A stretch of 34,580 bases of DNA from Bacteroidota bacterium. Its GTDB lineage: Bacteria > Bacteroidota > Rhodothermia > Rhodothermales > JANQRZ01. Positions within the stretch are counted from its first letter, which is position 1, and every line of letters starts with the position of its first letter. The DNA lies in contig JBCDKT010000041.1 in the NCBI GenBank assembly GCA_038746285.1, forward strand, positions 1 to 34,580, written 5' to 3'. A program made the translations under genes and the position numbers. Positions 1-34,580 of this stretch are shown piece by piece. The notes under the pieces are model-generated. The model saw only the letters and a list, made by a program, of their open reading frames with translations, made no database searches and had not been told where the DNA came from.

Positions 1-140
1 AGACCCAACCAGCCTGCGCCGTACTGGAAGCCCGTCAGCGGGCCCCGCCAGCGCGGCAAAGACTTGAAAGCGCTGACTACGCGCGTAGACGCCTGGACTG
101 TAGCGCCTCTCGGACCCGGGTTCGACTCCCGGCATCTCCA
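1..140 (+). ncRNA. ssrA: tmRNA 3' portion (5' part lies outside the window)
   Basis: This is the 3' part of transfer-messenger RNA, which rescues stalled ribosomes. The tRNA-like end is visible: a perfect 5-bp T stem (116-120 with 128-132) encloses the loop TTCGACT (121-127). An acceptor 3' strand (133-139) and a discriminator A at 140 follow. The stretch before it (GTAGACGCC and CGGAC elements) has the arrangement of a tmRNA 3' domain rather than a tRNA: there is no anticodon arm next to the T arm. CCA is not encoded, since CT follows A140. The tag-coding part and 5' end are upstream of the window. The last 14 bases of the gene are duplicated 28.3 kb away (see attL/attR). Confidence 0.9.
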
Positions 141-142
141 CT
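127..142 (+). other. attL core: end of tmRNA gene
   Basis: The 16-mer TCCCGGCATCTCCACT covers the T-loop end, the 3' T stem and the acceptor strand of tmRNA. It occurs again identically at 28402-28417. Tyrosine integrases commonly use the 3' ends of tRNA and tmRNA genes and recreate the gene end from element sequence. This copy stays with the functional tmRNA. Confidence 0.82.
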
Positions 143-146
143 CGAC

Positions 147-187
147 AAAACCCGCAACTGACTGCCTCGCAGCCGGTTGCGGGTTTT
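147..187 (+). terminator. Terminator after tmRNA
   Basis: The stem CCCGCAAC (151-158) pairs with GTTGCGGG (176-183). AAAA before it and a T-run after it (184-188) complete an intrinsic terminator. It lies on the element side of attL, so it is probably supplied by the integrated element. Confidence 0.85.
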
Positions 188-199
188 TCGTTTCCGACA

Positions 200-223
200 G
201 GTACCGGATTAGGTACCGGTTTC
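200..223 (+). repeat. Left GGTACCGG direct-repeat array (candidate integrase arm sites)
   Basis: Two 12-bp units, GGTACCGGATTA and GGTACCGGTTTC, lie end to end about 60 bp inside attL. Three units of the same type and orientation lie about 110 bp inside attR (28255-28290). Matching short direct repeats near both ends of an element beside a tyrosine integrase gene are typical of arm-type integrase or excisionase binding sites. That role is inference. Confidence 0.65.
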
Positions 224-565
224 TTCCGCGAGCCCTCCGAACGGCACCCTCGCGTGACCGACCGCCCCTCCCGCACCCTGCCACCCGTCGCCGAGCTCGC
301 GCTGGACCTCGGCCCGCCGGACGGGTGGCGCGGTGCCCCGGCTCCTCTGCGTCTCCGACACCCACGGCCAGGACGCGATACAAGGCCGACCCCTGGTACC
401 TCGACGCCCTCCGACGAGGGTCGATCGACGACTGGGCCCGCCCTCTGGTGCCTGACCGACGACGGGGTAAGTCGCGGGCAGGTCCGCTGAGTCCAGCATT
501 GGTGCGGTTCCCGGACGGAATCAGCGGCGTCAGGGCAGGTACGGGCGAACTGCCAAGGGGTCCGC
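224..565. other. Stretch without a convincing gene; possible decayed small gene
   Basis: Between the left repeats and the hydrolase terminator no intact gene is supported. From GTG at 254 the plus strand encodes a short frame ending near 490. A protein-like segment (YKADPWYLDALRRGSIDDWA, about 380-440) sits in another plus frame, and a tail resembling WCLTDDG sits in the first frame again. This looks like a small gene with compensating frameshifts, but it may be coincidence in GC-rich sequence. Confidence 0.25.
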
Positions 566-590
566 AAAAGGGGCCGTTTTCCGCAAACGG
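566..590 (-). terminator. Terminator of the metabolic operon
   Basis: On the minus strand CCGTTT (590-585) pairs with AAACGG (579-574) around a five-base loop. TTTT follows at 569-566. It lies 12 bases after the stop of the hydrolase gene, the last gene of the leftward operon. Confidence 0.6.
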
Positions 591-601
591 AGAGCGCCCG
601 C

Positions 602-1876
602 CTACGGCGAGCCGACGGCTGCGCCCGCACTACGGACTTTGGGAGCCAGCCACTCCAGGAGCTTCGCCGTCACCTCGGGCCGCCGGATCAGGTCGAAGTG
701 GTCCATCCCGACCGCCGTCCACGTCCGGCCCGGCGGCACCGCCAGACGACGGTCGGGGTCCGGGTGGCGACCGAGAGCGCTGGCGACGGGAACGAGCCCG
801 TCGCCGACCCAATGCCCGGCACCTCGGCGGAGACGACCTTCCGAGTCCTCAGCGATCACCGCTGCCACGAGGTAGCAGGTTACCCCAGCTGGAAGCGGGA
901 GGGGATGGCGGGCGTCTCCTCGCGGGGGCCGCTCGTGCCCGGCCCAGTCCTCGTCGAGGACGTTCCCGAACCGGAGGTCCGTTACGCCGGCGCTCCGGAC
1001 CCGGCCGATCCTCGCGAACGGGGCCGTCCAGCGCGTCGCGTCTAGGAGCGCGTCGACGACGGAGCCCGCGCGTTCGAGGGGCGCCCCGTGATGCGGCGAG
1101 CCGAGCGTGACGAGGGCGGCGCCTGCCGCGGGCCACCCGTGCCCGGCCTCGGCCCCGTAGTGGAACGCGCTCCGCGCGACGAGCCCGCCCATGCTGTGGC
1201 CGACGACGACGAGCCGGGACACCGGCCGGGGCCACGCCCTCACGAGGGCGTCGAGGGCGCCCGCGAGGTCCCGCCCGTTCTCCGAGATGTGACGGCCGCT
1301 GTTGTAGCGGAGCGCGACGGGCGTGGCCCCGAGCCCGGCCGCCAGCGCGTCGGGTGCACCGCTCTCGACCCACTGGCCGTCGTGCATGCAGATCCCGTGG
1401 ACGCGCACGAGGACCGTCTCGCGCGGATCGCTCACGGCCGCTGCGAGCGACGAGGCATCGAGGGCGAGGGGGCGGCCGTGGTAGCGGACGTGGGTCGGGG
1501 TCGCGAGCGGGTGGTCCTGGGCGGCGAGCGCGTCGCCGAGCACGCCGTTCAGCGCGGCGATCAGGGCCTCGCGCGTCGGGGAGTCGGCTGGCGGCGCGGC
1601 GCGCTCGCGCCGCGCGTCGCCGAGCGCCCACGTCCCGTCGAGGCCCCGCCGGACCCACGCCGTCACGGTCCGGATCGCCCGGTAGACGGCCCCCGCGATC
1701 CCTCGCGTCCGCAACGGTCGGCCGACGGGCGAGGCGACCGTCGCGTGGACGGCCTCGACGAGGTCCGTCACGCCCGCGACGGCGTCGGTGCCGAGGCGGG
1801 CGACGCCGTACAGGTCCTCGGCGGAGAACGGCGCGCGGCCGCGTGAGCGCCGGGACACGCGTGGGCGTCGGGGCAC
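602..1876 (-). CDS. Alpha/beta-hydrolase fold lipase/esterase
   Basis: This is a serine hydrolase of about 424 residues, probably a lipase or carboxylesterase. The nucleophile elbow GHSMGG is at residues 226-231 (Ser228), preceded by a strand RLVVV. HGICMHDGQW near 160 fits an oxyanion-hole region. GDGLVPVASALG (Asp359) and MDHFDLI (His393) complete a plausible catalytic triad. The first 120 residues are Arg/Ala-rich and helical, with no clear signal peptide. The start is GTG, 3 bases after the stop of the SDR gene, so the two are probably co-transcribed. It is the last gene of a leftward operon with aldehyde- and lipid-type enzymes. A role in releasing an acyl or alcohol group that the other enzymes process is inference; the substrate is unknown. 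Confidence 0.8.
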   Translation of the reverse strand: MPRRPRVSRRSRGRAPFSAEDLYGVARLGTDAVAGVTDLVEAVHATVASPVGRPLRTRGIAGAVYRAIRTVTAWVRRGLDGTWALGDARRERAAPPADSPTREALIAALNGVLGDALAAQDHPLATPTHVRYHGRPLALDASSLAAAVSDPRETVLVRVHGICMHDGQWVESGAPDALAAGLGATPVALRYNSGRHISENGRDLAGALDALVRAWPRPVSRLVVVGHSMGGLVARSAFHYGAEAGHGWPAAGAALVTLGSPHHGAPLERAGSVVDALLDATRWTAPFARIGRVRSAGVTDLRFGNVLDEDWAGHERPPRGDARHPLPLPAGVTCYLVAAVIAEDSEGRLRRGAGHWVGDGLVPVASALGRHPDPDRRLAVPPGRTWTAVGMDHFDLIRRPEVTAKLLEWLAPKVRSAGAAVGSP

Positions 1877-1879
1877 CGG

Positions 1880-2980
1880 TCAGACCATCGCCGCGGCCGA
1901 GACGTCCGGGTGCGCCCGCACGAAGCCAACGAGCCGGTCGGCGTACGACGCGAACGGTGGGCACGCCACGCCCGTGCCCTCCAGGTCGCGCGTCGCGTGG
2001 TCCGTCGCGTACCGCGTCGGGAGCGTGAAGTAGGCGAGCGTCTCGGGGCCGATCCCCGTCCACTCCGACAGGCCGGGGACGTGCGCGAGCGCCCCGCTGG
2101 CGAGCCGCTCCGGCAGCGGGATCCGGACCGGCCGCCGCTCCGTCGTCCGCCCCAGCACGCGGATCATCCCGTCGACGGTGAGCGGGCGGGGGTCGGCGAG
2201 GTGGTAGACCCGGCCCTCCGAGGCGTCCATCGCGCTGAGCACGTCGATCGCGTCGACGACGAAGTCTTGCGGGACGACGTTCACCTCCGTCCGCTCAGGG
2301 TCGCCGACGACGGGAATCGGCACCGCGCGCGGCCAGCGGAGCATCCACTGGATGAGCGAGTACGGCCCGTCGTACTTCTGCGTCGCGCCGGTCCGGCTGT
2401 CGCCGACGACGATGGCCGGGCGGTAGACCGTCGCCGGGAGCCCGCCGGCCATCGCCCGCTGGACCTCGACCTCGGCGAGGTACTTCGTCTCCTCGTAGTG
2501 GTTGTTGAACGCCTGGCCGCGCGCGAGGTCGCTCTCGCGGAACACGCCGGGCAGCCGCCCGCTCACGAAGCAGGTGCTGACGTACTGGAACCGCCGGAGC
2601 GAGGCGGCGCCCTCCGCGAAGGCGAGCACGTGGCGCGTACCGTCGACGTTGACGCGGTGGGCGAGGTCGCGGCCGACGGCGAGGTCGTAGACGGCCGCGA
2701 GGTGGTAGACCTCCCGCGTCCGCGCCCGGAGCGCCGCGGCCGTCTCGGCGCCGAGCCCCAGGTCGGGGCGCGTGATGTCGCCCTCGACGAGCTCGATCCG
2801 CCCACGTCGGCCGTCGACCTCGGCCTCGATCTCTCGGGCTCGGGCCTCGGCCAGCGCGCGGTATTTGGGCTGGACGAGTGCCGTGATCGTGACGTCCGAG
2901 TCGTGGCGGTCGAGGAGGCGGCTGGCGAGCGCCGAGCCGAGAAAGCCGGGGAAGCCGGTCAGGAAGATCGTGGAAGGCAT
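1880..2980 (-). CDS. Extended SDR, NAD-binding male-sterility/epimerase type
   Basis: This is an NAD(P)-dependent oxidoreductase of 366 residues. The N-terminus starts directly with the Rossmann motif: TGFPGFLG (residues 8-15). VEGDITRPDLGLG, YHLAAVYDL and VNVDGTRHVL (111-119) follow, which are hallmarks of the NAD_binding_4/fatty acyl reductase-like group. Catalytic residues are Ser135 (YVSTCFVSG) and the YxxxK motif Tyr162/Lys166. I chose the ATG at 2980 because it puts the Rossmann strand at the N-terminus; upstream codons in the frame have no domain content. The family includes sugar epimerases, hydroxysteroid dehydrogenases and acyl reductases. Next to a fatty acid hydroxylase and an ALDH, a lipid or sterol-type substrate is more likely than a sugar (inference). 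Confidence 0.85.
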   Translation of the reverse strand: MPSTIFLTGFPGFLGSALASRLLDRHDSDVTITALVQPKYRALAEARAREIEAEVDGRRGRIELVEGDITRPDLGLGAETAAALRARTREVYHLAAVYDLAVGRDLAHRVNVDGTRHVLAFAEGAASLRRFQYVSTCFVSGRLPGVFRESDLARGQAFNNHYEETKYLAEVEVQRAMAGGLPATVYRPAIVVGDSRTGATQKYDGPYSLIQWMLRWPRAVPIPVVGDPERTEVNVVPQDFVVDAIDVLSAMDASEGRVYHLADPRPLTVDGMIRVLGRTTERRPVRIPLPERLASGALAHVPGLSEWTGIGPETLAYFTLPTRYATDHATRDLEGTGVACPPFASYADRLVGFVRAHPDVSAAAMV

Positions 2981-3036
2981 CGCGAAGGGGGGAGCAAGGG
3001 GGAAGGCGTGAGGGGCGGGTGCTGAGGGTGGGACGG

Positions 3037-3945
3037 CTACGCGGCTTCGTCCTCCCGCCGGACGTGCTCGCGGTACTGCTCGGTCGTCATCCGCGAGCCG
3101 TCGTGGCTCCACCCCGGCGGGCCAAACAGGTAGCCCGCTCGTGCTCGCCACGAGGGCGCCTCGAGAACGTCCCGCCAGACGTCGGCCCACTCGTGGAACG
3201 CGATGCGGAACGGGTGGTGCGACTCGAGCGGCGTCGTGATCCCGTACGTCGGCCGGTGGCGCTCCTCCTGGAACGTCCCGAACAGCCGGTCCCACACGAT
3301 GAGCATTCCCCCGTGGTTCTTGTCGAGGTACTCGACGTCGGAGCCGTGGTGGACCCGGTGGTGGCTCGGCGTGTTGAACACCCACTCGACGGGGCGCGGC
3401 AGCTTCCCGACGGTCTCGGTGTGGATCCAGAACTGGTAGAGCAAGCTCACCGACTGCATCGCGAGCACGGCGACCGGGTGGAACCCCACGAGCGGGAGCC
3501 AGACCCAGAACAGGAAGGTCCCGGAGACCGTCCCGGTCCAGGTCTGCCGGAGCGCGGTCGAGAGGTTGTACCGCTCCGACGAGTGGTGGACGACGTGGCT
3601 GGCCCAGAAGTACCGGACCTCGTGGCTCTTCCGGTGGAACCAGTAGTAGGTGAGGTCGTCGGCGAGGAACAGGAGCGGCCAGCTCCACCACGCGAGCGGG
3701 CTGAGCGCGTCCGGGAAGAGAGCGAGGTGGCGGTAGACGAGCCAGTAGACGCCGAGGGCTGCGGCCTTCCCGGCGAGGTTCATCACCACGTTCCCGACCC
3801 CCATCGTCAGGCTCGCCGCCGTGTCCTTCGCGTCGTAGAGCTCGAGCCGCTCCCGAGCCGAGAACACGGCCTCGACGACCATGAGGACCACGAACGCCGG
3901 GATGGCGAAGAGGATGAGGTCGGGCGCTTCGAAGAAGATCTCCAT
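3037..3945 (-). CDS. Membrane fatty acid hydroxylase / sterol desaturase family protein
   Basis: This is an integral membrane di-iron oxygenase of 302 residues. Hydrophobic segments lie near residues 9-28, 45-70, 85-100 and 130-170. The histidine clusters are complete: HRKSH (104-108), HVVHH (117-121), His175, and HHRVHH (195-200). Members hydroxylate or desaturate fatty acids, sterols, carotenoids or sphingolipids using O2. The length is normal for a bacterial stand-alone member. It lies 56 bp upstream of the SDR gene in the same direction. Together with the SDR and ALDH it suggests O2-dependent modification and oxidation of a lipid. The exact substrate cannot be read from the sequence. Confidence 0.9.
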   Translation of the reverse strand: MEIFFEAPDLILFAIPAFVVLMVVEAVFSARERLELYDAKDTAASLTMGVGNVVMNLAGKAAALGVYWLVYRHLALFPDALSPLAWWSWPLLFLADDLTYYWFHRKSHEVRYFWASHVVHHSSERYNLSTALRQTWTGTVSGTFLFWVWLPLVGFHPVAVLAMQSVSLLYQFWIHTETVGKLPRPVEWVFNTPSHHRVHHGSDVEYLDKNHGGMLIVWDRLFGTFQEERHRPTYGITTPLESHHPFRIAFHEWADVWRDVLEAPSWRARAGYLFGPPGWSHDGSRMTTEQYREHVRREDEAA

Positions 3946-3963
3946 GGGCGTCGGGTCCGCTGG

Positions 3964-4098
3964 CTAGCCGGATCGGTCGGCGTAGGCGCCATGAGTCAGA
4001 GGCCAGACGTGCGTCCCCCCGGCTCCCGGTAGAAGCCGCTCCGCGGTGGCTCGGACGCCGTCGAGGGCCTGACTGGCGGCGGGTCGTGAGGGCGTCAC
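3964..4098 (-). pseudogene. Short coupled frame, possible remnant of an oxidoreductase gene
   Basis: A 44-codon frame starts with GTG overlapping the ALDH stop (GTGA, 4098-4095) and ends at 3964. The translation contains ALDGVRATAERLLPG, an amphipathic N-terminal helix of the kind seen at the start of some GMC oxidoreductases or gluconate dehydrogenase small subunits. In comparable ALDH/SDR clusters an alcohol oxidoreductase would fit here. I infer a gene deleted down to its first codons; it could equally be a chance frame. Confidence 0.3.
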
Positions 4099-5678
4099 CG
4101 GACGAGGGGGAGGCGGCGGAGCACGCGGAGCGCGGCCGTCATCCGCCCGACGAACCGGCAGGCGTCCTCGCCGACGCCCGGCCCGAGCGGGAGCCCGCGC
4201 TGGACGGCGACCGTCTGCGCCTCGGTGTACTTCAGGAGCCCCTCGCGGCCGTGGCGGCGGCCGAGCCCCGACGCCTTCATCCCGCCCATCGGGGCGTCGA
4301 CCGAGGCCCACGTCGCGGCGTAGGCCTCGTTCACGTTGACCGTCCCGCACTCGACGCGTCGGGCGAGGCGGCGGCCCCGGGCCACGTCGCGCGTCCAGAC
4401 GCTCGCGTTGAGCCCGTACTCGCTCGCGTTCGCCAGGCGGACGGCCTCGTCCTCGTCGGCCACGCGGTAGACCGAGACGACCGGGCCGAACGTCTCCTCG
4501 GCCGCCACGTCCATCTCGGGCGTCACGCCCTCCAGCACGGTCGGGGCGTAGAAGAACGGGCCGAGGTCGGGGCGAGCCTCGCCGCCCGTGAGCGCGACGG
4601 CGCCCTTGGCGAGCGCGTCCTCGACGTGGGCCGAGACCTTGTCGAACTGGGCCTGCGACGCGAGCGAGCCCATGTCGACGTCGTAAGACGCGGAGGCCCC
4701 CAGCCGGAGCCCTCCGGCCCGCTCGGCGAAGCGCGCGACGAACGCGTCGTAGACGGCGTCCTCGACGTAGATCCGCTCGGGCGAGACGCAGAGCTGGCCC
4801 GCGTTCGCGAACGCCCCCCGCACGAGCCCGTCGACGGCCCGGTCGAGGTCGGCGTCGTCGAGCACGATGGCCGGGTTCTTCCCGCCCAGCTCCAGCGAGG
4901 CGTGGACGAGGTGCTCGCCCGCCTGCGCCGCGACGATCCGCCCGACGCGCGTCGAGCCCGTGAACCCGACGAAGTCGACCGACTCCACGAGCGGCGGGCC
5001 GAGCGTGGCCCCGTCGCCGGGGACGACCTCGAACAAGCCCTCGGGCAGGCCCGCCTCGTGGAGCAGGTCCACGGCCCGGAGCGCCGTGAGCGTCGTCTGC
5101 TCGGCCGGCTTGAGCACGACGGCGTTCCCCGCCAGGAGCGCCGGGATCGCGTCCGTGATGGCGAGCGTGAGCGGGTAGTTCCACGGCGCGATGATCCCGA
5201 CGACGCCGACGGGGTGCCGGTACTCGTGGGCGGTTGTCAAGAGCGGGAGCGCGCCCCGGCGGCGGCGCGGGCGGAGCATCCCCTCGGCGCGGACGGCGTA
5301 GTGCCGCGCGACGACGGCGACGTCGAGGACCTCCTCGACCGCGTGGCGCCGGGCCTTCCCGCTCTCGAGCTGCATGAGGTCGACGAGCTCCTCGCGGTGG
5401 TCGAGCACGAGGTCGTGGTAGCGGAGCACGACCTCCCGGCGCCGCGCGTGCGGCGTGGCCTCCCACGACGCCTGGGCCTCGCGGGCGCGGTCGACGGCGG
5501 CACGGAGGTCGCCCGGCGTGCCGAGCGGGAGCGAGACGACGGTCTCGCCCGTGAACGGGGCGCGGACGTCGAGCCGCTCGGCGTCGGGGCCGACGCGGAC
5601 CCGGTCGAGCAGCCGCTCGACGGCGGCCGGCGTAGCGCCGGCGGTCGGGGGGGCGGGCGTGTGGGTGAACGTCAGCAT
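4095..5678 (-). CDS. Aldehyde dehydrogenase (succinate-semialdehyde dehydrogenase-like)
   Basis: This is an NAD(P)-dependent aldehyde dehydrogenase of 527 residues, a full-length member of the family. It converts an aldehyde to a carboxylate. Signatures: APWNYP (164-169, Asn167 of the oxyanion pocket), LKPAEQT (Lys190, cofactor), FTGSTRVG (239-246), ELGGKNP (Glu263 general base), and NAGQLCVSP with catalytic Cys297. ETFGPV and the late GGMKASGLGR motif are also present. A roughly 20-residue Pro/Ala tail precedes the domain. It lies 22 bp downstream of the SDR-like gene at 5701 and heads the enzymatic part of the TetR-flanked operon. The family resemblance to succinate-semialdehyde dehydrogenases does not fix the substrate; a medium- or long-chain aldehyde is plausible from context. 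Confidence 0.92.
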   Translation of the reverse strand: MLTFTHTPAPPTAGATPAAVERLLDRVRVGPDAERLDVRAPFTGETVVSLPLGTPGDLRAAVDRAREAQASWEATPHARRREVVLRYHDLVLDHREELVDLMQLESGKARRHAVEEVLDVAVVARHYAVRAEGMLRPRRRRGALPLLTTAHEYRHPVGVVGIIAPWNYPLTLAITDAIPALLAGNAVVLKPAEQTTLTALRAVDLLHEAGLPEGLFEVVPGDGATLGPPLVESVDFVGFTGSTRVGRIVAAQAGEHLVHASLELGGKNPAIVLDDADLDRAVDGLVRGAFANAGQLCVSPERIYVEDAVYDAFVARFAERAGGLRLGASASYDVDMGSLASQAQFDKVSAHVEDALAKGAVALTGGEARPDLGPFFYAPTVLEGVTPEMDVAAEETFGPVVSVYRVADEDEAVRLANASEYGLNASVWTRDVARGRRLARRVECGTVNVNEAYAATWASVDAPMGGMKASGLGRRHGREGLLKYTEAQTVAVQRGLPLGPGVGEDACRFVGRMTAALRVLRRLPLVR

Positions 5679-5700
5679 GTAGGTGAGGAGGTGGAGAGGG

Positions 5701-6393
5701 TCAGGCCGTTCGTGGATGGCCGGGCCAGAGGTCGCGCTCGAGGTCCTCCCACGAGAGCGCCGCGTCGAGGTCGACGTCGACCACCTGCGTCCACGCCCGG
5801 ACCCCCGACACGACGGCGCCGGCCAGGGAGGCCCCGGACGCCCCGACCCGGAGGGCCGCGGACAGCGCGCGGAAGGGGAGGCCGGCCGTGGCGACCGCGC
5901 GGCGGACGACCGCCGAGGGCCGGACCCACGCCCACACCTGCGAGCCCGACGGGCCGGAGCTCGCGGCGGCGAGCGGGACGACGTGGAGGCGTCGGAGCCG
6001 CGGGCACTCGTCGGCGAAGTCCTGGACGTGGCCGGTCTCGACGTCTGCGCGGGGGGCCACGCAGTAGATCTCGTCCGCGGTGTCGAGCAGGCGCCACGCC
6101 GTGTGGGGGAGGCCGAGGCCCGGCTCGGCCGCCGACCCCTCGTGCACCGTGAGCCGCGCCCCGCCTGGGGCGTCGGCCAGACGAGCCGCGTCGCGTCGGC
6201 CGTCGGCGGGGACGACCCACGCGATGGCCCGGTCGCCGGCCCGGAGGAGCCGGCGGACGACGGCCTCGGCCTCCGGCGATGGTCGGCCGACGACGATCAC
6301 GACGGGCGCGGGGCGGAGTCTCGCGGCGGGGTCGCTTGGTCGGGACCGGGCAGCACCGTTGACGCGGTGGAAGTCGGAGGGGTCGGGGGGCAT
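5701..6393 (-). CDS. Degenerate SDR-like (NAD-binding 4-type) protein
   Basis: This protein of 230 residues looks like a shortened and degenerate relative of the SDR encoded at 1880-2980. A Rossmann-like opening is present (PVVIVVGRPSPEAEAVVRRL), but the TGxxGxxG glycine motif is replaced by GRPSPEAEA. EPGLGLPHTAWRLLDTADEIYCVAP matches the LGLxxxxxxxLxxxxxEVYHLAA region of that family. The YxxxK catalytic motif is missing. It may have lost catalysis, or bind an acyl or nucleotide ligand for regulation. The ATG at 6393 was chosen because the longer frame runs through the promoter region. It is the first gene of the leftward operon, divergent from the TetR gene. Function unknown. Confidence 0.65.
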   Translation of the reverse strand: MPPDPSDFHRVNGAARSRPSDPAARLRPAPVVIVVGRPSPEAEAVVRRLLRAGDRAIAWVVPADGRRDAARLADAPGGARLTVHEGSAAEPGLGLPHTAWRLLDTADEIYCVAPRADVETGHVQDFADECPRLRRLHVVPLAAASSGPSGSQVWAWVRPSAVVRRAVATAGLPFRALSAALRVGASGASLAGAVVSGVRAWTQVVDVDLDAALSWEDLERDLWPGHPRTA

Positions 6394-6412
6394 GGGCTCT
6401 TTATTAAGCGTT

Positions 6413-6450
6413 TGCTCAATGAGCATAGGGTATATTGAGCATCTGGTCAA
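6413..6450. promoter_or_regulatory. Dyad operators between the TetR gene and the metabolic operon
   Basis: TGCTCAATGAGCA (6413-6425) is a perfect 13-bp dyad with a central A. Ten bases on, TTGAGCATCTGGTCAA (6435-6450) repeats the TGAGCA half and forms a weaker dyad. Both lie in the 76-bp gap between divergent starts at 6393 and 6470. The gap is notably AT-rich for this DNA, and TATATTG at 6431 could be a -7/-10 element. This is a probable TetR-type operator controlling both directions. Confidence 0.7.
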
Positions 6451-6469
6451 CACGCTCCGCCGAATCTTC

Positions 6470-7090
6470 ATGCCCGGCCCCCGCATCCCCGAAGCCCAGC
6501 GCCGCGAGGAGCTCCTCCAGGCTGCCTACCGCGTCGCCGTCCGCGACCGCGTCGGCGGGCTCACGACGCGGGCGGTCGCCGCCGAGGCCGGCGTGAGCAA
6601 CGGGCTCCTCTTCTTCCACTTCAAGAACCGCGAGGGCTTGGTCCTCGCCCTCCTCGACCGCCTCCTCGAGGCGACGGTCCTCGTCCCGGACACGACGGGG
6701 ATGGACGACCTCCACCCGGCGGAACGGTTCTTCCGCGCGCTCGCCCGGGACGTCGAGGGGCTCCCGAAGAACCGCGACCGCGTCGCGCTCCTCGTCGACT
6801 ACTGGGTCTTGGGGACCCAGAATGACGAGGTCCAGGACCGGATCCGGACGGCGCTCAGCGACTACCGCGAGGCGTACGTCCCGCTCACGCGGGCCGCCAT
6901 CGAGCACGACCCCGACCGGCACCCCGGCGTGACGCCGGAGTCGCTCGCGGCCGTGGCGACCGGGTTCGTCGAGGGGTGCGCGATGCAGGTGGTCATGGAC
7001 CCCGAGCGGTTCGACGTCCCGGCCTACGTCGCGACGCTGCGCTCCATCGTCCTCCGCGGCCTCGACGTCGGGGTCGGGGGTCCCGCGTAG
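6470..7090 (+). CDS. TetR/AcrR family transcriptional regulator
   Basis: This is a one-component repressor of 206 residues. The N-terminal helix-turn-helix spans about residues 12-58: RREELLQAAYRVAVRDRVGGLTTRAVAAEAGVSNGLL-type, ending in FFHFKNREGLVLALLDRLL, the usual TetR recognition helix and signature. The C-terminal part is helical and presumably binds a ligand. ATG at 6470 gives the normal short N-terminus before the HTH. It is transcribed away from the SDR/ALDH/hydroxylase operon with dyad operators between, so it most likely represses that operon and itself until a lipid, alcohol or aldehyde ligand appears (inference). Confidence 0.9.
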   Translation: MPGPRIPEAQRREELLQAAYRVAVRDRVGGLTTRAVAAEAGVSNGLLFFHFKNREGLVLALLDRLLEATVLVPDTTGMDDLHPAERFFRALARDVEGLPKNRDRVALLVDYWVLGTQNDEVQDRIRTALSDYREAYVPLTRAAIEHDPDRHPGVTPESLAAVATGFVEGCAMQVVMDPERFDVPAYVATLRSIVLRGLDVGVGGPA

Positions 7091-7133
7091 GGCCGGCCGG
7101 GAGTCGCCGGGAGCGGAATCGGCTGCGCAAATC

Positions 7134-7148
7134 CACCACCGAGTGGTG
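7134..7148. terminator. Hairpin between convergent genes
   Basis: CACCAC (7134-7139), loop CGA, GTGGTG (7143-7148). It lies in the 85-bp gap between the TetR stop (7090) and the stop of the minus-strand PAPS-reductase-like gene (7176). There is no T-run, so this is only a plausible bidirectional terminator. Confidence 0.4.
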
Positions 7149-7175
7149 AGATATCCACCACGGCGGCAGCGGGCG

Positions 7176-8012
7176 TCACACGAAGCAGAACCCCGACTGG
7201 CACGGGAGCCCGGCCTCGTCCGTGTCGCCGTCGCCGAGCACGGCGTCCGCCAGCGGCACGCCGCTCCGGTGGAGGAACAGCCCGGCGTCCCGCTCCCGGA
7301 GCTCCGCCTCCAGTGCTACCGCCTGTGCCCAGTCCTCCGGCCACTCGTCCCGGAGCTCGCGCCACTGGCGGTCCCCGCGGAACGGGCAGCACCAGCAGCT
7401 CGACTTCGGAGGCCGCGGCCACCCATGCTCCTCGACGAGCCGGACGCACCCCGCCCGCGTCGTCGGCCGGTCGAAGAGGAGCGGCCACCGCGTCGTCATC
7501 CACTGCACCCGGTCGCCCGAGAGCCGGTTGACCTCGTCGCGGCTGATCCCGAGCCAGTTCACGACCGGCCCCCGCTCGCTCCGCCCCTCCGGCCCGTACC
7601 CGAGCGAGCGGACGTACCGCCGGACGACCTCCCGCTTCCACTCGCCCGAGCAGAAGTTGCGCATCTGGCCCACGGGTCCGCCCGGCCTCTGGCGCGTGTA
7701 CACCGGCATGAGCGGCTTCCCGTCTGCCGAGTACAGGTCCTTGGTCGCGAGCGTGTGCGGGGCGATCTCTACTTCGAGCCCGGCCTCCGTCAGCGCCGGC
7801 CCCACGACGTCGTCGAGGTAGGCCCACGTCGCCGACGCCTCGCGGCCCGTGTCGGCCATGACGATCCGCTCCGGCCGCGGCAGCTCGCCCCGAAGCACGA
7901 GGACCGCGATCGCCGCCGACTGCACGCCGCCCCCGTAGCTCCACACGACGGGCCGCTCGCCGGCCCCCGCCGTCGTCCACCGCCGCCCCCGCTCGGTCGT
8001 CGCGCCGGTCAC
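7176..8012 (-). CDS. Phage-type PAPS reductase-like ATP-pyrophosphatase family enzyme
   Basis: This enzyme of 278 residues belongs to the phosphoadenosine-phosphosulfate reductase/adenine-nucleotide alpha-hydrolase group. The P-loop-like motif SYGGGVQSAAI near residues 25-35 precedes RIVMADTGREASATWAYLD. A CSGEWK motif near residue 122 and the Cys-rich motif SCWCCPFRGDRQW near 205 follow. The last motif is typical of mobile-element members of this family and may hold a metal or cluster. The GTG start at 8012 overlaps the stop of the upstream HTH gene (GTGA), so translation is coupled; the longer frame upstream adds only low-complexity residues. It is the last gene of the early operon. Such enzymes occur in phages with unproven roles. 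A nucleic-acid thiolation or base-modification role is possible, but no DndB/D/E or SspB/C partner is present. Confidence 0.75.
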   Translation of the reverse strand: MTGATTERGRRWTTAGAGERPVVWSYGGGVQSAAIAVLVLRGELPRPERIVMADTGREASATWAYLDDVVGPALTEAGLEVEIAPHTLATKDLYSADGKPLMPVYTRQRPGGPVGQMRNFCSGEWKREVVRRYVRSLGYGPEGRSERGPVVNWLGISRDEVNRLSGDRVQWMTTRWPLLFDRPTTRAGCVRLVEEHGWPRPPKSSCWCCPFRGDRQWRELRDEWPEDWAQAVALEAELRERDAGLFLHRSGVPLADAVLGDGDTDEAGLPCQSGFCFV

Positions 8013-8365
8013 GCCGCCTTCCGGGTCTCCGCCCCGCCCTCCGGCCGGGCCTCGCCCTGGATGTCCGACTGGCGGAGCCACGCGACGACGTCCTCCAGCA
8101 GGAACAGGGGCGGCCCGTTCACGGCCAGCCGCACGCACGGGAGCCCCCGCTTTACGTACCGCTCCGTCACCGTCCGCGCGCTGACCCCGAGGAGGTCGGC
8201 CACGCGGTGGACCGTCAGGATCCCCCGCTGGTCGGTGAGCAGCGCGTAGAGCCGGCGGACCTCGCCGCCGTGCTCGTCGAGGGCTGCCGTCACGGCCTCG
8301 CGCGCCGCCCGCCCGATCTCGCGCTGGGCCGCGTCGCTCTGGAGGAGAAGGGTCGCGTCGTGCAT
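8009..8365 (-). CDS. Excisionase-like helix-turn-helix protein
   Basis: This is a DNA-binding protein of 118 residues. ILTVHRVADLLGVSARTVTERYVKRGLPCVRL followed by PPLFLLEDVVAWLRQ (residues about 49-100) is the MerR-like excisionase/helix_turn_helix_17 pattern. The first 45 residues are helical. The stop overlaps the GTG of the next gene and the start is 31 bp after the replication-type gene, so it belongs to the early operon. In an integrated element such a protein is a candidate recombination directionality factor that would bind near the att ends; the integrase lies 18 kb away. A simple transcription regulator is the alternative. Confidence 0.7.
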   Translation of the reverse strand: MHDATLLLQSDAAQREIGRAAREAVTAALDEHGGEVRRLYALLTDQRGILTVHRVADLLGVSARTVTERYVKRGLPCVRLAVNGPPLFLLEDVVAWLRQSDIQGEARPEGGAETRKAA

Positions 8366-8396
8366 CGCTCTGTGGAATGGGTTCGCTCGCGTTCGA

Positions 8397-9281
8397 TCAC
8401 TCGGCCGCGCGCCGGAACAAGACCTCCCCGCCCTCGACCGTCACCGGCTCGAACTCGGCCGTCCGTCCGAGCCCGCCGTTCGCCGCGCACCAGTCGAGCA
8501 TCTCGCGGTGCGTCAAGAGCGAGCCCCCGCCGGCCGACTCGCCGGCGTACCCCCGCTTCAGAGCCGACACCAGCCAGCCCGGCCCGTGCGGCGGCTTCGG
8601 GCCCCGCCGGCGCTCGTCGTACAGCCGCGTCGCCTGGCGGACGGCCTCGGCCCCGTGCCGCGCTGCCAGCCCCTCGGCGACCGGCCGGTCCACGCCGCGG
8701 CGCACCAGGACGGCGACGGCATCTTCCCCACCCTCGTCTCTCATCGCAGCAGCAGCATCCCCCACGATCATCCGGAGCGGGATGGCCCCGCCCGCCTCGC
8801 GCGCGGCGGGTTGCTGCTGCTGAGGGTTCAGGGGACGGTTCCCTGTGGGTTCGGGTGGGCGCACCGTCACGCCCGCCGTGGGCAGGCCGTCACCCACCCG
8901 TGGGCCACCGGCCCCGCCCCCCGTCGTGGGCCCGCCGTCACGGGTGGGCGGCTCCGCGCCCGTGGGCGGAGCGCCACCCGGGGGCGGGGCGTCGCCCGTG
9001 ACCCCGGCCCCACCGCCCAGCGCCTCGCCGCGGAGGTGGTACACCGTGCTCCGGCCCGGCCGCTTCTCGCGGTCGACGAACCCCTCGCGCTCGAGCCAGT
9101 CGAGCTGTCGGAGGACCGTCCGCCGGTCGGCCGTCGCGCACTTACGCCCCAGCGTGGCCACGCTCGGCCAGCACACACCCTCGTCGTTCGCGTTGTCGGC
9201 CAGCGCGAGCAGGAGCAGCCGGTGGCTGCTCCGCCGTGGGCGCTCGGCCGCCCACACCCGGCCCATCCACGCGAGGCTCAT
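8397..9281 (-). CDS. Winged-helix replication-type DNA-binding protein
   Basis: This protein of 294 residues begins with MSLAWMGRVWA and LLLLALADNANDEGVCWPSVATLGRKCATADRRTVLRQLDWLEREGFVDRE (about residues 17-68). This is the helix_turn_helix_36 pattern found in replication initiators and phage replication proteins. A long Gly/Pro/Thr-rich linker (about 85-165, with QQQQ) follows. A C-terminal helical domain around residues 175-294 (ARHGAEAVRQATRLYDERRRG, GWLVSALKRGYAG) resembles the tail of DnaD/DnaB-loader-like phage proteins. ATG at 9281 overlaps the stop of the upstream HTH gene (ATGA). No helicase or primase follows, so an initiator or loader role is inference. Confidence 0.65.
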   Translation of the reverse strand: MSLAWMGRVWAAERPRRSSHRLLLLALADNANDEGVCWPSVATLGRKCATADRRTVLRQLDWLEREGFVDREKRPGRSTVYHLRGEALGGGAGVTGDAPPPGGAPPTGAEPPTRDGGPTTGGGAGGPRVGDGLPTAGVTVRPPEPTGNRPLNPQQQQPAAREAGGAIPLRMIVGDAAAAMRDEGGEDAVAVLVRRGVDRPVAEGLAARHGAEAVRQATRLYDERRRGPKPPHGPGWLVSALKRGYAGESAGGGSLLTHREMLDWCAANGGLGRTAEFEPVTVEGGEVLFRRAAE

Positions 9282-9568
9282 CGGTCCGCCCCCGGCTGGT
9301 CCGCCCGCCGCCCGGTCGTGGCCTCCGGCGGCACGTCGATCTCGCCCCGCTCGATCCCGAGGAGCAGCATCTCGATCCGGACCAGCGTTGGCCCGCCGGT
9401 GTCCGTCCCACGCAACACCTCCGTCACGCAACGGACGCTCCGGCCGATCTCCTGGGCGATCCAACGGCGCTTGAGCCCGAGCGCCTCGACGCGTTCGTAC
9501 GCCCCCTGGCGGCGCTGCTCATAGCTCTCAGCGAGGTCGGGACGGGATCGGGTTGTCCGGGAGGGCAT
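9278..9568 (-). CDS. Small Cro-like helix-turn-helix protein
   Basis: This protein of 96 residues contains YERVEALGLKRRWIAQEIGRSVRCVTEVLRGTDTGGPTL-type sequence at about residues 22-60, an XRE/Cro-style HTH, with RIEMLLLGIERGEIDVP after it. The ATG at 9568 sits exactly at the edge of a TCACGTGA palindrome and faces the S24 repressor gene. It is the first gene of the leftward early operon and overlaps the next by ATGA. The arrangement matches a phage Cro against a CI-like repressor; functional equivalence is inferred from position only. Confidence 0.65.
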   Translation of the reverse strand: MPSRTTRSRPDLAESYEQRRQGAYERVEALGLKRRWIAQEIGRSVRCVTEVLRGTDTGGPTLVRIEMLLLGIERGEIDVPPEATTGRRADQPGADR

Positions 9569-9636
9569 CACGTGAGGTATGTTGCGCGTGCTGGTCACGT
9601 GAGCCAACGTTACGCAACGTTGCATGCTTGCGCAAC
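9568..9636. promoter_or_regulatory. Palindrome-rich divergent control region
   Basis: This short gap between the Cro-like and S24 repressor genes contains two perfect TCACGTGA palindromes (9568-9575 and 9595-9602, 27 bp apart). Further palindromes are CAACGTTG (9615-9622) with a second AACGTT at 9606-9611, GCATGC (9622-9627) and TTGCGCAA (9628-9635). An outer inverted repeat GTTGCGC (9581-9587) / GCGCAAC (9630-9636) is also present. This density fits a two-repressor lysogeny-type switch with at least two different operator classes. Confidence 0.7.
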
Positions 9637-9637
9637 A

Positions 9638-10423
9638 GTGCTTGTCGAACCCGCCCGCGCCCCCGTGCCCCGCTCCTCCGGCCCCTCCACGCCGACCGCC
9701 CCCGACGGCTCGCCCATCGACCCCGCCCGGTTCGCCGCCTCCGTCGCCGCGGCCCTCGCCGAGCGCGACCTGTCTCAGGCCGACCTCGCCCGGTCCGCCG
9801 ACGTCTCGCGCTCGTCGGTCTCGCGCTACCTCTCCGGCGCGCTCACGCCGTCGCGCGAGGTGGCCGCCCGCGTCCTCGACGCCCTCGAGCTCTCGTGGGA
9901 CGACGTGGCCCAGGCCGCGCCCCCGGCCCCGGCCAACGTCGTCCTCGTCCCCCGCGACGGATACGCCTCGGGGGCCCCGTCGGCCGAGCAGGGCTACGTC
10001 AACGGCGACGGCCACGCGGAGGGCGAGCCCGTCAGCTCAGCCCTCGAACGCGACCCGTACCCCCGCGACGAGCTCGTGCGCCTGACCGGCATGAACCCCG
10101 ACCGCCTCCGGTCCTGCACCGTCGTCGGCGACTCCCTGGTCCCCGAGATCCCCCCCAACACCCGGGCCGTCTACGTCCCCGTCGAGGACCACATCGGCGA
10201 CGGGCTCTACGTCGTGGCCATCGACGACGCCCACGTCGTCAAGCGCGTCCAGCGCCTGGCCGACGGGACCCTCCGGCTCCTCCCGTACAACCCGGACTAC
10301 GAGCCCGAGACGCTCACGCCGGTCAAGGACGCCGACACCGAGAACACGTACCGGACGGGGACCGGCGGGATCGCCGTCGTCCGGTTCATCGGGAAGGTCG
10401 TCTACTATCCCAAGGCTGCGTAG
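9638..10423 (+). CDS. CI/LexA-like repressor: XRE HTH plus S24 peptidase domain
   Basis: This repressor of about 261 residues has an N-terminal XRE helix-turn-helix (about 30-90: LAERDLSQADLARSADVSRSSVSRYLSG). A variable Gly/Pro linker follows, then an S24 signal-peptidase-like domain with the catalytic Ser166 (VVGDSLVPEI) and Lys202 (AHVVKRVQR). I do not see a clear Ala-Gly self-cleavage pair, so control by RecA-assisted cleavage is uncertain. There is no ATG at the N-terminus. GTG at 9638 is chosen because it lies just after the operator cluster; GTG at 9665 is a close alternative. It faces the early operon and is presumably its repressor and its own regulator. Confidence 0.85.
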   Translation: MLVEPARAPVPRSSGPSTPTAPDGSPIDPARFAASVAAALAERDLSQADLARSADVSRSSVSRYLSGALTPSREVAARVLDALELSWDDVAQAAPPAPANVVLVPRDGYASGAPSAEQGYVNGDGHAEGEPVSSALERDPYPRDELVRLTGMNPDRLRSCTVVGDSLVPEIPPNTRAVYVPVEDHIGDGLYVVAIDDAHVVKRVQRLADGTLRLLPYNPDYEPETLTPVKDADTENTYRTGTGGIAVVRFIGKVVYYPKAA

Positions 10424-11089
10424 GGCAGCTCAGTCCGACTGTTCTCCTGATCGGGCCTGTTCTCCTGTACGGGAGAAGACGCCCCCCGAGGAGAACAGCA
10501 CGCCCAGAGCCCACTGACGCCCTCGGCTCGGCGTGCCACCCGAGGCCGGGCCGCCCGCCTCGGTGAGCCCAGGCACCATGCCGACGCCCCGCTGGCGGCG
10601 CGGACGCCCCCGCCCCGCTCCCAGGCCGAGACCTCCCGGTTCGCCTCGCCGCCCGCCCCTCCGGCCGGGCCGCTCGGCTCTAGACCGCCTGGCGTAGGCG
10701 GACGGGCCGCCGGCGCCCGGCCCTGACGGTCCCGGCGCGGATGCGCCGAGGGCTGGCCCTCCCTCCGGTCGGGGGCGGACGAAGGTGCGGCCTCCGGCCG
10801 CGAGTGAGGGTTCGCGCCCGGGGGCTCACGCAAGAAAGGCGCGACGGCCATGCGCGCGTGTCCGCGCGCCCGGCCTCTCCAGGCTGCGGCAAGGGCCGCT
10901 CCGGCTAGCGCCTCCGCTCCGTGCTCGCCGTCCTCCCGCCGACGAGCGGCCGTCCGGGCGGCTCCGCGCGGCCCCCGGCCTGCGGCCTTTGCCTCCGCCC
11001 TCCGCGCGCGAATGCGGGGCTTCCAGCCCCCGGGCGCTGGGCCTCTCGGTCCCGCCTCGGGGCGGTTGTCCAACCCAACCCCCTGCACC
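10424..11089. other. 666-bp gap without a supported gene
   Basis: I see no convincing gene here. All six frames give low-complexity Pro/Arg/Ala translations. An ATG at 10578 opens a 39-codon Pro/Arg-rich frame with a start context (CACCATG) like those of the next two genes, but the product has no recognisable content. The left edge carries the GTTCTCC repeats described separately. The rest is GC-rich with many short inverted repeats (GCGCGC, CGGCCG). It could hold a structured RNA, an origin or a long leader for the downstream genes. Confidence 0.45.
10439..10499. repeat. GTTCTCC repeat cluster and hairpins after the repressor gene
   Basis: CTGTTCTCCTG occurs at 10439-10449 and again at 10458-10468. 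Its inverse GGAGAACAG lies at 10491-10499. The second copy can also fold locally (TTCTCC with GGAGAA around 10460-10477). It starts 16 bases past the repressor stop, so it may be its terminator; repeated half-sites also suit an operator. Confidence 0.5.
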
Positions 11090-11344
11090 ATGCGCATCCG
11101 CTTCGAACGCCTCTTCCGCGACGGGTTCACCGTCACCGACCTCGACCGCCCGGGCCGAGTCCTCGTCGTCTACCGCGACCAGCATCCCCGCGCCTACGAC
11201 GCCCTCCGCGAGCTCGAGCTCTGCATGGCGTCGGTCACGCCCCACCGCGAGCGCCACCTCCACGGCGTCATCGGCGAGGCGTGGGCCGCCCGGGACCGGC
11301 TCTTCGGCCGTCCGGCCCTGCCCGCCCGCCGTCCCGCTGCCTAG
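11090..11344 (+). CDS. Small hypothetical protein, 84 residues
   Basis: The family is not recognised. The protein is basic and begins MRIRFERLFRDGFTVTDLDRPGRVLVVYRDQHPRAYDALRELELCM, which reads as a compact alpha/beta fold with good amphipathic pattern rather than noise. An Arg/Pro-rich tail follows. The start is preceded by GCACC, the same context as the next gene (ACACC), which lies 56 bp downstream in the same direction. Both stand between the repressor and the defence operon, a typical place for small accessory genes. It could be an anti-restriction, toxin-antitoxin or regulatory protein; nothing in the sequence decides. Confidence 0.55.
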   Translation: MRIRFERLFRDGFTVTDLDRPGRVLVVYRDQHPRAYDALRELELCMASVTPHRERHLHGVIGEAWAARDRLFGRPALPARRPAA

Positions 11345-11400
11345 CCCTGCAACCCTGGCCCCTGGCGGCGCCCGTCGCCAGCGGCCCAGCCTCTCACACC

Positions 11401-11925
11401 ATGTCTGCTCCTGCCCACAAGCTCACCAACGCTCCCAAGCCCGCCCAACTCTCGCCGGCCGCCTGCCCGTTCTGCAAGGGAGACGGGTTCATCCACTACC
11501 GCGAGCGCGACCCACGCACCGGCCGCGTCGCCTACGAGGGCGTCGAGCCGTGCGAGGGCTGCGACGGCGCCGGCTGGCCCGGCCTCCTCTACGGCGGGCC
11601 GCTGCCTGGCGGGGGCGTCCGCGAACAGGCGCGCATCTACCGGCTTCACCCGCCCCGCTTCGCGCTCGGCCTCCTTGTCGCCACGCCCGGCGCGCTCGCG
11701 CTCGCCCGCGAGCACGGCGTCGACGTCCTCGCCCTCCTCCGGCGCCACCGCTCCGGCGACTGGGGCGTCGTCGGCCGCGACGACGCGCTCGCTAACGACC
11801 TCGCGCTCGACCCGGCGTGCCCGGCCCGACTCCTCTCGGCCTACGACACGCCGGGCGGCCGGCTCTGGGTCATCACCGAGGCCGACCGGTCCGCCACCAC
11901 GGTCCTCCTCCCCTCTGAGTACTAA
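11401..11925 (+). CDS. DnaJ-type zinc-motif protein of mobile elements, 174 residues
   Basis: The N-terminal half has two CxxCxGxG-like knuckles (CPFCKGDG at residues 22-29 and CEGCDGAGW at about 51-59), as in DnaJ and phage zinc-binding proteins. The C-terminal half (about 110-174) has VLALLRRHRSGDWG, ANDLAL, LSAYDTPGGRLWVITEADRSATTVLLPSEY. I recognise this tail as a widespread small family of plasmids and integrative elements, often mislabelled as a restriction subunit. The two halves look like a fusion. The function of the tail family is unknown. The gene ends convergent with the defence helicase, with a hairpin between. Confidence 0.75.
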   Translation: MSAPAHKLTNAPKPAQLSPAACPFCKGDGFIHYRERDPRTGRVAYEGVEPCEGCDGAGWPGLLYGGPLPGGGVREQARIYRLHPPRFALGLLVATPGALALAREHGVDVLALLRRHRSGDWGVVGRDDALANDLALDPACPARLLSAYDTPGGRLWVITEADRSATTVLLPSEY

Positions 11926-11937
11926 GGCGGTCCAGGC

Positions 11938-11964
11938 GCGGTGGCTTCAAACTGAGGCCGCCGC
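11938..11964. terminator. Hairpin between convergent genes
   Basis: GCGGTGGCTT (11938-11947), a seven-base loop, and AGGCCGCCGC (11955-11964) form a 10-bp stem with G-T wobbles. It lies in the 56-bp gap between the zinc-motif gene and the end of the defence operon. No T-run is present on either strand. Confidence 0.5.
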
Positions 11965-11981
11965 GACCATTGGGGGCCGCA

Positions 11982-14900
11982 CTACGGGAGCGCAGCAAGA
12001 TGACGTTTCGCACGCTCCTTGAGCCGTGAGAACGCGGCCGCTAGCTGGGCGACATTCCAGTCCTTCAACTCGAGGTAGCGCGGGTGCATGGGCCGGATGT
12101 CGAGCCCGTCCGTAGGCGTCTTGACGAGGAGCCCTGCGAACGGGTACCCATGTCGCCGGAGGCGCTGGGCTGCCGATTGGTCGAACACGGGAGGCGGCCC
12201 GTCCGCGAACAGCGCAGAGGCGTAGTGCTGCGCAAGGTCGAGGAGCGTGGCCTCCTCGACGATTGCCCGCGCCGCCGCCGTCCACGCACTCTCGCGTGCC
12301 GCGGACTGGTACGCCTCATGTTTCGAGCGGCGCTCTCTCTCGGCCTGTAGGGCCTCCTGGAACACGGCAGCGATCGCCTCCGGGACATCGCCTCCGGGCT
12401 CTTCCCCAGCTGGAGGCTCCTCACGGAGCCGCTGAACCATGTGCACCGGCTCGCCCCGCTCGACCTCGTACCAACCGACGGCACCGAGCGCGGCTTCCGC
12501 CAGGCGGGCATACGGGGGCACGAGCCCCTCGACCCGCTCGTGCGGCTCACGCAGGAGGACAGGGAGGAGCGGATGCCCGTACGTCAGCAGCTCCACGGTC
12601 GACGGATGTGCGTCGGCCACTGCTCGGTCGAACGTCACGGTGTGATCGTCACCTCCGTATTCGACAACGAACGCCTTCGGGACGGTTGGGTGCAGCCGGA
12701 ATCGCGTGGCCGAGGGGAGGTCTTGGGCGAGCTCCCTCTCCAAATCGGCGAGCGTCACCGGCGTCCCTGTGGCGCGGTCCTCCTCCGCCTCGCTGGCCCA
12801 CGTATCCAGGTCGAAGCCTGCCTGGGCTTCCTCGAGTGCGTCTTTTACCTCGTTGAGCCCCTCCTGCAGCGTGGCCTCTCGCTCGGCCTCTGGCGTCAGC
12901 GCTGCCTGTTGGATCAGACGGCCCACCCGGCCGAGGATGGGCTGGAGACGACCTACGACGTTTTCGAACCAGTCGATGCGGTCCTCCAGAGCTCGGTACA
13001 CCCGCGCTTCCACCGTCCCCTCGTAGAAGTAGTTGCGGACCCACACCTCGGGGTACCGCTGACCAATCCGGTCCACGCGTCCGATCCGCTGCTCCACCCG
13101 CATGGGGTTCCATGGCATGTCGTAGTTGACCAGCACGCCACACGTCTGGAGATTTAGCCCCTCGCTCGCTGCCTCTGTGCACAGGAGGATCTTGATCGCC
13201 TCGCCCTCCCGGAACGCCCGCTTCATCTCGGCCTTCGTCTCCTCCACCCACGCCACTCCGTCCCACCGCTCACCGCCGCGTCCGCTGTAACACCCCACCT
13301 GCGATCCATACACCGCCTTCAATTCCTCCCGCAGGAAGTCCATCGTGTCGGTGTACTGAGTGAACACAATGACCGTGTCCCGCTGGCGAAACACGTCGTG
13401 GAGGTACCGCAGCAGTCGCTCCACCTTCGAGTCCACGGAGCCTTGGAGCGTGAGGTCGCTCAGGAAGTCCTCGACGTAGCGGATCTCGGCCTGGAACAGG
13501 CCCGGGTCCGCGTCCTCGACCGCCTCGTCTAGATCGAACTCCAGCGTCAGCTCTTCGAGATCGTCGTCGTCGAACGCCGACAGCTGGTTCGCGGCCTCTT
13601 GCGCTTGGAGACCTCTGAGAAAGTTGAGCCGACGCTCAAGGCTTTTCCGCACGGCGTAGAAGCTGCTCGTCAGCCGTCGCCGGTACACCGTCATCACGAA
13701 CCCGAGCCCCTTGCGCTCTGCCTCGTACGTCCGGTAGAAGTGTGTGATGTACTCCTCAATGCGGTCGTACAGCGCGGCCTCCGCCTCCGTCATCCCCACC
13801 CACACGGGCTGGGCATCCCGGTGCGGTACGGAGGCATCGAGCAACCCCCGTGCGATGTACCGCCGGAGGAGGTCACGGGTGTTTCGGATGACCAGCCGAC
13901 GCAATGGCGTATGGTGACGCGCCAACGCCAGCGCCGCCTCTCGGCCGGCCTCGCTGAGCAGCGCGATCGTCCGCGCCGGCGCCCGGTCTGTAAGTAGCCC
14001 GCGGACCCGCTGCCACTCCACCGGCCCGAGCTCCTGGCTGACCGTCCTCTCGAAGTGCGGGTCGAGCCCGTCCACCTCGGTCTCCTCCCGGACCAGCCCA
14101 AACACGTACTCCACGTCGGCGGCCGAGAGCCCTTGGCGGAGCTCGGTAAAGAACCGGAGGTATTCCTGGCCGTCGGCGGCCCACGTCCCACTCAGTCCGA
14201 GGAGGTGAAGGAGGTCCCAGACCTCGATCGGGTGTACCTGCATCGGCGTCGCCGTAAGCAGCAGCATCCCCCGGGTCTTGGCCTCCAAGCCAATCAGCAG
14301 TTCCAAGAGCCGATTCGGCCGGTACGCGGTCGCGTCCTGGAAGTCCTTGCGCCGGGCGTGGTGCGCCTCGTCCACCACCACGAGGTCCCACGGCTGCGCC
14401 GCCAGCACTTCGGGCTGACGCTCCCGTCGCTTGACGAGGTGGCTCGACGCCAACCCCACCTCCACCGCGTCCCACGGATTACCTGTCCCCACCGGCGTGA
14501 CCTCGCCGTAGATGTCCACCCACGATTGCCCGTCGTAGACCGGCACGTTCATGACGAACTTCTCGAACAGCTCCTCCTGCCACTGCCGGAGCACCGACTT
14601 CGGCGTCAGGATCAGCACCCGCCGTGCCCGGCCTGAGAGCACGAGCTGGCGGATTGCCAGGCCGGCGGAGATCGTCTTTCCCAGCCCGACCTCGTCGGCG
14701 ACGAGGTACCGGCGGGGGAACGTCTCCACCACACGCTGCGCGATGTAGGCTTGGTGTGGCCATGGCTCCACCCCGCTCGTCGCGGCGCCCAGCCCCGACG
14801 CTCCGAGCAGCCGCGGCGCGTCTAGGAGGTACTGGGCCACCGCACGATCCGTGAGGGTGGACTGCTCGGTGTCTTCCGGCTGTGGAAGCTCGTCCTCGCC

Positions 14901-15620
14901 CCGCTCGTGCGGGTCTCGTGACGGCGGCCGGTCCGGCGTGTAACGAAGCAGCTTCTTCCGCGCCGCCTCGGGCACCTCCATTGCGATCCAGTCCGGCTCG
15001 GTCCCTGTCCACAACCGGTCGAACCGGCGCTGCGCCTCGCCAATCCACACGTCACCCCCGCCCCACGAGGTGAAGACGAAGAACTCCTCGTAGTTCTTGA
15101 TCCACCCGCTGACGGACTCGTTCGAGGAGCCGCTGAACGCGAGACGGTTGCCGGCCTCATCGGTGAAGATGCCCGTCTTGGGGTGGTAGTACTCCCGCGC
15201 GACGGCGCCCGAGAGGGGAAGCCCGTTCGGACCCTTCGGTAGCACGACTTTGACCTCGAGCGTGCCCTCGGCCACCATCCAGGCCAGCGCCGCCAGCCGG
15301 TCGCGGAGCGCGCCCTCGGCGTCCTCATCGAGGCGCGAGCTCATCGCCTCCGAAACCCGTTCGTCCAGCGACGCCCCGGCCTCGATGGCCTGGACGTCCT
15401 CCTCGCTCAGTTGTGCGCCCACGAGCAGCCGCATCCGGCCATCGCGCGCGATCAGCCGCGCCAGGCCCGCCGCTGCGATCCCCAGCGTGTGGCTGGAGAA
15501 GAACCCGGCGCTCCGGTCGTACCGCACGCTCGCACTCAGCGCGGGGATGTAGAACCCGTGCAGGCGGTCGTCCGAAGCCCCGTACGACGGGCGGAAGTCG
15601 TGGTCGCGAAGCGATACCAC
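11982..15620 (-). CDS. PLD-like nuclease domain fused to SNF2-family helicase (defence operon)
   Basis: This protein of 1212 residues has an N-terminal phospholipase D-type region with HPKTGIF (His146, Lys148) and GSSNES (164-169). That is one HxK...GSxN active-site half, as in PLD nucleases that act as dimers. A SNF2/RapA-like ATPase follows: DEVGLGKT (309-316, Walker A), DEAH (417-420), LLTATP (454-459). The C-lobe has VIVFTQYTD (about 750), LLCTEAASEGLNLQ (812-825) and QRIGRVDRIGQ (844-854). The remaining 350 residues are charged and helical. GTG at 15620 lies 3 bases after the methylase stop. It is the last gene of the DUF499/ASCH/DUF1156 operon and is the likely DNA-translocating and cleaving effector. 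The family is known from predicted anti-phage clusters related in layout to DISARM. Confidence 0.9.
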   Translation of the reverse strand: MVSLRDHDFRPSYGASDDRLHGFYIPALSASVRYDRSAGFFSSHTLGIAAAGLARLIARDGRMRLLVGAQLSEEDVQAIEAGASLDERVSEAMSSRLDEDAEGALRDRLAALAWMVAEGTLEVKVVLPKGPNGLPLSGAVAREYYHPKTGIFTDEAGNRLAFSGSSNESVSGWIKNYEEFFVFTSWGGGDVWIGEAQRRFDRLWTGTEPDWIAMEVPEAARKKLLRYTPDRPPSRDPHERGEDELPQPEDTEQSTLTDRAVAQYLLDAPRLLGASGLGAATSGVEPWPHQAYIAQRVVETFPRRYLVADEVGLGKTISAGLAIRQLVLSGRARRVLILTPKSVLRQWQEELFEKFVMNVPVYDGQSWVDIYGEVTPVGTGNPWDAVEVGLASSHLVKRRERQPEVLAAQPWDLVVVDEAHHARRKDFQDATAYRPNRLLELLIGLEAKTRGMLLLTATPMQVHPIEVWDLLHLLGLSGTWAADGQEYLRFFTELRQGLSAADVEYVFGLVREETEVDGLDPHFERTVSQELGPVEWQRVRGLLTDRAPARTIALLSEAGREAALALARHHTPLRRLVIRNTRDLLRRYIARGLLDASVPHRDAQPVWVGMTEAEAALYDRIEEYITHFYRTYEAERKGLGFVMTVYRRRLTSSFYAVRKSLERRLNFLRGLQAQEAANQLSAFDDDDLEELTLEFDLDEAVEDADPGLFQAEIRYVEDFLSDLTLQGSVDSKVERLLRYLHDVFRQRDTVIVFTQYTDTMDFLREELKAVYGSQVGCYSGRGGERWDGVAWVEETKAEMKRAFREGEAIKILLCTEAASEGLNLQTCGVLVNYDMPWNPMRVEQRIGRVDRIGQRYPEVWVRNYFYEGTVEARVYRALEDRIDWFENVVGRLQPILGRVGRLIQQAALTPEAEREATLQEGLNEVKDALEEAQAGFDLDTWASEAEEDRATGTPVTLADLERELAQDLPSATRFRLHPTVPKAFVVEYGGDDHTVTFDRAVADAHPSTVELLTYGHPLLPVLLREPHERVEGLVPPYARLAEAALGAVGWYEVERGEPVHMVQRLREEPPAGEEPGGDVPEAIAAVFQEALQAERERRSKHEAYQSAARESAWTAAARAIVEEATLLDLAQHYASALFADGPPPVFDQSAAQRLRRHGYPFAGLLVKTPTDGLDIRPMHPRYLELKDWNVAQLAAAFSRLKERAKRHLAALP

Positions 15621-15623
15621 GAC

Positions 15624-18464
15624 CTAGGCGAACAGCTCGGCCTGGACCTCCTCCATCGGGTCCTCGGGCGGCTCGATGTCGGGAAAGAACGCGGCCCGCA
15701 GCGCCTCCAGCTGCGCCGCCTCGGGGCGGAGGAACTTGCCCTCCTTCTGGACACGCGGCACGGCCTTGACGAACGCCTCGACGGCCGACCGGAACGCGCC
15801 ATCGCGCAGGAGCCCGGTCCGCTTCAGGAACGCCTCGCACGCGGCTCCGCCGTCCTCAGCGTAAACGAGCATCGCCGTGTGGACTGCATCCACGAGCGCG
15901 TCGAACGTATCGGCCTCGGGGTTCACGGCACTCTTGCCGCGCCGCGTCTTCGGCTCGGCCAGGATCACGTCCTTCCCCTTCTTGGTCACGATCTTGTGGC
16001 GGACGAGGTCGCCCTCCATCTCGAGGTTCAGCGCCAGCGCCAGCTTCCGCGCCTCGTCGGCCGGGAAGCGGGCGGCCTGGAAGGCGTCCCACGCCATGAG
16101 CGTCCAGTCGGTGAGCGGGTCGAACGCCACATCGCGCCCGCCCAGCAGACCCGCCTTCCGGAGACTAACGACCTCCTCGCGCGCCAGCGACAGCGCCGTG
16201 TCCGGTCGGAGCGGCAGTGGGTCGCCGGTCTTTTCGTCGATCTCGCTCGTGAGGACCGGCCAGCTCTTGGAGATCACCGAGAGGACTGGGCCGAACGTGG
16301 CTACGTAGAGGTCCACGCCGCTCACGCCTGCCTCGGACAGCTCCTCGGCCGTCTGTCGGGCCGTCCGGCGGACCTCGGCCTGGATGTCCTCCCACCACAC
16401 CGCCTCTCCGTCCGCCTGGCGCTTCCGGCAGGCGAGGAGGATCGTGCTCTTGGCCGCGTTCTTCTTGGCCTGGTGGAGCGAGTGCTCGCTCTCGGTATGG
16501 ACTGGCCACGAGCTCTCGACGGTGAACCCGGACCGGATAAGCGCGGTCGCGAGCGTATCCCACGCCTCGACCTTCTTGTGCGTGAACATCACCGTCAGCA
16601 CGCCGTCGTCGACGAGCACGCGGTGGGCCTCGCGGAAGGCGTCGGCCATCTTCCGCTCGTAGTCGCGGTCGGCGAGCTGCCCCTTCTTCCGGCCGAGGTC
16701 AGCGAACCGGGCTGGGTTGGCCACGGCCTCGTCGTCCTTGTTCGTGAGCTGGGCCCCGTACCACTCGGGGTAGAGGTCGCCAGCCGTTCGCTTGAGCCAG
16801 ACGTAGAAGAAGTCGGCCAGCTCGGCGTACTGGACGTTGTCGTAGTACGGCGGGTCGGTGACAACGGCGTGGACGGAGGTGTCGGGGACCCCGGTGAGGT
16901 CGGCCGCCGAGCCCTTGCGGAGTGTGAGGTCACCGAGGAGCGGGCCGCTCCCGTTCAGCGAGGCGTCGGCGTCAGGCGCCAGCTTGACGAAGTCGCGGTA
17001 GGAGTCCGCGATCTGGTCGACCGCCCACGGCAGCAGGTTTGCGGCCGCATCGAACTCGCCGTAGCTCCAGACGATGGAGTAGTTGTGCTTGTCGAAGATG
17101 CTCCGGATGCCTCGACTCGGGTCGAGCCGCCCCGCTACTGAGTTGTAGATGACAGCCTTGTCGAGCACGTACGCGAGGTACGTCAGGAGCGCCCTCGCTC
17201 GCTCCCCGCCTACTTCCCTCTGGATCTCGGGCTTCAGTTCGGCCAAGACTTCGCTGAACGTGCCCAACGAGAGAAGCTGGCGGTCGTTGAAGAAGTCGGC
17301 CCAGTTCTCCATCCCGTAGAGCCGATGCCCGCGGTCGTAGTTGGATATCCCGATGGGCTCGGTCGGAATCACATCCTCGGCCTCCCAGCGTGGACGCCGT
17401 CGAGCGAGTTCCGCCGATGCCTTCTCGATGGCATCGAGGTCCTCGTCCGTCGGCGGTCGGAAGTCGAAACCGCCCGATCGCTTGAGCGCGACGGCGTAGA
17501 GCATGTGCCCCATGCGCCCGGCCTGAGCCTCCCGCTTGATATGCTTGCCGTCGATGGTGTCGCCCTTCCAGGGCGAGCGACCTGTGCCGTACGAAACCGT
17601 CCCGTCGGTCGGGTCGAAGTCGATGTCAGCCCCGCTCCGGATCTCGAAGCGAGGTACCTCCCAGTCGTCACGGACGAGGAGCTTGACGGCGACATCTGGA
17701 TCTTTGCCGAGCCACCAGTTGGGTGTGAGCGGAACCGGCTTGCCGGTCGTCGGGCAGGCCACGGTGCGTGCCCAGAGGTATGCCTGGACGTTCTCGCCCG
17801 CGGCCTTCGGAAAGTATGGCGCTAGCCGCTTTTCTGATCGAGCTACCCATTCCGCCCCCCACTTCTTGATCTCAGCTCTGAGCTTCTTACCAAAGCGGAA
17901 GGGGAAGTCCAGGGTCCCCTCGAGGATCGTGCAGGCCACCGGGTTCAGCTCGTTTGCCACCACGTTGAACCCGTACCGGCGCGCCTCGAAGGGAATGGAG
18001 CCGCCACCTGAGAACGGGTCCATCACCGTCAGTCGCTCCTCGCCCCACGTCTCCTTCAGAATCTGACGCATCAGCGCGAGGTCCTCTGGCGCTGGGTTGA
18101 CCGTGAACGCCCGGTCGTGCGTGTAGGGGTTCTTGGTCAGCTTGATCTTCCCAGCCTTGTCGGCCTGGATCAGCTTCCGCGCCGCCACCGGATCGCCGAG
18201 GATACCGAGCAGCCGAAGGAACCACGCCTGGTACTTCTCTTCAGTCGGGAAGCGATCGCGAAAGCGCTCGGGCAACCCGTCGTAGGGCGGTAACACGCTC
18301 GCCACAATCGTCGCACGCGAGACGGTGAGCGGTCGTCGGGCCCACCAAACGTGGATCCGGTTGAGCGGAGGCTTCAGCGCTGCGCTCTGGTCCCGCAAGC
18401 TCTCCGCTCCCACAGTTTCAAAAGGGAGCCAGTCTTCGAGGAGAACGTCGGGGCGGTCGGGCAT
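15624..18464 (-). CDS. DUF1156-domain adenine-specific DNA methylase (COG1743-like)
   Basis: This is a predicted N6-adenine methyltransferase of 946 residues. The DUF1156 region opens the protein (NRIHVWWARRPLTVSRA, residues 35-51). The SAM-binding motif DPFSGGG is at 149-155 and the catalytic TDPPYYDN at 536-543, so the two halves of the catalytic core are split by an insert of about 380 residues. Relatives carry a Zn-ribbon in that insert; here the expected CPxCG reads CPTTGK (Cys237 only), so the ribbon seems lost. The gene is followed by the helicase after 3 bases and preceded by the ASCH-fusion gene after 68 bp. It probably marks host DNA so that the helicase-nuclease attacks unmarked DNA (inference from restriction-modification logic). 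Confidence 0.92.
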   Translation of the reverse strand: MPDRPDVLLEDWLPFETVGAESLRDQSAALKPPLNRIHVWWARRPLTVSRATIVASVLPPYDGLPERFRDRFPTEEKYQAWFLRLLGILGDPVAARKLIQADKAGKIKLTKNPYTHDRAFTVNPAPEDLALMRQILKETWGEERLTVMDPFSGGGSIPFEARRYGFNVVANELNPVACTILEGTLDFPFRFGKKLRAEIKKWGAEWVARSEKRLAPYFPKAAGENVQAYLWARTVACPTTGKPVPLTPNWWLGKDPDVAVKLLVRDDWEVPRFEIRSGADIDFDPTDGTVSYGTGRSPWKGDTIDGKHIKREAQAGRMGHMLYAVALKRSGGFDFRPPTDEDLDAIEKASAELARRRPRWEAEDVIPTEPIGISNYDRGHRLYGMENWADFFNDRQLLSLGTFSEVLAELKPEIQREVGGERARALLTYLAYVLDKAVIYNSVAGRLDPSRGIRSIFDKHNYSIVWSYGEFDAAANLLPWAVDQIADSYRDFVKLAPDADASLNGSGPLLGDLTLRKGSAADLTGVPDTSVHAVVTDPPYYDNVQYAELADFFYVWLKRTAGDLYPEWYGAQLTNKDDEAVANPARFADLGRKKGQLADRDYERKMADAFREAHRVLVDDGVLTVMFTHKKVEAWDTLATALIRSGFTVESSWPVHTESEHSLHQAKKNAAKSTILLACRKRQADGEAVWWEDIQAEVRRTARQTAEELSEAGVSGVDLYVATFGPVLSVISKSWPVLTSEIDEKTGDPLPLRPDTALSLAREEVVSLRKAGLLGGRDVAFDPLTDWTLMAWDAFQAARFPADEARKLALALNLEMEGDLVRHKIVTKKGKDVILAEPKTRRGKSAVNPEADTFDALVDAVHTAMLVYAEDGGAACEAFLKRTGLLRDGAFRSAVEAFVKAVPRVQKEGKFLRPEAAQLEALRAAFFPDIEPPEDPMEEVQAELFA

Positions 18465-18532
18465 CGGGCGTCAGTAGATGTGCGGAGGGGGTGCGGAAGG
18501 TACCGGGCGGGGCAGTCCAAGAACGATCGGAC

Positions 18533-19441
18533 TTAGGAGCCGAGCAGCACCCGGAGCGCGCGTTGTGCGTTCGAGGCCTGCGTTCCGCCGCTGCACTTCG
18601 AGAACCAGTAGTAGGCCTCCTCGTCGCTCATGTGGCGCACGCCAGTTGAGATCGCCTCGATCCGGTCGTACCGCGACAGCGGCTTCACGGCGAGGAACAC
18701 GAGGGCGAGGCGGAGACCGGTCACCTCGTCGAGGTAGAACGGCGCCTTCGGACGGCGGGAGAGGTCAGAGGGGCGGTGGCCGTTGGCGCGGAGCGCTGCC
18801 AGCAGTCGGTCTGAGACGGCCCGTAGCGCGTCGCCCCCCAGCTCGATCCCCCACAGCGCGCCCGGCACCGAGACCGCCTCTCCAAGCATCGGCTGGGACT
18901 CATCGCGCTGGCGGACGTGCTGGTAGAGGGCCACGCGGTAGCCGTCGCCATCGGGGAGCGTGAACAGCGCGAAGGGCCGGGTCTCGTCGAGGTGACCGGC
19001 GTCGTAGGTCGGCTCGTGCGCGTCCTGGCGGAGCGCGTCCCCCTCGTACACGGCCCCGAGGCGGTCTTCCTCTACGTCGAATAGCCCCATGCGCCCCCGC
19101 ACGGGCACCGGCCGCGGCAGCCGCCGCGCGTCCTCGAACTGCCAGCCGTACTGGACACCGCCCGGGAACGGCCCATCGTGGAGGTGCTCGTGGCGCCGCG
19201 CCTCCCAGGCCGCCTCGTCTACCGGCACCACGTCCACGAGCGTCACCGTACCCACCACGGCCCCGTAGTGGAGCGCCTCGGGGACGAACCCGAGCCCCCG
19301 GATCCGTCGTACCCGTCGCGTGCTCCCGGCGTGGACCGCCAGCGGCCCGCGGTGCTCCGTCGCCCAGGTCCGCACGTCGAGCGTCCGGGCCCCGTCCACG
19401 GTCTGGGCCGCGCGAGGCTGTCGGATGGAGAGCGCCTTCAT
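18533..19441 (-). CDS. ASCH-domain protein with uncharacterised C-terminal domain (defence operon)
   Basis: This protein has 302 residues. Residues 1-120 are a clear ASCH domain (PUA-like fold): MKALSIRQPRAAQTV, VRTWATEHRGPLAVHAGS, VVGTVTLVDVVPVDE. ASCH domains bind RNA or modified nucleotides, and some are nucleases or base readers. Residues about 165-302 form a separate domain (FALFTLPDGDGYRVALYQ, LWGIELGGDALRAVSDRLLAALR, YDRIEAISTGVRHMSDEEAYYWFSKC). It occupies the slot where related DUF499/DUF1156 clusters carry a small uncharacterised protein such as DUF3780. ATG at 19441 overlaps the DUF499 stop (ATGA), so translation is coupled. It could be a specificity subunit recognising base modification. 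The fusion to ASCH is what I find unusual. Confidence 0.75.
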   Translation of the reverse strand: MKALSIRQPRAAQTVDGARTLDVRTWATEHRGPLAVHAGSTRRVRRIRGLGFVPEALHYGAVVGTVTLVDVVPVDEAAWEARRHEHLHDGPFPGGVQYGWQFEDARRLPRPVPVRGRMGLFDVEEDRLGAVYEGDALRQDAHEPTYDAGHLDETRPFALFTLPDGDGYRVALYQHVRQRDESQPMLGEAVSVPGALWGIELGGDALRAVSDRLLAALRANGHRPSDLSRRPKAPFYLDEVTGLRLALVFLAVKPLSRYDRIEAISTGVRHMSDEEAYYWFSKCSGGTQASNAQRALRVLLGS

Positions 19442-22400
19442 GCGTCCACCTGCTCGGCCACCGTCGCGCGGAGGGTGATCCGGGCGGTCCCCAGCGTCGT
19501 CGTGAGCACGTCGTGGATCGTACCAAACCGGTCGCCCGCCAGTGGGAGAGCGTCGGCGTACATCGCCGTCACGCCCAGCGCCACCTGGAGGTCGCTCGCT
19601 TCCTGGGCCAGTCCGTCGGTCGTCTGCTTCAGCCGCTTGTACAGCGCGTCCGAAAGGCGGCCCTGTATCTGGAGGTGTTGCCCGTCGGCGAACTCGGCCG
19701 TCAGGGTCACATCGACGACGTACTCCGCCCGGCCCATCTGGGCGAGCGCGAGCCCGAGGCGGCGCATCCCATCGGCGCCGGAGGTCCCCGTCCCGTCCAA
19801 CCGCACCGCCAGCGAGCCGATGGACTCCACGTCTGCGTCGTGGCACGCGTCGAGGAGCTGCTGGACCGCCTGCTGCGGCGGCCCCTCGCCTCGTAGCGCA
19901 GCGGTGGCCGTCGCCGACTCCCCCTGGCCGCAGGTGCACGCCTCGGCCGGGTTGCCGCACACGGGGCACGTCTCGACGGCGCCCGCGCTCCCATCACCAG
20001 ATGCGTCACCCGCGCCGGCCGCCTCCTTCCCCTTGATCGGGAGCGACCGGGCCGCGGCCTCCTCCGGCGTGTACAGGATCACGTCGTCGGAGAGCTGGAC
20101 CGCCGGTGGGGGCGACTCGTGGTCGTAGCCGACGCCCTCGCGCGTGTCGAACAGCACCCACTGCTTCTGCTCCACCCCGTTGCGGATCGTCTTCTTGAGC
20201 TGGTTCGGGTCCAGCAGGAACGGGAGCGCGATCCGGCGGGCAAACGCCTTCCGCAGCTCCTCCGTCGTCAGGTGCGTCTGGTTCGTCTCCCACGCCCGGC
20301 TCCGGACGTAGGCCCCCGAGAGCGCCTTGTCGTCGCCCGTCAGCGTCTTCGCCTGGTCCTGGAGCACCCGGAGCACGACGGCGCTCTGATCCCGCTTGAC
20401 CTGCCCCTGGTCTTGAGCAGGCAGCACCTCGTGTGCGAGGTTTCCGTGTGCGGCGGCCGCGTCGGCGCGCGGCACGTAGAGGTGGCGGTACGCCTTCGTC
20501 ACGGCCACGCGTACCTCCAACTCGGCCGCCTCGCTGAGCTTCTTCAGCTTCTTCCGGTCCTCGGCGGAGAACCCCCGCATCCGCTCTCCATCGCCGAGGA
20601 TCCGGCCGATCGCGAGGTAGCGCCGCATCACGTCCACGAGATGCTCCGCTTGGTCGGCGTCCGCGACCAGGAACATGAGGTTGTTCTTGAACCGCCGGAA
20701 CGCCCCCTGCGAGCCTTGATGGTCAAACAGCTGACGCACGAGCTCTGGCGGCTCGGTCGTCTCGGCACCGACCGTGGCGGCGTCGTAGTGGAGCACGACG
20801 AGCTTGGGGAGCGCCGCGTCGTCGGTCACGTCCCCTGCGTCGTCGGGAAAGTATCTCGGGTCGAGGACTCCCCGTCGCCACACCTGTTTGATCCGGGCAT
20901 CCAACTCGGACTTGGCCGCGGTCCGGCCCACCATGTCCGTCTCGTCGGACACGATCTTGTTCAGCGAGGGCTCGGTCTTGAATCGGTACCGGTGGCCGTC
21001 GAAGTCGAAGAACCAGCCTGTGTCCGTGAGCCGGTCGACGGCTCGCTCCACAAGCAGCGGGTCTCCTCCCGGCTCGAGCACGGCGAGGCGGAGGTCGGCC
21101 GGCTCCACGCCCGTCGCCGTCCCCAGCGTCAAGCTGTGCACGAAGACCGTCGCCGCCACCCGTTGGGTGTAGGGTGGCCGGCCCGCCGCGAGGTGCTCGC
21201 GGTCGGCCTCCTCCGCCTTCCCCTTGGATCCCATCAACGCGCTCACGATGTCAGCCTCGATCACCTGCTTGAACGCGGGCCGATCGAGCCGGCTGGTCAG
21301 GTCGTTTGCCACTCCCTCTATGCCCAATGGGACGTGGTGGAGGTGAACGCTTGGCGCCTCGACGGCTCCGTCCTCCCAGAGCGCCCTCACCACCCGCGCC
21401 AGAAGCCGGAGCGCCCCGCGCGTTTTTTGGAAGTTGGGGATCGTCGCCGTCTTCTTCGACAGCGTCGTCAGGAGCTCGGGGTGGAAAGGGTAGGCCGCCT
21501 CAAATTCCCGAGCGTAGTCAGCCTGGAGTGCACGACTCGGTAAGTCTGTGCCTTGGTCGCTCCACATACGGAAGGCCTCGGCGTAGGCCTCCGCCGTCTC
21601 CGCGGCCGCCGCTGCGTCCACAGACTCGAACAGCCGGTGCCGCACGATCGCTGCGATGTCGGTCTCACCCGTCGGCTGTACCACCATCTCCTGCCGGGCC
21701 GACACCTTCCGTGCCTCGTCCAGCGCGTCGTGCACCCGCGCCGTCTGCTTCGCGAAGGCATCGCCGGTTCCAGCCAGCGTGAACACCACGGACACCCGCT
21801 CGCGGCCCGCTGCGAACTCCAGCAGCGACATAAGGAAGGCCACGGTCTGGTCCGCGAGCGTCGACTTCCCGACCTCAATCGCCTCCGCCGTCTCGAGGTA
21901 CCGCGCGATCTCATCGATCATGATGACGGCGCCTCGGTCCCCGAGCACCTCGTCCAGAAGCGAGGTGCCGGGCGCCGCCCGCTCCTCGTCGCTCCGGCGT
22001 GCCTTCGCGTACCCGTCGGCACCGCCGAGCTGGTACGCCAGCTCACCCCACAACGTGTACGTCCGCGTCCCGTCTGCGTGAACCAGCCCATCCGACGAGC
22101 TCAGGTCCGTGCCCACGACCCCAGCGACTCTGAGCGCTCCCGAACCCGGAAGGAAGGCCGGGTCCACGAGCCCCTCAACGTCCTGCGCCGACGCGTTCCC
22201 TGCCGCGGCGTGGTAGAGACCGATCAGGTTGTGCGTTTTGCCTCCTCCGAACGCGGTCTCGAGTCGGATCACCGGACTGCTCGTCGGCGCCGCTCCCGTC
22301 GCCCGGCCTAGGGACTCCTTGAGCAGTGTCCGCAGGCCCTCCGTGGGGTAGGTGTTGGCGAAGAAGCGGGAGGGGTCCTGATAGACGGGGTCCGCCTCGC

Positions 22401-22500
22401 CGGCGATGACCGCGTTCAGCTTGGCTGCGAAGATCTCATCGGTGAGTTTGCCGCTACGGACTTCGGGGCGCGGGACACAGATCTGCTGAATTGAAAGCAC
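19438..22500 (-). CDS. DUF499-domain AAA+ ATPase (COG1483-like, defence operon)
   Basis: This is a large P-loop ATPase of about 1020 residues and the first gene of the four-gene operon. Walker A is ETAFGGGKTH (81-90) and Walker B AVIMIDEIAR (191-200), both characteristic of the DUF499 family. Middle-region motifs include SGAYVRSRAWETNQTHLT. A small Cys cluster CPVCGNPAEACTCG (845-858) forms a possible Zn knuckle, followed by about 160 residues of mixed alpha/beta sequence. There is no ATG near the family start; GTG at 22500 (VLSIQQICVPRPEV) gives the expected N-terminus, while the frame upstream reads through another gene. DUF499 proteins occur with DUF1156 methylases and PLD-SNF2 helicases in predicted defence islands. 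Its role may be sensing or loading. Confidence 0.9.
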   Translation of the reverse strand: MLSIQQICVPRPEVRSGKLTDEIFAAKLNAVIAGEADPVYQDPSRFFANTYPTEGLRTLLKESLGRATGAAPTSSPVIRLETAFGGGKTHNLIGLYHAAAGNASAQDVEGLVDPAFLPGSGALRVAGVVGTDLSSSDGLVHADGTRTYTLWGELAYQLGGADGYAKARRSDEERAAPGTSLLDEVLGDRGAVIMIDEIARYLETAEAIEVGKSTLADQTVAFLMSLLEFAAGRERVSVVFTLAGTGDAFAKQTARVHDALDEARKVSARQEMVVQPTGETDIAAIVRHRLFESVDAAAAAETAEAYAEAFRMWSDQGTDLPSRALQADYAREFEAAYPFHPELLTTLSKKTATIPNFQKTRGALRLLARVVRALWEDGAVEAPSVHLHHVPLGIEGVANDLTSRLDRPAFKQVIEADIVSALMGSKGKAEEADREHLAAGRPPYTQRVAATVFVHSLTLGTATGVEPADLRLAVLEPGGDPLLVERAVDRLTDTGWFFDFDGHRYRFKTEPSLNKIVSDETDMVGRTAAKSELDARIKQVWRRGVLDPRYFPDDAGDVTDDAALPKLVVLHYDAATVGAETTEPPELVRQLFDHQGSQGAFRRFKNNLMFLVADADQAEHLVDVMRRYLAIGRILGDGERMRGFSAEDRKKLKKLSEAAELEVRVAVTKAYRHLYVPRADAAAAHGNLAHEVLPAQDQGQVKRDQSAVVLRVLQDQAKTLTGDDKALSGAYVRSRAWETNQTHLTTEELRKAFARRIALPFLLDPNQLKKTIRNGVEQKQWVLFDTREGVGYDHESPPPAVQLSDDVILYTPEEAAARSLPIKGKEAAGAGDASGDGSAGAVETCPVCGNPAEACTCGQGESATATAALRGEGPPQQAVQQLLDACHDADVESIGSLAVRLDGTGTSGADGMRRLGLALAQMGRAEYVVDVTLTAEFADGQHLQIQGRLSDALYKRLKQTTDGLAQEASDLQVALGVTAMYADALPLAGDRFGTIHDVLTTTLGTARITLRATVAEQVDA

Positions 22501-22571
22501 GGAGCGGTTGAGAAGACGGAGAGGGACCGTTGCTAGACCCGCGTAAGCTATCAGCCCCTCTGCCGCCCTGA

Positions 22572-23489
22572 CTATGACCAGGTCCGGTGATCGACTGGCG
22601 TGAAGCTGACGATCCGGAAGTACCTCCCCGGCGTGATTCGCCGCTGTCGTCGCCACACCCCGTCCCCGTCGCGCTGGCTCCCCGCCCGGCCCGGCGACGT
22701 GTTCCCCTCGACCGTCTCGCCAGAGGCCCCGTCCCAAGCCACCGCGAACCCGGCGTGCCCGAACGGCCCGTTCCCCTTCCGCCAGACCACGACAGCCCCC
22801 GGTGGCACCCGCTTCACGCCTCGGAGCGCCTCGCTCGCCCTGATGCTCCGCGCCGTGATGAACCGGGCCGCAAGCCCTGAGCGGATCACGCGCCGTCGGC
22901 CGTCGAGCGGGGCGCGGACGCCGGCCGCGTCGAGCACGTAGCTCACGTACGCCGCGCACCACGGGTTGCCCGGCCCGAGCCCGACCGAGCGCAGGAACCG
23001 CTCGACCCGCGCCCCCCGGTTGGTCCCGCCCCGCTCGACGGTCCCTACGTAGGCTAGCGCCGTGTCGAGGTGGGCCGGCCACACCCGTGCCGGCGTGGGT
23101 AGCTCAGCCGCCGCCCCGCCGTCCGCTGGCGGCGCGCACGAGCAGGCGCATCGGCACGCTGCCTCGCCGTCCGTCTCCGTCACGACCGGGAGCGTAGTGG
23201 CCGGCTGCGCCGTCGCGACGGTCGCCGCGAGCAGGACCGCCAGCGCGAGGAGCGCCAGCGCGTACGCCACGTTCCCCGCCTTCAACTCGGCTACGGTGTC
23301 GACCTCGTCGAGCACGTACCGGTCGAACGCCCAGAACAGCCCGACGGCCAGCGCCGCCTTCAGCATCCCGGCCGCGAAGCCCGAGAGCTCGATCGGGGTC
23401 ACGGCCCCGTCGCCACCGTCGGTGAACGTGGCGTAGACGGCCGTCCCCGTCGCGAGGAGCAGGGCGGTCAGGAACTTCTCGGCCTTCAT
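22572..23489 (-). CDS. Membrane-anchored CHAP/NlpC-type peptidoglycan amidase
   Basis: This protein of 305 residues has two parts. Residues 1-95 contain three hydrophobic segments (about 6-22, 35-60, 74-95), holin-like in pattern. A Cys-rich linker (ACRCACSC, 111-118) leads to a C-terminal CHAP-type domain with GNPWCAAYVSYVL (Cys178) and GPFGHAGFAV (His245). CHAP amidases cleave cell-wall peptides. Stand-alone endolysins lack such a membrane region, so this may be a wall enzyme tethered to the inner membrane. The gene lies 71 bp upstream of the DUF499 start in the same direction. It is followed upstream by a small membrane protein and DUF6266, with no capsid or tail genes. Lysis, DNA transfer or wall remodelling are all possible. 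Confidence 0.75.
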   Translation of the reverse strand: MKAEKFLTALLLATGTAVYATFTDGGDGAVTPIELSGFAAGMLKAALAVGLFWAFDRYVLDEVDTVAELKAGNVAYALALLALAVLLAATVATAQPATTLPVVTETDGEAACRCACSCAPPADGGAAAELPTPARVWPAHLDTALAYVGTVERGGTNRGARVERFLRSVGLGPGNPWCAAYVSYVLDAAGVRAPLDGRRRVIRSGLAARFITARSIRASEALRGVKRVPPGAVVVWRKGNGPFGHAGFAVAWDGASGETVEGNTSPGRAGSQRDGDGVWRRQRRITPGRYFRIVSFTPVDHRTWS

Positions 23490-23533
23490 CGGTCCGCGGG
23501 GTGAGTGGGTATGAAGCCAGATGCCTGGCCGGG

Positions 23534-23803
23534 CTACCGGTCGAGCCGGTCCTCGAGGTGGTCGAGCCGGCGCTCGACGTGCTCGATCCGCCGCTCGTGG
23601 CTCGCCTGCTCGACGAGGACGCCCGAGAGCGACTCGCCGAGCCGCTCGAGCCGGGCCGTGTTCACGGCGATGTCGTCGGCGATCCCGTCGAGCGTCCGGT
23701 TCGCGCTCCACCCGAAGAGCGCGACCAGGAGCGCCACGACGAGGTGGAGCGCGTTCCGCGCGAGCCATCGCTCGACGGTCGGGGTATGAGCGCGGGAGTC
23801 CAT
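23534..23803 (-). CDS. Small membrane/coiled-coil protein (spanin- or holin-accessory-like)
   Basis: This protein of 89 residues has one transmembrane segment (HLVVALLVALFGW, about 19-32) followed by a long heptad coiled coil (about 38-89: DDIAVNTARLERLGESL, RRIEHVERRLDHLEDRLDR). That is the layout of phage Rz-like spanins and many holin-accessory proteins. The gene is 44 bp upstream of the CHAP gene in the same direction, supporting a lysis-cassette reading. I cannot assign a family. Confidence 0.6.
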   Translation of the reverse strand: MDSRAHTPTVERWLARNALHLVVALLVALFGWSANRTLDGIADDIAVNTARLERLGESLSGVLVEQASHERRIEHVERRLDHLEDRLDR

Positions 23804-23958
23804 CGGTCTCGGGGGCCATCGGTCCGGGCGGAGACAACGCCGGCCCCGCTCCCAGTTCGCTCCTGACCAACTCCCACTAGGGAGCGGTCGAGGCGAGTGG
23901 GAACGAGGCCAGTGCCTCGGGTGAGCTGCGGCGTCAGCCTAGGGCTCTCAGCCCGCGG

Positions 23959-24723
23959 CTAGACGAGCGCCCCCGGGTCGTCGGGGACCGGGCCCTGCTC
24001 GGCCCCGCCGTTCTGGAACGCGGCCCGCTTGCTCGCGCCCGTCACGACGACGTCGGCCCCGGCTCCGCCGTTGGCGTCGGCGTCGTAGCGGACCGAGCCG
24101 TGGAAGGCCAGCTTCGGGTCACCGCCGGCGACCGGCCGGTACGGGACGACGTGGACGGCGTACATGGCCCGGTCGGCGAAGGGCACGCCGAGCGCGGCCT
24201 GGCCGTCGGCCCGCGTGAGCCCGGTGATGACGTCCTGCGCCGCGCCGTCCGGACCGGCCACGACGACGGCGACCGCGTCGTCGGGCTGACCACCAGCCGC
24301 GTCCCACGTCACGAGCGTGTCGCCCGCGCCGTCGTCGGCGAGCGCGAGCGGCTCGGCCGGGGCGAGGCCGCCCCGCGTGAGGAGCATCTGGGCCGCGTCG
24401 AACGTGCCGGCGTCGGCGCCGGGCACGCCGTCCGCGCGCATGACGCGGACGTTGGCCCGGACGAACTCGTTGAACGCCGTCGTCGCGTTCCGCCCGCTCC
24501 GCTCGAACCGGCGCCAGTACGGGCGGACGAACGCGTCCATGAGGGACGAGCCGGCCCGGGTGAGCTGGGCGAACAGGTCGCGCTGGGTCGTCTGGGCGGC
24601 GGTCTGGGGGTTGGTCGGCGTGACGCGGGCGCGGATCACGTCCTTGCCGCGCCACTTGGTCATGACGACGGTGCCGACGGCGTTCCGTCCGCCGCCGAGG
24701 ATGCCCCGGTCGAGGATGGCCAT
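23959..24723 (-). CDS. DUF6266 family protein
   Basis: This protein of 254 residues begins MAILDRGILGGGRNAVGTVVMTKWRGKDVIRARVTPTNPQTAAQTTQRDLF-type sequence, the recognisable N-terminus of DUF6266 proteins of Bacteroidota. The C-terminal half (about 130-254) reads as a beta-rich domain with GDTLVTWDAAGGQPDDAVAVVVAG-like strands. The function of the family is unknown, though it is often found in phage-like or accessory regions. ATG at 24723 was chosen because the family signature begins right there. It is separated from the small gene at 24939 by a 215-bp gap with strong repeats, so it probably starts its own transcript toward the lysis-like genes. Confidence 0.75.
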   Translation of the reverse strand: MAILDRGILGGGRNAVGTVVMTKWRGKDVIRARVTPTNPQTAAQTTQRDLFAQLTRAGSSLMDAFVRPYWRRFERSGRNATTAFNEFVRANVRVMRADGVPGADAGTFDAAQMLLTRGGLAPAEPLALADDGAGDTLVTWDAAGGQPDDAVAVVVAGPDGAAQDVITGLTRADGQAALGVPFADRAMYAVHVVPYRPVAGGDPKLAFHGSVRYDADANGGAGADVVVTGASKRAAFQNGGAEQGPVPDDPGALV

Positions 24724-24938
24724 GGGTCTGTTTGGGGGGTGAAGGAGCGCCCAACCTCGGCGCCGCACTCGCGCCCGTCCAGGTCGACTCCCCGACCTCA
24801 CGGGAGTCCACCGCTCGCCCCACCTTTCATTCAGCCGACCTCTTTCCTTTCGATCAGCCGGCGCACTGACGGTACGCGGAGTGGTACGGAACGTCGGTAC
24901 CTAGCGCCAAATACCGACAGTTCGTACCACCTGCGCCG
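24724..24938. promoter_or_regulatory. Gap with GGTAC array and large inverted repeat
   Basis: GGTAC occurs at 24871, 24883 and 24896 (12-13 bp apart, like the arrays at the element ends). A near-perfect inverted repeat follows: arm 24881-24899 against 24912-24930 with a 12-base loop. It can serve as a terminator for the gene ending at 24939, as an operator for the DUF6266 gene, or as an extra recombinase or excisionase binding site. The rest of the gap (24724-24870) shows nothing else. Confidence 0.6.
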
Positions 24939-25190
24939 TCACTTTCGGTACACCACGGCCCGCACCCGCTCCTCGCTGAGGTGGTACGGCCGGCCGCTGG
25001 CGTCGCGGTGCGGCCCCCGCAGCCGCTCGACGGCCTCGTCCACGCTCAGCCCGTCGTCCCGCAGCCTCGCGAACCGCCGACGCATCCGGGTGTCGCGGAG
25101 CGCGAAGTGGAGCGCCCGCGCGACCCGGCGGTCGGCCAGCGCCGCGCCCAGCTCGTCGGCGCTCGTCTCGTGGGGAGTGATGGTTTCCAT
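24939..25190 (-). CDS. Small basic DNA-binding-like protein, 83 residues
   Basis: The family is not recognised. The core LADRRVARALHFALRDTRMRRRFARLRDDGLSVDEAVERLRG is strongly helical and basic, and HLSEERVRAVVYRK at the end resembles a short helix-turn-helix. ATG at 25190 is preferred. A second ATG at 25301 overlaps the stop of the upstream ATPase (ATGA) and would add 37 low-complexity residues, so coupled translation from there cannot be excluded. Linkage to the ATPase gene suggests a DNA-binding partner or an antitoxin-like regulator. Confidence 0.5.
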   Translation of the reverse strand: METITPHETSADELGAALADRRVARALHFALRDTRMRRRFARLRDDGLSVDEAVERLRGPHRDASGRPYHLSEERVRAVVYRK

Positions 25191-25297
25191 GGCTTGGGTA
25201 CGCCCGCCGCTCGTGTCCGACTCGCCTGCGCCGACTGGCGTCTGGCCCCGACCGACGAAAGAGGATCTTTCCTCCGACGCAAGATGGTCTTTCGTGG

Positions 25298-26767
25298 TCA
25301 TCCCTCTGAGTCGCTTGGGGCGGCGGCGTAGAGGTCCTCCAGCGACCAGCACGTCACGGCGTGGCCGTCGGCTTCGGCCGCCGCGCGGAACCCCTCGGCG
25401 AACCCTCCCGCCGCCACGTACAGGAGCGGCGCGCCGTCCTCGAGCGCCTCGTGCGCCCACCCCCGGCCCGACGCCGCCATCCGCCGGAGCTTGTCGAGGT
25501 GCGCCTCGTGGACGGCCGCCCCCACCGGCTCCCGGTTCCACTTCACCTCGCCCGTCAGCACGCCGCCCCCCAGGAGCCGCGCGACGACGTCGAGCTCGAC
25601 CGGCTGGCGGTCCCGGTCGACGCCCTCCCACCGGCCCCACTCCGACACGATCGGGAGCCCCAACGCCGTCGCCCTCCGGTCGTACGCCTCCACGGCCACG
25701 CGCTCGAACTCGTGGCCCATGTACTGGTCGAGCGACGGGGCCACGGCCTCGTCCCAGACCTGCCGGGCCGGCACCCGCTCCAGGGCCGACCGGTTCGGCG
25801 CCACGAACCGCTCGTAGAACCGGAAGGCCGCGTCGGCCACACCGTAGCGGATGGCCGCCGACGGCCCCGCGTCGAGGTTGCCCCGCGTCTCTACGTACCC
25901 CAGCTCGATCAGCCGGTCCAGCTTGTCCCGGAGCGCCCGGTCGTTGCCGAGCCCGGCCCCCTGTGCGACCTCGTTCCGCGTCGTCCGCCCGCTCGCGACG
26001 GCCCGGAGGATGGCCCGGTACTTCGAGACGTCCCGGAGCCCCTCCTCCTGCTCGAGCGCCGTCTCCACGAGCAGCCGGACCTCCCCCTTCGGGTCGAGCA
26101 GGAGCTCGGCCGCGTTCTCCGCCAGCAGCCGGCCGGCGTCGACGGCCGCGAGGTACCGGGGCGTCCCTCCGAACACGCCGTACGCCAGCGCCCGCTCCCT
26201 CAGGTCGGCGAAAGGGGCCATCTCGCCCGCGTGCCAGTACCCGAAGGGCCGGAGCCGCCCGTGCCACGAGAACCGGCCGTAGAGCGGGCCGCCCCCTCCC
26301 GCCAGCGCCTCCATCGTCCCGACGGCCGAGCCCGAGAGCACCATCAGGAACGGGCGCTCGGGCCGCCGCCGCTCCCACGCCGCGTTGAGCTCGGACGCCA
26401 CCTCGGCCGCGCCCGCGTCGCCGTCGCCGAGGTACTGGAACTCGTCGAGCACGACGACGAGCGGGCCCGGCGCCCTCAGGTCCATGAGCAGGTTGAACAC
26501 GGTCCGCCACGTCGGGTAGTCCTCGGCCCGCAGGTCCTCGCCCGACCACGCCGCGAGGTCCTCGACGAGCTGGCGGCGGTTGACCTCCGGCGTCGTCTTC
26601 GACGCCGTGAAGTAGAACGAGGCCCGCTCACCCCACGTGTGCGTCAGGAGGTACGTCTTCCCCACCCGCCGGCGCCCGGTCAGGAGCGCGAGGTGAGGGC
26701 GGCCGGAGTCGGCCAGACGGCGGAGCGCGGCCTGCTCGGCGTCGCGGTCGATGAGGGGGGAAGCCAC
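25298..26767 (-). CDS. COG1672-type ATPase with PD-(D/E)xK-like C-terminus
   Basis: This protein of 489 residues has TGRRRVGKTYLL (about 30-41, Walker A), LVVVLDEFQYL (103-113, Walker B) and LSGSAVGTM (sensor 1). A winged-helix region (about 270-310) follows. The C-terminal domain has VELDVVARLLGGGVLTGEVKWN, the E...E-V-K spacing of PD-(D/E)xK nucleases (DUF234 region). The layout matches archaeal/bacterial ATPase_2 proteins, often carried on mobile elements and suspected in defence or toxin roles. The start is GTG at 26767. The gene is 100 bp downstream of the integrase on the same strand, so it may be controlled with integration. Confidence 0.82.
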   Translation of the reverse strand: MASPLIDRDAEQAALRRLADSGRPHLALLTGRRRVGKTYLLTHTWGERASFYFTASKTTPEVNRRQLVEDLAAWSGEDLRAEDYPTWRTVFNLLMDLRAPGPLVVVLDEFQYLGDGDAGAAEVASELNAAWERRRPERPFLMVLSGSAVGTMEALAGGGGPLYGRFSWHGRLRPFGYWHAGEMAPFADLRERALAYGVFGGTPRYLAAVDAGRLLAENAAELLLDPKGEVRLLVETALEQEEGLRDVSKYRAILRAVASGRTTRNEVAQGAGLGNDRALRDKLDRLIELGYVETRGNLDAGPSAAIRYGVADAAFRFYERFVAPNRSALERVPARQVWDEAVAPSLDQYMGHEFERVAVEAYDRRATALGLPIVSEWGRWEGVDRDRQPVELDVVARLLGGGVLTGEVKWNREPVGAAVHEAHLDKLRRMAASGRGWAHEALEDGAPLLYVAAGGFAEGFRAAAEADGHAVTCWSLEDLYAAAPSDSEG

Positions 26768-26867
26768 AGGATGTAACTACGATTCCATGGAAGTGTAGGT
26801 ACACCCCTGTCGAAAGGCAATCCCAGCCCGCCTAAAGCCACACGCTACCGACCCGCAGGGCACTACG

Positions 26868-28226
26868 CTACCGATCTGACGGCGAACGCCCTTCCGCCTC
26901 GCCGTCGGGCTGTGTCTCGTCGGAGGCGCCGTCCCCGGCCCCGAACGCGTTGAGGTACGCCTGGTCCAGGAGGTCCCGGCTGAACCCCTGGAGGTACCGC
27001 TCGGTCGTCGTCACCGACGCGTGCCGGAGCACCTCCTTGATCCCGTGCGCCCCGACCCCGGCCTCGAGAAGGTGGGCCGCCAGCGAGTGCCGCGCGAGGT
27101 GCGTCGTCACCCGCTCGGGGTGCGCGATCCCGGCCCGCTTCGCGAGCACCTTCAGCATCTCGTTCGCGTACGCGTTCCGGCTGGCGACGGCCGCCCGCCG
27201 CTTCGCCGGCGTCGACACGGACCGCCCGTCGAGGAGTGGGAGCACGAACCCGCCCTCGGCCACCGCCTCGGGGCGCCGCTCGGCGTACCGGTCGACGATC
27301 GCCCGGGCCTCGGGGATCAGCGGGATCGACGTCGCCTTCCCCGTCTTCTCCGCCTCGTAGCTCAGCTTCACCGCCGTCCCCGCCGCGTCGCGGACCACGT
27401 CGGTCCACCGGAGCAGGCACGTGTCCCCGAACCGCATGCCGCCGGCGTAGAACGCGAGCGCGAACCCGTCGCGGACCGCCTCCACCAGCGACCCCGGCTC
27501 GCACCGGGCCGCCGCGAGCGCGGCCACCTCCTCGACCGTCAGCCGACCCTTCTCCACCCGCTCGCTCCGGAGCAGCGCGTCGCCCTGGAGACGGTCGAAG
27601 GGGTCGCGGAAGGTGTCTGGGGCGTGGCCGTCGCGGACGGCCGCCCGGAGCGCCGTCCGCGTCGTCGTCAGCTGCTTCCGGACGTAGTTCTGCTTGAGCC
27701 CCTCGCCGTGGGGCTCCGGCGCCCGCATCGAGTGGCCCCATGCCCGGAGAAAGGCCGGCGTGATGTCGGCGTACATGAGCCGCCCCCGCGCATGCTTGGT
27801 CAGCCGGTTGCACGTCGTGTGGTACGCCTTGTACGTCGACGGCTGGCCCCGCTCGGCGAACGCGTCGACCCACCGCCGGAAGAACGGGAGGAAGTTCTCC
27901 GTCTGCGCCTCGTCGTCCGGCCCCGACACCCACCGGCGGAGGTGGCCCGCGAGCGCGTCGGCCGAGACCGGCTCGCGCGCCGCCGTCCGCCGGGCCGCCT
28001 CGCTCCGCCCCTCCGACACGGCCTGCCCGATGGCGTCGTTGACCTGGGCCGCGTCGGGTTCCGTTTTTCGCACCGCGCGCTTGTTCTCGTTCCACCCCTT
28101 CGGCCGCACCCGGAGCCCCAGCGCGACCATCCGTTTGGTGTCGGCGTGGCGGACCGCTAAATAGACCGGGGCGAGCCCGTCCTGGCCTATTTTGTCCGCG
28201 CGGAGCGTGGGGGTGAACGTCGCCAT
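26868..28226 (-). CDS. Tyrosine recombinase/integrase of the ssrA-inserted element
   Basis: This integrase has 452 residues. The N-terminal arm-binding domain (1-60: MATFTPTLRADKIG, PVYLAVRHADTKR, GLRVRPKGWNENK) is of the Bacteroidota type. The SAM-like core-binding domain spans about 108-205. The catalytic domain carries Arg265 (GGMRFGD), Lys294 (EKTGK), His376/Arg379 (THLARH), His402 (LRHAS) and Tyr411 (ERYLQG), so all active-site residues are intact. I chose ATG at 28226. A longer frame to 28310 would encode Pro/Val repeats produced by the GGTACCGG array, which is better seen as promoter and binding sites. It sits 176 bp inside attR, the usual place for the integrase of such an element. 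Confidence 0.93.
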   Translation of the reverse strand: MATFTPTLRADKIGQDGLAPVYLAVRHADTKRMVALGLRVRPKGWNENKRAVRKTEPDAAQVNDAIGQAVSEGRSEAARRTAAREPVSADALAGHLRRWVSGPDDEAQTENFLPFFRRWVDAFAERGQPSTYKAYHTTCNRLTKHARGRLMYADITPAFLRAWGHSMRAPEPHGEGLKQNYVRKQLTTTRTALRAAVRDGHAPDTFRDPFDRLQGDALLRSERVEKGRLTVEEVAALAAARCEPGSLVEAVRDGFALAFYAGGMRFGDTCLLRWTDVVRDAAGTAVKLSYEAEKTGKATSIPLIPEARAIVDRYAERRPEAVAEGGFVLPLLDGRSVSTPAKRRAAVASRNAYANEMLKVLAKRAGIAHPERVTTHLARHSLAAHLLEAGVGAHGIKEVLRHASVTTTERYLQGFSRDLLDQAYLNAFGAGDGASDETQPDGEAEGRSPSDR

Positions 28227-28254
28227 CTGGAGGGCGGCACCCCGGCGCTGGAGG

Positions 28255-28290
28255 GGTACCGGAATAGGTACCGGATAAGGTACCGGTTTG
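28255..28290 (+). repeat. Right GGTACCGG direct-repeat array (candidate integrase arm sites)
   Basis: Three 12-bp units (GGTACCGGAATA, GGTACCGGATAA, GGTACCGGTTTG) lie end to end, and an inverted copy CCGGTACC lies at 28311-28318. The array lies in front of the integrase gene and inside attR, with the same orientation as the left array. It may also autoregulate integrase transcription. Confidence 0.7.
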
Positions 28291-28339
28291 TCCTCCGCCC
28301 CGCCTACCACCCGGTACCCCCTCGCTCCTCAAATCGGCC

Positions 28340-30001
28340 CTAGCGCCTCAGAATCGCCGACGGGTGGAGACGGGGAGTACTCCTGGCGTCTCCCCATACG
28401 GTCCCGGCATCTCCACTTCCCGGGAAATCGGCCGATCCTTCGGGGTCGGCCGTTTCCATTTTCGGCGTTTTTGCCACTGCCAGAGCCGAAAACAGAGGAC
28501 CCAACGAGGGTTCGACTATTTGCCCGTGATCTACCGATAGACCACGAGGGAAAGTCGAACCCACCAGCGCGTGGCGGCCCTCAGCGCCCGACGCCTCCCA
28601 CAGCCCGGCGAGGTCGGACAGGAGCGGGAGCGCGTACCGGAACGCCTCCAGGTCGGCGTCTACGTCGTCGGCCGAGGCCAAGCGTGCGGCCTGCGCGCGA
28701 GCCCTCGCGCGATCAACGGCGGAGCGGTTGTGCTCGGCGACACGGGCATAGGCGTCTGGTCCCAGACGGCCATCGACGACGGCGAGGTCAGCGTCGAGCT
28801 GGCGGCGCTCAGCGGCAGCGAGTTCGGTCTCGGCATTCGCCAGCTCGATCGACGCTCCGTCAGCGCGGCTGGCGAGCTCCTCCTCACACACGGCCTCCAG
28901 AACAGCGAGGAACCCCGGAGTCGGCGATAGCTCGCGGTAGAACTCTACGAGCGCGGCGTGGGCGGCTTCTGCTTTCACCCGAAAAGCCCCTCTCCCCTTC
29001 CCGTGGTAGTACCACACACGGTAACCGTGGCGCGACTTCGAGCCCGACCCGGTCAAGCGGTCGCCGGTGCGAGGGTCCAGGATGTGGCCGCGAAGTGGCA
29101 GCTCCGGCGTGAGCTTTAATTTCTTCTCGCGTCCGTTCGGCTTCGCTTTCGGCCCGTCGAGCCGGGCCTGGACGGCGGCCCACGTCTGCGCATCGACGAC
29201 AGGCTCGTGGCGGCCCTCGATCCACCGCTCCGGCTGGCCGTCGCCGGGCGGCACGCGGAGCTCGCCCCGGTAGGCGCGGTTTCGGAGTGCCTGACCAAAC
29301 CGATACGCGCTCCCGAAGAGCGGTCGACCGTTCGGACGGACGACTCGCTTGCGCGCCGCGTTGACGGGGACGCTGGGGTCGGCGGCCAGCAGGAACGCCT
29401 TCGCGACGAGCGGGGCTAGGGTGGGGTCGGGCTCGATGCCCGTTCGCCGCGGCTTGTTCTTTCCCTCGGGAACGGAGTATGTCGCGCGGTACCCGGTTGG
29501 TGGCGCGTGGACCCACCGGCCCTCCAGGTGCGCCTGGCGGACGCCGCGGCGGATGTTCTTGGAGCGGCGGCGGTTGTCGGCGTCCGGGACGGCGAGGTAA
29601 GCCGAGACGACGTGGACGTGCTCGGGGCTCTCCCAGTCAACGGGCTGCTCGGCCGCCTGAACCTCGACACCGAGCCGCTGAAGCTCATGGAGCATCGCCC
29701 ACGCCGCGGCCACGTGGCGGGAGAACCGACTGTAGTCCTTGAACACGACGAGGTCGGGGCCGCCGCGACGGGCCGGGTTTGCGCGGAGATGCCGAAGGAG
29801 CGACTGCCAGCCCGGCCGGCGGTCAAACGACTCCGTCAGGCGGTCGCCCTGCTTGGCGCTCACGTCGTCGAGAAACCGCTCGACCACCCGCCCCCCGTGC
29901 TTCGCCGCGCACCGGTCGTTCACGGCGTCCTGAGCACGTAGGCTGTAGCCCTCGGCCTGGTCAGCGGTGGAGACACGGGCGTAGGCTACGGCGGTTCGCA
30001 T
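28340..30001 (-). CDS. Large serine recombinase
   Basis: This protein of 553 residues begins with a resolvase/invertase catalytic domain (1-150): YARVSTADQAEGYSL with nucleophile Ser11, and DLVVFKDYSRFSRH. The recombinase domain follows (about 165-290: RGVRQAHLEGRWVHAPPTGY). The Zn-ribbon region (LPLRGHILDPRTGDRLTGSGSKSRHGYRVWYYHG) has lost its cysteines: DPRTG stands where CPxCG is usual. A coiled coil is near 390-450. ATG at 30001 gives the normal N-terminus. The last residues are encoded by the tmRNA terminator and by the duplicated att core (GSGDAG), then by left-element DNA to a stop at 28340. The C-terminal tail has therefore probably been changed by the neighbouring insertion. Confidence 0.92.
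   Translation of the reverse strand: MRTAVAYARVSTADQAEGYSLRAQDAVNDRCAAKHGGRVVERFLDDVSAKQGDRLTESFDRRPGWQSLLRHLRANPARRGGPDLVVFKDYSRFSRHVAAAWAMLHELQRLGVEVQAAEQPVDWESPEHVHVVSAYLAVPDADNRRRSKNIRRGVRQAHLEGRWVHAPPTGYRATYSVPEGKNKPRRTGIEPDPTLAPLVAKAFLLAADPSVPVNAARKRVVRPNGRPLFGSAYRFGQALRNRAYRGELRVPPGDGQPERWIEGRHEPVVDAQTWAAVQARLDGPKAKPNGREKKLKLTPELPLRGHILDPRTGDRLTGSGSKSRHGYRVWYYHGKGRGAFRVKAEAAHAALVEFYRELSPTPGFLAVLEAVCEEELASRADGASIELANAETELAAAERRQLDADLAVVDGRLGPDAYARVAEHNRSAVDRARARAQAARLASADDVDADLEAFRYALPLLSDLAGLWEASGAEGRHALVGSTFPRGLSVDHGQIVEPSLGPLFSALAVAKTPKMETADPEGSADFPGSGDAGTVWGDARSTPRLHPSAILRR
28402..28417 (+). other. attR core: duplicated tmRNA end
   Basis: This is an exact copy of the 16-mer at 127-142. 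It is not preceded by any tmRNA sequence, so it is the displaced att half and not a gene. It lies within the 3' end of the serine recombinase frame on the opposite strand. Confidence 0.82.
28423..28457 (+). terminator. Second terminator downstream of the att core
   Basis: CGGCCGATCC (28429-28438), loop TTCG, and GGGTCGGCCG (28443-28452) form a 10-bp stem. GGAAA before and TTTCC after extend it past one bulged T. A T-rich stretch follows to 28475. This would have ended tmRNA transcription before the left element inserted. Confidence 0.7.
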
Positions 30002-30036
30002 CGGATCTGGAGCGAGAGAGCTGAGAGGATACCCGC

Positions 30037-30213
30037 TTATGTCCTGACCCCACAGACCCGCCGCGCCAGCCGGAGCATGGCCGAGGCCTCGTCCGCCGTC
30101 ACGACGTGCCCGGTGGCCGCACGGTCCTCGGCACGCTGCGCCAACTGGCGCGCGGTCTCCGCTGTGAGCGGCGGCCGCTCGACGAGTCGGAGCGGGGTGG
30201 TGCGGTCGCTCAC
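30037..30213 (-). CDS. Small hypothetical protein, 58 residues
   Basis: A GTG start overlaps the methylase stop (GTGA, 30213-30210), and the stop is 35 bases before the serine recombinase start. The product is helical and basic (LTAETARQLAQRAEDRAATGHVVTADEASAMLRLARRVCG) with no recognised family. Position and coupling suggest it is translated with the methylase and recombinase. A recombination directionality factor is one possibility, but that rests only on location. Confidence 0.55.
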   Translation of the reverse strand: MSDRTTPLRLVERPPLTAETARQLAQRAEDRAATGHVVTADEASAMLRLARRVCGVRT

Positions 30214-30950
30214 AGGTCCAGCGCCGGGGTCGAGAGAGCGTCCTCGATGCGGACGCGAGCGACGTCGCAGTACTCGGCCGACAGCTCGCAGCCCATGAAC
30301 CGCCGTCCCTCCATCGCACACGCGACAGCCGTTGTACCGGAGCCAGCAAACGGGTCGATCACCAGCTCGTCCGGGCGGCTCGCGGCTCTGACGAGCTGGC
30401 GCATGACGTCGGTCGGCTTGCCCGTGAGGTGGTGCTTGTCAGCTTGACGGACAGGCTCCGTTATGAGGCCAGGAAACGGGCCCTCTCCGTTGCGTTTCTC
30501 GCACGGCCCGGCGGTGCCCCACACGATGTACTCGCACTGGTGGCGATGGTAACCGGTGTGGGGCGCGCGGCTACCGCGTGTCTTGTTCCAGGGTACGATG
30601 CCCCGCCAGACCCACCCGCCCATCTGGATGGCGTCGGTAAGCGCTGGGAGCATGCGCCAGTCGGAGAACACGTAGACCCGTCCGCCCTCACGGGTCGCCT
30701 GTAGCGCCATCATCAGCCAGAGTGCCGCCCATGCCGCCCACGAACGCTGGTCGCGGTTGTCGCCTGAGAACGACGGTCGGCCGATCGCGTCACCGTTCTG
30801 GGCGTATTTCGCCTCAGGGCGCGCGGCACGGTCCGACCGGTGAAGACCACCAGATGAGTACGGCGGGTCGGTAACGACCGCGTCGACGCTCCCCGGTTTG
30901 AGAGAGCGGAGCCAGTCGAGGGCTTCGGCGTGGTCGATCGAGACCCTCAT
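30210..30950 (-). CDS. DNA N4/N6-methyltransferase (phage type)
   Basis: This methyltransferase has 246 residues. The catalytic motif TDPPYSSGG is near residue 27-35 and the SAM-binding motif DPFAGSGTTAVAC is near 198-210. This is the permuted order (IV before I) of the N6_N4_Mtase (beta) class. A middle target-recognition region includes GIVPWNKTRGSRAPHTGYHRHQCEYIVWGT. ATG at 30950 overlaps the upstream ASCH-like gene stop (ATGA). No partner restriction enzyme is seen, so it is an orphan methylase that may protect the mobile element from host restriction. The target sequence is unknown. Confidence 0.88.
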   Translation of the reverse strand: MRVSIDHAEALDWLRSLKPGSVDAVVTDPPYSSGGLHRSDRAARPEAKYAQNGDAIGRPSFSGDNRDQRSWAAWAALWLMMALQATREGGRVYVFSDWRMLPALTDAIQMGGWVWRGIVPWNKTRGSRAPHTGYHRHQCEYIVWGTAGPCEKRNGEGPFPGLITEPVRQADKHHLTGKPTDVMRQLVRAASRPDELVIDPFAGSGTTAVACAMEGRRFMGCELSAEYCDVARVRIEDALSTPALDL

Positions 30951-31342
30951 CCCTCCGGGTCCCAGACCGTGACGTGGCCCTTGAACGGGAGGCCGTGGTG
31001 CTCGCGGATCCACTCCACAAACTCGGCGGCCGTCTCGAACCCGTCGAGCCGAGCGAACGAGTCGGCGGCATCAGCGGACAGCTCCTCGACCGTGCCCTCC
31101 AGAACCTTCTCGGCTCCGGTCTCGCCAAGGAGGATAGTGCCGCAGACGAAGATGAAGATGGGCCGGACGCCCGTGATCGGGAAGCGGCCGAGCAGGCGGC
31201 TTGATGTTGTCCGGAGACCGGTGAAGCAGTGGGCTACCTGGCCCACGCGCGGCGTGTGCTTCCGCCTGGCACGGACGGTCTGGCGCTTCGTCCCGGCCTC
31301 GACGTCGGCGGCGAACTGGCGGTGGAAGTTGAACTGTGGCAT
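30947..31342 (-). CDS. ASCH-like domain protein
   Basis: This protein has about 131 residues. MPQFNFHRQFAADVEAGTKRQTVRARRKHTPRVGQVAHCFTGLRT is the usual opening of phage ASCH/PUA-like proteins (F...I..G.KxQTIR, then a G-x-H/C-x-F/Y-T-G strand). The rest ends with FVEWIREHHGLPFKGHVTVWDPEG. ATG at 31342 gives this start; an ATG five codons upstream overlaps the previous gene. It is coupled to the methylase by ATGA. The domain probably binds nucleic acid; the function in phages is unknown. It is unrelated in detail to the ASCH fusion at 18533-19441. Confidence 0.7.
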   Translation of the reverse strand: MPQFNFHRQFAADVEAGTKRQTVRARRKHTPRVGQVAHCFTGLRTTSSRLLGRFPITGVRPIFIFVCGTILLGETGAEKVLEGTVEELSADAADSFARLDGFETAAEFVEWIREHHGLPFKGHVTVWDPEG

Positions 31343-31346
31343 CGGC

Positions 31347-31748
31347 TCAGGCGGCAACAGGGCGGCCCGACGTGGACCGCACGGGGACGACGGCGCTCAC
31401 GGCCTCCGCCAGCGGCTTTCGGTGAAGCCTCCACGCCTTATGGGCGGTGATCCAGTCTGCGTCGAACAGGCACACGCGGGAGAAACCGGGCCGCCGCTCG
31501 GGCAGCGAGGCGAGCTGGTCGCGGACGAACTCGACGAGGGCCGGAGCTGGTGAGAGCGGAACCGCCTCGACCGCGCGTAGCGACGGCTTCGAGTCGTCGG
31601 TCGTCGTGATGAGGACGGCACGGCACGTCTGTTCGCCTGCTTCATCGACGGCCACCTCGACCACGACTGCGGCCACGATCAATCGCTTCTCGCTGGCGAA
31701 CGCGGCTAGCCGGCGGAGTGTGTTCGGAGAAGAGGGGATCTCGTACAC
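31347..31748 (-). CDS. Hypothetical protein, 133 residues
   Basis: The family is not recognised. It has a mixed alpha/beta pattern: LRRLAAFASEKRLIVAAVVVEVAVDEAGE, CRAVLITTTDD, FVRDQLASLPERRPGFSRVCLFDADWITAHKAWRLHRKPLAEA. Its GTG start lies 3 bases after the stop of the preceding gene, and its end is immediately before the ASCH-like gene, so it belongs to the same leftward operon. Confidence 0.6.
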   Translation of the reverse strand: MYEIPSSPNTLRRLAAFASEKRLIVAAVVVEVAVDEAGEQTCRAVLITTTDDSKPSLRAVEAVPLSPAPALVEFVRDQLASLPERRPGFSRVCLFDADWITAHKAWRLHRKPLAEAVSAVVPVRSTSGRPVAA

Positions 31749-31751
31749 GGC

Positions 31752-32156
31752 TCAGGCACCCCCGGCCCGCTGGCGGTCGTCGTAGGCCGCCGCCAGGAGC
31801 TCGTCCGCGGTAAGACAGTCGTTAGTGTCGTACGCCTCAAATAGGCGGACAAGTGCTAGCGACAGCTCACGGTCGTCGGATACAACTACTCCGAACCTTG
31901 GCGATGCCTCGTGGTCCTTATCGAAGACAGAGAAAGCGCCTAGATCCCGGTCTCGAAGCGACTGCACCAGGCACTTGGCGATCCGGGGGATCGAGCCGGC
32001 TTTGTCGATTGCCGCCATGACGCCTCTCGCGTCTTCGGGGTCGTCGAGCGGAACGTTCCCGAGGAATTGGCGCCCGCCGACGGCCTCCGGGTCCCGTAGG
32101 TAGATGAGGACGCCGTCGTCCGGGTGTCCCGAGGTCTCGTAGAACAGATCAGTCAT
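31752..32156 (-). CDS. Hypothetical protein, 134 residues
   Basis: The family is not recognised. The protein is acidic, with LIYLRDPEAVGGRQFLGNVPLDDPEDARGVMAAIDKAG and a C-terminal helix LTADELLAAAYDDRQRA. ATG at 32156 overlaps the end of the previous gene by 8 bases, which suggests translational coupling in the operon. Confidence 0.6.
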   Translation of the reverse strand: MTDLFYETSGHPDDGVLIYLRDPEAVGGRQFLGNVPLDDPEDARGVMAAIDKAGSIPRIAKCLVQSLRDRDLGAFSVFDKDHEASPRFGVVVSDDRELSLALVRLFEAYDTNDCLTADELLAAAYDDRQRAGGA

Positions 32157-32586
32157 CGTCGCCCTCCTCGTCTCCCTGGGTGAGCTCGCGCACGGCCTCG
32201 ACGAGCTGGTCGACCCAGTCGGAACGGATCTCCTCGCCCGCAAACATCCGAAGGATGGCCGGGGCACCGAACCGGACATGGCTGGCTACGTCGTCGGCGC
32301 TCAGGCCGTGACCGAACATCGTCGTCTGACACCACGCGAGACGCTCCGCCAGTCGTATCACTCTGCCCTGGGCGCTCCGCCCGTCGTGGATGAGAACGGG
32401 GACGCGCTCAACCAGGGTAACGTCCGTCGTACCGCTGGCGGCGACCGCTTCGAGGTACTCGCGCTGTGCCTCGTCCAGCGTCTCCGCCCCGCCGTGTACT
32501 CCATAGAGCGAATCGCCGTTGTGGTCCTCTCGGTCTGAACGGCGGGCAAGAACGACGTAGCGGTGAGGGGGGAAGTCAGTCGGCAT
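32149..32586 (-). CDS. Hypothetical protein, 145 residues
   Basis: The family is not recognised. The N-terminus YVVLARRSDREDHNGDSLYGVHGGAETLDEAQREYLEAVAASG looks like a small alpha/beta domain. The C-terminus is helical and ends in an acidic tail (GDEEGDDD). It overlaps genes on both sides by 8 and 11 bases, typical of this compact operon. Confidence 0.6.
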   Translation of the reverse strand: MPTDFPPHRYVVLARRSDREDHNGDSLYGVHGGAETLDEAQREYLEAVAASGTTDVTLVERVPVLIHDGRSAQGRVIRLAERLAWCQTTMFGHGLSADDVASHVRFGAPAILRMFAGEEIRSDWVDQLVEAVRELTQGDEEGDDD

Positions 32587-32776
32587 CGGTCTGAGGTGTG
32601 TCGGCTGTGGAGGGCCGGAAGAAGTCTGCGCGGGATGCGGCGAACGTGGTGCCGGCGCCGACGGGCAATCCGAGCACGAGCTGCGCTAGCGGGTCCAGTC
32701 CCAGCGCGGAGGCGGCTCCGTGCCAGAGGTCGAGGGCGACGATAGTCGCGACGGCGAAGAGAAGAAGGGAGCGCAT
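32576..32776 (-). CDS. Small membrane protein, 66 residues
   Basis: The start MRSLLLFAVATIVALDLWHG is a transmembrane segment or signal-like sequence. A second hydrophobic stretch (LAQLVLGLPVGAGTTFAA) is followed by a polar tail ending DTPQTDAD. It overlaps the next gene by 11 bases and begins 2 bases after the stop of the gene at 32779. No family recognised. Confidence 0.5.
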   Translation of the reverse strand: MRSLLLFAVATIVALDLWHGAASALGLDPLAQLVLGLPVGAGTTFAASRADFFRPSTADTPQTDAD

Positions 32777-32778
32777 GA

Positions 32779-33225
32779 TTACAGGCTGAACGGGATTCCC
32801 TCGTCGTCGGGGTACTCGTCAAAGGCCGCGTGATCCGGGTCGATCGTCGGGTCGTAATCGTCGATGTCAGCCTCGATCGCGTCGGCGATGGCGTTTTCAT
32901 CAGCTGGGCCAAGCTGGCGGATCTCGTAGGCCGCGACTGGCCGCGGCGTCCACCGCTTCGAGAGCCCGATCGCGATCTCGCGCGAGACCGGGTTGATTGC
33001 ATAGACGGCCGAAGGAGCAACCACGCGAGTGAAAACAGGGCTGGCGTCTTTGCCTTCTGGGCCGGGGTCGGTATCGAACACGTCGATGCGGACGAACCCG
33101 GCTGGGAACTGGGCTTCGGTCACGCGACCGACTGTCTGCTGGTGGCCCATGAGCTCAACGACAGCCCACTGGTCGAATGAGTCAGCGGCGGGGTTGGCGG
33201 TCGCGGGGTTCGGGGTCTCTGTCAT
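32779..33225 (-). CDS. Hypothetical protein of mobile elements, 148 residues
   Basis: FDQWAVVELMGHQQTVGRVTEAQFPAGFVRIDVFDTD, then FTRVVAPSAVYAINPVSREIAIGLSKR, is a small beta-rich domain that I recognise from accessory genes of phages and plasmids. It has no known function. The C-terminal 60 residues are acidic (DDYDPTIDPDHAAFDEYPDDEG). It starts just left of the hairpin at 33243-33284. Confidence 0.65.
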   Translation of the reverse strand: MTETPNPATANPAADSFDQWAVVELMGHQQTVGRVTEAQFPAGFVRIDVFDTDPGPEGKDASPVFTRVVAPSAVYAINPVSREIAIGLSKRWTPRPVAAYEIRQLGPADENAIADAIEADIDDYDPTIDPDHAAFDEYPDDEGIPFSL

Positions 33226-33242
33226 CGTGGTGTGTGGTAGGC

Positions 33243-33284
33243 GCCCCGCTGGCGGTCGCAGCCGAGGCCCGCCGCCAGCGGGGC
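33243..33284. terminator. Perfect 13-bp inverted repeat between two operon genes
   Basis: GCCCCGCTGGCGG (33243-33255) and its exact complement CCGCCAGCGGGGC (33272-33284) are separated by 16 bases. They lie in the 71-bp gap between the genes at 33297 and 33225. There is no T-run, so it may be a processing or attenuation hairpin rather than a full terminator. Each arm contains one GCTGGCGG octamer. Confidence 0.65.
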
Positions 33285-33296
33285 AGCAGTGGTGGG

Positions 33297-33923
33297 CTAG
33301 GCGGCCAGTGCGGATGCCTCCTTCTGCCAGCGGGCGACGGCGTCATCGCTGCCGTTCATCACGCCCGCACCGTCCAGGATGCCCCGGATGTCCTGCGGGT
33401 CTGTCCCCGCGAGGGCCGCGAACGTCGTCACGCCTGCGGCCACGAGCGCGTCGCGTGTCTTCGGGCCGAGGCCCTTGATGGCCGTGAGGTCGTCGGGGGC
33501 CTCCCCGTCCTGAGTGCTCTCGCCAGAGGTGTCCTCGTTGGAGCCGCCCTCGTTGGAGGCATCCTCTGCTTGCTCACCGCTGGCGCTCTCGGGACCGCTG
33601 GCGTTTGCTGGGCTGCTGGCGGTGTCCTCGTCACCGGAGGGCTCCTGCACGTTGACGGGCACATCCGGACCAGTGGGCTCATCGTCGCTAGCCGAGTCGT
33701 CGCTGGCGTCCTCCTCAGTCTCGCTCTCCCACGAGTAGGCGAACTCATCCAGCTGCTCCCGGATGGCCTGTGCTAGGTCTCCGGTCAGCCTCATGCCGCC
33801 GTTGTTGTTCGAGGGGTCTGAGCCTTTCAGCCAGACGATGAGCACGTGGCCGCTGGCGTCCGAGCGGTCTTCGGCGCGGACAATGGCGAGGGGGTCGATG
33901 TAGGTGCGTTCTGCACGGATCAT
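33297..33923 (-). CDS. Acidic-linker protein with C-terminal helix-hairpin-helix
   Basis: This protein has 208 residues. Residues 1-65 form a beta-rich domain (TYIDPLAIVRAEDRSDASGHVLIVWLKGSD, RLTGDLAQAIREQLDEF). Residues about 66-140 are a Ser/Asp/Glu-rich disordered linker. Residues about 143-205 (DDLTAIKGLGPKTRDALVAAGVTTFAALAGTDPQDIRGIL) are a helix-hairpin-helix pair of the type that binds DNA non-specifically. It is likely a DNA-binding accessory protein of the mobile region, perhaps in replication or recombination. Function not established. Confidence 0.7.
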   Translation of the reverse strand: MIRAERTYIDPLAIVRAEDRSDASGHVLIVWLKGSDPSNNNGGMRLTGDLAQAIREQLDEFAYSWESETEEDASDDSASDDEPTGPDVPVNVQEPSGDEDTASSPANASGPESASGEQAEDASNEGGSNEDTSGESTQDGEAPDDLTAIKGLGPKTRDALVAAGVTTFAALAGTDPQDIRGILDGAGVMNGSDDAVARWQKEASALAA

Positions 33924-33935
33924 GGGTGGAGCGGC

Positions 33936-34286
33936 TCAGGCCGCGAGCTGTAGCGGGCGGAGGGAGACGACGTCGGCGCTGGCCCGCTGGCGGCGCACGT
34001 CGGAGGACGGTGTCGACTCGCCTTGGGGCTCGTCGCGCGACTCCTCAGGGATGGGGCCTCCGGCGTCGACGTAGCGCTGGCGGAAATCGTCAGGGTCAGT
34101 GAGGTGGTCCAGGGCCGCGCGCAGGTCACGGCGCCAGCGGGCGTCTCCCAGCGCGTCGCGGTCGCGCAGGCTCTCCACGAACTGATCGCGGCTCACGACC
34201 GTCACGGACGGGCGGAGGTCGAAGCGGCTCGGCAGGTCCGTCGGGACGAGGACGGCCAGGGCGACGCGAAGCTGGCGGCCACTCAT
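33936..34286 (-). CDS. Hypothetical protein, 116 residues
   Basis: MSGRQLRVALAVLVPTDLPSRFDLRPSVTVVSRDQFVESLRDRDALGDARWRRDLRAALDHLTDPDDFRQRYVDAGG: a helical, charged protein with no recognised family. ATG at 34286 shares one base with the stop of the upstream gene (TGATG), so the two are translationally coupled. It ends 12 bases before the HhH gene. Confidence 0.55.
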   Translation of the reverse strand: MSGRQLRVALAVLVPTDLPSRFDLRPSVTVVSRDQFVESLRDRDALGDARWRRDLRAALDHLTDPDDFRQRYVDAGGPIPEESRDEPQGESTPSSDVRRQRASADVVSLRPLQLAA

Positions 34287-34580
34287 CAGACCGCGGAGGT
34301 GGCGTGGGGCGAGACCGAGGCGATCCGCTCCAGGTCTGCGTCTGTCCACTGTTCCGTGCTCTCCACCATGTCGGTGAACGAGACGCCATCGAGCACGTCG
34401 CCGTAGCCAGCGTCGTAGATAGCGTTACGGGCAGCGCGGACGCGGTCGTGGCGGCGAGACTCTGCTGTGAAGGCAGCAGACGCCGCCGCCAGCTGGCGCG
34501 CGAGGGCTCGCTGCGCGCGGAACTGCTGGACGAGGGCCGCGGTCACGAGGAGGGTACCGACGATGCAGGTGCCGGCGACA
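34286..34580 (-). CDS. Hypothetical membrane protein, 5' end outside window
   Basis: The frame is open to the window edge. The visible N-terminal part VAGTCIVGTLLVTAALVQQF is a transmembrane segment. RAQRALARQLAAASAAFTAESRRHDRVRAARNAIYDAGYGDVLDG follows, a long helix then a small polar domain. GTG at 34546 would be a possible internal start but would cut off the membrane segment, so the true start probably lies beyond the window. No family recognised. Confidence 0.5.
   Translation of the reverse strand, partial: VAGTCIVGTLLVTAALVQQFRAQRALARQLAAASAAFTAESRRHDRVRAARNAIYDAGYGDVLDGVSFTDMVESTEQWTDADLERIASVSPHATSAV

Follow-up and report, generated by a model that had tools for sequence, protein, structure and literature searches.

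The question raised by this locus is what an ASCH domain does when it is joined to the small accessory subunit of a defence operon. The window (the whole stretch of DNA analysed here, 34,580 nucleotides) encodes such a protein on the minus strand between 18533 and 19441: a single open reading frame (ORF) of 302 a.a. with an ASCH domain (residues 1-124, 19070..19441, minus strand, placed by family profile and fold match), a helix (residues 125-138) and low-confidence linker reaching to about residue 156 (18974..19069, minus strand, placed by AlphaFold2 pLDDT and alignment) and a DUF7680 domain (residues 157-301, 18539..18973, minus strand, Pfam PF24728) with the fold order bbb-a-b-aaaa. An assembly or frame accident is excluded, as 19 further distinct proteins carry the identical architecture in a single ORF, and the fusion of an ASCH domain to a second domain proposed in a sequence-only reading of this DNA is thus borne out. 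The same reading called the C-terminal part uncharacterised, which is right for its function, but the domain has a name: residues 165-301 match Pfam DUF7680 (PF24728) at E 4e-34 (118 bits versus a cut-off of 24). The whole-protein AlphaFold2 model (mean pLDDT 88.7, pTM 0.60) consists of two confident domains with a weak stretch between them, and at this pTM the arrangement of one domain relative to the other is undefined. The linker differs in length among aligned relatives and has a pLDDT of 57-58 over residues 131-150; it is predicted to be flexible. The ATG of the fusion gene overlaps the stop codon of the DUF499 gene as ATGA, so the two genes are probably translationally coupled.

Identification of the ASCH half needed a family alignment: the window protein alone gives no ASCH match in Pfam or NCBIfam. 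PF04266 (ASCH) matches the N-termini of 10 out of 11 aligned fusions (best E 8e-10), and a joint profile of the fusion N-termini finds solved ASCH structures (TTHA0113 at E 4.6e-11, human ASC-1/TRIP4 at E 6.5e-9). The structure prediction that the sequence-only reading had called for gave an ASCH beta-barrel with a pLDDT of about 95 over residues 1-120, and the closest solved structure to this model is the TRIP4 ASCH domain with dsDNA (Z 16.1, rmsd 2.8, 124 residues), followed by ZmASCH (Z 13.7), TTHA0113 (Z 13.2) and, lower, YqfB (Z 8.5); taken together, these matches confirm the N-terminal ASCH domain. EVE, YTH and THYN1-5mC-DNA structures also match the model, farther than the ASCH structures, and a Pfam search at E up to 10 gives no EVE sequence match. 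The nearest PHROG to the ASCH half is 3193 (E 3.9e-27), an unnamed family of phage ASCH proteins whose profile is without the DUF7680 fusion. A motif of the GxKxxxxR type, GARTLDVR, lies at residues 17-24 (nt 19370-19393); GxKxxxxR is present in 18 out of 19 fusions, and the window carries R19 instead of the conserved lysine, which might mean weaker binding. Mean identity across the fusions is 53% for the ASCH half versus 57% for the DUF7680 half, and this near-equal conservation suggests that the ASCH half is under constraint. RNA binding is also possible for ASCH domains.

The neighbours of the fusion gene form a minus-strand operon in the order DUF499 ATPase, fusion, DUF1156 methyltransferase and helicase with an N-terminal HKD nuclease. 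The DUF499 AAA+ ATPase (19438..22500; Pfam DUF499) is HmaC-like (PADLOC HmaC, E 2.9e-110) and likely starts with the GTG at 22500, because homologues align only from about there. The DUF1156 adenine methyltransferase (15624..18464; Pfam) is HmaB-like (PADLOC HmaB, E 3.2e-78), with DPPY at 16845-16856 and DPFSGGG at 18000-18020. The phospholipase-D (HKD) nuclease and SNF2 helicase (11982..15620) matches PADLOC models PLD_Helicase (E 1.5e-72), PbeA (E 2.5e-70) and HmaA (E 1.3e-67), as well as NCBIfam NF042964 (E 2e-120, under its curated cut-off); its HKD motifs HPKTGIFTD and GSSN (15120-15185) and helicase motifs GLGKT, DEAH, TATP and QRIGRVDR are intact, the integrity of nuclease, helicase and methyltransferase motifs having been judged by inspection. 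PADLOC has no model for the fusion subunit and returned no match to it. With DUF499 ATPase, DUF1156 methyltransferase and HKD-helicase all in one operon, the locus has the Hma/Type-2 BREX-related (BR) layout, and the defence operon recognized from sequence is upheld by the Pfam and PADLOC identifications and the intact catalytic motifs. So is the slot assigned to the fusion, that of a small accessory protein: DUF7680 fills the position held by DUF3780 in related clusters.

Just upstream of DUF499 lie, on the minus strand, genes for a CHAP-domain hydrolase (22572-23870) and a DUF6266 protein (23959-24801). An ATPase_2/DUF234 protein (25298-26767, minus strand) matches PDC-S27, one of the candidate defence families in PADLOC (E 1.1e-35). 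A tyrosine integrase gene (26868-28310, minus strand) directly adjoins one for a serine recombinase (28340-30349, minus strand), and with these two side by side the defence operon is probably inside an integrated element. The DUF6266 protein and the integrase type are, we presume, reminiscent of Bacteroidota-like mobile elements. A second ASCH-like ORF, phage-type, is found at 30947-31357 (minus strand; PF04266, E 0.001, 20.1 bits versus a cut-off of 21.2), where it overlaps the start of an N6/N4 DNA methylase ORF at 30210-31013.

If DUF7680 sits where DUF3780 is found elsewhere, are the two domains related? Pfam gives no DUF3780 match to the window protein at E up to 1, and PF12635 (DUF3780) matches nothing in the window's genome. 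In a profile comparison by hhalign, a DUF3780 query against DUF7680 scored 36.0 (P 5.9e-5), the best of 41 decoys reaching 27.1, with the aligned landmarks LGKELCVLaWA / tGlrLALvfLAv, PEERWWLf / SdEEAYYWFsK and GWRKALraAL / AQrALRvLL. Larger alignments gave P 1.9e-4 over 140 columns in this direction; with query and target exchanged the comparison is weaker, at P 0.0086 and, for the larger alignments, 0.047, and the case for homology therefore leans on several lines jointly. When a DUF3780 HMM was run over 15,369 ORFs with its own members removed, ranks 1-23 were all DUF7680 ORFs, which we count as one observation because these ORFs are related to each other. AlphaFold2 models of both domains have the order bbb-a-b-aaaa, and both occupy the identical operon slot. 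In FastTree trees of DUF499 and of the methyltransferase, a branch with support 100 separates the DUF3780-bearing systems from the DUF7680-bearing ones, and the accessory type changes the minimum possible number of times. Sequence search found no solved relatives of the DUF7680 or DUF499 parts, and the DUF3780 model has no fold match in the PDB. Together, the profile, fold-order, operon-slot and tree results are good evidence that DUF7680, in Pfam a domain of unknown function, is a divergent DUF3780. Cyanobacteria, Chloroflexota and haloarchaea would thus have it as a core subunit of their Type-2 BREX-related systems.

A search of genome contigs collected 127 DUF7680 relatives, 80 of which were kept. 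Eleven of these, all from Chloroflexota, are 46-59% identical to the window protein across both domains, although a contig end truncates L022 inside ASCH; the remaining 69 match DUF7680 only, with no ASCH in their ORFs. In total 20 distinct fused proteins were found, all in Chloroflexota but the window's. Among 396 Anaerolineae genomes DUF7680 occurs in 28, and in 19 of these ASCH is in the same frame; in the window's own phylum DUF7680 occurs in one out of 395 genomes, the window's alone. Most DUF7680 proteins are standalone (cyanobacteria, haloarchaea, actinobacteria and others). For example, plasmids of cyanobacteria, Rhodococcus and haloarchaea encode standalone DUF7680 proteins of 142-214 a.a. 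whose genes follow DUF499 and precede DUF1156; some of these loci also have toxin-antitoxin or PIN genes as insertions. We found no separate ASCH gene adjoining a standalone DUF7680 gene. Whether the ASCH part is the widespread normal form of this accessory protein, an objection already raised in the sequence-only reading, has a divided answer: the fusion is the usual form within Anaerolineae only, and elsewhere the subunit is without ASCH. Conservation of the subunit with DUF499 and DUF1156 genes, also suggested as a check, is general: it lies between the two in nearly all readable loci, the most divergent copies included. Short divergent DUF7680 proteins of about 126 a.a. were seen in five loci (L242, L243, L244, L245 and L248), some genomes having two copies; in L242 the short form is flanked by DUF499 and DUF1156, and the frame of the methyltransferase is split. 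A standalone EVE gene (4642-5070) is directly upstream of the DUF499/DUF7680 operon in a Leptolyngbya locus (L010), a partner of the type reported in PMC7641849.

The fused forms appear to share a history. In the tree of the short DUF7680 domain, in which many forks are open, one group of 15 (SH-aLRT 92) unites the 12 fused proteins with three Chloroflexota copies that have no ASCH, which fits one origin of the fusion with later losses; the FastTree trees of DUF499 and of the methyltransferase again cluster the fused systems. The fusion is genuine and old, and its conservation is mainly within Chloroflexota. A locus within the fused clade (L024, 3178-3705) begins MRALNFRATPPPEPDPDRPF, the ASCH start (MRALNF) being joined straight to the linker, and reads as a natural deletion of ASCH; because this relative lost the domain, the ASCH part looks like an add-on. 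Two other Chloroflexota loci, one with an in-frame DUF499-DUF7680 chimera (L025, 4306-5115) and one with stops and frameshifts (L026, 6008-7153), look like wrecked DUF499/DUF7680 copies. In the DUF499 and methyltransferase trees the window is a long branch nested in the Chloroflexota group. Lateral transfer is the simple reading of this position and, the fused clade being otherwise all Chloroflexota, the window probably acquired the whole operon in this way.

For the role of the ASCH half, we favour, as somewhat probable, the reading that a DUF3780-type accessory subunit, here in its DUF7680 form, docks on its partners and that the added ASCH domain is a second nucleic-acid contact that loads or licenses the helicase-nuclease. 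The DUF7680 half, as the element that stays constant in these systems, would dock on the ATPase-methyltransferase-helicase complex; the ASCH half, on its flexible linker, would make the second contact, with DNA rather than RNA as the likely ligand, and would help the helicase-nuclease to load on foreign DNA or license it to act there. The ASCH fold of human TRIP4 (ASC-1), the Z 16.1 match, is likewise coupled to a helicase: another part of TRIP4, a zinc finger, docks on ASCC3, which is a Ski2-like helicase. TRIP4 raises the DNA affinity of ASCC3 about tenfold, which is attributed to ASCH-domain contacts (PMC10076317). We take the functional likeness as an analogy. Against this reading, most DUF7680 proteins are without ASCH and L024 lost it, so that ASCH is not needed for the basic function; the undefined domain arrangement, the R19 of the window and the ability of ASCH domains to bind RNA speak against it as well.

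The sequence-only reading saw in the ASCH half a modification sensor. As a true reader, the half would recognise methylated or hypermodified bases and either turn the nuclease on modified phage DNA or keep it off the cell's own methylated DNA. We consider this possible, though rather unlikely. The PUA/ASCH/EVE/YTH superfamily includes modified-base readers, reader modules on DUF3780 are proposed in the available text of PMC12839542, standalone EVE genes beside DUF499 systems are predicted to target modified DNA (PMC7641849), and EVE, YTH and THYN1-5mC-DNA structures match the model, if more distantly. Against it, the nearest structure, TRIP4, was solved with plain dsDNA. Nor is the ASCH half fast-evolving (the 53% versus 57% above), which argues against a fast arms race, and its loss in L024 also speaks against such a reader. 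An RNA-directed or abortive-infection effect, with the ASCH half binding or cutting RNA, seems improbable: ZmASCH, a close fold match, cleaves ssRNA (PMC5615036), and some related systems have HEPN RNases on DUF499 according to the available text of PMC12839542, but the DNA-bound TRIP4 domain matches more closely and every partner in the operon acts on DNA. YqfB, which shares the superfamily and the fold, suggests a further activity, that of an amidohydrolase deacylating N4-acylcytosine, to which we give hardly any credence. YqfB requires K21, T24 and R26; with residues placed by the register of the GxKxxxxR motif, the window has arginine for the lysine, and each of the 19 fusions covering the region has D or E at the position of the threonine nucleophile (residue 22), so the Lys-Thr-Glu triad is absent and the activity is not expected.

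In a speculative and on the whole unlikely reading, ASCH would be a second recognition channel by which one complex attacks unmethylated as well as base-modified phage DNA, a channel that can be lost while the core is kept. The Chloroflexota lineage would then have a methylation-guarded HKD helicase-nuclease that senses both a missing self mark and, via ASCH, modified bases. Natural systems with and without the ASCH arm, including one in-clade loss, form a matched test set for the idea of a 'reader module'.

How does the locus compare with known systems? The window proteins strongly match the HmaB and HmaC models of the Hma system (HmaA, HmaB and HmaC in PADLOC); unlike Hma, the window has an N-terminal phospholipase-D nuclease on its helicase, and its ATPase and methyltransferase genes are separated by that of an additional subunit. 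The HKD-helicase/DUF1156/DUF3780/DUF499 operon was reportedly described by Gao et al. in 2020, in what is likely its first experimental report. Type-2 BR systems with DUF3780 were defined by Rakesh & Krishnan (January 2026, PMC12839542), and the available text gives them the same order of DUF499 ATPase, small subunit, DUF1156 methyltransferase and HKD-helicase, the small subunit being DUF3780 there and its relative DUF7680 here. One sentence of that text states that a subset of DUF3780 carries fused modules of a 'reader' type, ASCH/PUA or RAMA, which overturns the earlier remark that no described version was known. Among 35 DUF3780 ORFs (viral contigs, plasmids and three genomes) we found no ASCH-DUF3780 fusion, and none in 11 Anaerolineae genomes; an apparent 654-a.a. 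DUF3780 frame (L258) is merely a long upstream reading frame. As no sampled DUF3780 protein carries ASCH, the fusions in that paper may correspond to the DUF7680 proteins described here, or to others, the name DUF7680 not being found in the literature searched. With ASCH fusions on the equivalent subunit already in the available text of PMC12839542, the fusion is a well-supported variant to test and not a new system type; the information added here is the link between DUF7680 and DUF3780 and the single-clade history of the ASCH fusion.
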